Source of the DNA: Gammaproteobacteria bacterium | GTDB lineage: Bacteria > Pseudomonadota > Gammaproteobacteria > Burkholderiales > Gallionellaceae | DNA: 64,000 nucleotides | Reading direction: 5' to 3' | NCBI GenBank assembly: GCA_018814405.1 | Contig: JAHIZO010000007.1 | Location: forward strand, 1-64,000 | Shown here: positions 1 to 64,000 of the stretch, one piece after another | Layout of the letters: each line of letters starts with the position of its first letter | Position numbering within the stretch: the first letter of the stretch is position 1 | Position numbers and translations under genes: made by a program | Notes under the pieces: model-generated | Seen by the model: the letters and a program-made list of their open reading frames with translations, nothing else | Database searches by the model: none | Told to the model about the DNA's origin: nothing

Positions 1-252
1 CGCTCGCCCAGTGCGCGTTCGATGTTGACGATGTGCACGTCCTTGTCGTGCACCGCCTGACTGAGGGTGGCGACCTCACCCGTCCGCTCGCCCAATGCGC
101 GTTCGATGTTGACGATGTGCACGTCCTTATCGTGTACCGCCTGACTGAGGGCGGCTACTTCGCCTGACCGCTCGCCCAGTGCGCGTTCGATGTTGACGAT
201 ATGCACGCCCTTGTCGTGCACAGCCCGACTCAGTTCTGCAATTTGCCGGGGA
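1..252 (-). repeat. 84-bp tandem repeat inside the sulfotransferase gene
   Basis: Near-identical 84-bp units start at 1, 85 and 169; the third is more diverged at its far end. The array continues past the window edge. The period is an exact multiple of 3 and of 7 codons (28 aa, four heptads), so it encodes repeated coiled-coil blocks rather than a non-coding array. Confidence 0.9.
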
Positions 253-1139
253 GCATCCAAGCATTCTTGATGGCTCAAAGTATTCGCCATGCCTTCCATC
301 TGTTTTGCCAGCCTAGCAAACGACTCTGTCGATGCTTCTGCTTCCAGGCTGATCCGGTCGGACGCAATTTCGTCCAGCAACAATACTGCAGATTTGACCG
401 GATCTGGCACTTCAGCTGCTTCGGCTACATCTTGCAAGGTGTACGAGGTATGTTGTAGGCCTTTATCCAGAAAGCCCTTTGTGAACTCGGTAAGACGGGC
501 CGCATCCAAGCTGCTCTCCATCCCCAAGCCTGTGGCCATTCTTGCTATCTGGCGTTCAGGCTCTGCCATGAGCCGGTCATAGTCGACCAGCACCCGGGGC
601 TTGCCTTGCGTAAGGAGTACGCTGGGCAGGATATGCTCCAGCCATAGATAGTGACTTTTTTCTGGCGGGAGATTGTCTCTGGCTTTGAGGGATTGCGCCA
701 CACTGAGCGGGTTCCTTGTTGCAATCACATATGCGTCTTTAAGCCCTAGTTCAGCAAACACCTTTTGCCAGAAGGGCAGCAGCCGGCACATCCTAGGGTC
801 TTTCATGCCAAAGCTTTCTGCTTGTGCCAGACGCGAGCGCAACAGTTCCTTGGCTCGCTGATGACATTCGGCATATTTTGACTGTAGGAATTCTTCTGTC
901 GGCACTAAAGCGAGCGTATGCCAGTCTTGTCCTATGGAGGACAGCAACTCTGAGTTCAGCGCACTGATCTCGGTGTCCTCAAAGAACCCTTTTTCATTGT
1001 TGCCAGCTATAGGTGGCATGAGACTATTTCCCAGCTCTACACCCATCACTACCAGCGCGCGCGTTATCGCACTCGTGCCGCTTCTGTGCATCCCGAGTAC
1101 AACGTAGACAGATTTTCCTTTTATGCTCAACTTATTCAT
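1..1139 (-). CDS. Sulfotransferase-like protein with C-terminal heptad repeats (partial)
   Basis: The frame is open from an ATG at 1139 down to the window edge, so the C-terminus is missing. The N-terminus has the P-loop-like 5'-phosphosulfate motif GMHRSGTSAITRAL (about residues 16-29). A GMKDPRM segment and a VIATRNPLSVAQSL segment follow, as in PAPS-dependent sulfotransferases. After about residue 295 the protein becomes a 28-residue tandem repeat (HDKDVHIVNIERALGER core), probably a coiled coil. It is the last visible gene of the rfb/kps operon, 17 bp after rfbA, so it may sulfate the exported polysaccharide. The substrate is inference. Confidence 0.8.
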   Translation of the reverse strand, partial: MNKLSIKGKSVYVVLGMHRSGTSAITRALVVMGVELGNSLMPPIAGNNEKGFFEDTEISALNSELLSSIGQDWHTLALVPTEEFLQSKYAECHQRAKELLRSRLAQAESFGMKDPRMCRLLPFWQKVFAELGLKDAYVIATRNPLSVAQSLKARDNLPPEKSHYLWLEHILPSVLLTQGKPRVLVDYDRLMAEPERQIARMATGLGMESSLDAARLTEFTKGFLDKGLQHTSYTLQDVAEAAEVPDPVKSAVLLLDEIASDRISLEAEASTESFARLAKQMEGMANTLSHQECLDAPRQIAELSRAVHDKGVHIVNIERALGERSGEVAALSQAVHDKDVHIVNIERALGERTGEVATLSQAVHDKDVHIVNIERALGE

Positions 1140-1156
1140 CCCGTCCCACACGCGCG

Positions 1157-2047
1157 TCAGCGCATTTCGTCCAGCAAGATGTTCTTCAGGTAGCTGCCGT
1201 AACCGCTCTTCAGCAGCGGCGCGGCAAGGTGCTCAAGCTGTGCTGCGTCGATGAATCCCTGTCGGTAAGCGATCTCTTCCGGGCAAGCGATCTTCAGCCC
1301 TTGGCGGTGCTCGATCGTCTGGATGAATTGGCTGGCTTCGAGCAGTGATTCGTGCGTACCGGTATCCAGCCAGGCATAGCCCCGGCCCATGATCTCGACC
1401 GATAGTTTCTTGCGCTCTAGATAGATACGGTTCACATCGGTGATCTCCAGTTCGCCGCGAGCTGAGGGCTTCAGGTTGGCGGCGATATCGATGATGTCGT
1501 TGTCATAGAAATATAGACCGGTGACCGCGTAGTTCGATTTGGGTTCCAGCGGCTTCTCTTCCAGAGAGATCGCGCGTCCGCTCGGGTCGAATTCAACTAC
1601 CCCGTATCGCTCGGGATCGCGTACATGATAGGCAAACACGGTGGCGCCTTCTTTCTGTTGCACAGCGTTGCTGAGCTGGTCCTCAAATGAGTGTCCATAG
1701 AAGATGTTATCCCCCAGCACCAGTGCGGAAGGGTCGTTTCCGATGAATTCGCGCCCGATGATGAAGGCTTGCGCCAGCCCATCCGGCGAGGCTTGCACGG
1801 CATATTGCAGGTTCAATCCCCAGGATGCTCCGTCACCCAGCAATTGCTGGAAGCGCGGCGTATCTTGCGGTGTGGAGATGATGAGGATGTCACGTATCCC
1901 GGCCAGCATCAGTGTGCTCAATGGGTAATAGATCATCGGTTTGTCATAGACCGGCAACAATTGCTTGGAGACTGCCAGTGTGACCGGATGCAGGCGTGTA
2001 CCGGAGCCGCCGGCGAGGATGATGCCTTTACGATTCTTCATTTTCAT
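1157..2047 (-). CDS. rfbA: Glucose-1-phosphate thymidylyltransferase
   Basis: 296 aa, full family length. It makes dTDP-glucose from glucose-1-phosphate and dTTP, the first step of dTDP-L-rhamnose synthesis in the cytoplasm. The nucleotide-binding loop GGSGTRL lies at about residues 13-19, followed by [15 protein letters not shown] and the catalytic-region motif LGDNIFYG, all typical of RmlA. Its ATG overlaps the rfbD stop by 4 bp (ATGA), which indicates translational coupling. An internal ATG two codons downstream is an alternative start. Confidence 0.97.
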
Positions 2048-2940
2048 TTGTCCAATATCTCTGCAAGCATGCGTGCGACACCGAATCGCCAGTCCGGCAA
2101 AGTCAGGTCGAAGACTTGTTGCAGTTTCTTTGTGCTCATACGCGAGTTGTGCGGGCGCCGGGCTGCCGTCGGAAATGCGCTGGTCAATACCGCCTGCGTG
2201 GCTTCAGGCGGCACCTTGAGCTCTATGCCAGCCTTGCGGGCATAGTCGAGAACAAAACTTGCATAGCCGTGCCATGATGTCTCGCCGCCGGCGACGAGAT
2301 GATACAGGCCAGCCACTTCCGGTGTTTGCTGTGCGGTTCGGATTGCATGTGCCGTAACATCGGCCAGCAGATCTGCCCCGGTCGGCGCGCCGATCTGGTC
2401 GTCGATGACATTGAGTTTGTCGCGCTCTTGTGCCAGCCGCAGCATGGTCTTGGCGAAGTTGCCGCCGCGTGCGGCATACACCCAACTGGTGCGAAAGATG
2501 ATGTATTTGCATCCGCTCTGCCCGATGAACTGCTCGCCTTCCAGCTTGGTCGAGCCATAGACGCTCAGCGGTCCGATCGGGTCGGTTTCCAGCCAAGGCT
2601 CTTCGCCGCTGCCGTCGAACACGTAGTCAGTCGAGTAGTGGATAAGCCATGCGTTGCTGCGTTGCGCTTCCTGCGCGATCACTCCGGGCGCGAGTGCGTT
2701 GATGGTGCGCGCCAATTCCGGTTCGCTTTCCGCCTTGTCCACTGCGGTATGGGCGGCTGCGTTGACGATCACATCGGGCGCAATATCCCGGATCGTTTGT
2801 GCTATCCCTTCAAGGTCGGTCAAGTCACCGCAATGTTCCTTGCTGTCGAAATCGAGCGCGACAACCTCACCTAGCGGTGCAAGACTTCGCTGCAGTTCCC
2901 AGCCGACCTGGCCGCCTTTGCCGAACAGTAATATCTTCAT
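2044..2940 (-). CDS. rfbD: dTDP-4-dehydrorhamnose reductase
   Basis: 298 aa. It catalyses the last step to dTDP-L-rhamnose, NAD(P)H-dependent reduction of the 4-keto group. The N-terminal Rossmann motif is GKGGQVG (residues 7-13). The STDYVFDG segment and the SDR catalytic YGSTK (YxxxK) are visible. It sits between rfbC, 2 bp upstream, and rfbA, with a 4-bp overlap. Confidence 0.97.
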
Positions 2941-2942
2941 AT

Positions 2943-3500
2943 TCAGCCTTCGTACTGTGGCAAGCGCTCAGGCGCGAAGTCTTTGAGCGGCATCCCGTCC
3001 TTGTCTTTGGCGGAAAGCTCCGGCTCGCTGACTGGCCAGAGGATGTCCAGATCCGGATCGTTCCACAACACGCTTGCCTCTGCTTGCGGGTTGTATCTGT
3101 CAGTGCATTTGTAGGCGAACATCGCATAGTCTGAGGTGACACAAAAACCGTGCGCGAATCCGGGCGGGATATATACCTGACGCTTGTTGTCCGCCGACAG
3201 CGTCACGTTGATTGCTTTGCCAAACGAGGGAGAGCCGACGCGGATATCGACGATCACGTCGAATACTTCTCCCTGCAATACATAGACCAGTTTGCCCTGC
3301 GTATTCGGTTTCTGGAAATGCAGACCACGCAGAATCCCCCGCTTTGAGAAAGACAGGTTGTCTTGCACAAAGGCCTCCTTTATCCCTGCCGCTTCGTATG
3401 CAGCCTGATTCCAGGTCTCCATGAAGTATCCGCGCTGATCGCCAAATACCTTGGGTTCTAATATCAGTACGCCTGCTAGTTCCGTGCTTGTTGTCTTCAT
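2943..3500 (-). CDS. rfbC: dTDP-4-dehydrorhamnose 3,5-epimerase
   Basis: 185 aa, standard RmlC length. It epimerises C3 and C5 of dTDP-4-keto-6-deoxyglucose. Diagnostic segments are FVQDNLSFSKRGILRGLHFQ (catalytic His in the RGLHFQ motif) and YIPPGFAHGFCV. It begins the rfbC-D-A part of the operon after a 147-bp gap from kpsD. That gap holds a small hairpin (3578-3595) but no convincing terminator, so read-through from kps is likely. Confidence 0.97.
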   Translation of the reverse strand: MKTTSTELAGVLILEPKVFGDQRGYFMETWNQAAYEAAGIKEAFVQDNLSFSKRGILRGLHFQKPNTQGKLVYVLQGEVFDVIVDIRVGSPSFGKAINVTLSADNKRQVYIPPGFAHGFCVTSDYAMFAYKCTDRYNPQAEASVLWNDPDLDILWPVSEPELSAKDKDGMPLKDFAPERLPQYEG

Positions 3501-3647
3501 TACGGCTCCATCAGCCCTTCTTGGTTTTATGTCGCTGCATTATGCTTTTGCCAAACGTTTGCCCAGCCGCTCCCTCACCGAACACCCGGGTTCGGCTTGC
3601 CGCCCTTAGGGTGTATTGCTCTTTCAACCCGCTGCATCTTTGAATGC

Positions 3648-5321
3648 TCACAGCCCGAACACGACCTTGGCCGAGATGGCGATCTGGTAGATGATCTGTG
3701 TCATATCTTTCCAAATCTGACGTGACTTCACATCCACTTTGGGCAGTACCAGAATATCGTCGCCCGCTCGCACTGTGCCACTGTCCTGCTGGAAGCTACC
3801 GTCACGGTGCGCGAGGATGATGCGCGAGTTATCAGCATTCTGGGTATACCCACCTGCGCGCTCCACGTAGTCATCCAAGTCAAGCTCCGAATCGAAAGCG
3901 ATGGCATTCGGGAAGAGTACTTCTCCGCTGACCAACACTAGGCCATCCTTGACGGGTATTTTGATGATGTCGCCATTTTCCAGCAGCAGCGTGTCGCGGT
4001 TCTCGGCTTGCGCAATCTGGACTTGTCCGCTGGGCACGATCTTTTTCGCTCTGTCGATCCATTGCAGGATCATGTCGGCTTCGTCTTTGCGCAATCTTGC
4101 TTCATCGCTCGTGCCGCTGCGTGCTGTCAGCACTGTAGATTCCAGACTGCGCAACGATGTCTCCAGCAGCGAACTTTGACGATCACGCACGCTGACGCGG
4201 AGCAATTGGATGCTCGATTCATCCGACTGTTCAGTCAGCTGAATTCGTTTCATCAACTCGCCCAAGCGCGCACCGTATGGCAGCACATATTCCTGCGGAC
4301 TTTTGTGCTCACCTTCGACGCGCACGGTGATCGTGCCTGTCTTTTTGTCAGAGGTGAATTCAGCCTCATCTCCATTCGAGACATACACGTCACCTGCTTT
4401 TTCCAGCGGGTAATATTCGACGTTACGCGTCGTTCCGCTATTGCGTACGATCCGCACATGTGTCGTCTGTGCCAGTGGTTTTGCCAGCCCCATGAGCTCT
4501 TTGAGAGCCAGTGCCGATGCCTTGAACTCGAAAAGTTTGGCATTTTCTGCTTGCCCGCTGACCCTGACTGTATTGCGGCGCTGGGTTACGAAGATGACAT
4601 CTCCGTCACTTAGTTGCAGGAGCGGAATACGGCCAGCCAACAGAAAGTCATACAGATTTAGCGTTCCGCGTGTTTGCTCTCCCCGTTTGACCTGGATGTC
4701 GAGAAAGCTTCCACGCTCGAGGTCGATGCCCCCCGCCTGATCCAGATAGTGCAGTACACTATCCATGCTGGTACCGTTATACAACCCCGGACGCCTGACG
4801 TTTCCTCCCACGAACACCCTTACCGGCTGGGCTGCTGCGAGATTCGCATAGCTGTTCACATTTGACCGAAACACTTTGCTCGCAGCCAGTTCCACCGCAC
4901 GCTGCAGTTCGGCGTTCCGCACCCCCATCACTTGAACGGGACCAACTTGTGGCAGGAACAGGTTTCCTTGCGGATCGACTGTAAGCACGCTGTCAAAGTT
5001 GAAACCGCCCCACAATCGGACTTGTATCTTGTCTCCTGCGGCAATCAGATAATCGGGATTGAATTGTGTCGCACCATACTGTGCGAAACTGCCTGTAAAC
5101 AGCTGAGCTCCGAATACATCGCTATTGGTGTTCGAGGCATATCCACTGGGTGGCGGCATCACAGCCGGAGGCGGAACAGCAGGCGCGGCCGCAACAGGCG
5201 TGGAGATGGTGGTTGATGGCGTCAATCCAAGCGCGCCTTGGACGCCCAGCGGATCCGCATAATCCAAGGCTGCCGCCGGTGCAGCAATCAATATCGTTAG
5301 TAGCGCGACCAGAATTCGCAT
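3648..5321 (-). CDS. kpsD: Periplasmic/outer-membrane polysaccharide export protein, KpsD-like
   Basis: 557 aa, matching E. coli KpsD in length. A cleavable signal peptide (about residues 1-18, ending APAAA-L) precedes a Poly_export domain with LIAAGDKIQVRLWGG at about residues 92-106. Several SLBB-type beta-grasp segments follow, for example VFVGGNVRRPGLY and VLVSGEVLFPNAI. There is no lipobox, unlike Wza. It is the exit channel component for ABC-dependent (group 2/3) capsule export, with KpsE, KpsM and KpsT encoded just upstream. Confidence 0.9.
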   Translation of the reverse strand: MRILVALLTILIAAPAAALDYADPLGVQGALGLTPSTTISTPVAAAPAVPPPAVMPPPSGYASNTNSDVFGAQLFTGSFAQYGATQFNPDYLIAAGDKIQVRLWGGFNFDSVLTVDPQGNLFLPQVGPVQVMGVRNAELQRAVELAASKVFRSNVNSYANLAAAQPVRVFVGGNVRRPGLYNGTSMDSVLHYLDQAGGIDLERGSFLDIQVKRGEQTRGTLNLYDFLLAGRIPLLQLSDGDVIFVTQRRNTVRVSGQAENAKLFEFKASALALKELMGLAKPLAQTTHVRIVRNSGTTRNVEYYPLEKAGDVYVSNGDEAEFTSDKKTGTITVRVEGEHKSPQEYVLPYGARLGELMKRIQLTEQSDESSIQLLRVSVRDRQSSLLETSLRSLESTVLTARSGTSDEARLRKDEADMILQWIDRAKKIVPSGQVQIAQAENRDTLLLENGDIIKIPVKDGLVLVSGEVLFPNAIAFDSELDLDDYVERAGGYTQNADNSRIILAHRDGSFQQDSGTVRAGDDILVLPKVDVKSRQIWKDMTQIIYQIAISAKVVFGL

Positions 5322-5324
5322 GGT

Positions 5325-6488
5325 TCAGTCCTTGTGATCTCGGATGATGGCTGCCAGCAGATGCGTGATCCCTGCCAGCAGCAGCGTGAATAATATGAAC
5401 ACTGTGATGTTGTACAGCCTGCGCGGTTCAAGCGGATACTGCGGCATTGATGGCTTCTGCAACAGCGTCGCTTTCTTCAATGTACGCGATGCTTCTATTC
5501 TCCCCTGCTCCAGCGCGACCAAAGCAGTTTTGTAGATATCCTGCGCGAACTCCGCATCCATCTGCAGGCGTTGATATTCTTCTACCGTGCTGTTCAGCAT
5601 CTTGCCGCCCGGAGCGATGAGCCGCGCCTGTTCTTGTTCGATCTGCTTTTCGACAGCCGCAATCTGCTGTTCTGCTTCGATCACGCTCGGACTATTGGGC
5701 ATCAAGTACGCAAGCATAGCCGCTCTGCGTGTACGCATGTCTGCCAACTGCCCTTCCAGCCGGTTGATGATGCCTACCAGATTCTCGGCAGCATTCTGCG
5801 GTGAGGCCATCCCCTTGCTGTTCTGAAAATTCAGCAGCGCTTGGCGCGCCAGATTTGCGCGCTTGCCCATCTCGTCAACTTGCTTCTCAAGAAATGCGAC
5901 CTGGTCCTGTGCTAGGCTGTGAGCCATCTCGTTCATGTGGCGCTCACCCTCTGCCACCATTGCAGTTGTGATCGCATGCGCCATTTGTTCATCATAGGCT
6001 TGCGCCCTGATCACCAATAGGCCTGCGTAATCATCAAACTCCACACTGGCTCGGGTCAGGTAATAGTTGTGGAATTGCTCTATCGGGGCATCTTTGAACC
6101 ACATGCGCGACAGCGGATCACGCTTCCAGTCGCTGAAGTGCGACCGAAGGTCAAGCTGTGCATCCAGCGTTTTAAGCATATCGACCGAGAGCAAATGATC
6201 CCGTAGCAGCAGTTGATCAGCCCGGTTGATACTCGCACCACCCAGCAGACTTGCAAAATCAGCAGTCTGCCCACCCGACAGATCTGTTTTCTGCACGATG
6301 ACGTGTGCTTCTGACACAAAGCGGTCCGATGCAATGATTCCCCAGTAGATTATCGCGAGAATCGAGGCGGCCAATGCCATCCCGATCACTCTTCTGCGTT
6401 GCAGTGTGGGAAATAACTGCTCTTGCAACCATATGCGGCCCATCAACGCCAACTCTGCGGCTTTCTGCTGCATGTTATTTGTTTTCAT
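5325..6488 (-). CDS. kpsE: Capsule export inner-membrane adaptor, KpsE/CtrB-like
   Basis: 387 aa from the ATG at 6488; an in-frame ATG at 6509 would add seven residues. A transmembrane helix near the N-terminus (about residues 35-53) is followed by a long coiled-coil periplasmic region. A second helix near the C-terminus (ITVFILFTLLLAGITHLLA) has a PQYPLEPRR proline-rich lead, typical of the polysaccharide co-polymerase family. It bridges the KpsMT transporter to KpsD. The gene overlaps the 3' end of kpsT by 14 bp and ends 3 bp before kpsD. Confidence 0.9.
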   Translation of the reverse strand: MKTNNMQQKAAELALMGRIWLQEQLFPTLQRRRVIGMALAASILAIIYWGIIASDRFVSEAHVIVQKTDLSGGQTADFASLLGGASINRADQLLLRDHLLSVDMLKTLDAQLDLRSHFSDWKRDPLSRMWFKDAPIEQFHNYYLTRASVEFDDYAGLLVIRAQAYDEQMAHAITTAMVAEGERHMNEMAHSLAQDQVAFLEKQVDEMGKRANLARQALLNFQNSKGMASPQNAAENLVGIINRLEGQLADMRTRRAAMLAYLMPNSPSVIEAEQQIAAVEKQIEQEQARLIAPGGKMLNSTVEEYQRLQMDAEFAQDIYKTALVALEQGRIEASRTLKKATLLQKPSMPQYPLEPRRLYNITVFILFTLLLAGITHLLAAIIRDHKD

Positions 6489-7491
6489 CTTGCTCTTGCA
6501 GCCTCTCACATTGGGTATGCAGATCGTACAAGTCGACGATCTTGCTGCTTGTTGCTGTCAGTTTTTTTCTGAGGATCGGCATCTGGTTGGGCTTTATACG
6601 ATAACCCAGCTTCTTAAGCTGACCAGCCCCTGCCAATACTATCCCTTCGCGCTTTGCTATGCGCAGCATGCTTCGCCAAGCGTCATCTTCAATCGTAACC
6701 GGATAGCCTGATCGGCCCTTATTCAACAGCGCCATCGCTTCCTGCTTCTTCTTCTCTCGCCTGGCCTCCAGCTTGTTGATGTCCCGCTCTTCTTGAAGCG
6801 GAAGCTGCCCCAGGTTGAGCGAGACATCTTCTGGCTGACTTTCCCTATAGGCAGTCAATGCATCTTCTATATCGTCAAACCAAACCGCCTTGCCATCATT
6901 AAGCCATATTCCTGCTTGGCAGAATTGCTTCAGTGTCCCCTCTCCATGCGAGACCATGATCAGGCTGGCATGGTCAGACAGCTGTTTGAAGGCGGCCGCG
7001 GCTTTCTTCCTGAAGGCGGCATCCCCTGTTGCCGTGACCTCGTCGGAAATATATACGTCGAAATCAAAAGCCAAAGACAATCCGAATTGCAGCCTTGACC
7101 TCATGCCGGACGAGTAGGTGTTGATCGGCTCATCAAACGCACCCCCCAATTCGGCAAAATCCTCTATGAATTCCAGCCGTTCGTACATGTCGGCCTCATG
7201 TCCGTGGACACGGCATACGAATTTGGCATTCTGCCGACCGGTAAGTGATTTTTGCAGTCCGCCGCCGAATCCCATCGGCCATGACACCCTGCAGTTCCGT
7301 TCTATGCTGCCGCGTGTGGGATTGTCCACGCCACCTATCAGCCTTAGCAGTGTCGACTTCCCCGCCCCGTTGCCGCCCACAAGCCCTACATTGATCTTGG
7401 GCGGAATCGTGAACGTTACACCCTGCAACACCCACCCTCCGACCCCGTGTTTGGTCTGGTACCGCTTGTAGACGTCGTCGACTATTATCAT
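6475..7491 (-). CDS. kpsT: Capsule ABC transporter ATP-binding protein, KpsT-like, with long C-terminal extension
   Basis: 338 aa from the ATG at 7491, which overlaps the kpsM stop (ATGA) and starts MIIVDDVYKRY. Walker A GGNGAGKST is at about residues 40-48 and a signature-like TYSSGMRSRLQ follows. Walker B is FDVYISDE, then the switch His in MVSHGEG. Family members are about 220 aa. Here about 115 extra residues follow the ABC domain: a charged helix (KLEARREKKKQEAM), then a small domain that looks like a DNA- or protein-binding helical fold. The extension's role is unknown. The gene powers polysaccharide export with KpsM. Confidence 0.93.
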   Translation of the reverse strand: MIIVDDVYKRYQTKHGVGGWVLQGVTFTIPPKINVGLVGGNGAGKSTLLRLIGGVDNPTRGSIERNCRVSWPMGFGGGLQKSLTGRQNAKFVCRVHGHEADMYERLEFIEDFAELGGAFDEPINTYSSGMRSRLQFGLSLAFDFDVYISDEVTATGDAAFRKKAAAAFKQLSDHASLIMVSHGEGTLKQFCQAGIWLNDGKAVWFDDIEDALTAYRESQPEDVSLNLGQLPLQEERDINKLEARREKKKQEAMALLNKGRSGYPVTIEDDAWRSMLRIAKREGIVLAGAGQLKKLGYRIKPNQMPILRKKLTATSSKIVDLYDLHTQCERLQEQDENK

Positions 7492-8273
7492 TTCGCCTTC
7501 AGCCTTAGCGCATACTTGACATGTAAAGCGAGTCCGATGAATACCATGATTATGGCAAAACCATACATATATCCGATGCTTAGTTCGGGTACAGCATGGT
7601 AATAGGGGGCAAATCCCAAACGGGCCGCCTCCACTCCGTGCGCTACCGGATTTAGCATCAGCCATTCACGATAGAGCGGGGGTAAGTTTGTGATCGGGAA
7701 GATCACGCCGGAGGCTAAGTACATCGGCATCATGATGAATCCCACTACCTTGCCCATTTCAGGTATCAGTTCCGCCCCCACCGATGCTATCAAGCCAAAG
7801 CCCGCGCCCAGCAGCCATAGCCCAAAGAATGCCTCGAGCACCGCCAAGGGATCAGCTGGGATCATGTTGACACCGAACATGGCAGCGCCTGCGAACAATA
7901 TGATGCTGATTATCAATGTCAGGAACCCTTCGAGAGTACCTCTGACCAACACCGTGTCCACAGGCTTGACCTGCCGGTATGTGAAAAGCCCTTTATTTAG
8001 GCCAACCGCATTCTGGCATTGCGTTCCTGTACGCCTGAACATCAGAAACGCCATCATTCCGACCATCAGCCATACCGCAGTTTCGATGCCCCCCACCGTT
8101 CGCATCCGAATTGTGGAAAACAAGAAGAGCATGAAACCCACATGAATCAGCGGCTCTACCAGCAACCACACCCATGCAGCCCTACCCGTCGATAATCGGC
8201 TGACCGCCTCACGCAGCAGCAAAGCCTTCCAGACGGAGAGGGTGATTGCAGTGGAAGTTCGTGCGGTACTCAT
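7488..8273 (-). CDS. kpsM: Capsule ABC transporter permease, KpsM-like
   Basis: 261 aa, ABC-2 type permease with six hydrophobic segments. Family-typical stretches include the RLSTGRAAWVWLLVEPLIH start and FPITNLPPLYREWLMLNPVAHGVEAAR near the C-terminus. It forms the inner-membrane channel for the polysaccharide and is translationally coupled to kpsT. It lies 27 bp downstream of rfbB. Confidence 0.95.
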   Translation of the reverse strand: MSTARTSTAITLSVWKALLLREAVSRLSTGRAAWVWLLVEPLIHVGFMLFLFSTIRMRTVGGIETAVWLMVGMMAFLMFRRTGTQCQNAVGLNKGLFTYRQVKPVDTVLVRGTLEGFLTLIISIILFAGAAMFGVNMIPADPLAVLEAFFGLWLLGAGFGLIASVGAELIPEMGKVVGFIMMPMYLASGVIFPITNLPPLYREWLMLNPVAHGVEAARLGFAPYYHAVPELSIGYMYGFAIIMVFIGLALHVKYALRLKAK

Positions 8274-8300
8274 CCGTCTACTTGCTCCATCAATACACTC

Positions 8301-9356
8301 TTACGCCGCGTACTGCTTCTGAACCCATTCGCGGTATTCCCCGCTACTGACGTTCATTACCCATTCCTGATTGTTCAAATACCACTCGACGGTTTTTCTC
8401 AAGCCAGTTTCAAATGTCTCCAGCGGCTTCCATCCGAGCTCACGTTCTATCTTGCTGGCGTCGATCGCATACCGCTGATCGTGTCCCGGTCGATCCTTGA
8501 CAAAAGTGATGAGTTTTTCATATGGCGCACCTTGCGGGCGCAACTCATCAAGAATCGCGCAGACGCCGCGCACCACTTCAAGATTGGTCTTTTCGTTCCA
8601 TCCGCCGATGTTGTATGTCTCGCCAAGCTTGCCCTTGTTCAACACCAGATGCAGCGCGCGCGCATGATCCTCGACGTATAGCCAGTCGCGGATGTTGTCG
8701 CCCTTGCCGTAGATCGGTAGCGGCTTGCCGTTCACCGCATTCAGGATCACCAGCGGGATGAGCTTTTCGGGAAAATGATAAGGGCCGTAGTTGTTCGAAC
8801 AGTTTGTGGTCACTACCGGCAGGCCATAAGTGTGGTGCCATGCGCGCACCAAGTGGTCGGATGAGGCCTTGCTCGCTGAATAGGGGGAATTGGGTTCGTA
8901 GGTCGTTTCCTCGGTGAAGAATCCATCAGCACCGAGGCTGCCGTAGACTTCATCCGTGGAGATGTGGTGGAACCTGAAGTTCGCTTTCTTTTCACCGTCC
9001 AGTTTGCTCCAGTGCATTCGGGCCGCTTCAAGCAGCGTATAGGTTCCTACGATATTGGTCTGGATGAATTCGGCCGGCCCGGTAATGGAACGGTCGACAT
9101 GCGATTCCGCTGCCAAGTGCATCACTGCATCGGGCTGGTGCTGTTTGAACACGCGCGCCACTTCGGCCGCATCACAGATATCCACGTGTTCGAAGCTATA
9201 TCTAGAGTCTTTTGCTATCGAGGCCAGCGATTGCAGATTGCCTGCGTAGGTCAGTTTATCCAGATTGATGACGGCATCCTTGGTGTTGCCAATGATATGC
9301 CGTATCAACGCCGAGCCGATGAATCCAGCCCCCCCTGTGATCAATATTTTCTTCAT
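8301..9356 (-). CDS. rfbB: dTDP-glucose 4,6-dehydratase
   Basis: 351 aa. It converts dTDP-glucose to dTDP-4-keto-6-deoxyglucose using bound NAD+. The Rossmann motif GGAGFIGS starts at residue 8. STDEVYG and the YSASK (YxxxK) catalytic motif are present, as is [14 protein letters not shown]. It is the first gene of the polysaccharide operon, and a promoter-like region with an inverted repeat lies just upstream. Confidence 0.97.
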
Positions 9357-9373
9357 AGGGGCGCGATTCTAAT

Positions 9374-9421
9374 GTCTATAGCCCAGTTTGACTATAGACC
9401 AAACAGCATATTTACAGTCAA
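9374..9421 (-). promoter_or_regulatory. Probable promoter/operator of the rfb-kps operon
   Basis: Read on the minus strand, a TTGACT -35 (9416-9421) is followed 17 bp later by TCTATA (9393-9398). The -10 lies inside a perfect inverted repeat, GTCTATAG (9374-9381) / CTATAGAC (9392-9399), with a 10-bp spacer. A second -10-like TATAGA lies in the downstream arm. The dyad over the promoter suggests a repressor site. Confidence 0.5.
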
Positions 9422-9454
9422 AACTGTGCGTGTTATGGGCTGAATGAGCTCAAA

Positions 9455-10753
9455 TCAGTGCAACGCTTGGTTCACCCGTTCCAGATCCACTTCCTGCAGA
9501 TTACCTGTCGCAGCCTTCAACCGCAGATGACTCACCAGATAGTTATATTGCGCCTGATACAGATCGCGGCGTGTGGCATACATCTGCTGTTGCGCATTGA
9601 GCACATCGAGGCTGGTACGCACGCCGACTTCCTGGCCCAACTTGCTGGCGGACAATAAGCTCTCGCTAGATTTCAGCGCCTGTTGCAATGCCTGCACCTG
9701 GGCGATGCCTGTTGCCACACCGAGATATGCTTGGCGCGTCTGCACCGCCACATTGCGACGGGCATTTTCCAGATCTTGCTTGGCTTTCTCGCGATTGGCA
9801 TCTGCCTCGCGCCACTTGGACTGTGTCGCCCCGCCCTGGAACAGCGGCAGGTTCAGCTGCAGCCCGACCGAGGTGCTGCGCGTGTCACCGCAACTGGTGA
9901 ATGCACAGCCGGTGTTCTTGGAGTAGCTGCCCACCAGATCCAATGTCGGCAGGTGGCCGCCACGATTACGCGCGACTTCTTCATCTGCCAATTCGTAAGC
10001 CGCCTCGGCGATCTTCACCTGCACGTTGTTCAGCTTTGCATCTTCAACCCACTTCTGCACATCGGCGGGTTCCGGGGCGACCGGATTGAATCCCGCACCC
10101 AGCACGTTCAGCGCTGGCACATCTGCATTGATGAGTTGCTGCAGATCGCGACGCTTCACTTCCAAGTCGCTGGCTGCTGCCAATTCCTGCGCAAGGATCA
10201 GGTCATAACGCGCCTGCGCTTCGTAGGTATCAGTGATGGTGGCTGTGCCCACTTCGAAATTACGCTTGGCTTGTTCCAACTGTTGCGAGATAGCGGACTT
10301 CTGCGCCACGATCAGCTGCACCGTATCCTGCGCGATCAGCACATCGAAATAGGCTTGCGCACTGCGCAAGATGACATCCTGCTGCGCGGCTTTGAACTGC
10401 GCTTCGGAGATGGCGACCTGCAGCTCGGACTGGTTATACATCGCCCAGTTCTGCTCGCGAAACAGCGGCTGGGTGACCGTCACACCATAGCCGTGGCTAT
10501 TGTATTTGTTCGCACCATATGGAGCATTGACGTCGTTGTACGCCGTGTTGGCATTCAAGTTGACGCTCGGCATCAGCAGGGCGCGTCCCTGGCTCAGCTT
10601 TTCCTGACCTGCCTGTTGCGCCGCACGCGCGGCGGCGAACACCGCGTCCTGAGTCTGCGCGGCGCGGTAGATATCGATCAGATCTGCCGCCGAAGCCGGC
10701 GCGGCAAATGCTACTGCCAGCATCGCGCTCAAAATGGTTCTGGACGGTTTCAT
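9455..10753 (-). CDS. tolC: TolC-family outer membrane efflux protein
   Basis: 432 aa from the ATG at 10753, which has GGAG 7 bp upstream. A longer frame upstream runs through the intergenic dyad and pcm and is rejected. The signal peptide is MKPSRTILSAMLAVAFAAPASAA. Two homologous outer-membrane-factor repeats follow, with TolC features such as VTQPLFREQNW, QAYFDVLIAQ and LDVLNAQQQMYATRRDLYQA. It is the outer-membrane channel for RND and type I export. No OMF gene accompanies either RND pair in the window, so it may serve both. Confidence 0.95.
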   Translation of the reverse strand: MKPSRTILSAMLAVAFAAPASAADLIDIYRAAQTQDAVFAAARAAQQAGQEKLSQGRALLMPSVNLNANTAYNDVNAPYGANKYNSHGYGVTVTQPLFREQNWAMYNQSELQVAISEAQFKAAQQDVILRSAQAYFDVLIAQDTVQLIVAQKSAISQQLEQAKRNFEVGTATITDTYEAQARYDLILAQELAAASDLEVKRRDLQQLINADVPALNVLGAGFNPVAPEPADVQKWVEDAKLNNVQVKIAEAAYELADEEVARNRGGHLPTLDLVGSYSKNTGCAFTSCGDTRSTSVGLQLNLPLFQGGATQSKWREADANREKAKQDLENARRNVAVQTRQAYLGVATGIAQVQALQQALKSSESLLSASKLGQEVGVRTSLDVLNAQQQMYATRRDLYQAQYNYLVSHLRLKAATGNLQEVDLERVNQALH

Positions 10754-10787
10754 GTGGCACTCCATTAGAATATTAGAATTGGCTAAT

Positions 10788-10820
10788 ATTATATGTTTGC
10801 CCCGATCAAGGCAAACATAT
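10788..10820 (-). promoter_or_regulatory. tolC promoter overlapped by a perfect dyad
   Basis: A perfect 11-bp inverted repeat, ATATGTTTGCC (10791-10801) and GGCAAACATAT (10810-10820), has an 8-bp loop. Minus-strand TATAAT sits at 10788-10793 at the downstream end, with TTTGCC at the -35 position. The dyad therefore spans -35 to -10 of a plausible tolC promoter. It lacks a U-tract in either direction, so a terminator role is less likely. Confidence 0.5.
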
Positions 10821-10835
10821 GTGATCAGCCGAACT

Positions 10836-11486
10836 TCAGAAAACGAAACGTTGCGGCTGTGCTGCGTTGCGTAGCGGTGCAACCACGGTTTCGAACAAGA
10901 CTTTAGTTTCGAAAGTATCAGCTCCGGTACGGGTGATCAGTTGTGCATGCATCGCCGGCGCATCACCAACGATAGCGAACAAGCGGCCGCCGACCTTCAG
11001 TTGCTGCTTATAAGCTTCCGGCACCATCGGCACCGAAGCCGTCAACACGATGGCATCGTATTCAGCCTCGCCCCAGCTATGCGCGGCATCGCCAACCTGC
11101 AACGTTACGTTGTCGATATTGTGCGTTGCCAGGTTGCGCGAAGCGACTGTACTCAGTTCCGGCTCGATCTCAACGCTGGTCACCTGTGCAGCCAAGCGGG
11201 CCAGCAAGGCGGTCAGATGGCCGCTGCCAGTGCCGATCTCCAGCACACTATCAGTTGGCTGCAGAGCCAATGCCTGCACTGCGCGCGCTTCGACCTTGGG
11301 GAACCACATGCATGCGTCATGACCCAGCGAAATTTCAGTGTCGGTAAACGCCAGCCCTTTGCTGTCGGCGGGTACGAACTGCTCACGGCGCACTACCTTC
11401 AACAGCTCCAAAACACGGGGATCAAGAACGTCCCAGGGGCGGATCTGTTGCTCGATCATGTTGAAGCGTGCTTGTTCCACATTCAT
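10836..11486 (-). CDS. pcm: Protein-L-isoaspartate O-methyltransferase family protein
   Basis: 216 aa. The SAM-binding motif VLEIGTGSGHLTALLA is at about residues 81-96, followed by VTSVEIEPEL and a DAIVLTASVP post-I region, as in PIMT proteins. The N-terminal MIEQQIRPWDVLD is typical of the betaproteobacterial version encoded next to tolC. A strong SD (GAGGAGAGAGAA) precedes the ATG. Likely role: repair of isoaspartyl residues, although these tolC-linked paralogues have not all been shown to be active. Confidence 0.9.
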   Translation of the reverse strand: MNVEQARFNMIEQQIRPWDVLDPRVLELLKVVRREQFVPADSKGLAFTDTEISLGHDACMWFPKVEARAVQALALQPTDSVLEIGTGSGHLTALLARLAAQVTSVEIEPELSTVASRNLATHNIDNVTLQVGDAAHSWGEAEYDAIVLTASVPMVPEAYKQQLKVGGRLFAIVGDAPAMHAQLITRTGADTFETKVLFETVVAPLRNAAQPQRFVF

Positions 11487-11540
11487 TTCTCTCTCCTCGT
11501 TGTTCAGTGTATTGCCGTCCGATGGGCTATATCGCGCGGG

Positions 11541-11569
11541 AGTATAGCAACACCCCCTATCACCCTCAA
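11541..11569 (-). promoter_or_regulatory. Promoter for pcm(-tolC)
   Basis: The minus strand reads TTGAGG (11564-11569), a 17-bp spacer, then TATACT (11541-11546). The -35 overlaps the last codons of the upstream RND gene. Position and spacing fit a sigma-70 promoter about 50 bp before the pcm start. Confidence 0.55.
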
Positions 11570-14500
11570 CCTGCCTTTGCCTCGCTAGCGGACGCCGGAT
11601 GGCGCCGCAACTTGTTCACCATCCTTTGCATCCATTGAATGGCGTCGTCCACATAGGTGAAAACCACTGGGATCACCAGCAAGCTCAGGAAGGTGGAAGT
11701 GATCAAGCCACCGATCACCACGATCGCCATCGGTGCCCGGAAGCTCGGGTCCACACCGATACCCAGCGCCACCGGCATCATGCCCGCGCCCATCGCCAGC
11801 GTGGTCATCACGATCGGACGCGCGCGTTTTTTGCACGCATCCAACAACGCTTCGGCACGGTTCATACCGCGCTCGCGCCGCGACACGATGGCATATTCCA
11901 CCAGCAGGATGGAGTTCTTGGTGGCGATACCCATCAGCATGATGAGGCCGATCATGGACGGCATGGATAATGCAGTTTGCGTGATGAACAGCGCGAGGAA
12001 CGCGCCCGGCACAGACAGCACCAGCGCCGCCAAAATGGTGGTCGGTTGCATGAAGTCCTTGAACAGCAACACCAGCACTATATATATGCACAACACGCCG
12101 GTCAGCATCGCCAGACTGAAGCTCTGGAACAGTTCACCCATCGCCTCAGCATCACCCACCGTCGCCACGGTCACCCCGCGCGGTAGCTCCTTCAAGCTGG
12201 GCAGTGCCAAGGCTCTGGCCTCCACCTCGCCCAATGGCTGCTGGTTGAGCTCGATCTCGAAATTGATGTTGCGCATGCGGTCATAGCGGTCGATCTCCGA
12301 TGGCCCGCTCTCGATGCTCAGGTCTGCCACATTGCTCAGCATCACCGGGCCGCGCGCACCCGGCACCACCAGACGGGACAGCAGATCGAGATCTTGTCGT
12401 GCATCTGGACGCAGTTTCACCACCACCGGGATCTGCCGGTCAGCTAGATTGAGCTTGGCCAATGCCTGATCGTAATCACCCGCTGTGGCGATACGCAATG
12501 TATCGGCGATGGCCGCCGTGGTCACTCCCAGATCGGCTGCACGTGCAAAGTCCGGTCTTACCACCAGTTCTGGGCGCACCAGACTGGAGGTCGAGGTGAC
12601 GTTGCCGATGCCGGGAATGGTACGCAGATCACGCATCACCTTCTGCGCATGTTCGCCCAATACCTGACCATTCTCGCCCGCCAGCACCAGGATGTATTTA
12701 TCGTTCGAACCGCCCAGGCCGACTTTGACGCGCACGCCAGGCAATACCTGCAAAGCCTCACGCAACTGGCCTTCGATGTCCTGCTTGGTGATATCCCGGT
12801 CCTGGCGGCGGGTGAAGTTCAGCGTCAAAGTCGCTTTGCGCACATCGGCGGCACCCTGAGGTGCGAAAGGATCACCCCCTGCGCTTCCGCCACCGATCGC
12901 GGTGTAGATCAGCTTCACATACGGATTCTGCGCAACGACCTCGCGGGTGCGTTCGGCCATACGGTAGGTCTGTTCAAAGGTGCTGCCCGGCGGCAGGGTG
13001 ATCGTCACCTGCGACTGCGACAGATCGTCCGGCGGAACGAACCCCGTCGGCAGCAATGGCACCAGCGCGAACGACCCGAAGAAAAACACCGCTGCACCAA
13101 TCAGCGTCAGAACGCGGTGTTTAAGGCAGAACGTCGCCCATTTCATATACACGACGAGCCAGCCCGGCAACGCGTGAGCGACGCGCGGACGCAGAATATA
13201 GGCAGACATCATCGGTGTCAGCATGCGCGCCACCACCAGCGAGAAGAACACCGCAATAGCCGCCGTCCAGCCGAACTGCACGAAGAACTTGCCGGGTACG
13301 CCGCTCATGAAGGCGGTGGGCAGGAACACGGCGATCAACGTGAATGTCGTGGCGATCACCGCCAGCCCGATCTCATCGGCTGCTTCCATCGCCGCCTGAT
13401 ACGGCGTCTTGCCCATCTCCAGATGGCGCATGATGTTCTCGATCTCGACGATGGCATCGTCCACCAGCACACCCACCACCAGCGATAGCGACAACAAAGT
13501 CACGATGTTGATCGAGAAACCCATGAAGTACATGGCTGCAAAAGTCGGAATCACCGCCAATGGCAACGCCGTCGCCGCCACGATGGTGGCGCGCGTGTTG
13601 CGCAGGAAAGCCAGCACCACCAGCACCGCCAGCGCCGCGCCTTCATACAGCAAGTTCATCGAACCTTCATAGTTCTCCTGCACCGGATCGACGAAGTTGA
13701 ACGCTTCGGTGATCTCGATATCCGGATGCTCGCTGCGCAGCTTATCCAGCACCACATTCACACCCTGCGCCACATCCACCTCGCCATAACCGCGTGTGCG
13801 GCTGATCTCGAAGCCCACCACATCCCGCCCGTTGAGCAAGGCAGCACTGCGTCGTTCTGCAATGGTGTCGCTCACCGTGGCCACTTGATCGAGCCGTATA
13901 TGACGACCGTCTGCCAGCACCACTTCGATCTTCGCCATCTCTTCAGCAGACTTCACGGTGGCGATGGTGCGCACCGATTGCTCCATGCCACTGATATCCG
14001 AGCGGCCACCCGAAGCTTCCTGCTGGATCAAGCGCAGTTGCTGCGAGACCTCCGATGCCGTTGCATTCAAAGCCAGCAGCTTTGCCGGATCGAGTTCGAC
14101 ACTGATCTGGCGAGTCACACCGCCCACGCGCGCGACCGCCCCGACACCGCGCACCGACAGCAGCGATTTGGTCACCGAGTTATCGACGAACCATGAGAGC
14201 TGCTCTTCGCTCATGCTCGGCGAGGAGATGGTGTAAGTCAGGATGGGCAAGCCGGCCAACTCTACTTTGGCCACCGTCGGGTCGCGCAATTCGCGCGGCA
14301 GGTCGGCACGTACTCGAGTGATCGCGGCACGCACGTCATCCACTGCCTCCTGCGTCCCTTTCTCCAGACGGAACTCGGCCGTGATGGTCACAGTGCCGTC
14401 CTGCACCTTGGTGTACAGGTGCTTCAAGCCTTGCGTATTGGCGAGCGAATTTTCCAGCTTGCGCGCCACCTCGGTCTCCATCTGCGCCGGCGAAGCACCC

Positions 14501-14655
14501 GGTAGCGATGCCGTCACCGTCACCGTCGGCAGGTCGATATCCGGGAACTGCTGGATCTTCATGGCCTTGAAGCCCATGATGCCCATCAGCGTCAACATGA
14601 TGAATGCAAGGATCGCAGGAGTCGGATTACGGATGGACCAGGATGAGACGTTCAT
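11566..14655 (-). CDS. RND efflux transporter inner-membrane pump (HAE1/AcrB-like)
   Basis: 1029 aa, full RND length, with 12 predicted membrane helices and two large periplasmic loops. The N-terminus (WSIRNPTPAILAFIMLTLMGI) and PDIDLPTVTVTASLPGASP are typical of HAE1 pumps, as is the TM4 proton-relay region GVLVDDAIVEIENI. It exports drugs or other amphiphiles using the proton gradient, with the adaptor encoded 2 bp upstream. Its outer-membrane partner is probably TolC. The substrate cannot be read from sequence. Confidence 0.95.
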   Translation of the reverse strand: MNVSSWSIRNPTPAILAFIMLTLMGIMGFKAMKIQQFPDIDLPTVTVTASLPGASPAQMETEVARKLENSLANTQGLKHLYTKVQDGTVTITAEFRLEKGTQEAVDDVRAAITRVRADLPRELRDPTVAKVELAGLPILTYTISSPSMSEEQLSWFVDNSVTKSLLSVRGVGAVARVGGVTRQISVELDPAKLLALNATASEVSQQLRLIQQEASGGRSDISGMEQSVRTIATVKSAEEMAKIEVVLADGRHIRLDQVATVSDTIAERRSAALLNGRDVVGFEISRTRGYGEVDVAQGVNVVLDKLRSEHPDIEITEAFNFVDPVQENYEGSMNLLYEGAALAVLVVLAFLRNTRATIVAATALPLAVIPTFAAMYFMGFSINIVTLLSLSLVVGVLVDDAIVEIENIMRHLEMGKTPYQAAMEAADEIGLAVIATTFTLIAVFLPTAFMSGVPGKFFVQFGWTAAIAVFFSLVVARMLTPMMSAYILRPRVAHALPGWLVVYMKWATFCLKHRVLTLIGAAVFFFGSFALVPLLPTGFVPPDDLSQSQVTITLPPGSTFEQTYRMAERTREVVAQNPYVKLIYTAIGGGSAGGDPFAPQGAADVRKATLTLNFTRRQDRDITKQDIEGQLREALQVLPGVRVKVGLGGSNDKYILVLAGENGQVLGEHAQKVMRDLRTIPGIGNVTSTSSLVRPELVVRPDFARAADLGVTTAAIADTLRIATAGDYDQALAKLNLADRQIPVVVKLRPDARQDLDLLSRLVVPGARGPVMLSNVADLSIESGPSEIDRYDRMRNINFEIELNQQPLGEVEARALALPSLKELPRGVTVATVGDAEAMGELFQSFSLAMLTGVLCIYIVLVLLFKDFMQPTTILAALVLSVPGAFLALFITQTALSMPSMIGLIMLMGIATKNSILLVEYAIVSRRERGMNRAEALLDACKKRARPIVMTTLAMGAGMMPVALGIGVDPSFRAPMAIVVIGGLITSTFLSLLVIPVVFTYVDDAIQWMQRMVNKLRRHPASASEAKAG

Positions 14656-14657
14656 GC

Positions 14658-15590
14658 TTATTCCTTCACCACCAGCACCAGATCACCATCAGTCAGAAAA
14701 GCGCCGCCGCTTTCCACGACCTGCTCGCCTGCCTGTAATCCCTGAGTGATCTCGATACGTGCGCCATTGCGCTGGCCGATCTGCACCACGCGCTCATGCA
14801 CGCGCGATTCCGCATCCACCGCCAGAACGTAGCTCTGACTACCGCGCTGCAATACGGCACTGGAAGGTAACCAGCGTACTTTGCGTGCACCACTGACATC
14901 GAAGGTGCCCCGCGCGAATGCACCGGCAATCACGCCGTTGCTGTCATTCAGCGAAACCAGTGCATAGCCATAACGGGTGTGCGGATCGACCGAGGGAGAG
15001 ATGGCGCGCACTTTACCGTTCAGGGAACGACCGCCCGACAGCATCACGCGCGCTTTCATGCCTTGCCGCAGCTTCATCAATTCATCGGCGGTCAATTCAG
15101 CGCGCCATTCCAGCCTCCCTTTGCGGATGAGACGGAACAATTCCACCCCAAGCTGCGGCATGGAACCCACATTGGCGCTGGCGGCCGAGATCACACCGTC
15201 ATCCGGTGCCAAAATCTTACCCTGCGGCGCACCGTCGCTACCGCGTTGTATCGCATTATCCAAAGTCGCCAATACCTCACCGCGCTTCACATGATCGCCG
15301 ATACTCACTTTTACTTCGGCGATACGCACACCCTGTAACTGCGACCCGATGATGGCTTCCTGCCAGGGCAGGATGCTACCGTTGGCAGACAAAGTCTCAG
15401 ACCACTTCCCTTCGCTCAGCACGCTCGTGCGCACCGTCAGCGCCGGCCGACCCGTCGCAGCTGGCTCAGCGCCAGTCTCTTGCGCAGCACTGCTTCCCAT
15501 CAACCAGATTGCGCCACCCGCCAACATCAGTGATGCCAGCACCAATTTGACCGCCAGTACTTTGTTCTCGAGGAGATATGTCTTCATCAT
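14658..15590 (-). CDS. RND efflux periplasmic adaptor (membrane fusion protein)
   Basis: 310 aa. It has one N-terminal membrane anchor (VLASLMLAGGAIWLMGSSA) and then a lipoyl-like hybrid motif split by a very short hairpin (GSQLQGVRIAEVKVSIGDHV; LAPDDGVISAASANVG). The missing long coiled-coil hairpin makes it smaller than AcrA. It overlaps the TetR gene by 4 bp and precedes the RND pump by 2 bp, forming a regulator-adaptor-pump operon. Confidence 0.93.
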   Translation of the reverse strand: MMKTYLLENKVLAVKLVLASLMLAGGAIWLMGSSAAQETGAEPAATGRPALTVRTSVLSEGKWSETLSANGSILPWQEAIIGSQLQGVRIAEVKVSIGDHVKRGEVLATLDNAIQRGSDGAPQGKILAPDDGVISAASANVGSMPQLGVELFRLIRKGRLEWRAELTADELMKLRQGMKARVMLSGGRSLNGKVRAISPSVDPHTRYGYALVSLNDSNGVIAGAFARGTFDVSGARKVRWLPSSAVLQRGSQSYVLAVDAESRVHERVVQIGQRNGARIEITQGLQAGEQVVESGGAFLTDGDLVLVVKE

Positions 15591-16273
15591 GTACTTTCCT
15601 TTTGCAATTTCGTGCGTCGTTTCTTCTCGCCGGCGATCAGTACCAGCGCCTGATCCACCAATCGTTCCACCATCGTTTCACGGGCTGGCACGCCCTGCAG
15701 CAATTGCGGCGCGAATGCCTCGACCGCGTTGCGTGCGCCATGCAGATACACAGTCGCCAAACCGACCAGACTAAAAGCCAGTCGCTGCACTTCGTCATCG
15801 GCTTCGCTCACCTGCAATTCGCGGCACAGCAAAGCAAGCAAGTTTTCATGATTGGGGCGGAAGGCTTGCACCATGGCATCGCCCAGCACACCGCTCGGAT
15901 CGCCTTCTTCACGCGCATGCAGACGCATGAACTGCTGCAGCATCGGATCGGACTCGGCTTCGGGAGGGAACAACCACACATACATCGCATACAGCGCGTC
16001 GCGCGTCGCGATCGACGCCACATCGATGATAGCGAAGCTGTTGCAATCGTTGAGAAAAGGGAGGCGAAATACTTCGCGATAGAGCGCAGCCTTGTCACCG
16101 AAGTGGTAATGGATGGAGGCGAGATTGACCTCTGCCCTGCGTGCGATCTCGCGCGTTGTCGCCGCCTTGAATCCAAGTTCAGCGAACACTTCGGTGGCCG
16201 ACTGCAACAGGCGCCAGCGTGTTTCTTCCTGAGAACTGGGCGCATGGCCCAGCAGGCGCTGCGCCATGTTCAT
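15587..16273 (-). CDS. TetR-family regulator of the RND operon (CecR-like)
   Basis: 228 aa from the ATG at 16273 (another ATG is at 16267). An N-terminal helix-turn-helix is visible (residues ~30-60: ATTREIARRAEVNLASIHYHFGDKAALYREVF). The longer GTG start at 16339 is rejected because it falls in the promoter -10. It is the first gene of the operon it probably controls, and the palindromic site at 16345-16375 suggests autorepression. The inducer is unknown. Confidence 0.92.
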   Translation of the reverse strand: MNMAQRLLGHAPSSQEETRWRLLQSATEVFAELGFKAATTREIARRAEVNLASIHYHFGDKAALYREVFRLPFLNDCNSFAIIDVASIATRDALYAMYVWLFPPEAESDPMLQQFMRLHAREEGDPSGVLGDAMVQAFRPNHENLLALLCRELQVSEADDEVQRLAFSLVGLATVYLHGARNAVEAFAPQLLQGVPARETMVERLVDQALVLIAGEKKRRTKLQKEST

Positions 16274-16337
16274 CAGGGGACAACATATTTTTTTGGAAGG
16301 ACTCAACTTCGCTCCGGCTGCGATGGACAGAGCGCGC

Positions 16338-16375
16338 ACGATATTTCAGTCAAGCGATTAAGTCAAGCGACTGAA
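16338..16375 (-). promoter_or_regulatory. Promoter and operator of the TetR-adaptor-RND operon
   Basis: Minus-strand TTGACT (16361-16366), a 17-bp spacer and TATCGT (16338-16343). The promoter is embedded in a 31-bp imperfect palindrome (16345-16375) whose ends are TTCAGTC and GACTGAA. It also holds two 10-bp direct copies of AGTCAAGCGA (16349-16358 and 16361-16370). The layout is that of a TetR operator covering the -35 and spacer. Confidence 0.75.
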
Positions 16376-16383
16376 TCCAACTC

Positions 16384-17310
16384 TCAGGTGCTTGGTGTGG
16401 TGCCGTACACCTCATGCAACAGCTCGACAAAACGCTGTGCCTGCGGTGACAAGAACTTGCCTTTGCGCAGCACCAAACCGTAGCCGCGCTGAGGGAAATA
16501 ATCGATGAGCGGGATGCGCACCAGGTCCTCGTTGCCGGTCAGACAGATGTCGGTAACGATGGAGATACCCATACCAAGCTCGACATATTTCTTGATCACT
16601 TCCCAACCACCCGCTTCCAGTGTCACCTTGAAAGTCAGGTTGTGCTGCTGGAACACATATTTCACCATGTTCCAGGTGGACAGGTGGCGCGGCGGCAGGA
16701 TGAGTCCGTACTGACTTACATCCTCCAGCGTGACTTTCTTCAATTTGGTGAGCGGGTGACCCTTGGGCGTGATCAGCACCGGGTCGAACATCGCCACCGG
16801 CTCATAGATGATGTCGTCCGGCACTTCCAGCATGGATCCGACCGCAAAGTCGATCTCGTCGGCGCGCAGCATCTTCAGACCGTCGCGGCCGGTGACGTTG
16901 TGCAGCTTGGAATGGATGCCGGGATAGGTCGCCACGAAACGCCGCACCGCCTCTGGCAACACATAAAGGATGGTGGATTCTCCCGCACCTATATTGAGCT
17001 CGCCGGATTCCAGTCGACCATGCAGCGCAGCGAAGTTCTCCTGCAAGCCATCGACACCTTTTACGAGCGGCTCAGCCAGCTCATAGAGCGACTCGCCATC
17101 GGGCGTAAGCTTGAGTACCGGGCCGCGTCTTTCGAACAAAGCGACGTTCAATTCACGTTCCAAAGCCTGAATCTGCAAGGTGACCGAAGGCTGGCTGATG
17201 AACAATTTCTGCGCCGCCTGCGTCACGCTGCCGCAACGCACCACTTCGCAGAATGCGCGCATCTGCTTGATTCTACTGTCCTTGTAGTACGCCTGCCCGT
17301 CCTTTGCCAT
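16384..17310 (-). CDS. LysR-family transcriptional regulator, CysB-like
   Basis: 308 aa. The N-terminal winged HTH is clear (about residues 14-60: GSVTQAAQKLFISQPSVTLQIQALERELN, read in two parts). It is followed by a periplasmic-binding-type effector domain. SD GGAGG is 6 bp before the ATG. The gene diverges from rnfB across a 146-bp AT-rich region, the classical arrangement for a LysR activator of the adjacent operon. It may therefore regulate the rnf-nifJ-ppsA operon; this is inference from position. Confidence 0.9.
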   Translation of the reverse strand: MAKDGQAYYKDSRIKQMRAFCEVVRCGSVTQAAQKLFISQPSVTLQIQALERELNVALFERRGPVLKLTPDGESLYELAEPLVKGVDGLQENFAALHGRLESGELNIGAGESTILYVLPEAVRRFVATYPGIHSKLHNVTGRDGLKMLRADEIDFAVGSMLEVPDDIIYEPVAMFDPVLITPKGHPLTKLKKVTLEDVSQYGLILPPRHLSTWNMVKYVFQQHNLTFKVTLEAGGWEVIKKYVELGMGISIVTDICLTGNEDLVRIPLIDYFPQRGYGLVLRKGKFLSPQAQRFVELLHEVYGTTPST

Positions 17311-17456
17311 GACCGCCTCCGGCTTTAATGATTAATCACTTAATAATTAAAATTGAAATAATTGATTCTGTAAATGATTGTAACTTTATTACCCTTACCT
17401 CCACTATGAATTAGCGCAGACTGCACGGCGAGGCAGGCGCATACGGGGGATCAACC
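17311..17456. promoter_or_regulatory. Divergent LysR/rnf control region
   Basis: An AT-rich stretch between divergent genes. It contains the perfect palindrome TGATTAATCA at 17329-17338 and repeated TGATT motifs, consistent with LysR T-N11-A type sites. A weak plus-strand -35/-10 (TTGATT, 17 bp, TTTATT) can be drawn. A good SD (GGGGGA) precedes the rnfB ATG. Confidence 0.45.
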
Positions 17457-18338
17457 ATGCAAACACTGCAATCGATCTTATTTGCTTCCACCTTCATGGC
17501 CGCTTTGGGCGGCTTGCTCGCGCTATTCCTGGCACTGGCCAGCAAGCGCCTGTATGTGTTCGAGGATCCCCGCATCGAGCAAGTCGAAGAGATGCTGCCG
17601 CTTTCCAACTGTGGCGCATGCGGCACAGCCGGTTGTCGCAACTTCGCTGAACAAGTCGTCGCAGGCACTATCGAACCCGCGCGCTGCACCGTCAACCCGC
17701 CACAACAGAACCACAACATCGCTTCCCTGCTCGGCATCGACCTAGGCAATGTCGAGAAACGCATCGCCCGTCTGGCCTGCTCCGGCGGCAACAACGTCGC
17801 CAAGAGCAGCGCCAACTATGTCGGCCATTCCACTTGCCGTTCCGCTTCCGTGATCAGCGGCGGCGGACGCTCCTGTGTATGGGGCTGCCTCGGCCTGGGC
17901 GATTGTTCCCATGTGTGCGATTTCGGCGCTATCTTCATGAACCGCCAGGGCCTGCCCGAAGTCGATCCGGAAAAGTGCACCGCCTGCGGCGACTGCGTGG
18001 ATATCTGCCCCAAACAACTCTTTTCCCTTGAGCCTGTGTCGCGCCAGCTGTGGGTGGCCTGCAAGAATCAGGCGGACCCGAGCGCTTCCGAGAATTCCTG
18101 CGAAGTGTCCTGCACCGCCTGCGGCCGCTGCGTGATGGATGCCGCACCCGGCCTGATCAAACTCGAGCGCAATCTGGCCGTCATCGATTACTCCAAGAAC
18201 CAAATGGCAGATCGTCATGCCATCGAACGTTGCCCCACCGGTGCCATCGTCTGGCTGGACGGCAAGCGTGCCGACAAGGGCCGTGCCGCCCGCAAGATCA
18301 TCCGAATCCAACCCCTGCCCGCAACCGCAGAAGCTTGA
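17457..18338 (+). CDS. rnfB: Rnf complex iron-sulfur subunit B
   Basis: 293 aa. One N-terminal membrane helix (residues ~8-28) is followed by the RnfB-specific cluster motif with Cys52, Cys55, Cys60 and Cys77. Ferredoxin-type motifs then appear: CVWGCLGLGDCSHVC, CTACGDCVDICP and CTACGRC...CPTG. RnfB is taken to be the ferredoxin-contacting subunit of the ion-translocating ferredoxin:NAD+ oxidoreductase. It is separated from rnfC by the pyruvate:ferredoxin oxidoreductase gene, 10 bp downstream. It is longer than the enterobacterial protein (about 190 aa) because of the extra clusters. Confidence 0.93.
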   Translation: MQTLQSILFASTFMAALGGLLALFLALASKRLYVFEDPRIEQVEEMLPLSNCGACGTAGCRNFAEQVVAGTIEPARCTVNPPQQNHNIASLLGIDLGNVEKRIARLACSGGNNVAKSSANYVGHSTCRSASVISGGGRSCVWGCLGLGDCSHVCDFGAIFMNRQGLPEVDPEKCTACGDCVDICPKQLFSLEPVSRQLWVACKNQADPSASENSCEVSCTACGRCVMDAAPGLIKLERNLAVIDYSKNQMADRHAIERCPTGAIVWLDGKRADKGRAARKIIRIQPLPATAEA

Positions 18339-18348
18339 GGAGACACCC

Positions 18349-21300
18349 ATGTTGAACAAGATCAAACAATTCAAATTGCTGGACGCCATCACCGGTGCCG
18401 AGCAACAGACAGAATTCAAGTATCCCGGCGTGCGTGATGCCATCGACGGCAACACCGCCGTCATCATGGTCGAGCGCGAATCAACAGACGGCGCGGGTGC
18501 TTACCCGATCACCCCGTCCACGCAGATGGGCGAATACTGGGCTGAGGCGGTCGCCGCCGGGCACGTCAACACCGCCGGTCGTCCGCTGATCTTCATCGAG
18601 CCGGAATCCGAACATGCCGCCGCCGGTGTCACCGCCGGCCTGTCCATGACCGGCCAACGCGCAGTCAACTTCACCTCCTCGCAGGGCATGGCTTTCATGC
18701 ACGAGTCGCTGTACGGCGCCGTCGGCAAGCGCCTGCCCTATGTGCTGAACGTTGGTTGCCGCGCCATCACCAAGAACTCGCTCAATGTGCACTGCGCGCA
18801 TGACGACTATCACTGCGCCGACGACACCGGCTTCATCCAGGTGATGGCGAAGAACGCACAGGAAGCTGCCGACCTCAACATGATCGCGCGCAAGACCGCC
18901 GAGCTGGCACTGACACCGGCCATGGTCGCGCAGGACGGTTTCCTCACCACCCATCTCATCGAGCCGGTACTGGTACCTGAGCGCGCACTGGTGGACGAAT
19001 ACCTCGGCTACTCCGACGACATCATAGCCACGCCCACCCCCGGCCAGCGCCTGATCTACGGCGAGACACGCCGCCGCGTGCCATTGCTGTGGGACGTGGA
19101 CAATCCTGTCTCCTCCGGCGGCGTGACCAACCAGGATGCCTACATGCAGGCCGTGGCTGCACAGCGCCCCTACTTCTTCGAGCACATCCCGCAACTGGCC
19201 GAGCTGTGCATGGACGAGTATTACAAGCTGACCGGCCGCCGCTATAAGCGCGTGGACGAGTATCGCTGCGAGGATGCCGATTACCTCATCCTCGGCCAGG
19301 GCAGCATGACCGTGCAGGCCGCCGCCGTCGCCGACTGGTTGCGCGAGAATCGCAAGATCAAAGTGGGCGTGGTCAATCTCACCATGTTCCGCCCCTTCCC
19401 CGGCGACCTGTTGGGCAAGGTATTGAAAGGCAAGAAAGGCGTGGCCGTGCTGGAGCGTACCGACCAGCCGCTGGCGGAAGACCTGCCGTTGATGCGCGAA
19501 GTGCGCGCCACGGTTTCCAAATGTCTTGAGAACGGCCGCGAGAACAACCACGAAGGTTATGCAGCATATGAAAACCTGAAGGACATGCCCGCGCTGTATT
19601 CCGGCTGTTACGGTCTGGGTTCGCGTGACCTGCAGCCGGAAGGCCTGATCGCCGCTGTGGAGAACATGCTGCCCGGTGCTGCGCATCGCAAGTTCTACTA
19701 TCTGTCGGTCGATTTCGTGCGCGACGAATCCGCCACACCGAAACAGGAAGTACGCCAGCAGGCGCTGCTGGAAGCCTATCCCAACATCAAGGACATGGCG
19801 CTGCGCGGTTCCGAAAACCCCAACCTGCTGCCCAAGGGTGCCATCGCGGTGCGCATGCATTCCATCGGCGGCTGGGGCGCGGTGACCACCGGCAAGAATC
19901 TAGCGATGACCTTGTTCGAACTGCTGGGCTGGGACATCAAGGCCAATCCGAAATACGGTTCTGAGAAGAAGGGCCAGCCGACGACTTACTATCTGTCTGC
20001 CGCACCGGAGCCGATCCGCATCAACTGCGAATACACCGCCATCGACGTGGCGCTGTCGCCCGATCCGCAAGTGTTCCTGCACACCAACGCCGTGGCCGGT
20101 CTGAAAAAAGGCGGCGCGTTCATCATCCAGAGCAACCTCGCCACCGCGGAAGAAGTGTGGGCCACCTTCCCCGCGCACACGCAGAAGTTCATCGTGGAGA
20201 ACGACATCCGCGTGTTCTATCTGGATGCGTTCAAGATCGCCCGCGAAGAATCTTCTAACGTCGACCTGCAACTGCGCATGCAGGGCAATGCCTTTCAGGG
20301 CGCGTTCTTCCATGCTTCCGATGTGAAGGAGCGAGCCGGTCTGACTGAACAGAATCTGTTCCAGGCTATCGAGAACCAGCTGGAAGCCAAGTTCGGCAAG
20401 AAGGGCAAGCGCGTCGTCGAGGACAACCTGCGCGTGGTTCGCCGCGGTTACGAAGAGATCTTCGAGATCCCCGCATCCGCCAAGCAGGTCGGCGCACGCC
20501 AGCAGGCCGTTGCCAAGCTCGCGCCCGCCCTGCCGATGATGCTCAAGCACCTGCCGGAAGGCGACGGCGGCGCGACCGACATCCACCGCTTCTGGGAACA
20601 GACCGGCAGCTTCTATATGAAGGGCCAAGGCTCCGACAATCTGGTCGACCCGTTCATGGGCCTGGCGCTGATCCCCGCCGCCACCGGCGTGTACCGCGAC
20701 ATGACGCAGATCCGCTTCGAGCATCCGGAATGGATCGCCGAGAACTGTACCGCCTGCGGCGAGTGCTACACACAGTGTCCGGACAACGCCATCCCCGGCC
20801 TGGTCTCGACCAGCAGCGACATCCTCAACACCGCGATCCAGATGATCGAGATCGGCGGACGTCCGACACGCTTCCTGCGCAAGTTCAGCCGCGCCATCGA
20901 CAAGAAACTGCGCGGCATGCTGGAGCGCGACGGCCTCGATGTACGCGCCCTGATCGGCAATGCCATCACCGAAGCGTTCACGGAAGACACGACCGAGGGC
21001 GACGACCGCGGCCGTCTGGAAGTGGAATTGAACCTGCTGCGCGAGAAGCTGGGCGACTTCAAGTTCGCCACCACCAAGCCTTACTGGACGCAGAAAGAGA
21101 AGAAGGAAAAAGGCGCCGGCGGCCTGTTCTCCATCACCGTCAACCCCTACACCTGCAAGGGCTGCGCGGTGTGCGTGGAAGTGTGCGACGACAACGCGCT
21201 GAAGATGGTGACGCAGACCAGCGACAGTATCGAAACGCTGCGCAAGGAATGGGACTTCTGGATGGAACTGCCCACCACACCGGATCAATTCAGCCGCATC

Positions 21301-23253
21301 GACGATCTGGACGAGAAGGTCGGCGCACTGGAAACGCTGCTGCTGGACAAGCACAACTACAACTCCATGGTCAGCGGCGACGGTGCATGCTTGGGCTGCG
21401 GCGAGAAGACCGCCATCCATCTGTTCACCAGCACCGTGACCGCGCTGATGCAGCCGCGCGTGAAGAAGTTCGTGGCCAAGCTGGATACATTGATCGGCCA
21501 GCTGGAAGACCACATCCGCTTCAAGCTGTCGTCCACAGTGAACCTGACCGATACCCACGCCCTGCTGCAAGCCGTGCAGGCCAATCAGGGCCGCGACCTG
21601 ACCCTGTCCGCGCTGGCCCAGGGCGGCGAGCCCATCGATCAGGAATGGCTGCGCTGGGTGAGCCAGTTGCTGGAGAAGCTGGTCGATCTGCGCGACGCCT
21701 ACACCGGCCCGCGTAGCCGTGCCCACATGGGCGTGATCAACTCCACCGGCTGCACTTCGGTATGGGCATCGACCTTCCCGTTCAGCCCCTATCCCTTCCC
21801 GTTCACCTCGCACCTGTTCCAGGATTCACCCTCGGTGGCGATGGGCGTGTTCGAGGGCCATATGGCCAAGATGATCGACGGCTTCAAGGCGGTGCGCATG
21901 GCCGAGATCGAGCTCGAGCGCGGTTATGCCACTGCGGACGATGGCGCCTTCTTCACCCACTTCAACTGGCAGCAGTTGTCGGAAGAAGAATGGCATCTGT
22001 GCCCGCCGGTGGTGGCCATGGGCGGCGACGGCGCGATGTACGACATCGGCTTCCAGAACCTGTCGCGCATGCTGATGTCCGGCATGCCGGTGAAGGTGAT
22101 GGTGGTGGATACGCAGGTGTATTCCAACACCGGCGGTCAGGCGTGCACCTCGGGCTTCATCAGCCAGGTGGCCGACATGTCGCCGTACGGCAAGAAGGGC
22201 CACGGCAAGACCGAGATCCGCAAGGAGATCAGCTTGATCGGCATGACCCATCGCACTTCCTACGTGTTGCAGGGCAGCGTCGCCCACCCGACCCATCTGA
22301 TCGAGAGCTACATCGACGGCCTCAACAGCCGCCGTCCGGCACTGTTCAACGTGTATGCCGTGTGTCCGCCGGAACACGGCGTGGGCGACGACACGCTGAC
22401 CCAGCAGAGCAAGCTGGCAGTGGAGTCGCGTGCCTATCCGCTGTTCCGTTACGATCCGGATGCGGGCGTCACCTTCTCCGAGTGCGTGAGCCTGGAAGGC
22501 AACCCGTCCATGGATAAAGACTGGATCGAGTACAGCCTGGATTACCTCGACGAAGAAGGCCTGCAGCAGAAGATGACCCTGCCGCTGACCTTCGCCGACT
22601 TCGCGTTGAGCGAGGGCCGCTTCGCCAAGCAGTTCAAGAAGGCACCGCCCGACACCTGGAACGACGACATGGTGTTGCTGGCCGACTTCCTCAAACTGGA
22701 TGCGGACGAGCGCGAAGGCAAGTTCCCCTTCATCTGGGCCGTGGACAAGAAGCAGCGTCTGATGCGCGCACTGGTGTCGCAGGAACTGGTGAACGCCTGC
22801 GAAGAACGCCAACAGTTCTGGCATCAGCTGAAGGATGTGGCTGGCGTCGGCCAGGCTGCCGGTGACGAGACCGCTATCGCCGACCGCGTACGCATGGAGC
22901 TGATCCAGCAACTGACGTCCGGCATGAGCGGTGGCACAGCAGTACCGCAAGTCATGAGCACAGCAGGCGGCAACCCAGCCGGCTCTGCCGCGAATGCAGG
23001 TGACTATGAGGCCGTGTGGATCGACACGCCGGAATGCACGGCATGCGATGAATGCATGAATATTAACCCCAAGGTGTTTGCCTACGATGCAACGAAGAAA
23101 GCGATTGTTGTCGACCCGAAAGCGGGCACTTATCTGGAGATCGTCAAAGCGGCAGAAAAGTGCACCGCAGGCGTGATCCACCCGGGCACCCCCTGGAACA
23201 GCAACGAAGCGAATCTGGAAAAGCTCGTTGCCCGGGCAGTCAAGTTCAACTGA
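18349..23253 (+). CDS. nifJ: Pyruvate:ferredoxin (flavodoxin) oxidoreductase, large fused form
   Basis: 1634 aa from the ATG at 18349 (SD GAGGAGA), against about 1170-1200 aa for usual NifJ. It interconverts pyruvate + CoA and acetyl-CoA + CO2 with ferredoxin. In order: pyrimidine-binding POR domain (GAYPITPSTQMGE), gamma domain (MHSIGGWGAVTTGKNLA), and two 4Fe-4S motifs starting at Cys800 (CTACGECYTQCP) and Cys936 (CKGCAVCVEVC). The proximal-cluster/TPP domain follows, with CLGCGEK (Cys1014), GGDGAMYDIG (~1225) and NTGGQ (~1260). After a ~270-aa unassigned stretch there is a C-terminal ferredoxin-like domain (Cys1563, 1566, 1569, 1605). Its place inside an rnf operon suggests direct exchange of electrons with RnfB. 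Confidence 0.93.
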   Translation: MLNKIKQFKLLDAITGAEQQTEFKYPGVRDAIDGNTAVIMVERESTDGAGAYPITPSTQMGEYWAEAVAAGHVNTAGRPLIFIEPESEHAAAGVTAGLSMTGQRAVNFTSSQGMAFMHESLYGAVGKRLPYVLNVGCRAITKNSLNVHCAHDDYHCADDTGFIQVMAKNAQEAADLNMIARKTAELALTPAMVAQDGFLTTHLIEPVLVPERALVDEYLGYSDDIIATPTPGQRLIYGETRRRVPLLWDVDNPVSSGGVTNQDAYMQAVAAQRPYFFEHIPQLAELCMDEYYKLTGRRYKRVDEYRCEDADYLILGQGSMTVQAAAVADWLRENRKIKVGVVNLTMFRPFPGDLLGKVLKGKKGVAVLERTDQPLAEDLPLMREVRATVSKCLENGRENNHEGYAAYENLKDMPALYSGCYGLGSRDLQPEGLIAAVENMLPGAAHRKFYYLSVDFVRDESATPKQEVRQQALLEAYPNIKDMALRGSENPNLLPKGAIAVRMHSIGGWGAVTTGKNLAMTLFELLGWDIKANPKYGSEKKGQPTTYYLSAAPEPIRINCEYTAIDVALSPDPQVFLHTNAVAGLKKGGAFIIQSNLATAEEVWATFPAHTQKFIVENDIRVFYLDAFKIAREESSNVDLQLRMQGNAFQGAFFHASDVKERAGLTEQNLFQAIENQLEAKFGKKGKRVVEDNLRVVRRGYEEIFEIPASAKQVGARQQAVAKLAPALPMMLKHLPEGDGGATDIHRFWEQTGSFYMKGQGSDNLVDPFMGLALIPAATGVYRDMTQIRFEHPEWIAENCTACGECYTQCPDNAIPGLVSTSSDILNTAIQMIEIGGRPTRFLRKFSRAIDKKLRGMLERDGLDVRALIGNAITEAFTEDTTEGDDRGRLEVELNLLREKLGDFKFATTKPYWTQKEKKEKGAGGLFSITVNPYTCKGCAVCVEVCDDNALKMVTQTSDSIETLRKEWDFWMELPTTPDQFSRIDDLDEKVGALETLLLDKHNYNSMVSGDGACLGCGEKTAIHLFTSTVTALMQPRVKKFVAKLDTLIGQLEDHIRFKLSSTVNLTDTHALLQAVQANQGRDLTLSALAQGGEPIDQEWLRWVSQLLEKLVDLRDAYTGPRSRAHMGVINSTGCTSVWASTFPFSPYPFPFTSHLFQDSPSVAMGVFEGHMAKMIDGFKAVRMAEIELERGYATADDGAFFTHFNWQQLSEEEWHLCPPVVAMGGDGAMYDIGFQNLSRMLMSGMPVKVMVVDTQVYSNTGGQACTSGFISQVADMSPYGKKGHGKTEIRKEISLIGMTHRTSYVLQGSVAHPTHLIESYIDGLNSRRPALFNVYAVCPPEHGVGDDTLTQQSKLAVESRAYPLFRYDPDAGVTFSECVSLEGNPSMDKDWIEYSLDYLDEEGLQQKMTLPLTFADFALSEGRFAKQFKKAPPDTWNDDMVLLADFLKLDADEREGKFPFIWAVDKKQRLMRALVSQELVNACEERQQFWHQLKDVAGVGQAAGDETAIADRVRMELIQQLTSGMSGGTAVPQVMSTAGGNPAGSAANAGDYEAVWIDTPECTACDECMNINPKVFAYDATKKAIVVDPKAGTYLEIVKAAEKCTAGVIHPGTPWNSNEANLEKLVARAVKFN

Positions 23254-23268
23254 TCCATCACACAAAAA

Positions 23269-24723
23269 ATGGATCGACCGGTTTACAGTGAAGCAGGTTC
23301 GGCAAAGGGGTTCTCTCTCCTCCCCGCGCCCCCCGCGCATCTCCCCTTGGTGGAAGGTTCCAAATCTTCCCACGGGCTTGCTTCACTTTTTTCTTTCTGG
23401 CGTCGCGGCAGTTTCAAGCGCGGCGTCCACCCTGCGCCACACAAGGGCACGCTCGATCAGCCGATCAAGCGCATGCCCTTCCCGCGCAAGCTGATCCTGC
23501 CGCTGGCGCAGCACATCGGCAAACCGTCGCTGCCGCTGGTCGCGGTCGGTGAAGAAGTGGTGCGCGGTCAGCTGATCGCCAGTTGTGACGGCACACTCTC
23601 CGCGCCCATCCATGCGCCCGCCGACGGCGTGATCGAAGCCATCACCCCGCGTCCCAATACACGCGGCGCGTGGACAGACGCCATCGTGCTGCGCGTGTAT
23701 GAAGCTTCCACACAAGAAGTGCGCTGCAATGTCACGCAAGACATAGACGCGATGGATCAAGCGCAGCTCATCGCCGCCATCCAAAAGATCGGTATGGTCG
23801 GTCTGGGCGGCGCGGCATTCCCCAGCCATGCCAAGCTGAACGTGCCCACCGACAAGCAGGTGCATACGCTGATCGTGAACGGTTGCGAGTGCGAGCCTTA
23901 CCTCACCTGCGATTACAAACTGATGCGCGAATGGCCAAAAGAATTGATGGCCGGCATCCGCATCGCCATGCGCGCCAGCGGCACCACACGCGCCATGATC
24001 GGCGTGGAAGACAATAAGCTGGACGCGATCGAACTCATCCGCCCACACCTGCCCAGTGACGGCAGCATCACCCTGCATGCGGTCGCCACCAAATACCCGC
24101 AAGGCGCGGAGAAGATGCTCATCAAATCCTTGCTCGGCCTCGATGTGCCGAACGGCGGTTTGCCCAGCCAGCTCGGACTGGTGGTGCACAACGTCGGCAC
24201 ACTGGCGCTGCTCGGTCGTCTGTTGCCGCTTGGTCAGGGCCTGATTGAACGCGTGGTGACACTGGCCGGGCCCGGCATCAAGAAGCCCGGCGACTACTGG
24301 ATCCCCTTCGGCACCACGCTGCGCAGCATCCTCGAATGGGCGGGTGATCCGGAATGCAAGGAACGCGAAGTCATCCTCGGCGGGCCGATGATGGGACAGG
24401 CCGCCAGCACGCTGGACATCCCGGTGAGCAAGGGCACCTCCGGCATCCTGGTGTTCGACAAGCGCATGCTGGAACCCATCACCAAACAAAGCTGGGCCTG
24501 CATCCATTGCAGCGAATGTGTGAATGTCTGCCCGATGGGATTGAATCCCTCACAGCTCGGCATGCTGTCGGCTAAACTTGAGTTCGACGAGATGGCCGAG
24601 CACTATCATCTCGGCGATTGTTTCGAATGCGGCTGTTGCAGTTTCGTGTGTCCGTCACACATCCCGCTGGTGCAACAGTTCCGCGCGGCCAAGGCGTTCC
24701 TGAGAGAGAGGAAACCGTTGTGA
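23269..24723 (+). CDS. rnfC: Rnf complex subunit C
   Basis: 484 aa from the ATG at 23269. The core begins at FKRGVHPAPHKG (family motif GGVHP). It continues with the flavin/NADH-binding-like segment GLGGAAFPSHAKL, and NGCECEPYLTCD. Two 4Fe-4S motifs close the protein, CIHCSECVNVCP and CFECGCCSFVCP. The first ~45 residues are low-complexity and unlike the family, and no SD precedes the ATG. A GTG at 23350 is an alternative start. RnfC is the NADH-oxidising subunit in known Rnf complexes. Confidence 0.92.
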   Translation: MDRPVYSEAGSAKGFSLLPAPPAHLPLVEGSKSSHGLASLFSFWRRGSFKRGVHPAPHKGTLDQPIKRMPFPRKLILPLAQHIGKPSLPLVAVGEEVVRGQLIASCDGTLSAPIHAPADGVIEAITPRPNTRGAWTDAIVLRVYEASTQEVRCNVTQDIDAMDQAQLIAAIQKIGMVGLGGAAFPSHAKLNVPTDKQVHTLIVNGCECEPYLTCDYKLMREWPKELMAGIRIAMRASGTTRAMIGVEDNKLDAIELIRPHLPSDGSITLHAVATKYPQGAEKMLIKSLLGLDVPNGGLPSQLGLVVHNVGTLALLGRLLPLGQGLIERVVTLAGPGIKKPGDYWIPFGTTLRSILEWAGDPECKEREVILGGPMMGQAASTLDIPVSKGTSGILVFDKRMLEPITKQSWACIHCSECVNVCPMGLNPSQLGMLSAKLEFDEMAEHYHLGDCFECGCCSFVCPSHIPLVQQFRAAKAFLRERKPL

Positions 24724-24725
24724 GC

Positions 24726-25745
24726 ATGCAACTGCGCGCATCGCCGCACCTGCACAGCGGGCGCGACGTCCCCACCATCATGCGTCATGTGGTGTATGCG
24801 CTGCTGCCCATCTGCGGTTTCTCGGTGTGGCAATACGGTCTGTCCTCGCTGGCACTGATCGTCACCGTCACACTGTCCTGTCTGTTCGCTGAGCGCGTCT
24901 CCAACAAACTGTCCGGCACGGTCAATACCCTGTCCGACTGGAGTGCCACCATCACCGGCGTGCTGCTGGCGCTGACTTTACCGCCCGCCTTCCCGCTGTG
25001 GATGGGCGCGGTGGCCGGCCTCACCGCCGTGTGGCTGGGCAAGTCGCTGTTCGGCGGTCTGGGGCACAACCCGTTCAACCCGGCACTGGTCGGTCGTGCC
25101 TTCGTGCAAGCCGCCTTCCCCACCGCCATCACCACTTGGGCACCCGCATTCACCGCGCACCGCTTCACCGAATTCATCCCTTCCTCTCTGACACTGCCCC
25201 TGATGCAGCCGAACGACATCAGCAGCTGGGTCGCATCCAACATGGTGGACGGCTTCACCGGTGCCACGCCACTGGCGCGCTGGAAGTTCGAGCACTTCGT
25301 GTATCCGGTGCAGGACATGATCACCGGTGCGGCCTCCGCCTCGACCGGCGAGACCTCGGCGCTGCTGCTGGTGGTCTGCGGCCTGTATCTGATCGCACGC
25401 AAATTCATGGACTGGCGCATCCCGGTGGCGGTGGTCGGTAGCGCACTGTTATTGGCCTTGGCCTTCCGTCTGTTCGGCGGCGACGAATATCCGCCCGCTC
25501 ACTTGGTGCTGCTATCCGGCGGCCTGATGCTGGGCGCGCTGTTCATGGCGACCGACATGGCGACCTCGCCGGTCAGTCCGCGCGCGATCTGGGCTTATGG
25601 CGCGATCATCGGCACGGTGACCATCATGATCCGTTATTTCGGCGGCCTCACCGAGGGCGTGATGTACGCCATCCTGTTCGGCAACGCACTGGCACCGCTG
25701 CTGGATAAATACCTGCAACCCAAGGTATTCGGAGCGCGCAAATGA
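24726..25745 (+). CDS. rnfD: Rnf complex membrane subunit D
   Basis: 339 aa from the ATG at 24726; an in-frame GTG at 24720 overlaps the rnfC stop. It is a multi-helix membrane protein. The covalent-FMN motif TGATPLA places the flavinylated threonine at about residue 181, as in RnfD/NqrB. An ApbE flavin transferase would be needed but is not in the window. The C-terminus overlaps rnfG by 4 bp. Confidence 0.94.
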   Translation: MQLRASPHLHSGRDVPTIMRHVVYALLPICGFSVWQYGLSSLALIVTVTLSCLFAERVSNKLSGTVNTLSDWSATITGVLLALTLPPAFPLWMGAVAGLTAVWLGKSLFGGLGHNPFNPALVGRAFVQAAFPTAITTWAPAFTAHRFTEFIPSSLTLPLMQPNDISSWVASNMVDGFTGATPLARWKFEHFVYPVQDMITGAASASTGETSALLLVVCGLYLIARKFMDWRIPVAVVGSALLLALAFRLFGGDEYPPAHLVLLSGGLMLGALFMATDMATSPVSPRAIWAYGAIIGTVTIMIRYFGGLTEGVMYAILFGNALAPLLDKYLQPKVFGARK

Positions 25746-26521
25746 GCGACCAACAACCCATCCACATCGTGCCGCCGGTGAACAGCCTGCGCATGGTGCG
25801 CACGCTGATGCTGGTGACTGCACTGTGCGGCGGCCTGATCGTGGCGGTGTGGCAGATCACCCTACCCGCCATCGCCGCCAACAAGAAGGTGGTGCTGGAG
25901 CGCAGTGTGCGTGCGCTGATCCCGAACGCGGCGCAGATCGTGGAATACGATGTAAGTGATAAAGGCGTGACGCCGGGCAAGGGCGACCCAGCCGCTGGTG
26001 TCGTGCGCTTCTATGCCGCTTACGACAAAGACGGCAAGCTGGACGCCATCGCTGCCGAAGGCGGGGCGCGCGGCTATTCCGACACGGTGCGCGTGCTGTA
26101 TGGTTATCGTCAGGCATGCGAATGCATCTTCGGCATTCAGGTCACGCAGATGCGCGAGACGCCCGGCATCGGCGACAAGATCATCACCGACCCGGCGTTT
26201 CTGAAGAACTTCGAAAAGCTCGATGTCAGCTTGTCTCCCGATATGAAGTCCTTGTTCAATGCGGTGAAGACGGTCAAGCATGGCACCAAGCAGTTCGGCT
26301 GGGAGATCGACGCCATCTCGGGCGCGACCATTACCTCCAAAGCGGTGGGGCGCGGCATCAACGACAGCGCGAAACATCTGCTGCCTTTACTGATACCGCA
26401 TCTTGAAAAACTTGGGAAGGGAGAAGGGGGAAGGGAGAAGGGTAAAACCCTTGGCTCGGCACTGAGTATCCCCTTCCCCCTTCCCCCTTCCCTCTTCCCC
26501 AGCGAAGGAGAAACGGCATGA
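25742..26521 (+). CDS. rnfG: Rnf complex flavoprotein subunit G with repeat-derived C-terminus
   Basis: 259 aa. One N-terminal membrane anchor (MLVTALCGGLIVAVWQI) is followed by an FMN-binding domain. The flavinylation motif SGATITS starts at residue 193, and Thr198 is the likely attachment site. The family-like part ends near residue 222 (PHLEKLG). The last ~37 residues (GKGEGGREKGKTLGS... PLPPSLFPS) are encoded by a G/C-rich inverted repeat and look acquired. It overlaps rnfD and rnfE by 4 bp. Confidence 0.92.
   Translation: MSDQQPIHIVPPVNSLRMVRTLMLVTALCGGLIVAVWQITLPAIAANKKVVLERSVRALIPNAAQIVEYDVSDKGVTPGKGDPAAGVVRFYAAYDKDGKLDAIAAEGGARGYSDTVRVLYGYRQACECIFGIQVTQMRETPGIGDKIITDPAFLKNFEKLDVSLSPDMKSLFNAVKTVKHGTKQFGWEIDAISGATITSKAVGRGINDSAKHLLPLLIPHLEKLGKGEGGREKGKTLGSALSIPFPLPPSLFPSEGETA
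26414..26500. repeat. Purine-rich inverted repeat at the rnfG 3' end
   Basis: A block of GGGAAGGGAGAAGGGGG type (26414-26442) is followed by its near reverse complement, runs of CCCCTTCCCCCTTCCC type (26470-26500), around a ~27-nt loop. It is placed within rnfG and just before the rnfE SD (AAGGAG). The strand asymmetry could form a strong mRNA hairpin, and the G-runs could stack. It looks like a small repeat insertion that stayed in frame. Confidence 0.8.
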
Positions 26522-27213
26522 GCAGATCGGTGATACAGGCCAGCAATATGGAGCAACTACTCGAAGGTATCTGGGAACAGAACCCCCTATTCGTGATGGC
26601 ATTGGGCATGTGTCCCGCACTGGCGGTGACGGTGTCGGCCTTCAATGCACTGGGCATGGGCCTCGCCACCACCTTCGTGCTGATCTGTTCCTGTACGTTG
26701 ATCTCGATGTTGCGCCATTTCATCCCCAAGGAAGTGCGCATCGCCACTTACATCGTGATCATCGCCACCTTCGTCACGCTGGTCGATTACATCATCCAAG
26801 CCGTCAGCCTCGCACTGTATGAAGCACTGGGCGCGTTCATCCAGCTGATCGTGGTGAATTGCATCATCCTCGGCCGCGTCGAGTCGCATGCCGCAAAGAA
26901 CCCGCCGCTGTCGGCGCTGGTGAATGCGCTGGGCATGGGCATCGGCTTCACCATCGGCCTGTTCGCGCTGGGCAGCGTGCGCGAGATATTGGGCGCGGGC
27001 AAACTGTTCGGCATCTCGCTGTTCGGCGAACACTTCCAACCCTGGGTGGTGATGGTGCTGCCGCCAGGCGGATTCTTCGTGCTCGGCCTGTGGTTGCTGT
27101 TCTTCGCCTGGCTGGCTAAACGCAAGGAACAACGCCCACTCATTCATGCGGGCGATGAGGCGATTATGGCGCTACGTGCAACTACTGAGAAAGGTGCTCG
27201 CCATGGAGCATGA
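26518..27213 (+). CDS. rnfE: Rnf complex membrane subunit E
   Basis: 231 aa, six hydrophobic helices. The RnfE/NqrD signature NPLFVMALGMCPALAVTVSA is near the N-terminus and GFTIGLFALGSVREILGAG in the second half. The conserved Cys in the ALGMCP segment and NCIILGR are proposed ligands for a membrane 2Fe-2S centre shared with RnfA. It is preceded by an AAGGAG SD and overlaps rnfA by 11 bp. Confidence 0.94.
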   Translation: MSRSVIQASNMEQLLEGIWEQNPLFVMALGMCPALAVTVSAFNALGMGLATTFVLICSCTLISMLRHFIPKEVRIATYIVIIATFVTLVDYIIQAVSLALYEALGAFIQLIVVNCIILGRVESHAAKNPPLSALVNALGMGIGFTIGLFALGSVREILGAGKLFGISLFGEHFQPWVVMVLPPGGFFVLGLWLLFFAWLAKRKEQRPLIHAGDEAIMALRATTEKGARHGA

Positions 27214-27790
27214 GACCTTAGGCCAGATCTTCATCATCACCATGCTCTCCAGCAATCTGGTGCTGGCGATGTTCCTCGGACTGTGTCCTTTCCTCGGCGT
27301 GTCCGGCAAGCTGGAGACCGCCGTGCCGATGGGCATCGCTACCAGTTTCGTGATGCTGGTCGCCTCGCTGTGCAGCTATGCGCTGAATGTACTGCTTACC
27401 CACTTCGATCTGGAGTTCCTGCGCCTGATCGCCTACATCGCGGTGATCGCTTCCGCCGTGCAACTGGTGGAGATGGTGATGAAGAAATTCTCACCCGCGT
27501 TGTTCCGCGCGCTGGGAATCTTCCTGCCTCTGATCACCACCAACTGCGCGGTGCTGGGTATCGCCTTGTTCCAAACGGCGCGCGGCTATGACTTCACCCA
27601 GTCAGTCGCTTTCAGTCTGGGCGGCGGTGTGGGTTTCTCGCTGGCGCTGATCCTGATGGCAGGTGTGCGCGAACGGCTGAACCTGTCCAACCTGCCCAGC
27701 GTGATGCACGGCACGGCTTTATCGCTGATGCTGGCCGGTCTGTTGTCACTGGCCTTCATGGGCTTTGGCGGCATCGGGGTGGCGCGATGA
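27203..27790 (+). CDS. rnfA: Rnf complex membrane subunit A
   Basis: 195 aa from the ATG at 27203 (family length about 193). NLVLAMFLGLCPFLGVSGKLETA and TNCAVLGIALFQT are the RnfA/NqrE hallmarks and carry the two Cys that pair with those of RnfE. The longer frame from 27146 lies within rnfE and is rejected. It ends with a 4-bp overlap into the small Cys-rich gene that follows. Confidence 0.94.
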   Translation: MEHETLGQIFIITMLSSNLVLAMFLGLCPFLGVSGKLETAVPMGIATSFVMLVASLCSYALNVLLTHFDLEFLRLIAYIAVIASAVQLVEMVMKKFSPALFRALGIFLPLITTNCAVLGIALFQTARGYDFTQSVAFSLGGGVGFSLALILMAGVRERLNLSNLPSVMHGTALSLMLAGLLSLAFMGFGGIGVAR

Positions 27791-27978
27791 AATATCTCAT
27801 CACCATCCTGCTGATGCCGGCACTGGTACTGCTCTGGGTTGCGGTGCAAACTGCAGCCAGACGGTTCGCGGCGCGTCATCCGGAATTCGGCCCGGCGCGT
27901 GAAGAGGGAGAAGAAAGTTGTGGTGGATGCAGCAGCAGTTGCTCCGGCCATTGTGTGAGCAACGCTAGTCATCATTGA
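27787..27978 (+). CDS. Small NqrM-like membrane protein with Cys tail
   Basis: 63 aa. One membrane helix (residues ~4-22) precedes a short linker and a Cys-rich tail, [14 protein letters not shown], with five cysteines. It resembles NqrM (DUF539), which is required to mature the 2Fe-2S centre in NqrD/NqrE of Na+-NQR. RnfA and RnfE are the homologues of those subunits, and this gene overlaps rnfA by 4 bp. A matching role for Rnf is therefore likely by analogy, but it is not proven by sequence. Confidence 0.7.
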
Positions 27979-28004
27979 AGGTTTATTACGAGGGAGAGAA
28001 CGTT

Positions 28005-30371
28005 ATGCAACCGTATGTCATTCCATTCGAATCGCTGGGTATCGCGGACATCCCCGAGGTAGGCGGCAAGAACGCTTCACTCGGCGAGATGATCTCCAGT
28101 CTCAGTTCTTCCGGCGTCCAGGTTCCGGGCGGTTTTGCCACCACGGCGGATGCTTATCGTGACTTCCTCGCCAATGATGGTCTGGACAAGCGCATCGAAG
28201 AGAAACTCTCGACGCTGGACATCGAAGACGTCTCTGCATTGGCCGACGCGGGCCGCACCATCCGTAACTGGATCGTCGAAGCGCCGCTGCCCAAGCGTCT
28301 GGAAGATGACATCCGCAGCTACTATGACAAGCTGGTGGCGGACGATGAAGGCAGCTTCGCCGTGCGTTCCTCAGCCACCGCGGAAGACCTGCCGGACGCT
28401 TCTTTCGCCGGCCAGCAGGAGAGCTTCCTCAACATCCACGGTATCGAGAACATCCTGCATGCGATCCGCGAAGTATTCGCCTCGCTGTACAACGACCGCG
28501 CCATCTCCTACCGCGTGCACAAGGGTTTCACTCACGCCGAAGTGGCTTTGTCCGCCGGTGTGCAGCGCATGGTGCGATCCGATGTGGGCGCGTCCGGCGT
28601 AATGTTCACGCTGGATACCGAGTCCGGCTTCAAGGACGCGGTGTTCATCACCTCCTCCTACGGTCTGGGCGAGATGGTAGTGCAAGGTGCGGTGAACCCG
28701 GATGAGTTCTATGTGCACAAACAGCAACTGGCCGCCGGCTTCCCCGCCGTGATCCGCCGCACCTTGGGCTCCAAACTGCAACGTATGGTGTTCGACGAAC
28801 AGCGTTCCGCCGGTCGTTCCTGCCGCATCGAGGCGGTGGATGTCGCCGAGCAGAACAAGTTCTCCATCACCGACGAAGACGTGCTGGAACTGGCACGCTA
28901 CGCCGTCGCCATCGAGCAACACTACGGTCGTCCGATGGACATCGAGTGGGGCAAGGACGGTAACGACGGCAAGCTGTACATCCTGCAAGCACGTCCCGAG
29001 ACAGTGAAGTCGAACGCCAACCACAGCGGCGGTTCAGAGAAATATCGCCTCAAGCAACGCGGCGATGTGCTGGCAGAAGGTCGTGCCATCGGCCAGAAGA
29101 TCGGCGTGGGCAAAGTGCGCCTCGTATCCGGTCCGGAAGAGATGGGCAAGGTGGAAGCCGGTGACATCCTGGTCACCGACATGACCGATCCGAACTGGGA
29201 ACCGGTGATGAAAAAGGCTGCTGCTATCGTCACCAACCGTGGCGGACGTACCTGCCACGCGGCCATCATCGCGCGTGAACTGGGCATCCCCGCCATCGTC
29301 GGTTGCGGCCATGCCACCACCGAACTGCAAGACGGCGAGATGGTGACCGTATCCTGCGCGGAAGGCGACACCGGTTTCGTCTATCACGGTTCGTTGCCGT
29401 TCGAAGTGATCGTGCACAGCGAACAGGCACTGCCGCCTATCCCTGTGAAGCTGATGCTGAACGTGGGTAACCCCACACTGGCTTTCGAGTTCGCTCAACT
29501 GCCGTCCGCCGGTGTCGGTCTGGCACGCCTGGAATTCATCATCAACAACCTGATCGGCATCCACCCCAAAGCCGTGCTGGAACACAACCGCCTGCCGAGC
29601 AAGCTGCACGAGCAAGTGATGAAACGCTCCGCCGGTTATGCCGATCCGATCGAGTTCTACGTGGAGAAGATCGTCGAAGGTGTGGCCACGCTGGCCGCCG
29701 CGTTCTGGCCGAAGAAGGTCATCGTGCGCATGTCCGACTTCAAATCGAACGAATACCGCAAGCTGCTGGGTGGCGAGATCTATGAGCCGATGGAAGAGAA
29801 TCCGATGATCGGCTTCCGCGGTGCGGGCCGTTATGTGGCTGCCAACTTCAGCGACTGTTTCGAGCTGGAATGTCGCGCCATGAAGCGTGTACGCGAGAAA
29901 CTGGGCTACACCAACGTCGAACTGATGATTCCCTTCGTGCGCACCGTGCAGGAAGCCAAGGAAGTGGTCGAGACATTGGAGAAGAACGGCCTCAAGCGTG
30001 GCGAGAACGGCCTGCGTCTGATCATGATGTGCGAGATCCCGTCCAACGCCCTGCTGGCCGAAGAGTTCCTGCAATACTTCGACGGCTTCTCCATCGGCTC
30101 CAACGACCTGACACAACTCACGCTGGGTCTGGATCGCGACTCCAGTCTGGTAGCCGACCGCTTCGACGAACGCGACGGTGCGGTGAAGGCACTGCTGTCG
30201 ATGGCGATCAGCACCTGCAACCGTCTGGATAAATATGTCGGCATCTGCGGCCAAGGCCCGTCGGATCACTTCGACTTCGCCCAGTGGCTGATGGAACAAG
30301 GTATCCAAACCATGTCGCTCAACCCGGACACCCTGCTGGAAACCTGGCGCAAGCTGGGCCAAGTCAAGTAG
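28005..30371 (+). CDS. ppsA: Phosphoenolpyruvate synthase
   Basis: 788 aa from the ATG at 28005 (SD GAGGGAGAG). It converts pyruvate + ATP to PEP + AMP + Pi. It has an ATP-grasp N-domain ([11 protein letters not shown]), the phosphohistidine motif [13 protein letters not shown] with His418, and a C-terminal PEP-binding barrel ending in [12 protein letters not shown] with the catalytic Cys. Sequence around the His fits PEP synthase rather than pyruvate phosphate dikinase. It is the last gene of the rnf-nifJ cluster, 27 bp after the NqrM-like gene. This supports a route acetyl-CoA to pyruvate to PEP. Confidence 0.95.
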
Positions 30372-30445
30372 GCCGTCCAACTGTTTGCCCGTCCCTCCGC
30401 TTCTCTCTCCCTCTCTCCTCGGCGGAGGTGTCGGGCCCCTAAACT

Positions 30446-30475
30446 AAGGGTCGCCAGCAATGGCGACCCTTTTTT
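30446..30475 (+). terminator. Rho-independent terminator after ppsA
   Basis: A perfect 8-bp stem, GGGTCGCC (30448-30455) / GGCGACCC (30462-30469), with a 6-nt loop, followed directly by six T (30470-30475). It closes the rnf-nifJ-ppsA operon. Confidence 0.93.
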
Positions 30476-30501
30476 ACACATGGGCATGAGCCTGTTTTAA
30501 C

Positions 30502-30530
30502 TTGTGTTTTTGCCCTGTTTCCAGTAACTT
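30502..30530 (+). promoter_or_regulatory. Possible thiC promoter
   Basis: TTGTGT (30502-30507), a 17-bp spacer and TAACTT (30525-30530). The predicted start falls at the 5' edge of the TPP riboswitch, as expected for a short leader. The -10 is a poor match, so this is tentative. Confidence 0.35.
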
Positions 30531-30535
30531 CCGCC

Positions 30536-32517
<1,982 letters not shown>

Positions 32518-32521
32518 CGAA

Positions 32522-32552
32522 TTTGCAGGGACAGATAGTCCGCCCCTGCAAT
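32522..32552. terminator. Hairpin between convergent thiC and restriction gene
   Basis: TTGCAGGG (32523-32530) pairs with CCCTGCAA (32544-32551) around a 13-nt loop, in the 36-bp gap between two convergent stops. It could stop transcription from both sides, but neither strand has a U-tract. It also marks the left edge of the inserted island. Confidence 0.45.
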
Positions 32553-32553
32553 T

Positions 32554-33867
32554 CTAAGCGACTCGATAGCTTGGCCTTTTTGAAGAAATTTCGTCGTCGA
32601 AAAATTCACGGAAGGTGATGACGTTAGTCTTGTCTTTGTAGCAAGTTTCCTTAGACTTCTTCAGGGACTCCGGGACGACCAAATGGATTCCATGGCTACT
32701 CATGTCATCAATTGCGTCGGAAGAAACACGATCATCGACTGTTGCCAAGAACAACTCGCATTTGAATTTTTCCATAGTCACTTGCTTCCATCGCTCCCGT
32801 AGTGTGGTTTTTGCCGAGAGCACCATTGCGTCCTCAAAAGCCCTGTCTTGAGCATTCAACACAACCAAGCTTGGCAACACAAAATCTGGGCGGCGCCCAC
32901 CCGTTACGGCTTGCTCTTCAAAGGCAATTCGACCATCGCGCAATAGTCTTGCGATGTGCTGCTCAAACGAGCGCCCTGCACGCGATTTCCGGTGTTGGCT
33001 TGCGCTCAGAAAGGTAGCATCCAAATCAGGAAAACCGCGCACGACGGAAGAAACAATATCCTCTCCACCGCCCGTAATGATGCGAATGACCTCAGCAGCG
33101 CGGTAACGCCGTTCCGCGCGCTTGTAGAGCGAATACTCAATGTCTCTACTAATCTTCATAATTGCATCGCCGGGCGCTTCCATTTCATACGGGCTTAATC
33201 CGTCGAGATCGTTTTGCTGGAGAAATACATTTTGTGCCTCTGCTGCCAATATTTCAGGTGCCGGCATCTTAGAAACAGATGCAATGAAGGTTGCCAGTGA
33301 CCCCGTTTTGAGCGCGAAACTCAATTCTTCAATCAGCTGTTCCGTCTCATCTTGCTGAATTCTCAATGCATCAGCTGGATTGAATAGTCCATAGTGAAAA
33401 TCTGCGCCAAGATCAAACATGGCTTCGATTAACTCCACCTCCTCCATGGCCGAGTCCACAACCATAAACCAGTGGGAGACATCATCGATTGGTTCTCGCA
33501 GGCTGCCGCCTATCAATAATGATGCCGGAGTAAGCCCAGAGAACTCGTCTTTGGGCACTCCAGTAAAGTGCATCTCTGGCCCCTTGTTTGAGTAGTGCTT
33601 CAAATTTGAAGTCTTAATTTCCCCCGTTGCAGGCCACAGTGTTTCAAGCTGCGCCTCAAAAATATGCGGCTTCTGGGTGTTTACATTCTTCAGCTGAGGA
33701 AAGAAATTCGATTCTCGTATTGGGCGAGGGATATAGACGCCATTCTGGTGTCCATGTTCCGGTCCCTCAGCCCAGCCGCAGTCATTCCGGGAAAGCTTCT
33801 TTACAAATAGCTGACCACTTTTCCCGATCCACTCTTGAATATCACTCCATTGATTAGAAACAGTCAT
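32554..33867 (-). CDS. Type II restriction endonuclease, EcoRII family
   Basis: 437 aa from the ATG at 33867. The N-terminal EcoRII-N effector domain is recognisable (FVKKLSRNDCG, HGHQNGVYIP). The C-terminal nuclease domain has HRKSRAGRSFEQHIARLL (292-309), the PD-(D/E)xK elements GGRRPDFVLPS (Asp328) and SAKTTLRERWKQ (Lys353), then HGIHLVVPESLKK. These match EcoRII closely in order and spacing. Cleavage at CCWGG is inferred from the family and from the Dcm-like methylase in the same operon. The start overlaps the ancestral vsr stop (ATGA). Confidence 0.9.
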   Translation of the reverse strand: MTVSNQWSDIQEWIGKSGQLFVKKLSRNDCGWAEGPEHGHQNGVYIPRPIRESNFFPQLKNVNTQKPHIFEAQLETLWPATGEIKTSNLKHYSNKGPEMHFTGVPKDEFSGLTPASLLIGGSLREPIDDVSHWFMVVDSAMEEVELIEAMFDLGADFHYGLFNPADALRIQQDETEQLIEELSFALKTGSLATFIASVSKMPAPEILAAEAQNVFLQQNDLDGLSPYEMEAPGDAIMKISRDIEYSLYKRAERRYRAAEVIRIITGGGEDIVSSVVRGFPDLDATFLSASQHRKSRAGRSFEQHIARLLRDGRIAFEEQAVTGGRRPDFVLPSLVVLNAQDRAFEDAMVLSAKTTLRERWKQVTMEKFKCELFLATVDDRVSSDAIDDMSSHGIHLVVPESLKKSKETCYKDKTNVITFREFFDDEISSKRPSYRVA

Positions 33868-34282
33868 CGATTGCCCTCGGTAATTTCCGTATAAAGTAAA
33901 TCTAGGCGCGTCAGTACATCTCGCAACTCGCATTCCCACACTACAAATACACGCCAACCAAGGCCCTTCAATGCGGCTATTTGGTATGCGTCCCTAGCTA
34001 TATTTCTGAAAGCTTATTTGTCCAAAATTCCTTCCGACTACTTGGAGTAGTCGCATACTTGCAGCCCGCATGCTGATGCCAAAAACATCCATGTACAAAT
34101 ACTACGGCCCCATATTTTGGTAAAACCAAATCCGGCTTCCCAGGCAACTCTTTTGCATGAAGCTTATAGCGAATACCGCGCTTATGCAGATACCTTCTAA
34201 CCTGCAACTCTGGCTTGGTATGTTTACCTTGAATTCCAGACATCATCCGACTACGAGTTTCTCGGTCGACAATATCAGCCAT
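33864..34282 (-). pseudogene. vsr: vsr, very-short-patch-repair endonuclease, frameshifted
   Basis: The ATG at 34282 opens a frame with strong Vsr motifs: RSRMMSGIQGKHTKPEL, the catalytic Asp51 in PGKPDLVLP, and VHGCFWHQH (Cys66, His69, His71). It stops at 33998-34000 after only 94 residues, where family members have about 135-150. The next frame then reads ARDAYQIAALKGLGWRVFVVWECEL and ends at 33864. This is the missing Vsr C-terminus including the last zinc-ligand Cys. Restoring one A in the run at 34003-34005 rejoins the halves. The gene is either inactivated or carries a sequencing error. Confidence 0.88.
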
Positions 34283-34299
34283 CAGCTGCAGCTCGTTTC

Positions 34300-34497
34300 T
34301 TAGTGAAGTTGACTCGAATCTTCAGCGCTACAAATTTCCAAATCCTGGATGTTGTATCTATACGTAGGATTTAACCGCATGCCTACGAGAGTTTGAACCA
34401 GCACACGCTCGCCATCTCCTTCTAGAACAACCATGCGCAATTCTTCATCACCCGCGTCAATGACCTTTTTGAATTTGACTACATCGCCTCTATTCAT
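34300..34497 (-). CDS. Small protein of unknown function within the R-M operon
   Basis: 65 aa, MNRGDVVKFKKVIDAGDEELR at the start, acidic C-terminus. It lies 11 bp after the methylase stop and 17 bp before vsr, and the ATG follows an AGGAGG-like SD (AAGGAGGTAGTC). There is no helix-turn-helix, so it does not look like a restriction controller (C) protein. The N-terminus resembles a short SH3-like beta-barrel segment. I do not recognise the family. Operon placement suggests an accessory role in the restriction-modification system. Confidence 0.65.
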   Translation of the reverse strand: MNRGDVVKFKKVIDAGDEELRMVVLEGDGERVLVQTLVGMRLNPTYRYNIQDLEICSAEDSSQLH

Positions 34498-34508
34498 GAC
34501 TACCTCCT

Positions 34509-35786
34509 TTATGCAGTTGCGTATTGAAGGGGAAGCTCAGGCTCCAAAGTTTCTGCTTCCAACATCGGTTGCATCAACCTTGCAACATGAGCCATGACAT
34601 CAACAACAACAGAGTTTCCGAATTGCTTGTATGCCCGCGTATCCGACACTGGAATCCTGAAAGTATCCGGGAATCCCATTAGCCTTGCACATTCACGAGG
34701 CGTAAGACGACGTGGGTTCTTGTTCTTGCCCTGATAGACAAGGATTTCCGAGCCATCTTTGTAGTAACGCGCCGAAAGAGTCCGCGAAATGTTTTCAGGT
34801 GTAACCAGACCGAAGCCGAAGCCATTTCCCTTTGCGCGGTGCTTCTCTGCATAGTTCTGCAAATAGAGCCAAAGATTGTCCGTCAAGGTGTATTTATCCG
34901 GCACACGCTTCTTCTTGTGGTCAAAGAATCTGCCCTCATCCCACTCCAATACGGGTTCTGTGCCATCGGTGCGATGCAGAATTTCTTTCAGCTTGATCTC
35001 GCCTTTTGGGTGCAACGGAAGCGCATCGAAGTCGAAAGCGACTGGCTCGCGGAATCCAACGATTATGATGCGCTCGCGATGCTGGGGGGTGAAGTGCGCT
35101 CCGTCGATGACACGGTAATGTATGTGATACCCAAGCTCTTTCGTCAGGGTGCGGCGGATAACGTCGAAAGTGCGTCCCTTGTCATGCGAGATAAGATTCT
35201 TGACGTTCTCTAGCATGAAGGCGCGCGGGCGCTTTGTATCAATAATGCGCGCCACGTCAAAGAACAGGGTTCCCTGTGTTTCGCATGCAAACCCATGTGC
35301 CTTACCTAGTGCATTTTTCTTGGAAACACCTGCTATGGAAAACGGCTGACAAGGGAATCCTGCCAACAGCACGTCATGATCAGGAATTGTCGCTGCATCC
35401 ACCTGCGTGATATCACCCGCAATGAGGTGACCGTCGCGGTAGTTCTCGGCGTAGGTCTTTTGCGCGTAGCTATCCCATTCGCTGGTGAACACACAGCGCC
35501 CGCCTATACCTTCGAATGCCTTGCGAATGCCACCGATGCCTGCGAATAGATCGATAAAGTCGAAGCTCCCAGCCGCGCCTTCCGGCTCCGTAAATGGTAG
35601 AAGCTGCTGCAATGCATGAGCTACATATGCTGGCGGTTTCGTCTGCCGCGCTTCCCAGCGGCTGATGGTGCGAACTCCAACCCCAAGATGCTTGGCAATA
35701 ACGGCTTGAGTGTTATGTTTGCGGGCTTCTGCAAGATAGTTAAGCACGGCATCTTGATCACCTACTAGTGCGATTACTGAATTCAT
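34509..35786 (-). CDS. dcm: DNA (cytosine-5) methyltransferase, Dcm/M.EcoRII-like
   Basis: 425 aa from the ATG at 35786 (SD AGGAGA); the longer frame reads through the promoter. An N-terminal HTH (about residues 26-46: [20 protein letters not shown]) is typical of Dcm and M.EcoRII, which regulate their own genes. C5-methylase motifs follow: [12 protein letters not shown] (81-91), [13 protein letters not shown] (catalytic Cys146), VI ENVKNL (193-198), [15 protein letters not shown], and [11 protein letters not shown]. With the EcoRII-like nuclease it forms a restriction-modification pair, probably for CCWGG. Confidence 0.95.
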
Positions 35787-35816
35787 GAACGTTCGTTCTC
35801 CTGGGAATTTTTGTGG

Positions 35817-35845
35817 ACAGTATGACATTGTTATGACCCAGTCAA
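35817..35845 (-). promoter_or_regulatory. Promoter of the R-M operon
   Basis: Minus-strand TTGACT (35840-35845), a 17-bp spacer and TACTGT (35817-35822). The spacer and -10 contain a direct repeat of GTCATA (two copies 11 bp apart), a possible binding site for the methylase's own HTH. The transcript would start about 20 bp before the methylase ATG. Confidence 0.6.
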
Positions 35846-36003
35846 GCAGGTCAGCCTTAGCCATATCAGGCGCACTTGCCTTTAACCGCGAGGCAAGCTG
35901 ACTTATTCATTCATCCTTGCATGAAATACAGACGGCGTAGTGCTGACGCAGTCGCCTATTTCATTGATTTATCTTGATAAATAAACCGCGGTGTTGGCTG
36001 TAC

Positions 36004-36047
36004 ATTGTATGTATATCTTGTATATATAAATACTATGCGCATACAAT
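36004..36047. promoter_or_regulatory. Inverted repeat in the control region of the GHKL cassette
   Basis: ATTGTATG (36004-36011) and CATACAAT (36040-36047) form a perfect 8-bp dyad 28 bp apart. It lies in the AT-rich region upstream of the small gene at 36085 and downstream of nothing else on this strand. The 35787-36084 gap between the two divergent arms of the island holds only this and the R-M promoter. Confidence 0.45.
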
Positions 36048-36084
36048 GCGCCGTATACGTATATTATTAATACTGGAGATGCAA

Positions 36085-36330
36085 ATGAGCAGCGCAGCAA
36101 TTAACGAGAAGAGAGATGCCAGAGCCAAGTTTGTTGAGTTAGCAAACAAGCGTGTTACAAAGGCAATCAAAGACATAAGACTGGTTGGGAATTTATCTAA
36201 TCGGCGGGCATATAAGTATGAAGATACGGATGCCAAAAAAATCATCCGCGCATTACAGAGTGAGTTGGACGTATTGAAAGCACGGTTTCGGGGCGATGCT
36301 GGTGATGATGATTCAATATTTTCCCTATAG
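36085..36330 (+). CDS. Small basic protein, first gene of the GHKL-ATPase cassette
   Basis: 81 aa from the ATG at 36085, which has GGAG 6 bp upstream; a frame from 35974 reads through the regulatory region and is rejected. It is highly charged and helical (KFVELANKRVTKAIKDIRLV, then NLSNRRAYKYEDTDAKKII and LDVLKARF). I do not recognise a named family. It ends 8 bp before the ATPase gene, so it is very likely part of the same operon. Confidence 0.75.
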   Translation: MSSAAINEKRDARAKFVELANKRVTKAIKDIRLVGNLSNRRAYKYEDTDAKKIIRALQSELDVLKARFRGDAGDDDSIFSL

Positions 36331-36338
36331 GGGGTTTG

Positions 36339-38267
36339 ATGAAAGCTAGTTGGATTTTTCCGGAGACGGGGCCTTACCAGGTGCAGGGCAGGGATTTGTC
36401 GGAAGATAATTTCGCACCCGAGGGTCGCACCAATTTGGAAATTTTGATTCGCGAGGTTCTTCAGAACCCGCTGGATGCGCGAGATGCGGGAAATAGCGGG
36501 CCTGTGAAAGTACAAATCAGCGTACTGAAACCGGGCGAGTTTGATCACGGTTACCTTGTGGAACTGCTTAACGGTGAATTTGGTAAACGCCTTGAAGCCT
36601 CCGGTGGCGCCAAGCTGCCCGAAATGTCTACCGCAACGGTGCTTGTATTGGAAGACTTTGGTACGACCGGTCTTAATGGATCGTGGAATGATCAGAATGC
36701 CGACGGATCGAACGAAAATTGGAATGCATTCTGGTTCAGAGAAGGGGAAGGGGCGAAATCGCTTTCAGGCAGCAATGGGCGTGCTGGGCAGGGAAAGATT
36801 ACCTACTACCGAATCAGTGCGGCCCGTGCTGTTTTTGGTTACACAATCCGCAATTCCGACGGTCAATCCCTGCTGATGGGGAGAAGCGCCTTTCGGAAGG
36901 TATATCCGTTCAACGGCTCGAAATATCTAAAACATTCTTTTTGGTGTACTGGGCAGGGACAGGCTTTGCCAGTTCTTGATGAAGGCGAGATCCTAGCATT
37001 CAGGCAGGCATTTGGATTGGAACGAAAGGATGAGCACGGTCTCAGTTTGGTCATTCCGATGCCGATCGACTTCGAGCCCAAAGCCGCAATACAGACAATC
37101 ATTACCGAGTTCTACTATCCGATCGCCTGCGGGAACCTTGAGGTTCGCATCGGCGGGATGGATATCGGCCGGTCGAATGTCGATTCTGTCGCGGATCACG
37201 TATTGCCCGATGACAGGGCTCGCGAAATCAGATCCGCGTTTACCAAGGGCTTTAGAAAGCTGATTGGAGGAACGATTGGGGAAGAAAGGAACGGAGTAAC
37301 TCCGGTCGAGTTAAAACCCGGCTGGGACAAGGCGTCCGCGATTAGGGAGGAGTTCTTTCCCGAAGGGATGCTGGGAATGCTGCGTGGTGCAATTGAGAAA
37401 GGGGATTCAATTTCCGTCAGGTGCCCAGTTACCGTGCGCCCTAAAATCGGCCAGCCGGTTCAGACGTGGTTTGATGTTCATCTGCAGATTCCCGAAGATC
37501 TGGATCGTGTTGAAGAAGCGTACATACGGCGGGATCTGTTGATCGGCTCGGAAACACACCTTGCTTCGAGCGCGCACCTACAGAAAGCGCGCGGTCTGAC
37601 CCTGATCAAAGATGCTGCATTGTCTGCCTTTCTGGCCGACGCCGAAGAGCCGACTCATTTGAAATGGAACGGCAGCCGCCCTCGTCTGGCGGAAGACTAC
37701 TTGAATCCGCAGGCAACTCTGCGCGCAGTCAGAAATGCGGCCCCCCGTCTGCTGTCGGTTATTTCCAACGGTTTGGTAAAGATGGATGTGAAGGCACTCG
37801 CGAAGTACTTCACTAAGCCTGCCGAGGAAGGAAAGAAACATGCATCCGGCGGTGATAAGAAGGGCGGAAAGGAAACCAAAGAAATCATTGTATTTCCCGC
37901 GCCGGTTCGCAGGCCGTTCCGGATTGTGACGGGGAAAGACAGGGTTCATGTATTGCCGAACGGCACCGCGGCACCAAAGACGGGAGATTTGCCGATGTCG
38001 TGTGTGCTTGAGCTTGCCTACGAGGGGCTTGATCAAGATCCATTCAAAGCTTACGACCCGTTCGATTTCAATCTGACCGACGAAAAAAATCATGCAGTGA
38101 TTGTAGCCGGGGCCAATGTTACGGAGCGACTAAACAACCGGATACATTTCGAAGTTGTTAACCCGGATTTCTCGGTCGAAGTGCAGGGATTCGACCAAAA
38201 CATCCGCCTGAGGGCAAGGCTGAACTTTACGGAGAAGAATGATGGGACGACTATCGGCGAAGAGTAA
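36339..38267 (+). CDS. GHKL (MutL/Hsp90-type) ATPase of an unassigned cassette
   Basis: 642 aa from the ATG at 36339 (SD GGGGG); a TTG one codon upstream is less likely. The N-terminal Bergerat-fold motifs are in order: N-box REVLQNPLDA (Glu39, Asn43, Asp46), G1 LEDFGTTGLNG (Asp106, Gly108, Gly111) and G2 SGSNGRAGQGKIT (144-155). The region to ~350 could be an S5-like transducer. The C-terminal part (~480 on) has a Lys-rich linker (EEGKKHASGGDKKGGKETKE) and a beta-rich end. It is not a standard MutL, GyrB, Hsp90 or histidine kinase. Co-transcription with three unknown genes beside an R-M operon suggests phage defence; this is inference. Confidence 0.85.
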   Translation: MKASWIFPETGPYQVQGRDLSEDNFAPEGRTNLEILIREVLQNPLDARDAGNSGPVKVQISVLKPGEFDHGYLVELLNGEFGKRLEASGGAKLPEMSTATVLVLEDFGTTGLNGSWNDQNADGSNENWNAFWFREGEGAKSLSGSNGRAGQGKITYYRISAARAVFGYTIRNSDGQSLLMGRSAFRKVYPFNGSKYLKHSFWCTGQGQALPVLDEGEILAFRQAFGLERKDEHGLSLVIPMPIDFEPKAAIQTIITEFYYPIACGNLEVRIGGMDIGRSNVDSVADHVLPDDRAREIRSAFTKGFRKLIGGTIGEERNGVTPVELKPGWDKASAIREEFFPEGMLGMLRGAIEKGDSISVRCPVTVRPKIGQPVQTWFDVHLQIPEDLDRVEEAYIRRDLLIGSETHLASSAHLQKARGLTLIKDAALSAFLADAEEPTHLKWNGSRPRLAEDYLNPQATLRAVRNAAPRLLSVISNGLVKMDVKALAKYFTKPAEEGKKHASGGDKKGGKETKEIIVFPAPVRRPFRIVTGKDRVHVLPNGTAAPKTGDLPMSCVLELAYEGLDQDPFKAYDPFDFNLTDEKNHAVIVAGANVTERLNNRIHFEVVNPDFSVEVQGFDQNIRLRARLNFTEKNDGTTIGEE

Positions 38268-38994
38268 TCCGACGGGCCTGAAAGAGCTTGACCGTGGCCG
38301 TGTCTCAATATCTGTTTCGGAAATAGCCGGCCGGCGGAGCTTTGTGCTGGACCGGCTTGATCTAAAAAACACAGGGCTTTCGGATACTCTGCTGGCTGTC
38401 ATTGTGGCTAGGGCGGGCAATACCAGCCTGCGTTGCGAAATGGGAGCCGTTTCAAACATCACACCCTCAAGCCATTCCCTTGACAAGCTGGACCGTTCGC
38501 AGCCTTTGCGGTTCAGGGCTCTGCTGCGAGCACCCGACAGTCCGGTACTGGTGGCATCCATAGAGAATATAAGCACGCGCGATGATTCACAGAGCGAAAG
38601 CCTGTTGCCGATGGAGCCCGCGGATCTCGGCGAGCGACTCTGGAAACTGGTGATAAACGATGATGGGCCGGTGCTCCAGTTTAATTCGAGAGTTTTTCCA
38701 AGTGCCGCGGGCGCGGAGAACTACAAACCCTTCGGGGCGATGGTTCTGCCCGAGGCGTTGCGCCAGGTGATGGAAAAGATTGCAGAGGATCCCGGCTGTC
38801 TAGATGACGAAGGCAATTCCTGGTACGCGTGGTCGGAGTGGCTGCATGCAATCGGCGCGGAACGACCATCGGCAGACGGGGATGAAGAAGAACTGGCCTT
38901 ATGGTGCGATCAGGTCGTAGACCGTTTCTGCGGGAAATTTAGTTTTGCCACACAGCTCAATGCCAATTTGCTTGAGGGGGCGGGCAATGACTAA
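38239..38994 (+). CDS. Unknown protein, GHKL cassette gene 3
   Basis: 251 aa. The ATG at 38239 (a second is at 38242) has GGAGAAGA upstream and overlaps the ATPase gene by 29 bp, so translation is coupled. The N-terminal ~110 residues look beta-rich (SISVSEIAGRRSFVLDRLDL). The C-terminal half is acidic, with a Trp-rich segment (NSWYAWSEWLHAIG). No signal peptide, membrane helix or catalytic motif is seen and I do not recognise the family. Confidence 0.8.
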   Translation: MMGRLSAKSNPTGLKELDRGRVSISVSEIAGRRSFVLDRLDLKNTGLSDTLLAVIVARAGNTSLRCEMGAVSNITPSSHSLDKLDRSQPLRFRALLRAPDSPVLVASIENISTRDDSQSESLLPMEPADLGERLWKLVINDDGPVLQFNSRVFPSAAGAENYKPFGAMVLPEALRQVMEKIAEDPGCLDDEGNSWYAWSEWLHAIGAERPSADGDEEELALWCDQVVDRFCGKFSFATQLNANLLEGAGND

Positions 38995-39730
38995 CGCGAG
39001 AAAACTAAATGCCGACGGCATTGCCGTATTTGCCAAATGGCTTGAAAACCCTGTTGGTGATGTGCCGCCGCGGGAATTGCTGGGCAGCGATTCCACGTCT
39101 GAAGAATATGGTACTTATGAAATCGACCCGGCCCGCGAGTTTGAAACACGGCTTGAGTTTGGGAAATATCTGAATGAACAGTTTTCGGCAGCCGATTTTA
39201 ACGAAATGACTTCACCCGACAGCGACGGCTTGTGGGCATGGCTGGCAGTGGTCTATTTCAGGCAACTTGCGAAAAGCAAAATCCGCCGCAGTGAACACTA
39301 CGTTGTGGTGCGGAAGGGTTCCGCCGGCTCGCTGGCCTATCGTCATGCAGTAAGAACGCCCTACGAACTGGTTCACATTCACGGTGAAAGTGCGCTGATC
39401 TGCCTGAAGAGTCCGATGAGTATTATGGGTGATATGACTGAGCAACTGGCCTCGCGCCAAACAATCGCGCACAACCGCGGATTCTTTCAGACCGCATATG
39501 AGCTTTACGTTAAGGACGGAAAACTTAAGCGTGGTGCTTCATCCAAACCGAAGAAGCCCAAAGATAGAAAAGCCGGGGATAGAACGGGGTTCGGAAGTGC
39601 TAGACGGTTGGCGGTTGCGCTGCAGCGCCTGGATCTGACTTATGACACCGAGAAAATGGCTGCCGAACAAATGAGACTGGTACTGCCAAAAGAATTCGCA
39701 AAGTGGGACTCAGACAGTAAACCCGCGTAG
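38987..39730 (+). CDS. Unknown protein, GHKL cassette gene 4
   Basis: 247 aa from the ATG at 38987, overlapping the previous gene by 8 bp (SD GGGGGCGGG). Notable segments are SDGLWAWLAVVYFRQLAK, a basic patch IRRSEHYVVVRK, then GSLAYRHAVRTPYELVH. A Lys-rich linker (SSKPKKPKDRKAGDR) precedes a C-terminal helical region ending LVLPKEFAKW. It is probably DNA- or protein-binding. No recognised catalytic motif. It is the last gene of the cassette, and the core-genome gene at 39761 follows after 30 bp. Confidence 0.8.
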   Translation: MTNARKLNADGIAVFAKWLENPVGDVPPRELLGSDSTSEEYGTYEIDPAREFETRLEFGKYLNEQFSAADFNEMTSPDSDGLWAWLAVVYFRQLAKSKIRRSEHYVVVRKGSAGSLAYRHAVRTPYELVHIHGESALICLKSPMSIMGDMTEQLASRQTIAHNRGFFQTAYELYVKDGKLKRGASSKPKKPKDRKAGDRTGFGSARRLAVALQRLDLTYDTEKMAAEQMRLVLPKEFAKWDSDSKPA

Positions 39731-39760
39731 ATAGTGCGAGCATAGTTATACTCGCGCCCC

Positions 39761-40021
39761 ATGAACTGCCGCCCCTCCTGCGCCGCCTGCTGCATCGCAC
39801 CCTCCATCACCTCGCCCCTGCCCGGCATGCCGAACGGCAAACCTGCCGGGGTGCCGTGTGTGCAGCTGGATGAGAATCTGGGTTGCAAGGTGTTTGGCAA
39901 GCCGGAACGCCCGGCTTTTTGCGGCGGGTTGCAGCCTTCGGCGGAGATGTGTGGCGAGTCGCGCGAGGATGCGCTGGTTTGGCTGGCGCATTTGGAGCAG
40001 GCGACTTGCCCGCGGGTATAA
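39761..40021 (+). CDS. YkgJ-family Cys-cluster protein
   Basis: 86 aa with eight cysteines, including the CAACC N-terminal motif, GCKVF, FCGGL and MCGE, as in the YkgJ family of putative metal (Zn/Fe) binding proteins. Function is unproven. It sits 9 bp upstream of the DUF1289 gene. Confidence 0.85.
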
Positions 40022-40030
40022 TGCCGCGCC

Positions 40031-40249
40031 ATGAATTCTTCCCTACCCCACCTTCCGCAAGACATCACTGCTGAATCCCCCTGCATCGGCCATTGCTCGA
40101 CGGTAATGGGTGATGAGGTGTGTCGTGGGTGTTCGCGCACGTTCGACGAGGTGATTCGTTGGGTGGGGATGAGTGATGATGAGCGACGTGATGTGAATCG
40201 CCGTATCGCGATGGAACAGTGGGAGCAGTCTGCCCGCAAGTCTACTTAG
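40031..40249 (+). CDS. DUF1289 protein
   Basis: 72 aa. It has the DUF1289 pattern [25 protein letters not shown] with four cysteines, followed by a Trp and the DDERR helix. It is probably a small metal-binding protein of unknown function. Short spacing links it to uppP, 7 bp downstream. Confidence 0.88.
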
Positions 40250-40256
40250 GAAACCA

Positions 40257-41081
40257 ATGGATATTCTGCTTCTGCTTAAAGCAGCCTTGCTCGGTGTCAT
40301 CGAGGGCCTGACCGAGTTCTTGCCTATCTCTTCTACCGGGCACTTGATCATCATCGGTGATCTGATCGGTTATAACGATGAGACGAGCAAGGTGTTCAAG
40401 ATCGTGATCCAGCTGGCGGCGATCTTGGCGGTGTGCTGGGATTATCGCGAGCGCTTGATGCGCACGGTGCGCGGCATCAAGACCGATCCTGTCGAGCAGC
40501 GTTTCGTGGGGTTGCTGTTCATCGCCTTCCTGCCAGCAGCAGTGCTGGGACTGATGTTCCATTCGACCATCAAGGCTTTGTTGTTCAACCCGATCACGGT
40601 GGCGACGGCGCTGATCGTGGGCGGTTTCATCATTCTGTACGTGGAGAAGCGCAACTATCATCCGCGCTTGAATTCTGTGGATGAGATGCGCTGGCCGGAT
40701 GCGCTGAAGGTGGGCTTCGCGCAGGCGCTGGCGATGATCCCCGGTACGTCACGTTCGGGTGCGACCATCATGGGTGGTTTGATATTCGGACTTTCGCGCA
40801 AGACAGCGGCGGAGTTCTCGTTCTTTCTCGCCATCCCGACCATGTTCGCGGCGACGGCTTATGATTTATACAAGAACTGGACGGCGCTGCATGCTTCCGA
40901 CATTCCGGTGTTCGCGGTCGGCTTTGTCACTTCTTTCATCGCGGCGATGTGGGCGGTGAAGAGTTTCATCAAGTTCATCTCCAACCACACCTTTGTGGTG
41001 TTCGCTTGGTATCGCATCGTGTTCGGCATAGTAGTGCTGCTGAGTGCCTACACCGGGGCGGTGAGCTGGTCGCACCCGTAA
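40257..41081 (+). CDS. uppP: Undecaprenyl-diphosphatase
   Basis: 274 aa, polytopic membrane enzyme that recycles undecaprenyl pyrophosphate to the monophosphate carrier used for peptidoglycan and polysaccharides. The two active-site motifs are present: [15 protein letters not shown] (residues ~17-31) and [14 protein letters not shown]. The gene ends in a strong terminator. Confidence 0.97.
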
Positions 41082-41107
41082 AAAAGCCCGCTTTTGCGGG
41101 CTTTTTC
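41081..41107. terminator. Bidirectional terminator between uppP and the rhodanese gene
   Basis: AAAAAGCCCGC-TTTT-GCGGGCTTTTT: a perfect GC-rich stem with A and T tracts on either side, so it can end both convergent transcripts. Confidence 0.93.
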
Positions 41108-41126
41108 TCTGAGAGCTGTTAAGCGA

Positions 41127-41579
41127 TCAACCTTGTTCCCAAGGCAGGTCTTTTGCGCGCCAGCCGTTCAACTTGTTGCGCTGGTTGCTGCTGTTCTTGT
41201 CGCCTTCAAAACCCTCGAGGATGTTGTAGCAATCGGCATAGCCGTTCTGTGTGGCCAGTGCTGCAGCGGCGTGTGAACGCTGGGCAGTGCGGCACAGGAA
41301 GAGCACCAGCGATTCTTTATCCACTTGCTGTTCCAGCGATGCCATGAAGTTGGCGTTGGGCTTCATGCCGGGATAGCCCAGCCATTCGATCTCGACTGCG
41401 CCCGGCACTTTTCCGACCCAATCGATCTCTGCGCGTGTGCGCACGTCCACCAGCTTGGCGCCGGGGGCGCTTTGCCAGATGGTGTTTGCTTCTTCAGGTG
41501 TCAAAGCCCCTTCGTACGGTAGGCCCAAATCCTTTGCCCGGTTCTGTGCTGTGGTCAATATTTCTGTGATTTTTCCCAT
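41127..41579 (-). CDS. Rhodanese-domain protein
   Basis: 150 aa, single rhodanese domain. LVDVRTRAEIDWVG gives the CH2A-like start, and FLCRTAQRS holds the catalytic loop with Cys96. It may carry persulfide sulfur; substrate and partner are unknown. It is transcribed alone, divergent from the CDF transporter. Confidence 0.9.
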   Translation of the reverse strand: MGKITEILTTAQNRAKDLGLPYEGALTPEEANTIWQSAPGAKLVDVRTRAEIDWVGKVPGAVEIEWLGYPGMKPNANFMASLEQQVDKESLVLFLCRTAQRSHAAAALATQNGYADCYNILEGFEGDKNSSNQRNKLNGWRAKDLPWEQG

Positions 41580-41657
41580 GATGCGCTTTCTTCGATATTA
41601 AGGTTCGGTGCGCGAAATGTTATCCTGCGCCCTCGTCTGCATACTATCCCAACAGCA

Positions 41658-42833
41658 ATGAAAAATCACACGCACGCACATAGCCACGACAAGGCCGCGG
41701 CCTTTGAGCCAGCTCATCCCGAGCGCTTCGCCGCTGCGCGCAAGAGCACATGGGTCAGTATCTTCACCAATCTGCTGTTGAGCATCGTGCAGGTATTGGC
41801 AGGCTTCTTCGGCAAGTCGCAATCGTTGATGGCCGATGGTCTGCATTCCTTTGCTGATCTGGTGGCTGATGTGTTGGTGCTGTTCGCTAACCGTCATGGC
41901 AACAAGCATGCGGACGCCAATCATCCTTATGGTCATGCGCGTATCGAAACGGCAGCTTCGCTCATCCTTGGTTCCAGCCTGACCGTGCTGGGTATCGTGT
42001 TGCTGGTCGCTGCCGGTTCGCGCTTGCAACACCCCGAGCATGTGCAGACAGTGCATCCCATCACCTTGTGGGTAGCGATCTTTGCCTTGGCGGCGAAGGA
42101 AGGATTGTTCCGTTACATGCTGGCGGTGGCGAAGCGCGTGCGCTCGCAGATGCTGGTAGCGAACGCATGGCATGCACGCTCTGATGCGGCCTCTTCGCTG
42201 GTGGTCATCGTGGGTATCTCGGGCAACTTGCTGGGGTACACCTTCCTCGACTTGATCGCCGCCGCTGTGGTGGGCGTGATGATCGCTTACATGGGTTTTC
42301 AGTTCGCGCGCGATGCCATGCTGGAGCTGGTGGATACCGGTCTGGAGGCGGAAGAAGTGCGCGCGATCCGCAACACGCTCAAGTCGGTGCCGGGCGTGTT
42401 GGGATTGCACGATCTGCGCACGCGCAGGATGGCGGACAACGCTTTGGTCGATGCACACATCATGGTCGATCCTTACATCAGCGTATCCGAGGGGCATTAC
42501 ATCGCGGAGGCAGCCCGGGCTGCTGTGCTGAAAAGCCATCATGTGATGGACGTGATGGTGCATATCGATCCGGAAGATGACGTCCATTCCAAGCCCAACG
42601 CACATACACCGCAACGACACCTATTGTTGGTTCATCTACAAAAGCGGCTGGATCAAACACTGCCGCCTGACAGCCATATCTTGTTGCATTACCTGAACGG
42701 CAAGATCGAGGCTGAGCTGCTGCTGCCAGCGACGGATGACGTGAGCGAGCTGCGAGCCAAGTGCAACGCTATCGTCGCTGACGACCCGTATTTCAAGCGT
42801 ATCAATGTATTTCAGGGTGTTGCACCAAAATAG
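41658..42833 (+). CDS. Cation diffusion facilitator transporter
   Basis: 391 aa. A His-rich N-terminus (HTHAHSHD) is followed by six membrane helices. The metal-site motifs are ADGLHSFADLVAD on helix 2 and WHARSDAASS on helix 5, then a cytoplasmic ferredoxin-like domain (VDAHIMVDPYISVSEGH). About 90 extra C-terminal residues lengthen it against FieF (300 aa). It exports divalent metals such as Zn or Fe in exchange for protons; the metal is not determinable here. Confidence 0.92.
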   Translation: MKNHTHAHSHDKAAAFEPAHPERFAAARKSTWVSIFTNLLLSIVQVLAGFFGKSQSLMADGLHSFADLVADVLVLFANRHGNKHADANHPYGHARIETAASLILGSSLTVLGIVLLVAAGSRLQHPEHVQTVHPITLWVAIFALAAKEGLFRYMLAVAKRVRSQMLVANAWHARSDAASSLVVIVGISGNLLGYTFLDLIAAAVVGVMIAYMGFQFARDAMLELVDTGLEAEEVRAIRNTLKSVPGVLGLHDLRTRRMADNALVDAHIMVDPYISVSEGHYIAEAARAAVLKSHHVMDVMVHIDPEDDVHSKPNAHTPQRHLLLVHLQKRLDQTLPPDSHILLHYLNGKIEAELLLPATDDVSELRAKCNAIVADDPYFKRINVFQGVAPK

Positions 42834-42910
42834 TGCGCAACTTATCTAGATTGCCCCGATTTTGGGCGCGCACGATGCCCGCCAAGTCCAATTAGATATG
42901 GCACAATGGT

Positions 42911-42948
42911 CGCCTGACTGGATATCAGGCGATGGCACAGTTTCTGCT
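42911..42948 (+). promoter_or_regulatory. glnA: Sigma-54 promoter of glnA with adjacent dyad
   Basis: TGGCAC at 42933-42938 and TGC at 42945-42947 give the -24 GG and -12 GC exactly 10 bp apart, as in RpoN promoters. Immediately upstream is a perfect 7-bp dyad, CGCCTGA (42911-42917) / TCAGGCG (42925-42931). NtrC, encoded downstream at 46142, is the expected activator. A clear NtrC consensus pair was not found. Confidence 0.7.
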
Positions 42949-43019
42949 CTTTTCGACCCGTACCAATCAAACGGTTCGCCTTACTGACTTTTGTTTTTAA
43001 TTTCCTGGGAGATTCAAGT

Positions 43020-44435
43020 ATGTCCAAAACAGCAGCTGACGTTCTGAAGCAGATCAAAGAACAAGGCATTAAATTCGTCGACCTTCGTTTTACAGATACA
43101 CGCGGTAAAGAGCAGCACGTTGGCGTGCCGGTCAGTGCCGTTGACGAGAGCAAGTTCGAAGACGGTCACGCCTTCGACGGTTCTTCCATCGCTGGCTGGA
43201 AGGGCATCCAAGCTTCCGACATGCTGCTGATGCTGGATCCGGCTTCTGCTTATGTCGACCCGTTCTTCGACGAGCCGACCATGATCATCACTTGTGACGT
43301 GGTTGAGCCGACCGACGGCAAGGGCTACGACCGCGACCCGCGCTCCATCGCCAAGCGCGCTGAAGCTTATTTGAAGTCTACCGGTATTGGTGACACTGCT
43401 TACTTCGGTCCTGAGCCAGAATTCTTCATCTTCGACTCCGTTGAGTGGAAAGTCGACATGTCCGGCTGCTTCCTGAAGATCAACTCTGAAGAGGCTGCAT
43501 GGGCTTCCGGTGAAAAGGTCGAAGGCGGTAACACTGGTCACCGTCCTACCGTGAAGGGTGGTTACTTCCCGGTTCCTCCGGTGGATAGCTTGAACGACAT
43601 CCGCGCACAGATGTGTCTGTTGCTGGAAGAAGTCGGCATCCCTGTTGAAGTGCATCACCACGAAGTGGCGACTGCCGGCCAGTGCGAGATCGGCACCAAG
43701 TTCGACACATTGGTGAAGCGCGCTGACCAGACTCAAACTCTGAAGTACATCGTGCACAACGTTGCTCACCAGTACGGCAAGACTGCCACCTTCATGCCCA
43801 AGCCTATCGTTGGCGACAACGGTTCCGGCATGCACGTGCACCAGTCGATCTGGAAAGACGGCAAGAACACCTTCGCAGGTAACGGCTACGCCGGTCTGTC
43901 TGAGACTGCTCTGTTCTACATCGGCGGCGTCATCAAGCACGCCAAGGCACTGAACGCGATCTGCAACCCAAGCACCAACTCTTACAAGCGTCTGGTTCCT
44001 CACTACGAAGCACCCGTGAAGATGGCTTACTCTGCCAAGAACCGTTCCGCTTCCATCCGCATCCCGCACGTTGCCAGCGACAAGGCTCGCCGCATCGAGA
44101 CCCGTTTCCCGGATCCGACAGCGAACCCATACCTGTGCTTCGCAGCATTGATGATGGCTGGTCTGGACGGTATCCAGAACAAGATCCATCCTGGAGATCC
44201 TGCAGACAAAAACCTGTACGACCTGCCACCGGAAGAAGATGCAAAGATCCCGACTGTTGCAGTTGGCCTGGACGAAGCATTGGCCGCTCTGGATGCAGAC
44301 CGTGAGTTCCTGACACGCGGTGGTGTGTTCTCCAGCGACTTCATCGACGCATTCATCGCGTTGAAGATGGACGAAGTGAACAAGATCCGTATGACGACTC
44401 ACCCTGTCGAATTCGACATGTACTACAGCATCTAA
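43020..44435 (+). CDS. glnA: Glutamine synthetase, type I
   Basis: 471 aa. It makes glutamine from glutamate, ammonia and ATP. Signature segments include FDGSSIAGW, the ATP-binding [16 protein letters not shown], and [12 protein letters not shown]. The adenylylation site NLYDLPPEE carries Tyr400, so activity is likely controlled by GlnE. It begins the glnA-(DUF4124)-ntrB-ntrC cluster and is preceded by a sigma-54 promoter. Confidence 0.98.
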
Positions 44436-44458
44436 GTCGTTCTTCGACATGTTGAAAA

Positions 44459-44489
44459 CAACGGAGCCCTCGTGGCTCCGTTTGTTTTT
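44459..44489 (+). terminator. Terminator after glnA
   Basis: A 9-bp stem AACGGAGCC (44460-44468) / GGCTCCGTT (44474-44482), 5-nt loop, and T-rich tail TTGTTTTT. Confidence 0.9.
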
Positions 44490-44500
44490 GGTGCGGTCGT

Positions 44501-44529
44501 TTGTCTCACCCGAATCCATACCCTATACT
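44501..44529 (+). promoter_or_regulatory. Sigma-70 promoter before the DUF4124-ntrBC operon
   Basis: TTGTCT (44501-44506), 17-bp spacer, TATACT (44524-44529), with the first gene starting 28 bp later. It gives ntrBC an expression route independent of glnA. Confidence 0.75.
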
Positions 44530-44556
44530 CCGCCCATCGAATTCCGAGGTCACACT

Positions 44557-45048
44557 ATGAAGCCAACCCGCATGCTGTTGTTGTGCGCCGTCTTCACCGC
44601 CAGCACCGCCGCCCACGCGGAGATATACAAGCGCGTGGACAAGGAAGGCCGCGTCACCTATTCAAGCGAGCCGATCCGGGGTGCACAGAAGTTGCAACTG
44701 GAGCCTTTGCCGACCGTACCCCCGCCCAGAACCGTTGCCAAAGAACGCAATCGTGAAAGCGATGAAGCCGCTTTCCCGCGTGTGGACAAGGAAACGCAAA
44801 AGCGCCGCGACGATAAACGCTTGCGTATCCTCGAAGACGAGATGACCAGCGAGCAACAAGCGCTTGAAGAGGCCCGTACACAGTTGAAAGTGGCCGAGGA
44901 TACGCCGCAGGTCTATCGTGCCGCGAATGGGCAAACCTATCGCAATATGGCGAAATACGAAGAGACGGTGCAAGCCGCGCAAGAGAACGTCCGGATGCAT
45001 GAGAACAATGTCCGGGCGATACAGACCGAGATCGATAATCTCAAGTGA
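44557..45048 (+). CDS. DUF4124 periplasmic protein
   Basis: 163 aa from the ATG at 44557. The signal peptide is MLLLCAVFTASTAAHA, then the DUF4124 core EIYKRVDKEGRVTYSSEPI. A long charged coiled coil follows (about residues 80-163: LEDEMTSEQQALEEARTQL). Function is unknown, but such genes often precede ntrB in betaproteobacteria. Confidence 0.85.
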   Translation: MKPTRMLLLCAVFTASTAAHAEIYKRVDKEGRVTYSSEPIRGAQKLQLEPLPTVPPPRTVAKERNRESDEAAFPRVDKETQKRRDDKRLRILEDEMTSEQQALEEARTQLKVAEDTPQVYRAANGQTYRNMAKYEETVQAAQENVRMHENNVRAIQTEIDNLK

Positions 45049-45083
45049 CCTGACGCTGGCATGTTTTCTGCTCTTTGTTTGAC

Positions 45084-46142
45084 ATGACCAGCGCCCCACT
45101 CCCCACACTGGACTTTCTGTCGACTGCCGTGATGCTGCTCGATGACCAGTCGCGCATCGCCTATCTGAATCCGGCAGCGGAAGATCTGTTCGCAGTGAGC
45201 CACAGCAACCTCATCGGGCATCCGCTGCAATTCGCGTTCAGTCACACCGAGCAATTGTTCAGCGCGATCCAGACTGCGCTGGCCAATCGCTCAGCACACA
45301 TCGAGCACGACCTGTTGCTGGGCACTCACACCCATGCGCAGAAACTGCATCTGAGCTGCACAGTCACCACCATGCAGCTGCCGCAATATGCGCTGCTGCT
45401 GGAATTCCACACCATCGAGCGGCCGCTCAAGTTGGCGCGTGAAGAACAGATGCTGGACCAGACGCAGGCCAACCGACTGCTGTTGCGCAACCTCGCGCAC
45501 GAGATCAAGAACCCCTTGGGAGGCATCCGCGGTGCCGCACAATTACTGGAACAGGAATTGGATAGGCCGGCGCTGCGCGAATACACACAGGTCGTGATTC
45601 AAGAAGCAGATCGTTTGCGTTCGCTGATGGAGAATCTGCTCACCCCGCAACATACGCCCCATTTCAGTGCACTGAATATCCATGAAGTGTTGGAGCGCGT
45701 ACGCAGTGTGGTGATGGCAGAATTGCCGGAAAGCCTGCACATCCAGCGCGACTACGACTTGAGTCTGCCCGACCTGAATGGCGACAAAGCGCTGTTGATA
45801 CAAGTGATCCTGAACATCGTGCGCAATGCCGCACAGGCGATGCAGGGCAAAGGCACGATCATTCTTCGCACCCGCATCTCGCGTCAGGTCACGGTGATGA
45901 AGAAACGCCATCGCTTGGCCATCTCCTTGCAGATCATCGACGACGGTCCGGGCATCCCGCAACACCTGCAAGACAAGATCTTCTATCCGCTCGTCTCGGG
46001 ACGAGCCGACGGTCACGGCCTTGGGCTGACGCTGGCACAGGACTTCGTCAACCAGCATCAGGGCAGTATCGAATTCGACAGCGAACCGGGACGCACTTGC
46101 TTCACGGTCATGCTGCCAATCACTTCCATGGACACACAATAA
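45084..46142 (+). CDS. glnL: Nitrogen sensor histidine kinase NtrB
   Basis: 352 aa from the ATG at 45084. An N-terminal PAS domain (TAVMLLDDQSRIAYLNPAA) is followed by the phosphoacceptor NLAHEIKNPLGGI with His139 and an HATPase domain with DDGPGIP and GRADGHGLGLTLA. It phosphorylates NtrC under nitrogen limitation and is controlled by PII. Its stop overlaps the ntrC ATG by 1 bp. Confidence 0.95.
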   Translation: MTSAPLPTLDFLSTAVMLLDDQSRIAYLNPAAEDLFAVSHSNLIGHPLQFAFSHTEQLFSAIQTALANRSAHIEHDLLLGTHTHAQKLHLSCTVTTMQLPQYALLLEFHTIERPLKLAREEQMLDQTQANRLLLRNLAHEIKNPLGGIRGAAQLLEQELDRPALREYTQVVIQEADRLRSLMENLLTPQHTPHFSALNIHEVLERVRSVVMAELPESLHIQRDYDLSLPDLNGDKALLIQVILNIVRNAAQAMQGKGTIILRTRISRQVTVMKKRHRLAISLQIIDDGPGIPQHLQDKIFYPLVSGRADGHGLGLTLAQDFVNQHQGSIEFDSEPGRTCFTVMLPITSMDTQ

Positions 46143-47548
46143 TGAGTAAACCTGTTTGGATCATCGACGACGACCGTTCCATCCGCTGGGTGCTGGAAAA
46201 AGCACTCGCGCGCGAGGAGATCGAATACAAGAGTTTCGCCTCAGCGGACGAAGCGCTGGCCGAGTTGCCGCACAGCCTGCCGCAGATGGTGATCAGCGAC
46301 ATCCGCATGCCGGGCAGTTCCGGCCTCGACCTGTTGCAGACGCTGCGCAATGAATATCCGGCACTACCGGTTATCATCATGACCGCGTATTCCGATCTGG
46401 AAAGCGCAGTGTCCTCGTTCCAGGGCGGTGCGTTCGAATATCTGCCCAAGCCCTTCGATGTGAACCATGCCGTCGAATTGATTCGCCGCGCACTGGCACA
46501 AAGCCAGCGCAAGCAAAGCAACGGTGTCGAAAGCACCGAAGCCCCGGACATCCTCGGCCATGCGCCATCCATGCAGGAAGTGTTCCGCGCCATCGGCCGT
46601 CTCGCACAATCCAATGCCACCGTGCTCATCACCGGCGAATCCGGTACCGGCAAGGAATTGGTCGCCCATGCGCTGCATCGTCACAGCCTGCGCGCCGACA
46701 AACCTTTCGTGGCGATCAACACCGCCGCTATCCCCAAGGACCTGCTGGAGTCGGAACTGTTCGGCCATGAGAAGGGTGCGTTCACCGGTGCCAATACCAC
46801 ACGTCATGGTCGCTTCGAACAGGCCGAAGGCGGCACGTTGTTCCTGGACGAGATCGGTGACATGCCGGCCGAGTTGCAGACGCGTCTGCTGCGCGTGCTG
46901 TCGGACGGCAACTACTACCGCGTCGGCGGCCACCAACCGATCAAAGCCAACGTGCGCATCATCGCCGCCACCCACCAGAATCTAAATGAACGTGTGAAAC
47001 AGGGCCTGTTCCGCGAGGACTTGTTCCATCGTTTGAATGTGATCCGTCTGCGCCTGCCGCCGCTGCGCGAGCGTCGCGAAGACATTCCGCTTCTGGCGAA
47101 ATATTTCTTGCAAAAGAGCGCGAAAGAATTAGGCGGAGAGCAAAAGACACTGAGCGAATCCGCGCTGACTTTCCTCTCTGCGCAAGACATCCCCGGCAAC
47201 GTGCGCCAACTGGAGAACCTGTGTCACTGGCTCACCGTGATGACGCCGACCCAGCAAGTGGAGATTGCCGACCTACCTGCAGAATGGCGCGAAGGTTCGT
47301 CCTCCGCACCTGTCGGCGGCGATTGGCATACCTTGCTGGCGCAGCAAGCTGTGCAGATGCTGCAGCGCGGCGAACCCAACATCCTCGAGACACTCACCAA
47401 AGAATTCGAGCGCACGCTGATCACGCAGGCACTGCAACATACCGGCGGACGCCGCATCGAAGCTTCCACGCTGCTTGGCATGGGGCGCAATACGCTGACG
47501 CGCAAGATTCAGGAGTTGGGGCTGGATGGAGATGGCGAGAAGGACTAA
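46142..47548 (+). CDS. glnG: Nitrogen regulation response regulator NtrC
   Basis: 468 aa from the ATG at 46142. The receiver domain has phospho-acceptor Asp53 (VISDIRMPG). The central AAA+ domain has Walker A GESGTGKE, the sigma-54 contact loop GAFTGA and [12 protein letters not shown]-terminal Fis-type HTH ([20 protein letters not shown]) ends it. It activates sigma-54 promoters, most plausibly that of glnA. Confidence 0.97.
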
Positions 47549-48354
47549 CGCCACACGCCGGTGATGCTAATTGCCTTGGCGCTCTCGTTGATGCCAGGCA
47601 GGCCATGCATCTGCAAAATAGTACGCAACACATTGTAGTGGTCGATGCGTTGCGCGTACTGCCCCGGTTTGACCATGGGGCCGACGAAGAGTGTGGCGAT
47701 ACGATTTCCCTCAGCCCCATTGTCCTCGTCGAAGGTGACGATGAGCAGGCTGTTGTTGTCCATCGCCCACTGCGCATACCCCTCGATGTTCTGCTTCAAC
47801 CAACTATCACCCTGCGCGATGCTGCCATCGTGCATGTCGTTGCGCTGATCGGGAATCACCCAAGATACGGTTGGTAACTTGGAAAGATCATGTGGCCAGG
47901 CAGTCAGCGGTTGATTCATTGACGCCAGTTCTTCCCAGTTCGCAGCGGGATTGTGCTTGCGCATGTATGAACCGTAGCGACACCCTTCATAGCCCGCACG
48001 TGGCATCGATTCCGAGTAGCTGATGAAACTCAGCCCTTTAGTCGCCAAGACGCTGGCGAGATTGTCACCGGACAGATCGAGTGGGCAGGTGTTGCTACGG
48101 ATGCCGCGCGTGCTACCGGTGAATAGCGCAAGGTAGTTGGGCTGGCTGGGATGGGTGATGCCGTGCGAGTTAGTGAACAATGTACCGCGTTGCGCCAGCG
48201 CATTGATATAGGGCGCGTCGGGATTGCCGATGATCTGCGAGTAAGATTTGTTCTCTTCGATCACGATGACGATGTGATCGGGACGCGGTAAATCGGCTGC
48301 CCGCACCTGCAGTGCCACGCAAAGCAAGAGCAAGCCCGACATCAACCTCATCAT
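47545..48354 (-). CDS. Secreted phosphoesterase (acid phosphatase / phospholipase C family)
   Basis: 269 aa. A signal peptide (MMRLMSGLLLLCVALQVRA) precedes a phosphoesterase domain with VIVIEENKSYSQIIGN at its start, HPSQPNYLALFTGS, and TFDEDNG. This is the alkaline-phosphatase-like fold of AcpA and phospholipase C. Substrate unknown. It is convergent with ntrC, with 4 bp overlap and no terminator visible. Confidence 0.85.
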   Translation of the reverse strand: MMRLMSGLLLLCVALQVRAADLPRPDHIVIVIEENKSYSQIIGNPDAPYINALAQRGTLFTNSHGITHPSQPNYLALFTGSTRGIRSNTCPLDLSGDNLASVLATKGLSFISYSESMPRAGYEGCRYGSYMRKHNPAANWEELASMNQPLTAWPHDLSKLPTVSWVIPDQRNDMHDGSIAQGDSWLKQNIEGYAQWAMDNNSLLIVTFDEDNGAEGNRIATLFVGPMVKPGQYAQRIDHYNVLRTILQMHGLPGINESAKAISITGVWR

Positions 48355-48539
48355 TCCTTGTTCCCTGAAGTTGATTCGGGCGCTTCGTCCTGCACTTTCT
48401 TACGTGTGCGGTTCTTGCTCGGATCAGCGAATCGGAAACGCCCCGCCAACACACAACCTTTCATACCGATGTCGCACGGCTGGTTCAGCACCTTCTGGCA
48501 CTTGCCATCAGCCTCGTGAGGACAACCCCAGCCGCTCAT
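48351..48539 (-). CDS. Small cysteine-containing protein
   Basis: 62 aa. Four cysteines in the pattern CPHEADGKC...CDIGMKGC, then a basic and acidic tail. It overlaps the phosphoesterase start by 4 bp (ATGA), which supports expression. It is probably metal-binding; family not recognised. Confidence 0.7.
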   Translation of the reverse strand: MSGWGCPHEADGKCQKVLNQPCDIGMKGCVLAGRFRFADPSKNRTRKKVQDEAPESTSGNKE

Positions 48540-48551
48540 ACCAATGCCTCG

Positions 48552-48890
48552 TTAGGCCTTCTTCACGAACTCGGTCTTTAACTGCATCGCGCCGATACCA
48601 TCGATCTTGCAGTCGATGTCGTGATCACCATCCACCAGACGGATGTTCTTCACCTTGGTGCCGACCTTCACTACCGAAGACGAACCCTTGATCTTCAGAT
48701 CCTTGATCACGGTGATGGTGTCACCATCATTCAAAACTGTACCGAATGCATCCTTGAACACTTTCACTTCTTCAGTTGCTTCGACAGCGACCTTAGGCCA
48801 TTCGTGCGCACACTCCGGGCAGACGTAGTTATCGCCGTCTTCGTAGGTGTATTCGGAGTTGCATTTGGGGCAGTTCGGAAAATCGGACAT
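48552..48890 (-). CDS. phnA: PhnA/YjdM-family zinc-ribbon protein
   Basis: 112 aa. The N-terminal zinc ribbon is [21 protein letters not shown]. The C-terminal PhnA domain has [20 protein letters not shown] and [16 protein letters not shown]. Despite the name, the family is not shown to act in phosphonate use. SD AGGAAA precedes the ATG. Confidence 0.95.
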
Positions 48891-48916
48891 AGTGTTTCCT
48901 GTTTAATTAGGTCGGG

Positions 48917-49222
48917 TTAATGGTAATCGTCTTCACGCTGATGACGTACTGCAATGATGGTCACGGTTTCATTGCTATCGATTCTAAACAGCGCAACGTA
49001 GCCTGCTCCGCCAAAAGGAATCAATAACTCACGCAGCAAAGAAAGGCTTTCATCTTCACTCGCCTTACGGCAAGAAAATGGGAATATTTCAAGTAGTTCT
49101 ATTGCCTTATAAATTGCCGCCTCTGCTTTTTCAGCTGCACCAACATCCTGTTCCAGCAAGAAATCAAACAGACGCATCAAATCATCTTCGGCCTCATGCG
49201 TAAATCGGATGCGATAACTCAC
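48917..49222 (-). CDS. RelE/ParE-family toxin
   Basis: 101 aa with the ParE/RelE fold pattern (RIRFTHEAEDDLMRLFDFL; FPFSCRKA; YVALFRIDSNETVTIIAVRHQREDDYH). It overlaps the antitoxin gene by 4 bp (ATGA), the usual arrangement of a type II toxin-antitoxin pair. The RelE-type mRNase versus ParE-type gyrase target is not decidable; the sequence looks closer to ParE. Confidence 0.88.
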   Translation of the reverse strand: MSYRIRFTHEAEDDLMRLFDFLLEQDVGAAEKAEAAIYKAIELLEIFPFSCRKASEDESLSLLRELLIPFGGAGYVALFRIDSNETVTIIAVRHQREDDYH

Positions 49223-49494
49223 TTTGCAGATTTCTTGCTGCGGGCTTTATCTAATTTTGCGCTGAGCTTGCTCAGCACTTTCTTTGCAGAAACATATTCT
49301 CCGCTTTCTTGAGCAGCGTTCAGTGAAGCAAGGCCGCGCGCAATGAATTCCTGTTGATTGCGGCGCAGCGCAACATTGCGACGCAGCGAATCTTCAACGA
49401 AGGCGGAAAGCGATTCGCCCGGACGCAATGTTTCTTCAGCGGCTTGCCTCAATTCAGGCTCCACACGCAAAGCTGGCATAGTTGCAGTTTTCAT
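49219..49494 (-). CDS. Antitoxin of the ParE-type pair
   Basis: 91 aa. A ribbon-helix-helix N-terminus (ALRVEPELRQAAEETLRPGESLSAFVEDSLRR, read in parts) gives DNA binding. A basic helical C-terminus (SKLSAKLDKARSKK) would bind the toxin. It is the first gene of the operon, with a dyad in the promoter region for autoregulation. Confidence 0.85.
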   Translation of the reverse strand: MKTATMPALRVEPELRQAAEETLRPGESLSAFVEDSLRRNVALRRNQQEFIARGLASLNAAQESGEYVSAKKVLSKLSAKLDKARSKKSAK

Positions 49495-49505
49495 ATGACA
49501 CCTCG

Positions 49506-49525
49506 TGCATTACAAATGTGATGCA
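49506..49525 (-). promoter_or_regulatory. Operator-like dyad before the toxin-antitoxin operon
   Basis: TGCAT (49506-49510) and ATGCA (49521-49525) frame TACAAATGTG, whose ends are also partly symmetric. It lies 12-31 bp upstream of the antitoxin ATG, where an RHH antitoxin would bind. Confidence 0.5.
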
Positions 49526-49615
49526 TATCATCGTTGAAGTTGGAGGAAGAAGCAAGTGCGAGGTTTGCAGGGGGAAACTACGCAGCATCTTCCACCGGAA
49601 GGTGCTGAAAGTTGG

Positions 49616-50134
49616 CTAACGCAAATATGGGAAATACAGAAGTTGGCTGTTGACGTTGGTTACAAGTCGCGAAAGCGAGTCAGCATCAGCCTCTGAAAGT
49701 TCACGAATTATTACGCCTGCCTCGTTAGTAGTTCTGAGAATTTTTTTCTCCAAGTGGTAAGAGCGGATGAGGAAATTGTTGCTATAAACGAGGAGGGTGA
49801 ACCTATCTGGTTGGTTATATTCTCGAATAGTCGGCGGCGTTATCCGGAATTCCTTTTTCCAAAAATGCCGGTTGTCGTTAAAAATCTGCACTAGGCCTGC
49901 AACAGCAAGTGGATCCGTAAAGCTATCCGAAATATCAGTTCTCGAAGCCCCTTCGTACCTTTGAAGTACAGCACGATCAATCTCTTTAAGTTCGGGCAAC
50001 GAATAACGATCCAGCTCATTAACAGCGAGCGCGGAAGTTAATCCAGCACCATAAAATATGGCTTCACATCCAGATAGCAGGAAAAGGACTAGCGCAATGA
50101 CCGGTACAAAGTGCCGTCGATTGGCAAACAACAT
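49616..50134 (-). CDS. Hypothetical lipoprotein
   Basis: 172 aa from the ATG at 50134; a TTG at 50146 directly after the ubiE stop is possible. The signal peptide ends in the lipobox LLSGC, so it is probably a lipidated envelope protein. No recognised domain. The base composition is more AT-rich than its neighbours, which may indicate later acquisition. It is likely co-transcribed with ubiE. Confidence 0.7.
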   Translation of the reverse strand: MLFANRRHFVPVIALVLFLLSGCEAIFYGAGLTSALAVNELDRYSLPELKEIDRAVLQRYEGASRTDISDSFTDPLAVAGLVQIFNDNRHFWKKEFRITPPTIREYNQPDRFTLLVYSNNFLIRSYHLEKKILRTTNEAGVIIRELSEADADSLSRLVTNVNSQLLYFPYLR

Positions 50135-50146
50135 GGGAAATCTCAA

Positions 50147-50878
50147 TTACAACTTGTATCCGCGGTGCACCGCCACCACACCCCCCGTCATGTTGAAGTA
50201 CTCAACGCGCTCCAAGCCAGCATCGACCATCATCTGTTTCAGTTCTTCCTGACCCGGATGCATGCGGATGGATTCGGCGAGGTAGCGGTAGCTGTCGGCG
50301 TCGTTGGCAATGAGTTCGCCCATCTTGGGCAGCAGCTTGAATGAATACAGGTCATACATCTTCTCCAGCGGTTTGGCGACCTTGGAGAATTCCAGCACGA
50401 TGACGCGGCCGCCCGGTTTGAGCACGCGCTTCATCTCGCGCAGGGCGGCTTCCTTGTGGGTGACGTTGCGCAGGCCGAAAGCGATGCTGACGCAGTCGAA
50501 ATAGTTGTCGGGGAAAGGCAGGTGCTCAGCGTCGCATTGTGCGGTGGGCGTCGGTGTGCCGTTGTCTATCATGCGGTCGCGGCCGACGCGCAACATGGCG
50601 TTGTTGATATCGGTGAGCACGACCTGACCGCTGCGACCGACCTTCTTCAGGAACAGCTTGGACAGATCGCCCGAACCGCCCGCCACATCCAGCACACGCT
50701 GGCCTTCATGCACATTCGCCAGACCGACCGCGAAGGGCTTCCACACGCGGTGCAGACCGACCGACATGAGGTCGTTCATGATGTCGTATTTGCTGGCAAC
50801 GGAGGTGAACACACCAGCGACTTTTTTCGCCTTGTCATTCTCGTCGACGGTCTCAAAACCGAAATGTGTCTTCGCCAT
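50147..50878 (-). CDS. ubiE: Demethylmenaquinone/ubiquinone C-methyltransferase
   Basis: 243 aa from the ATG at 50878 (SD GGAGAC). It methylates the quinone ring using [25 protein letters not shown], the SAM motif [12 protein letters not shown] and [16 protein letters not shown] are UbiE/MenG signatures. It lies 11 bp after the DUF971 gene. Confidence 0.97.
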
Positions 50879-50889
50879 TTTTCTGTCTC

Positions 50890-51249
50890 CTATTTTGGGT
50901 CGCGCGATGCGCCCGCTGCCTGCAACTTTTCCAGATATGCATGCCACAGTCCTTGCTGATTCTTTCCGTACGTATAGAGCAGGTCCCAGTCGAACAGGCC
51001 GCTATCGTGGCCGTCGTCGAATTCCAGTTTCAGCGCATAGCTACCGGCCGGTTCCAGCCCTTTGAGCACGACGTCACGCTTGCCGACCTGCAGCACCTCT
51101 TGACCCTCGCCGTGACCGCGTACTTCCGCCGAGGGCGAATGTACGCGCAGAAACTCGGCAGGCAGGTTGAAGCGTGCACCGTCTGAGAAGGCGATCTCCA
51201 ACGAATTGGACTTTTGGTGCAGGACGATCTCGGTGGGGGTGGCGGTCAT
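50890..51249 (-). CDS. DUF971 (GBBH-like N-domain) protein
   Basis: 119 aa. [24 protein letters not shown] is the family hallmark. Such stand-alone proteins are often linked to Fe-S or quinone genes, but their function is unproven. It overlaps the rfaE2 gene by 4 bp and precedes ubiE. Confidence 0.88.
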
Positions 51250-51730
51250 AGTGAGCGTATCTTCTTGAGCAATGCGGTGGTTGAGCGTTCATGCAGGAAA
51301 GGGATGCTGTGCACACTGCCGCCCCAGCCCTGCACTTCTGTTGCGCCGACGATGTTCTCCGGCGTCCAGTCGCCGCCCTTGACCAGTTTGTCCGGCTTGC
51401 AGGCAAGGATGAGATCGAGCGGTGTATCTTCGTCGAACTGCACCACCAAGCTCACCGATTCCAGTGCGGCCAACACCGCCATGCGGTCGGCTTCGTTGTT
51501 GATCGGACGGTCATCGCCCTTGCCCTGGCGCTTCACCGAAGCATCGCTGTTGACGCCGACGATGAGCGAGGCACCCAGTGCACGCGCCTGTGCCAGATAA
51601 GTGACATGGCCGCGATGCAGCACGTCGAAACAGCCATTGGTGAAGACCAGCGGGCGCGGTAATGCGGCGACCTTGGCAGCTAGATCGTCCGCCGTACATA
51701 GCTTGTCTTCAAAGCTGGGGGGGGAATACA

Positions 51731-51731
<1 letters not shown>
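51246..51731 (-). CDS. rfaE2: D-glycero-beta-D-manno-heptose 1-phosphate adenylyltransferase
   Basis: 161 aa, the cytidylyltransferase-fold half of HldE as a separate protein. TNGCFDVLHRGHVTYL contains the HxGH nucleotidyl motif. It makes ADP-heptose for the LPS core. Its start overlaps the dolP stop by 1 bp. Confidence 0.94.
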
Positions 51732-52872
<1,141 letters not shown>

Positions 52873-52911
52873 TTATTGGGATTCTCGTTGGTGAATGGGC
52901 TGGATTTTACC

Positions 52912-53256
52912 CTAAAGATGGAACGCATTCTTGAGCCACTCGATACCTTCGCCGCCTTCAGCCGAGCTGAGTAGGACAGCATCGAAACGGCAGGGCGGTA
53001 TCGGCGAGACAGAAGAAAGATAATGTTGTGCCGCGAGGATGAGCTTGTGCTGTTTGCGTGCGTCGATGCTGGCCGCCGCACCGCCAAAATCCGACCGGCT
53101 GCGCAAGCGCACTTCGACGAAAACCAATGACTCGTGATCTTTCAGGATCAGGTCGATCTCGCCGAAACGGCAGCGATAGTTGCTTTGCAACAGCTGCAGC
53201 CCTTGACGCTGCAGATACTGTGCAGCGGTCTGCTCGGCCTGCGCGCCGGCCTTCAT
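52912..53256 (-). CDS. yraN: UPF0102 protein YraN
   Basis: 114 aa. It has an Endonuclease-like PD-(D/E)xK fold: YRCRFGEIDLILKDHESLVFVEVRLRS. Function unknown in most bacteria. It lies 4 bp after lpoA. Confidence 0.93.
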   Translation of the reverse strand: MKAGAQAEQTAAQYLQRQGLQLLQSNYRCRFGEIDLILKDHESLVFVEVRLRSRSDFGGAAASIDARKQHKLILAAQHYLSSVSPIPPCRFDAVLLSSAEGGEGIEWLKNAFHL

Positions 53257-53260
53257 CCGC

Positions 53261-54484
53261 TCACTCTTCCGGAACGGAAGTCGGCTCTACAGGTTGCGGC
53301 CCTTTCAATGCGTTCTCCATCGTCATGCCCTGCCCGCTACGCATGATCGACTTCACACCATCGCGCTTGACCCGATTCCCTTCCAGCGTCAACTTGCCGG
53401 TCACACCGTCCAGCGGCAGTGCATTGATCATATTGTGGTGATATAGCACCTGCAACATACGGTAGGCGTCTATGCCCAGCGCAAACAGACGCTCCATATC
53501 CACGGTGTATGGCGGCTCCACGTGCGGGTAGACCATCACGGCAGGGTGGTCAGGCTGCATCACCCATGGCATGTCATAGAAACGCACTTCGCCCAGATCG
53601 TAGTTGATCAGGTTGTTGCCGTTACCGGTGAAGATCTGTGAAGTTGCGTACACAGGGATATCCGCGAAGATATAAGGGCGCATCAGGCGCGCCTTGTCCG
53701 GTTCTGCAGCAAGAAACACCATGCTGCCCGCTTCACCACCCAGCAAGCGGATCTCGCTTGGGTCGTCTTCGTACACGATATCGGGCCATAACACGCCGCC
53801 AGTGCGCTGCCATTCTTCCGTGAAAGCTTGCGCCAGACGGTTGGAAAGCGCGCTATCGGTTCGCACCACGGTGGCGGAGAGCAGCCCTTTACTTGCCGCC
53901 CACTGGGCAGCCTGACGTGCTTCGAGCTCGGGTGGCAGGCCAAAGAAATACAACTGGTCGGTACGTTCTATCTCCAACACGTTCATCGCGAGTGTCGGCA
54001 CTGGCAGTGCAGGATTCTCGGCCAGTGCCGCGACACCCCCCCGGGTCAGCGGGCCGGCCACTGCCAATGCGCCCTGCTCCAGCGCCAGACGATACAGTGC
54101 TTCCACTTCGAACTTCTCATCGTTGGAGGAATAGATACGTACCGGCAGTTCGTTCGGCTGCTGTTCGGCTGCGGACAGGAAACCCAATTGCACCGCCTCT
54201 GCGGCACGACCGAACAAAGGTGAGCGCAAAGGCAGGATCAAAGCGATATGGTGTTCTGCGCCTTCTGCCAGACGGGGCAGCATAGGAGTGACTATCGGCT
54301 GTTCGATATCGACAGTGCCGGTCTCGACAACAGGTGCTTCCTCGCCCGGCTGCTGCTCAGTAGTTGTCGGTTCAGCGACTGGCGCTGTAGTTTGGGGCGG
54401 AGTGGCGCAGCCAAACACGCTCACGTATAGTGCGGCGATCAACAGACCGCGCAACCATTTCAACCCGGGGATACTCGTTTGCAT
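53261..54484 (-). CDS. lpoA: Penicillin-binding protein activator LpoA, short form
   Basis: 407 aa from the ATG at 54484. The lipoprotein signal (LIAALYVSVFGC) is followed by a Pro/Thr/Glu linker and the periplasmic-binding-like C-domain (HHIALILPLRSPLFGRAAEA). E. coli LpoA has 678 aa, so the N-terminal TPR-like domain is absent here. It activates PBP1A from the outer membrane. Its start overlaps the divergent rsmI start by 6 bp. Confidence 0.9.
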   Translation of the reverse strand: MQTSIPGLKWLRGLLIAALYVSVFGCATPPQTTAPVAEPTTTEQQPGEEAPVVETGTVDIEQPIVTPMLPRLAEGAEHHIALILPLRSPLFGRAAEAVQLGFLSAAEQQPNELPVRIYSSNDEKFEVEALYRLALEQGALAVAGPLTRGGVAALAENPALPVPTLAMNVLEIERTDQLYFFGLPPELEARQAAQWAASKGLLSATVVRTDSALSNRLAQAFTEEWQRTGGVLWPDIVYEDDPSEIRLLGGEAGSMVFLAAEPDKARLMRPYIFADIPVYATSQIFTGNGNNLINYDLGEVRFYDMPWVMQPDHPAVMVYPHVEPPYTVDMERLFALGIDAYRMLQVLYHHNMINALPLDGVTGKLTLEGNRVKRDGVKSIMRSGQGMTMENALKGPQPVEPTSVPEE

Positions 54485-55342
54485 AGCAAGACCAATCAAA
54501 AAATCGAACACGCATTATATGTAGTCGCCACCCCGATTGGAAATCTGAGTGACATTTCTTTGCGCGCGCTGGACATCCTGAACGGCGTAGACATCGTCGC
54601 AGCCGAAGATACGCGCAATACACGCCATCTATTGCAGCATCACGGTATCAGCGATGCCAAACTGCTCGCTGTCCACCAGCACAACGAGCGTGGCTCCGCC
54701 GACAAGGTCATCGCGCTGCTACAAGAAGGGAAAAGCATCGCGCTGGTGACCGATGCCGGCACCCCGGCCGTCAGCGATCCAGGTGCCGTACTGGTGGAGG
54801 CCGTCCGAGAAGCCGGTCTGCGCGTCATCCCCATTCCCGGTGCTTCTGCAGTGGTCACTGCCTTGTCCGCCGCCGGACTGGTCAATCCGCATTTCATGTT
54901 CTACGGCTTCCTGCCCAACAAGCCTGCTGCCCGCCGCACGACGCTGCAATCTTTGGCCGGCCAGACCTGTACGTTGGCATTCTATGAAGCACCGCACCGC
55001 ATCCTTGAATGCACGGCCGACCTGCAAGCCGTGTTCGGCGACGAACGCGAGATCGTGTTCGCGCGCGAGATCACCAAGCTGTTCGAGAGCATCCACCGCT
55101 GCAAGCTGGGCGATGCTATGGAATGGTTGAACAGCGACCCGAACAACCAACGTGGCGAGTTCGTACTGTTGCTGTCCGGCGCACCCGAGCGTACCGAGGA
55201 GCTTGATGCTGAGGCAGAGCGGGTACTCACATTGCTGCTGAACGAACTACCGCTCAAGCAGGCGGTGCAACTCGCCGTGCAGATCACCGGACAGAACAAG
55301 AACGCGCTCTATCAGAAGGCGCTCGCGCTCAAATCTTCATAA
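54479..55342 (+). CDS. rsmI: 16S rRNA 2'-O-ribose C1402 methyltransferase
   Basis: 287 aa with a TTG start at 54479. No ATG exists in frame before the conserved LYVVATPIGNLSDISLRAL, and GGGGA lies 7 bp upstream. The tetrapyrrole-methylase fold shows LVTDAGTPAVSDPG. It is divergent from lpoA, as in E. coli (yraL-yraM). Confidence 0.95.
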   Translation: MHSKTNQKIEHALYVVATPIGNLSDISLRALDILNGVDIVAAEDTRNTRHLLQHHGISDAKLLAVHQHNERGSADKVIALLQEGKSIALVTDAGTPAVSDPGAVLVEAVREAGLRVIPIPGASAVVTALSAAGLVNPHFMFYGFLPNKPAARRTTLQSLAGQTCTLAFYEAPHRILECTADLQAVFGDEREIVFAREITKLFESIHRCKLGDAMEWLNSDPNNQRGEFVLLLSGAPERTEELDAEAERVLTLLLNELPLKQAVQLAVQITGQNKNALYQKALALKSS

Positions 55343-55483
55343 GGGCACCTCTAATAATCCAAACTTCGTCGCAATACTGCGTTGCTCACAATAAATCGCT
55401 CCTTACATATCAGGCATATGCTGCGTCGTGTTTTTTTGCTCGCGCCTTGTCTTGCTTAGAATTTTGAATTATTAGAGGCACCC
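55343..55483. mobile_element. MITE-like inverted-repeat element
   Basis: A 141-bp element bounded by 21-bp near-perfect inverted repeats. The left end is GGGCACCTCTAATAATCCAAA (55343-55363); the right end (55463-55483) is its complement with three mismatches. It starts at the rsmI stop codon, carries no ORF, and contains a T7 run. It looks like a non-autonomous miniature element or a mobile terminator. Confidence 0.75.
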
Positions 55484-55563
55484 TTTAAGCGCGCGGTTGT
55501 TATTCAGTGCGGGTTTGCTAAACTCGCTGCCCCGCACCACGATCCGACCTTATCGAGGACGCA

Positions 55564-56694
55564 ATGAATCCCGCATCCAAATTTCTCCCCGTTCTGCTGG
55601 CGCTGACCCTAGCCGCCTGCGGTGGCGGCGACAAGAAAGCCGGCGCGCCCGCCGCCGGTGCCATGCCACCCCCGCCTGAGGTCGAAGTCGTCGTCGTGGC
55701 GACTGGCAATGCCACTTACACCCGCGACCTGCCGGGCCGTGTGCAAGCCTTCCGCACCGCGCAAGTACGCGCCCGCGTGGATGGCGTGATCGAAGCCCGC
55801 CTGTTCAAGGAAGGCAGCGACGTGACCGAAGGCACGCAGTTGTTCCGCATCGACTCGCGCAGCTACCGCGCCGCCGCCGAAGCGGCCAATGCCGATGCCG
55901 CACTGGCCTATCAGAATCTGGATCGCGCCAAGCGCCTGCTCGAGATCAAAGCTATCAGCCAGCAGGAATACGACATGACGCTGGCCAAGGCCGCACAGGC
56001 ACGCGCCGCGCTGGTGCGTGCCAATGAGGATGTCACCAACGCCGGCGTACCCTCTCCCATCACCGGCCACATCGGGCGCACCGAAGTGACTGAAGGCGCG
56101 CTGGTCAGCAAGAGTGCGGGCACGTTGCTGGCGACCGTCGAGCAGATCGATCCGGTATATGTGAACTTCTCGCAATCGGCGACCGACCTGTTGCGTCTGC
56201 GTCAGGCAGTGGCGACCGGCGTGCTGAAACGTGCCGAGTCGGCCAATGTCGAGTTGATGCTGGAAGACGGCAGTGTCTATACCAAGACGGGCCACATCTT
56301 CTTCACTGACCTTGCGGTCGATGCCAACACCGGTTCGGTCTCTTTGCGCGCCCAGTTCCCCAATCCGAAACGTGATCTGCTGCCCGGTATGTTCGTGCGC
56401 CTGCGCTTCCCCGAAGCCATGGCCGAGAACGTCATCCGCATCCCGCAACGTGCGGTGCAATCCGGTGCACAAGGTCAGTTCGTAATGGCGGTCGGCCCGG
56501 ACGGTAAAGTCGGCCCTCTCCCAGTCACCACCAGCGGCATGGCCGGTGCAGATTTCGTCATCGCCTCCGGTCTGAAGCCGGGTGACCAGGTCATCGTCAA
56601 CGGCCTGCAAAAAGCCCGGCCTGGCACAGTCGTCAAGCCGGTGCCGATCACCACCACGATGAAAATGGAAAGCCAGCTTTCCGCTGCGAAATAA
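55564..56694 (+). CDS. RND efflux adaptor lipoprotein (AcrA/MexA-like)
   Basis: 376 aa. Lipobox LAACGGG gives an anchored lipoprotein. PGRVQAFRTAQVRARVDGVIEARLF and SPITGHIGRTEVTEGALV are the split lipoyl domain around a coiled-coil hairpin (DLDRAKRLLE region). It is the periplasmic link between the pump encoded 6 bp downstream and an outer-membrane channel, which is not encoded here. Confidence 0.95.
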   Translation: MNPASKFLPVLLALTLAACGGGDKKAGAPAAGAMPPPPEVEVVVVATGNATYTRDLPGRVQAFRTAQVRARVDGVIEARLFKEGSDVTEGTQLFRIDSRSYRAAAEAANADAALAYQNLDRAKRLLEIKAISQQEYDMTLAKAAQARAALVRANEDVTNAGVPSPITGHIGRTEVTEGALVSKSAGTLLATVEQIDPVYVNFSQSATDLLRLRQAVATGVLKRAESANVELMLEDGSVYTKTGHIFFTDLAVDANTGSVSLRAQFPNPKRDLLPGMFVRLRFPEAMAENVIRIPQRAVQSGAQGQFVMAVGPDGKVGPLPVTTSGMAGADFVIASGLKPGDQVIVNGLQKARPGTVVKPVPITTTMKMESQLSAAK

Positions 56695-56700
56695 GCCGAT

Positions 56701-59700
56701 ATGCTCGCCCGCTTCTTCATCGACCGTCCCATTTTCGCCTGGGTCATCGCGCTGGTCATCCTGCTGGCCGGCGTGCTGGCTTTACGTGGTCTGCCCGTGG
56801 CGCAATATCCCGCCGTCGCACCGCCCGCACTGGGCGTCACCGTCACCTATCCGGGCGCCTCGGCACAGGTGATCGAAGAGACCGTGGTCTCCCTGCTCGA
56901 GCAGGAGATGAACGGTATCGACAATCTGCTGTACATGGAATCCTCCGCCGAGCTGGGCCGTGGCAGCATCACCCTGACATTCAACACCGGCACCGACCTC
57001 GACCTCGCATCGGTGGAGACGCAGAACCGTGTCAAACGCGCCGAGATCCGCCTGCCGGAAGAAGTGCGTCGTATGGGTATCCGCGTGGCGAAATCGGCGC
57101 GTAACTACGTGATGATCGTCGCGCTGATCTCGCCCGACAAGAGCCTGGACAACGTCGCGCTCGGCAGCTATGTCAGTGCCAACGTACTGGACAGCGTGCA
57201 GCGTGTGCCGGGTGTGGGCGAGGCTTTGCTGTTCGGCACCGAATACTCGATGCGCCTGTGGCTGAAACCCGAGAAACTGCAAGCCTACGGCGTGTCACCC
57301 GCTGACATATCCAAAGCGGTACGTGCACAGAATTCAGAGCTGGCTGTCGGCGAACTGGGTCAACTCCCCTCCGCGCCCGGTCAGGAGATGAACGCGGTGA
57401 TCGTCACCCGCAGCCGCCTTTCCACACCGGAAGAGTTCGGCAACATCGTGGTGCGCACCAATCCCGACGGCTCAGCATTGCGCGTGAAAGACATCGCCCG
57501 CGTCGAGCTGGGGGCACAGGATTATTCCACTGCCGCGCGCATCGACGGTCAACCGACCGCCGCCATCGCTATCCGCCTGACACCCGATGCCAACGCTTTG
57601 GATACCGTGAAAGCGGTGAAGGCGCGCATGACCGAAATGGCGAAATTCTTCCCGCAGGGCATCGACTGGGTGGTGCCGTATGACACTTCCAAGTTCATCG
57701 AGATCTCCATCAAGGAAGTGTTGAAGAGTCTGGCCGAGGCACTGCTGCTGGTGTTCTTGGTGATGTATCTGTTCCTGGGCAACCTGCGCGCCACGCTGAT
57801 CCCCACCATCGTGATCCCGATCGCATTGGTCGGTGCACTGGTCGGCCTGTATCTGCTCGGTTATTCGATCAACGTGCTGACGCTGTTCGCGATGGTGCTC
57901 GCCATCGGTATCGTGGTGGACGATGCCATCGTGGTGGTGGAGAACGTCGAACGCATCATGACCAAGGAGAACCTGCCGCCGCGTGAAGCGACGCGCAAAG
58001 CGATGGATCAGATCATCGGTGCGATCATCGCCATCACGCTGGTGCTGTCGGCGGTGTTCATCCCTATGTCGCTGTTCCCCGGTGCCACCGGTGCGATCTA
58101 TCGCCAGTTCGCAGTGACACTGGTGCTGACCATGGGCTTCTCCGCACTGATGGCGCTGACACTGACGCCCGCACTGTGCGCCTCGCTGCTCAAACACACG
58201 CCGGGCAAGGATGATCTGGTGCCGAAGAGCGGCCCGCTGCACTGGTTCCATGATGCATTCGAGCGTTTGATCCATCGCTATGTCGGCTTGGTCGGCAAGA
58301 TCGTGCGCAAAGCGGCGCGCTATCTGTTGGTGTATGCCGCCATCCTCATCGCCGTGGGCTGGATGTTCAACAAGCTGCCAGGCAGCTTCCTACCTTCGGA
58401 AGATCAGGGCTACTTCGTCAGCGTGATCCAGCTGCCGGCCGGTGCCACGCGCGAACGCACACTCGATGTGCTGTCGCAGGTCGAGCAGTACTACCTCGGC
58501 CTGCCGGAAGTGGAGCACGTGATCGGCGTAGCCGGCTTCTCCTTCTTCGGTCGCGGTCAGAATGCCGCCATCACTTTCGTGCGCCTGAAGGACTGGAGCG
58601 AACGCCCGGGCAAAGAAAGCGGCGCATCGGCACTGGCACAGAAGGCCAATATGATGCTGTTCCGCATCAAGCAGGCGATGATCTTCGCCATCAACCCGCC
58701 GCCTATCCCCGAACTGGCCGCCGCGGGCGGTTTCGACTTCCGCTTGCAGGACCGTGGCGGACTGGGCCGCGACAAGCTGCTGGAAGCGCGCAACATGGCA
58801 CTGGGTATGGCGATGCAGAACCCGGTGCTGGCCGGCGTGCGCCCAGAAGGTCAGGAAGCCGGACCGCAACTGTTCCTCGATGTGGACCGCATCAAAGCCG
58901 AAGCACTGGGTGTTTCCATTGCCGATTTGAACGAGACGCTGCAATCCTTGCTGGGCACGGTGTACATCAACGACTTCGTGCGTCAGGGCCGCGTACTGCG
59001 CGTGCAGATGCAGGCCGAGGCCAATACCCGCCGCACCCCTGACGACCTGCTCAGCATCTCCATCCGCAACAAGCAGGGCGGCATGGTGCCGCTGTCCAGC
59101 ATCGCCACCGCGAGCTGGATCAGCGGCTCGCCCAAGCTGGACCGCTACAACGGCCTGCCCGCGATGAAGATCGCCGGTGGCCCGGCACCGGGACGCAGCT
59201 CCGGCGAAGCGATGCAGGCGATGCAGGAGATCGCCGCCAAGCTGCCGCCGGGCTTCGGCTTCGAATGGTCGGGTACGGCGCGCGAGGAAGAACAGTCCGG
59301 CGCGCAATCCACACTGCTGTTCGCCGTCTCCATCGTGGTGGTGTTCCTGTGTCTGGCCGCGCTGTACGAGAGCTGGTCCATCCCGTTCGCGGTGATGCTG
59401 GCCGTGCCGCTGGGTGTGTTCGGTGCGCTGTTGGCGGTGACATTACGTGACCTGCCGAACGACGTGTACTTCAAGGTCGGGCTGATCGCCATCATCGGCC
59501 TGTCGGCCAAGAACGCCATCCTGATCATCGAGTTCGCACGCAGGTTGCAGGACGACGGCATGAACCTGATCGATGCCACGCTGGAAGCCTGCCGATTAAG
59601 ATTCCGCCCCATCCTGATGACCTCGTTCGCCTTCATGGCCGGCGTGTTGCCGCTCGCCCTTTCAAGCGGTGCAGGTGCGCAAAGCCGCCACGCCATCGGC

Positions 59701-59817
59701 ACCGGTGTGATCGGCGGCATGTTCACCGCCACGTTGTTCGCCGTGTTCCTGGTGCCGGTGTTCTTCGTCATCGTGCGCCGCTTCTTCCCGGGCCATTCAC
59801 GCAAACACCTCGACTAG
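56701..59817 (+). CDS. RND multidrug efflux pump (AcrB/MexB-like)
   Basis: 1038 aa with 12 membrane helices. [20 protein letters not shown] and [24 protein letters not shown] are close to the AcrB/MexB N-terminus. The proton-relay segment [18 protein letters not shown] and the late [12 protein letters not shown] are present. It is a different subfamily from the pump at 11566-14655. No regulator is adjacent. Confidence 0.96.
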
Positions 59818-59852
59818 GCGGCATCGAACGACCCGCGAGCAATCGCGCTACA

Positions 59853-59884
59853 ATCCGGCTGACTTCAATCAGCCGGGATTTTTT
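59853..59884 (+). terminator. Terminator abutting the pyrC start
   Basis: CCGGCTGA (59855-59862) / TCAGCCGG (59869-59876), 6-nt loop, then GATTTTTT to 59884. The pyrC ATG is at 59886, so the T-tract ends one base before the start codon. TACAAT at 59849-59854 could be the pyrC -10, in which case pyrC mRNA would lack the 5' arm of the hairpin. Confidence 0.85.
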
Positions 59885-59885
59885 C

Positions 59886-60920
59886 ATGCAACAACTCACC
59901 CTCACCCGCCCCGACGACTGGCACCTGCACCTGCGCGACGACGCGCTGATGGCCTCCGTCCTGCCCGACACCGCGCGCCAGTTCGCCCGCGCCATCGTCA
60001 TGCCCAACCTGCGCCCGCCGGTCACCACTACCGAACAGGCGGTCGCCTACCGCGAGCGCATCCTCAAAGCGCTGCCCGCGGGCATGAAGTTCGATCCGCT
60101 GATGACGCTGTACCTGACCGACATCACCAACGCGGACGAGATCAAGAAAGCCAAAGCCAGCGGCGTGGTGCATGCGGTGAAACTGTATCCGGCCGGTGCC
60201 ACCACCAACTCCGACGCGGGTGTGACCGACCTGCGCAAGACCTACGCCGCGCTGGAAGCCATGCAAGCCTGCGGCATGCCGCTGCTGGTGCACGGCGAAG
60301 TGACCAGCCCCGATATCGACATCTTCGACCGCGAAGCCGTGTTCATCGAGCGCGTCATGCAGCCGCTGCTCAAAGACCTGCCCGAGCTGCGCGTGGTGTT
60401 CGAACACATCACCACCCAAGACGCCGCCGAGTTCGTGATGAGCGCACCCGACACCATCGCCGCCACCCTCACCCCGCAACACCTGCTCTACAACCGCAAC
60501 GCCATGCTGGTCGGCGGCATCCGCCCGCACTACTACTGCCTGCCCATCCTGAAGCGCGAGACGCACCGCGAAGCCCTGGTGAAAGCTGCCACCAGCGGCA
60601 GCAAGAAATTCTTCCTCGGCACCGACAGCGCCCCGCACGCCCAGCACACCAAAGAGAACGCCTGCGGCTGCGCCGGTTGTTACAGCGCACATTCCGCCAT
60701 CGAGCTGTATGCCGAAGCATTCGAGAACGCGGGGGCACTGGACAAGCTGGAAGGGTTCGCCAGTTTTTATGGGGCGGATTACTACGGGTTGCCGCGTAAT
60801 ACTGAGAAGGTCACGTTGCGCAAGGAAGAGTGGCAGTTGCCTGCATCGGTGGGGTTTGGGGAGCATCAGCTCGTGCCGTTGCGAGCTGGGGAGACGATGA
60901 AGTGGAAGCTACTTGGGTGA
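59886..60920 (+). CDS. pyrC: Dihydroorotase
   Basis: 344 aa, PyrC (class II) type. It cyclises carbamoyl aspartate in pyrimidine synthesis. DDWHLHLRD gives the HxH zinc ligands (near residues 14-18). The carboxylated Lys is in [17 protein letters not shown], and GTDSAPH holds the catalytic Asp. There is no normal SD; CGGGA within the upstream hairpin stem is the only candidate. Confidence 0.97.
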
Positions 60921-60922
60921 AA

Positions 60923-61246
60923 ATGAATTCTGATAACGATTCTGCCCAGCGCAATATGCACATCAACAAGGTGGTTTCATTTTCCTCCTTGCGAAAACTC
61001 GTCCAGTTGAGCGAGGATCTCGAACACAAGCAGAGAGAAAATACATTCTGGATTGAAAGAACAACATTAGCGATTGTCCTGGCACTGCTTTACCCACTAC
61101 CAGCATTTAATTTTCTACATTTTGCATTCGGTGAATACATGTCTTGGAGTCATCCGTACCATATGGTAGTCACCTCACTATTTCTTCTTTCATGGATACT
61201 GGTCTTTTTAATCCCATTTTTCTGGAAACGACCGTTAGATAAATAG
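60923..61246 (+). CDS. Small two-helix membrane protein
   Basis: 107 aa from the ATG at 60923, 2 bp after pyrC. A charged N-terminus with a coiled-coil stretch (LRKLVQLSEDLEHKQREN) precedes two hydrophobic helices (LAIVLALLYPLPAFNFLHF; VVTSLFLLSWILVFLIPFF). Family not recognised and not obviously connected to pyrimidine synthesis. The 200 bp after it show no gene. Confidence 0.6.
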   Translation: MNSDNDSAQRNMHINKVVSFSSLRKLVQLSEDLEHKQRENTFWIERTTLAIVLALLYPLPAFNFLHFAFGEYMSWSHPYHMVVTSLFLLSWILVFLIPFFWKRPLDK

Positions 61247-61448
61247 TCAAAATGGGTCAGCATCGCAATAGATGATCGGTTGCAGGCTGCCCGCGATTCC
61301 TTTTCATAAATTCCAATTGATAATATAGCTTTGCCTCTTCGTCTCCCGACGACCCCTTGCTGCACATGGCCTTTGCCACAAGTGGCAATTTCCGCTGGCA
61401 CATCCAACTCACACCTTTACAATGTCCGTCTAGCTTCGGGAGGACGAG

Positions 61449-61976
61449 ATGGAACGCAAGCCACGCGCTAAGAAATCCGCAAAGAAATCGGCGCCACTTA
61501 AAGCGGACAAACAAAGAGATGCACTCATTCTCAGTGCGGTGGTTGATTCCTTGCACTCGATCTTCGAGACGATGATGAGTACCAAGGTGGTGATGGGTGC
61601 GCCGTTTCCCAAGCCAAAGAATACTGTGCAAAGTGGCGTCTCTGCCTTGATCGGCATGAATGCTGACGAGGCGCGCGGCAGCGTGGCGATCAGCCTGCCG
61701 ATGCCTGCCCTGAACGAGATTTCGTGCAAGCTCTTCGGCGAAGAGATCACGGCTATCGACAAGGAGGCAGCCGGTCTGGCGGGTGAGCTCTCCAACATGT
61801 TGGCGGGTAGCGCTAAGCGCATCTTGTCCGAGCAGGGCATAGAGTTCGATATGCAGACGCCGCAGATGATGCATGGCGATGGACATGAGATCGAACATCA
61901 CCATGACGGCCAGACCATGCTGTTGCCGGTGAACATGAACGGCCACGAATTCTTCGTCGAACTTAATTTCGTGTGA
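61449..61976 (+). CDS. CheX-like chemotaxis phosphatase domain protein
   Basis: 175 aa with SD GGGAGGACGAG. A basic N-terminus (RKPRAKKSAKKSA) is followed by the CheC/CheX fold, including a DKEAAGLAGELSNMLAGSAK helix that matches the E-x2-N active-site pattern of these phosphatases (Glu and Asn in GELSNM). It may dephosphorylate CheY-P. No other chemotaxis gene is in the window. Confidence 0.8.
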   Translation: MERKPRAKKSAKKSAPLKADKQRDALILSAVVDSLHSIFETMMSTKVVMGAPFPKPKNTVQSGVSALIGMNADEARGSVAISLPMPALNEISCKLFGEEITAIDKEAAGLAGELSNMLAGSAKRILSEQGIEFDMQTPQMMHGDGHEIEHHHDGQTMLLPVNMNGHEFFVELNFV

Positions 61977-61986
61977 ATTTTTGAGT

Positions 61987-62526
61987 ATGTCTGTTTCCAA
62001 CTACCTAGATACCTCACCTGTCATCGGCGATAAGACCTACCTGCATCCATCCTGCCAGGTGATCGGCGATGTGACCATCGGTGAAAACAGTTCCATCTGG
62101 TGCAACACGGTGTTACGCGGCGATGTGAACCACATCGTGATCGGGCGCTGTTCGAATGTGCAGGACCTGAGCATGGGCCATGTGTCGCACAAGACTCCCG
62201 AGAAACCGGATGGCTCGCCGCTCATCATCGGCGACTACGTAACGATCGGGCATTCGGTAATCTTGCATGGCTGCACCATCGGCAACGAGTGCCTGATCGG
62301 TATGGGTTCCATCATCATGGACGATGTGGTGATACCCGATCGTGTGATGGTGGGAGCGGGCAGCTTGATCTCGCCGGGCAAGACGCTGGAAGGCGGCATG
62401 CTGTACATGGGACGGCCTGCCAAGGCGGTGCGTGCGCTGACTGATGAAGAGATCGAATATCTGCGCTACTCCGCCGAGCATTACATGCGGGTAAAAGACA
62501 ATCATCTGAAAAGCGAGGCTGCCTGA
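61987..62526 (+). CDS. Gamma-class carbonic anhydrase family protein
   Basis: 179 aa from the ATG at 61987; a TTG at 61981 is possible. It is a left-handed beta-helix hexapeptide protein with IGENSSIWCNTVLRGDVNHI, MGHVSHKTPEK and GHSVILHGCTIG. It has the expected metal-binding histidines of YrdA/CaiE/gamma-CA proteins. Carbonic anhydrase activity is plausible, not certain. Confidence 0.93.
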   Translation: MSVSNYLDTSPVIGDKTYLHPSCQVIGDVTIGENSSIWCNTVLRGDVNHIVIGRCSNVQDLSMGHVSHKTPEKPDGSPLIIGDYVTIGHSVILHGCTIGNECLIGMGSIIMDDVVIPDRVMVGAGSLISPGKTLEGGMLYMGRPAKAVRALTDEEIEYLRYSAEHYMRVKDNHLKSEAA

Positions 62527-62527
62527 G

Positions 62528-62902
62528 ATGTTCGGCGACGATATCGTTTTCAGAGTTGAGCGCGAACTGGAATTGGAGATCGAGCGCAAGTGCCTGATCC
62601 TGCAGCTGGATAGCCACGATGCTGTGGCGGCACAGGCGTTCGCACATGATGTACTTAACCACCTCGATAGCTATGGCAAAGCCGCTGCCGATGGCGATAT
62701 GCAGGCAAGGATCAAGATCGAGCTATATGGTATGGCCGTGTTGATGCACAAGAGTAATACGGCAAATTTTGGTGCGGGCTATATGACACAGCTGGATGCG
62801 CTATCTGCGCGTGAATCCGCCTGGGTGAACATTGCACGTGCCATTTGGAACGAACTAGAAAGGCGTAGTTCGATGGATGAAGTTAGGAATGCACAACAAT
62901 GA
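62528..62902 (+). CDS. Hypothetical protein
   Basis: 124 aa, soluble and mainly helical, no recognised motif. It starts 1 bp after the carbonic anhydrase stop and overlaps the DUF2288 gene by 4 bp, so it is part of a four-gene plus-strand run. Confidence 0.75.
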   Translation: MFGDDIVFRVERELELEIERKCLILQLDSHDAVAAQAFAHDVLNHLDSYGKAAADGDMQARIKIELYGMAVLMHKSNTANFGAGYMTQLDALSARESAWVNIARAIWNELERRSSMDEVRNAQQ

Positions 62903-63219
62903 GCATGGAAAACGACGAAAAGCTGCTGCGCGGCCAGATCAACCTTGAGACGGCGCAGATAGCTTGGCGTGAATTGCAACGCTATTTCGCCAGTGGCGCG
63001 ACGGTCTTCGTCGGCCCGGAGCTTGATCTGGTCGAGGTGGCGTATCAGATAGCGAAAGACAATGCGACACAGGTTGGCGAGTGGATGGAACAAGGACAGA
63101 TCGCCCGTGTCACGGATGAACAGGCTTTGGCCTGGCATGAAGCTGACGCCCTTGTGTGGGCCGTGGTCGCTAGACCTTACGTTTTGATACAGGAGAACCG
63201 CCATGTATTACATAGTTGA
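62899..63219 (+). CDS. DUF2288 protein
   Basis: 106 aa with the family pattern INLETAQIAWRELQRYFASG, DLDLVEVAYQIAKDN and a WHEADALVWAVVARPYVLIQ end. Function unknown. It overlaps the DUF302 gene by 17 bp. Confidence 0.9.
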   Translation: MSMENDEKLLRGQINLETAQIAWRELQRYFASGATVFVGPELDLVEVAYQIAKDNATQVGEWMEQGQIARVTDEQALAWHEADALVWAVVARPYVLIQENRHVLHS

Positions 63220-63586
63220 TAGCGAGAAACCTTTCGAGCAGGCCTCCGCCGATTTGGAAGCATCCGTGAAGAAACACGGTTTCGGCGTGCTGCATGTGCA
63301 TGACATCGGCAACACACTGCGCGGCAAGGGTCTGGCATTCGAACCGCAGTGCCGTGTGTTCGAGGTGTGTAATCCGGTGCAGGCTTCCAAGGTGATGGCG
63401 GCGGATATGCGCTTGAACATGGCGCTGCCCTGCCGGATCTCGGTCTACACCGAGGGTGGCAAAACGCACATCGGCATGATCAAACCTGCCGCCATCCTCG
63501 CTTCGCTGTCACAGGACCTTGCGCTCAAGGTCGTGGCGCAAGAGGTTGAGCTGAAGACGATGCTGATGATCGACGAGGCGAAGTAG
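63203..63586 (+). CDS. DUF302 protein
   Basis: 127 aa. The DUF302 core is KKHGFGVLHVHDIGNTLRGKG, CRVFEVCNP and LPCRISVYTEGGKTHIG. Such proteins occur near sulfur and redox genes in chemolithotrophs, but no activity is established. Confidence 0.92.
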   Translation: MYYIVDSEKPFEQASADLEASVKKHGFGVLHVHDIGNTLRGKGLAFEPQCRVFEVCNPVQASKVMAADMRLNMALPCRISVYTEGGKTHIGMIKPAAILASLSQDLALKVVAQEVELKTMLMIDEAK

Positions 63587-63590
63587 GCTT

Positions 63591-64000
63591 TTACTTCGCT
63601 TTCTTCAGCGCCGCTTCGATGCGGTCGCACATGGTCTTCAGTATTTTGATGCGGGCAAAATACTTGTCGTTGGCCTCGACCAAAGTCCACGGGGCGATCT
63701 CGGTGCTGGTCCTATCCACCATGTCGCACACCGCGTGTTCGTAGTCGTCCCATTTATCGCGATTGCGCCAATCCTCTTCCGTTATTTTGAATCGCTTGAA
63801 GCCGATCTTCTCGCGCTCCTTGAAACGACGCAGCTGCTCTTCCTTGCTGATCGCAAGCCAGAACTTGACCACCACGATGTGGTGCCGCACCAGTTGCGTC
63901 TCGAAGTCGTTGATCTCGCTGTAGGCGCGCATCCAGTCGGCAACTGAACAGAATTTCTCCACCCGTTCCACCAACACCCGGCCGTACCATGAGCGGTCGA
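63591..64000 (-). CDS. PPK2-family polyphosphate kinase/phosphotransferase (C-terminal part)
   Basis: At least 136 aa; the N-terminus lies beyond the window edge. DRSWYGRVLVERVEKF begins at the edge and is the PPK2 Walker-B-region motif. KFWLAISKEEQLRRFKERE and WTLVEANDKYFARIKIL follow, as in PPK2 and polyphosphate:AMP phosphotransferase. It is convergent with the DUF302 gene, 4 bp apart. Confidence 0.93.
   Translation of the reverse strand, partial: DRSWYGRVLVERVEKFCSVADWMRAYSEINDFETQLVRHHIVVVKFWLAISKEEQLRRFKEREKIGFKRFKITEEDWRNRDKWDDYEHAVCDMVDRTSTEIAPWTLVEANDKYFARIKILKTMCDRIEAALKKAK

Follow-up and report, generated by a model that had tools for sequence, protein, structure and literature searches.

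Do the four genes that lie beside a restriction-modification (R-M) operon in this window, a 64,000-nt stretch of DNA, form a defence system, and is it an undescribed one, as the first-pass annotation proposed? An ORF check confirmed four closely packed plus-strand genes where that annotation had placed them: A, an 81-aa basic protein (36085..36330); B, a 642-aa GHKL ATPase (36339..38267); C, a 251-aa partner (38239..38994); and D, a 247-aa partner (38987..39730). The A-B gap is 8 bp, and the overlaps are 29 bp for B-C and 8 bp for C-D, a spacing that suggests co-transcription of A-D; a sigma-70 scan of 35700-39900 returned 0 promoter-like sites, where shuffled sequence gave 3.4 on average. The divergent operon, described beforehand as EcoRII-like, indeed encodes on the minus strand a Dcm/EcoRII-like C5-methyltransferase (MTase) with an HTH (34512..35864; Pfam DNA_methylase, E 1.1e-82), assigned to the S type defined below by sequence motif, a short Vsr mismatch endonuclease of 94 aa (34001..34282; Pfam Vsr, E 5.7e-29) and an EcoRII-like restriction endonuclease (REase; 32557..33957; EcoRII-C, E 4.8e-27), thus combining the MTase and REase of a type II R-M system. 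The intergenic region between the A and MTase genes (35865..36084, 40% GC) contains the inverted repeat ATTTATC-TT-GATAAAT at 35967-35982, a possible operator, given the HTH that Pfam places at the N terminus of the divergent MTase.

The locus is variable in position, and the proposed insertion after thiC was borne out. Homology to five loci of the same genus stops at the thiC end (32513-32517) and resumes at 39747-39791, so that about 7.2 kb is variable. Searching 34 genomes of the genus, of which 21 reach a completeness of 90% or more, we found the A-D cassette in G000 only, and G747 gave a weaker, PDC-M33-like match. The R-M operon is separable from A-D, as genome G770 carries an MTase with 91% identity at the same site without the cassette.

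Protein B has the intact Bergerat motifs that had been claimed for it, namely E39, N43 and D46, D106-F-G-T-T-G111 and G147-R-A-G-Q-G-K153, and residues E39, N43, D46, G111, G147, G150 and G152 are invariant across 85 aligned relatives. B is probably an active ATPase, with an N-terminal ATPase part, a presumed S5-like middle part and an extra C-terminal region. PDB sequence searches with B returned chance-level matches only. B did match PDC-M33A, one of the three models (M33A, M33B and M33C) of the PADLOC-DB candidate PDC-M33, for which a literature search with thin coverage of subscription papers found no paper using the name. The match was partial (62.9 bits, E 5.8e-18); together with an hhalign comparison to an M33A-like set of 7 rows (420 columns, E 1.6e-42) and a match of the B profile to M33A of locus L017 (E 8e-32), it shows that B is homologous to PDC-M33A. 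In L017, a PDC-M33 locus, a GHKL ATPase and proteins of ~280 aa and ~245 aa stand in the order of B-C-D and adjoin C5-MTase, Vsr and EcoRII genes as in the window, while L138, a PDC-M33-like locus from the genus of the window, also has an A gene, an MTase of the L type (see below) and Vsr. Across eight PDC-M33-like loci an MTase was present in seven and Vsr in six, and MzaC/MzaD-like genes lie beside the related triads of L141 and L142.

The likeness to PDC-M33 is less direct for the other two proteins. Neither C and five relatives nor D and four relatives matched the M33B and M33C models, respectively, and the C- and D-like proteins of L139-L142 gave no match to these models. With hhalign, C against M33B reached 0.013 and 0.0036, which is borderline as the best control reached 0.0052, and C is at most a putative relative of M33B. 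D compared directly with M33C was not significant (0.094 and 0.072); it did align with the joint alignment of the L139-L142 D-like proteins (E 3.3e-6, against 0.005 for the best among 150 controls with single sequences), and that set aligned with M33C at 0.0018, so that a link between D and M33C would be transitive, running through these intermediates only. Since C and D match no PADLOC model, we regard A-D, on sequence comparison, as a divergent branch among three-gene GHKL cassettes of the PDC-M33 kind, and PADLOC, judged from its models, would probably miss the set. The match to a named system therefore holds for B and fails for C and D.

The claim that the set was undescribed has to be given up for B and for the layout, as L017 shares both and a 2008 paper had already noted GHKL "paraMORC" ATPases in operons of the Dcm/Vsr/EcoRII-like sort (Iyer 2008, PMC2292703, in the portion of the text available). 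There, a GHKL plus S5-type ATPase stands near Dcm, Vsr and EcoRII-like genes, a setting like that of B, and paraMORC2 is characterized by GHKL motifs and an ExxxH motif that lies in an S5-fold domain; in B the motif corresponds to E436 and H440 and is invariant in 85 sequences and in the M33A-like set. B may resemble paraMORC2, one of five families set out in that paper, going by its text description; in the same portion paraMORC2 is said to be mainly cyanobacterial and Gram-positive, MORC proper carries a GhXhhpXXRhl motif in its S5 domain, and C- or D-like partners are not described for paraMORC. The Mza system resembles the locus in having a GHKL ATPase in a methylase-linked cassette, but a scan of eight window proteins, from A-D and the R-M operon, gave no match to an Mza model, nor were the Mza partners Z1 helicase, MzaD and AIPR found among them. 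VcSduA (paraMORC3, GHKL-Shedu) is a tested anti-phage protein with a GHKL ATPase domain as in B; it carries, according to the available text of PMC12137116, its own C-terminal PD-(D/E)xK DUF4263 nuclease, whereas B gave no DUF4263 match with Pfam or PADLOC models. The HEF_HK / Response_reg_2 cassettes are likewise GHKL proteins tied to C5-MTase and Vsr, and at L079 the second gene upstream of B encodes a protein with a pair of GHKL-type domains, but the cassettes' domain architecture and partners, as given in the text seen of PMC8011034, are unlike A-D, and no HEF_HK or Response_reg_2 Pfam match was obtained in the eight window proteins.

The proposal that the genes form a system was upheld by their co-occurrence. 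Among 80 named loci selected by B, many of them MAGs, which span 14 labelled phyla including archaea, C was the next gene in 76 of the 79 with room and D was in place in 70 of 76. L011, L013 and L014 were dropped as duplicates before counting, and L094, a duplicate left out of the reference lists, is contained in the 80; organism labels are those of the records and some are doubtful, since L060 and L061 share an identical B under different phylum labels. Loci selected by D had B and C adjacent in 4/4 other genomes, B being a 112-aa ORF only in one of these. Spacing stayed within +/-60 bp for B-C in 81/83 loci and for C-D in 79/80, which is tight enough to set the arrangement apart from chance, and B-C-D is by gene order and sequence a conserved unit travelling across phyla. 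The four-gene proposal thus stood for B-C-D and not for A, relatives of which occur in 18/80 named loci, each time with a C5-MTase within 9 kb (18/18). Further A relatives were found at L020 and L109, with no MTase seen at either, and near PDC-M33A-like genes at L138 (58% identity over 69 columns) and L139; A is, on these occurrences, optional to the module.

Presence of the module is patchy. B was found in 9/369 sampled genomes of the class, with C and D too in seven of these, and D in 5/398 sampled genomes of the phylum. Neither B nor the D of relative L041 had a match in 50,697 phage records, the B-C-D of L041 had no DNA match in E. coli, a plasmid search gave one match, to a Rhizobium megaplasmid, and B, C and D all occur on two IMG/VR contigs. 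Clustering of 3921 neighbour ORFs, from which shadows of labelled genes had been taken out, gave no cluster in more than six loci. The lack of a further shared partner gene would suit a remodelling or regulatory ATPase complex outside defence that is carried along with R-M islands, and so would the tree clades without a nearby MTase (19 rows from Nitrospirota, Gamma, Delta and others, and 10 Planctomycetes rows); the patchy presence, the variable insertion site and the frequent MTase/Vsr linkage all speak against such a complex, which we consider very improbable.

At the 35 named loci with enough flanking sequence to the left and right, a C5-MTase was present within 9 kb in 27, Vsr in 26 and an EcoRII-like gene in six. 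The neighbouring C5-methylases fall into two types, S (Dcm-like) and L (usually longer), a split that is new in this analysis, and EcoRII or MvaI was present at 15/15 S-type loci vs 0/30 L-type loci, where the REase absence was tested fully for these two enzymes only and 20/30 L-type loci have at least 5 kb to the left and at least 6 kb to the right of B. MTases below 400 aa (L016, L021, L037, L071 and L105) and those of L019 and L093 were left untyped, and at loci with more than one, typing used the MTase closest to B. The L type is a loose group, with L099 and L100 placed outside its main body in the MTase tree. At least 11 S/L switches were counted among 44 rows of the B tree, a quick tree with 21/85 inner branches weak. 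Rarer REases at L-type loci may be missed, since the neighbour scan took in 92 of 128 listed proteins and the tallies comprise the top 25 of 94 Pfam and the top 25 of 82 PADLOC families, the 82 being models matched at E <= 1e-5 in an uncontrolled tally with several per protein. Three models named 'REase_II' were matched: PDLC03398 (3 members), and PDLC03419 and PDLC03485, whose matches correspond in position to the genes immediately preceding B at L080 and L104; because HATPase_c_3 matched two neighbours, we read these two genes as probable GHKL-type proteins.

Taken with the variable site, the frequent MTase/Vsr linkage fits the defence-like setting first proposed, as does the large number of PADLOC models matched among the 92 neighbours in the uncontrolled tally, and distant relatives, often next to a cytosine methylase, occur in archaea as well as bacteria, which suggests a possible role in phage defence. 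We therefore favour, at a probability of roughly 0.45, the reading that A-D is a mobile defence-type module, a divergent PDC-M33-like branch often coupled to cytosine-5 methylation, whose anti-phage role is read from context. MutL- and MORC-type ATPases close as clamps on DNA, and in our proposed mechanism B would dimerise on ATP and close on DNA in this manner, while C, as a beta-sandwich adaptor, and the helical D would bind B and set the recognition and action of the clamp. In an m5C-based self/non-self system the module would then serve as the restriction arm or as a second one, replacing the restriction enzyme beside an L-type methylase and backing up EcoRII or MvaI beside a Dcm-like one as in the window. 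The 15/15 vs 0/30 split is what suggests that B-C-D may stand in for a restriction enzyme; the stronger version, in which it would represent an ATP-dependent restriction module of a new class with an ATP-gated GHKL clamp, the adaptor C and D as an effector of new fold, pluggable beside Dcm/EcoRII, is put forward tentatively.

The partner proteins and the MTase-free branches weaken the favoured reading. A, C and D gave nothing significant in Pfam, NCBIfam, PADLOC, PHROGs and PDB sequence searches; as anticipated for the partners, NCBIfam held no family for any of A-D, and Pfam and PHROGs gave sub-significant matches only. Structure prediction by AlphaFold2 succeeded in modelling C (mean pLDDT 92, pTM 0.68), with a predicted beta sandwich followed by helices, and D (mean pLDDT 95, pTM 0.91), mostly helical, and failed to place either: Foldseek with C returned nothing at E <= 0.001, its best rows, which include cytokine-receptor and FnIII domains, being weak and partial (E 5e-3, TMq up to 0.27), and D had no PDB or BFVD structural match at E <= 0.001. 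Neither a nuclease fold nor a toxin-like fold was recognised in C or D in these searches. A lead that D resembles a 'DUF6339' family was set aside, as no paper was found and D has no Pfam match.

The lack of a toxin-like fold speaks against an abortive-infection guard, in which B-C-D would monitor the resident methylase or R-M system, or else a DNA structure made by phage, and shut the cell down on failure, the MTase/Vsr link supplying the watched state rather than protection. Such a guard would account for B-C-D occurring with either MTase type, the AIPR gene adjoining L093 and the AbrB/PIN-like ORFs near B in five loci would suit it, and the small optional A could be a restraint. It is nevertheless rather unlikely, as B-C-D is also found in genomes without a C5-MTase match. 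Among the genomes behind the 41 B loci that have no MTase close by, 15, mostly draft MAGs, were sampled; 11 had no C5-MTase match and nine had neither C5-MTase nor Vsr, so that methylation seems not to be needed in every branch. These nine genomes also argue against a MutL-like helper that would aid Vsr in T:G repair after deamination of 5-methylcytosine at methylase sites, as do the variable site of A-D and the joint presence of Vsr and an MTase without A-D at L124. MutL stimulates Vsr, Vsr is present at 26/35 roomy loci, and an HhH-GPD glycosylase gene, from a family matched by 3/92 neighbours, follows the L043 MTase; we still find a helper role improbable.

Methylase-plus-Vsr loci that lack a recognisable REase tend to be filed as orphan methylases; were B-C-D their restriction arm, many of them would be complete defence systems. 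If true, the module would also provide a bacterial model for the response of MORC-type ATPases to cytosine methylation, which has been suggested as a connection for the MORC proteins of eukaryotes (PMC2292703, available text), and the S/L split together with the compact A-D cassette permits direct, simple tests. We also considered whether S-type genomes keep an L-type MTase elsewhere. This was the case in 1/14 only (the L076 genome, 577 bits; the L017 genome was left out), the other matches reaching at most 51 bits, so that one fixed protective methylase specificity is unlikely, unless the S and L types share a protected site. A crude motif scan of the 41 MTase-free B loci for adenine MTases gave two matches, one of them, at L051, plausible.

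Genes A to D form a compact plus-strand run in the window, in which A (36085-36330, 81 aa) and B (36339-38267, 642 aa) are separated by 8 bp, B overlaps C (38239-38994, 251 aa) by 29 bp, and C overlaps D (38987-39730, 247 aa) by 8 bp; the GHKL motifs described in the first-pass annotation are present in B. Transcribed away from this run on the minus strand is a type II restriction-modification (R-M) operon encoding a C5-cytosine methylase (MTase) that bears an HTH at its N-terminus, then a 65-aa ORF, a short Vsr mismatch endonuclease and an EcoRII-like restriction endonuclease (REase). The GC content is 52.6% for A-D, 49.1% for the R-M operon and 57.9% for the remainder of the window. Compared with its 158-aa relative in the corresponding position of L124, a locus of the same-genus genome G770, the window Vsr (34001-34282, minus strand, 94 aa) is without the C-terminal part. 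The ORF between Vsr and MTase (34303-34497) could be assigned to no family and shares 70% identity with its L124 counterpart. An inverted repeat, ATTTATC-TT-GATAAAT, is located at 35967-35982 between the divergent MTase and A and, since the MTase carries an HTH, may be a candidate regulatory site for both directions. A second C5-MTase-like open frame is found elsewhere in the same genome (G000:C9:194182-195018).

Homology to five same-genus loci breaks off where thiC ends (window 32513-32517), to restart at 39747-39791, and between both anchors gene content differs among these relatives. The thiC-uppP interval (32518-39747) varies from genome to genome, holding in L121 to L125, respectively, a 267-aa gene in which an HNH-like motif was suspected by eye, a 658-aa ORF, a 283-aa ORF, an R-M operon and a 1369-aa ORF. 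The L124 interval carries an MTase 91% identical to that of the window, the small ORF, the 158-aa Vsr and an MvaI-type REase, and A-D were not found at this site. A-D can therefore be separated from the R-M operon, and this MTase has a different REase next to it in the two genomes, MvaI-type in L124 and EcoRII-like in the window. Among 34 same-genus genomes, the cassette was found only in G000, and G747 carries a relative of PDC-M33, a PADLOC candidate system (models M33A, the GHKL protein, M33B and M33C).

Relatives of B were identified in 9 of 369 sampled genomes of the class (own genome counted), seven of which also had C and D, the other two (L017 and L018) being PDC-M33-like. Searching the phylum with D returned 5 of 398 sampled genomes, again with the own genome counted, and B and C were adjacent to D in all four others, although B of L110 is a 112-aa ORF only. 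A scan for B over genome contigs of 84,980 species confirmed 225 stretches, of which the best 80 were retained; these were picked by B similarity, and the counts describe the family of B, not GHKL proteins at large. Where room allowed, C was present in 76 of 79 loci; D was present in 70 of 76, and the six loci lacking it belong to the Planctomycetes clade. B-C-D is a conserved unit, and its 72 full loci among the 80 bear 14 phylum labels (two loci are archaeal). A was seen in 18 of the 80, all with an MTase nearby. Beyond the 80, A was present in L020 and L109, where no MTase was seen. In L021, a contig from a viral collection, B is broken into two ORFs (9872-11840), with C and D intact.

In 44 of these best 80 of 225 loci, many of them on short contigs, a C5-MTase was no more than 9 kb away from B. 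Among the 35 loci with at least 5 kb to the left and 6 kb to the right of B, 27 had a C5-MTase, 26 a Vsr and six an EcoRII-like gene; assuming a few C5-MTases per ~3 Mb genome, we estimate that chance would account for no more than a few per cent. Tree and target-recognition region sorted the MTases into a Dcm/EcoRII-like S-type and a looser L-type group with a different recognition region (22 of 30 members of 502-599 aa), the 48 MTases of at least 400 aa comprising 16 S-type (including L124, which is without A-D), 30 L-type and two untyped. An EcoRII- or MvaI-type REase adjoins all 15 S-type loci (11 EcoRII, 4 MvaI; window and L017 counted) and was found at none of the 30 L-type loci, 20 of which reach the same flank minimum (5 kb left, 6 kb right of B). 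L-type loci resemble methylase systems, and the foremost candidate for restriction in them is B-C-D. MTase type switches at least 11 times on the B tree (44 rows), and the nearest relative of the window B (L028, 73% identity) lies beside an L-type MTase and Vsr, in contrast to the window B beside an S-type MTase with EcoRII; the partners of the cassette have therefore been exchanged. A search model built from L-type rows rang in all 14 genomes with an S-type locus, mostly weakly, and no L-type MTase was shown in 13 of them. For the 41 B loci that have no MTase in the vicinity, 15 genomes were sampled, many of them draft metagenome-assembled genomes; 11 gave no match to this C5-MTase model, and nine neither a C5-MTase nor a Vsr match. 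Because of these absences, methylation is a common partner of B-C-D and not a universal requirement.

B matches the PADLOC model PDC-M33A, and L017 carries M33A, M33B and M33C in this order next to an MTase, Vsr and EcoRII, with scores of 458, 184 and 183 bits. Six additional M33A-like loci (L137-L142) have similar three-gene sizes; L137 and L138 are related to L017 across all three genes, and no M33B or M33C model matched the C-like or D-like proteins of L139-L142. The eight M33-like loci include a C5-MTase in seven, Vsr in six and an A gene in two. Profile comparison places B and the M33A-like set as clearly homologous (E 1.6e-42). D gave 3.3e-6 against a joint alignment of the L139-L142 D-like proteins (best of 150 single-sequence controls, 0.005), 1.1e-4 against L139/L140 and 0.15 against L141/L142 separately, and that joint alignment gave 0.0018 against M33C. 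D compared directly with M33C was not significant (0.094), and C against M33B (0.013 and 0.0036) fell at the edge of controls. The lowest of 25 C-against-D cross comparisons was 0.032. We conclude that the window cassette is of the same kind as PDC-M33 but on a divergent branch, and not a strict member. A 2008 paper on MORC/paraMORC ATPases (PMC2292703) had already assigned such GHKL proteins to operons that also contain Dcm, Vsr and EcoRII-like genes, and proposed DNA looping; the ExxxH motif it gives for paraMORC2 is invariant in B. In L138 of G747 (4439-10386), A and three PDC-M33-like genes occur together with Vsr and an MTase of the L-type, and MzaC- and MzaD-like genes occur in L141/L142.

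The ATPase site of B is intact, and B, C and D are tightly linked. GHKL relatives undergo ATP-driven dimer closure on DNA. By analogy, a B dimer may close on DNA in an ATP-driven manner; the genomic context suggests that such a clamp could distinguish self from foreign DNA, aided by m5C marks, and would block or destroy the latter via D or a recruited enzyme. The D model is of high confidence (pLDDT 95), with W83, Y174, R207, E236, R119, H120 and W85 as the best conserved polar residues, and gave no PDB or BFVD match at E <= 0.001. The model of C shows a beta sandwich and, after it, helices; its Ig/FnIII-like matches are weak. No nuclease was recognised in either predicted structure. The putative defence role of A-D is supported by the variable site, the patchy distribution and B neighbours matching PADLOC models (best 25 of 82 models, no control set).

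Among 92 neighbour proteins scanned, three matched the HhH-GPD family and two PIN. An HhH-GPD glycosylase follows the L-type MTase in L043 (5111-5827), where no Vsr was found. Clusters of AbrB-like (by eye) and ~136-aa PIN/VapC-like ORFs recur near B in L015, L045, L062, L088 and L100, in several cases directly upstream of it. Further GHKL-type proteins precede B, either immediately or by two genes, in the Bacteroidota loci L079 (6556-8817, by Pfam), L080 (8039-9892) and L104 (8040-9899), the latter two assigned by inference.
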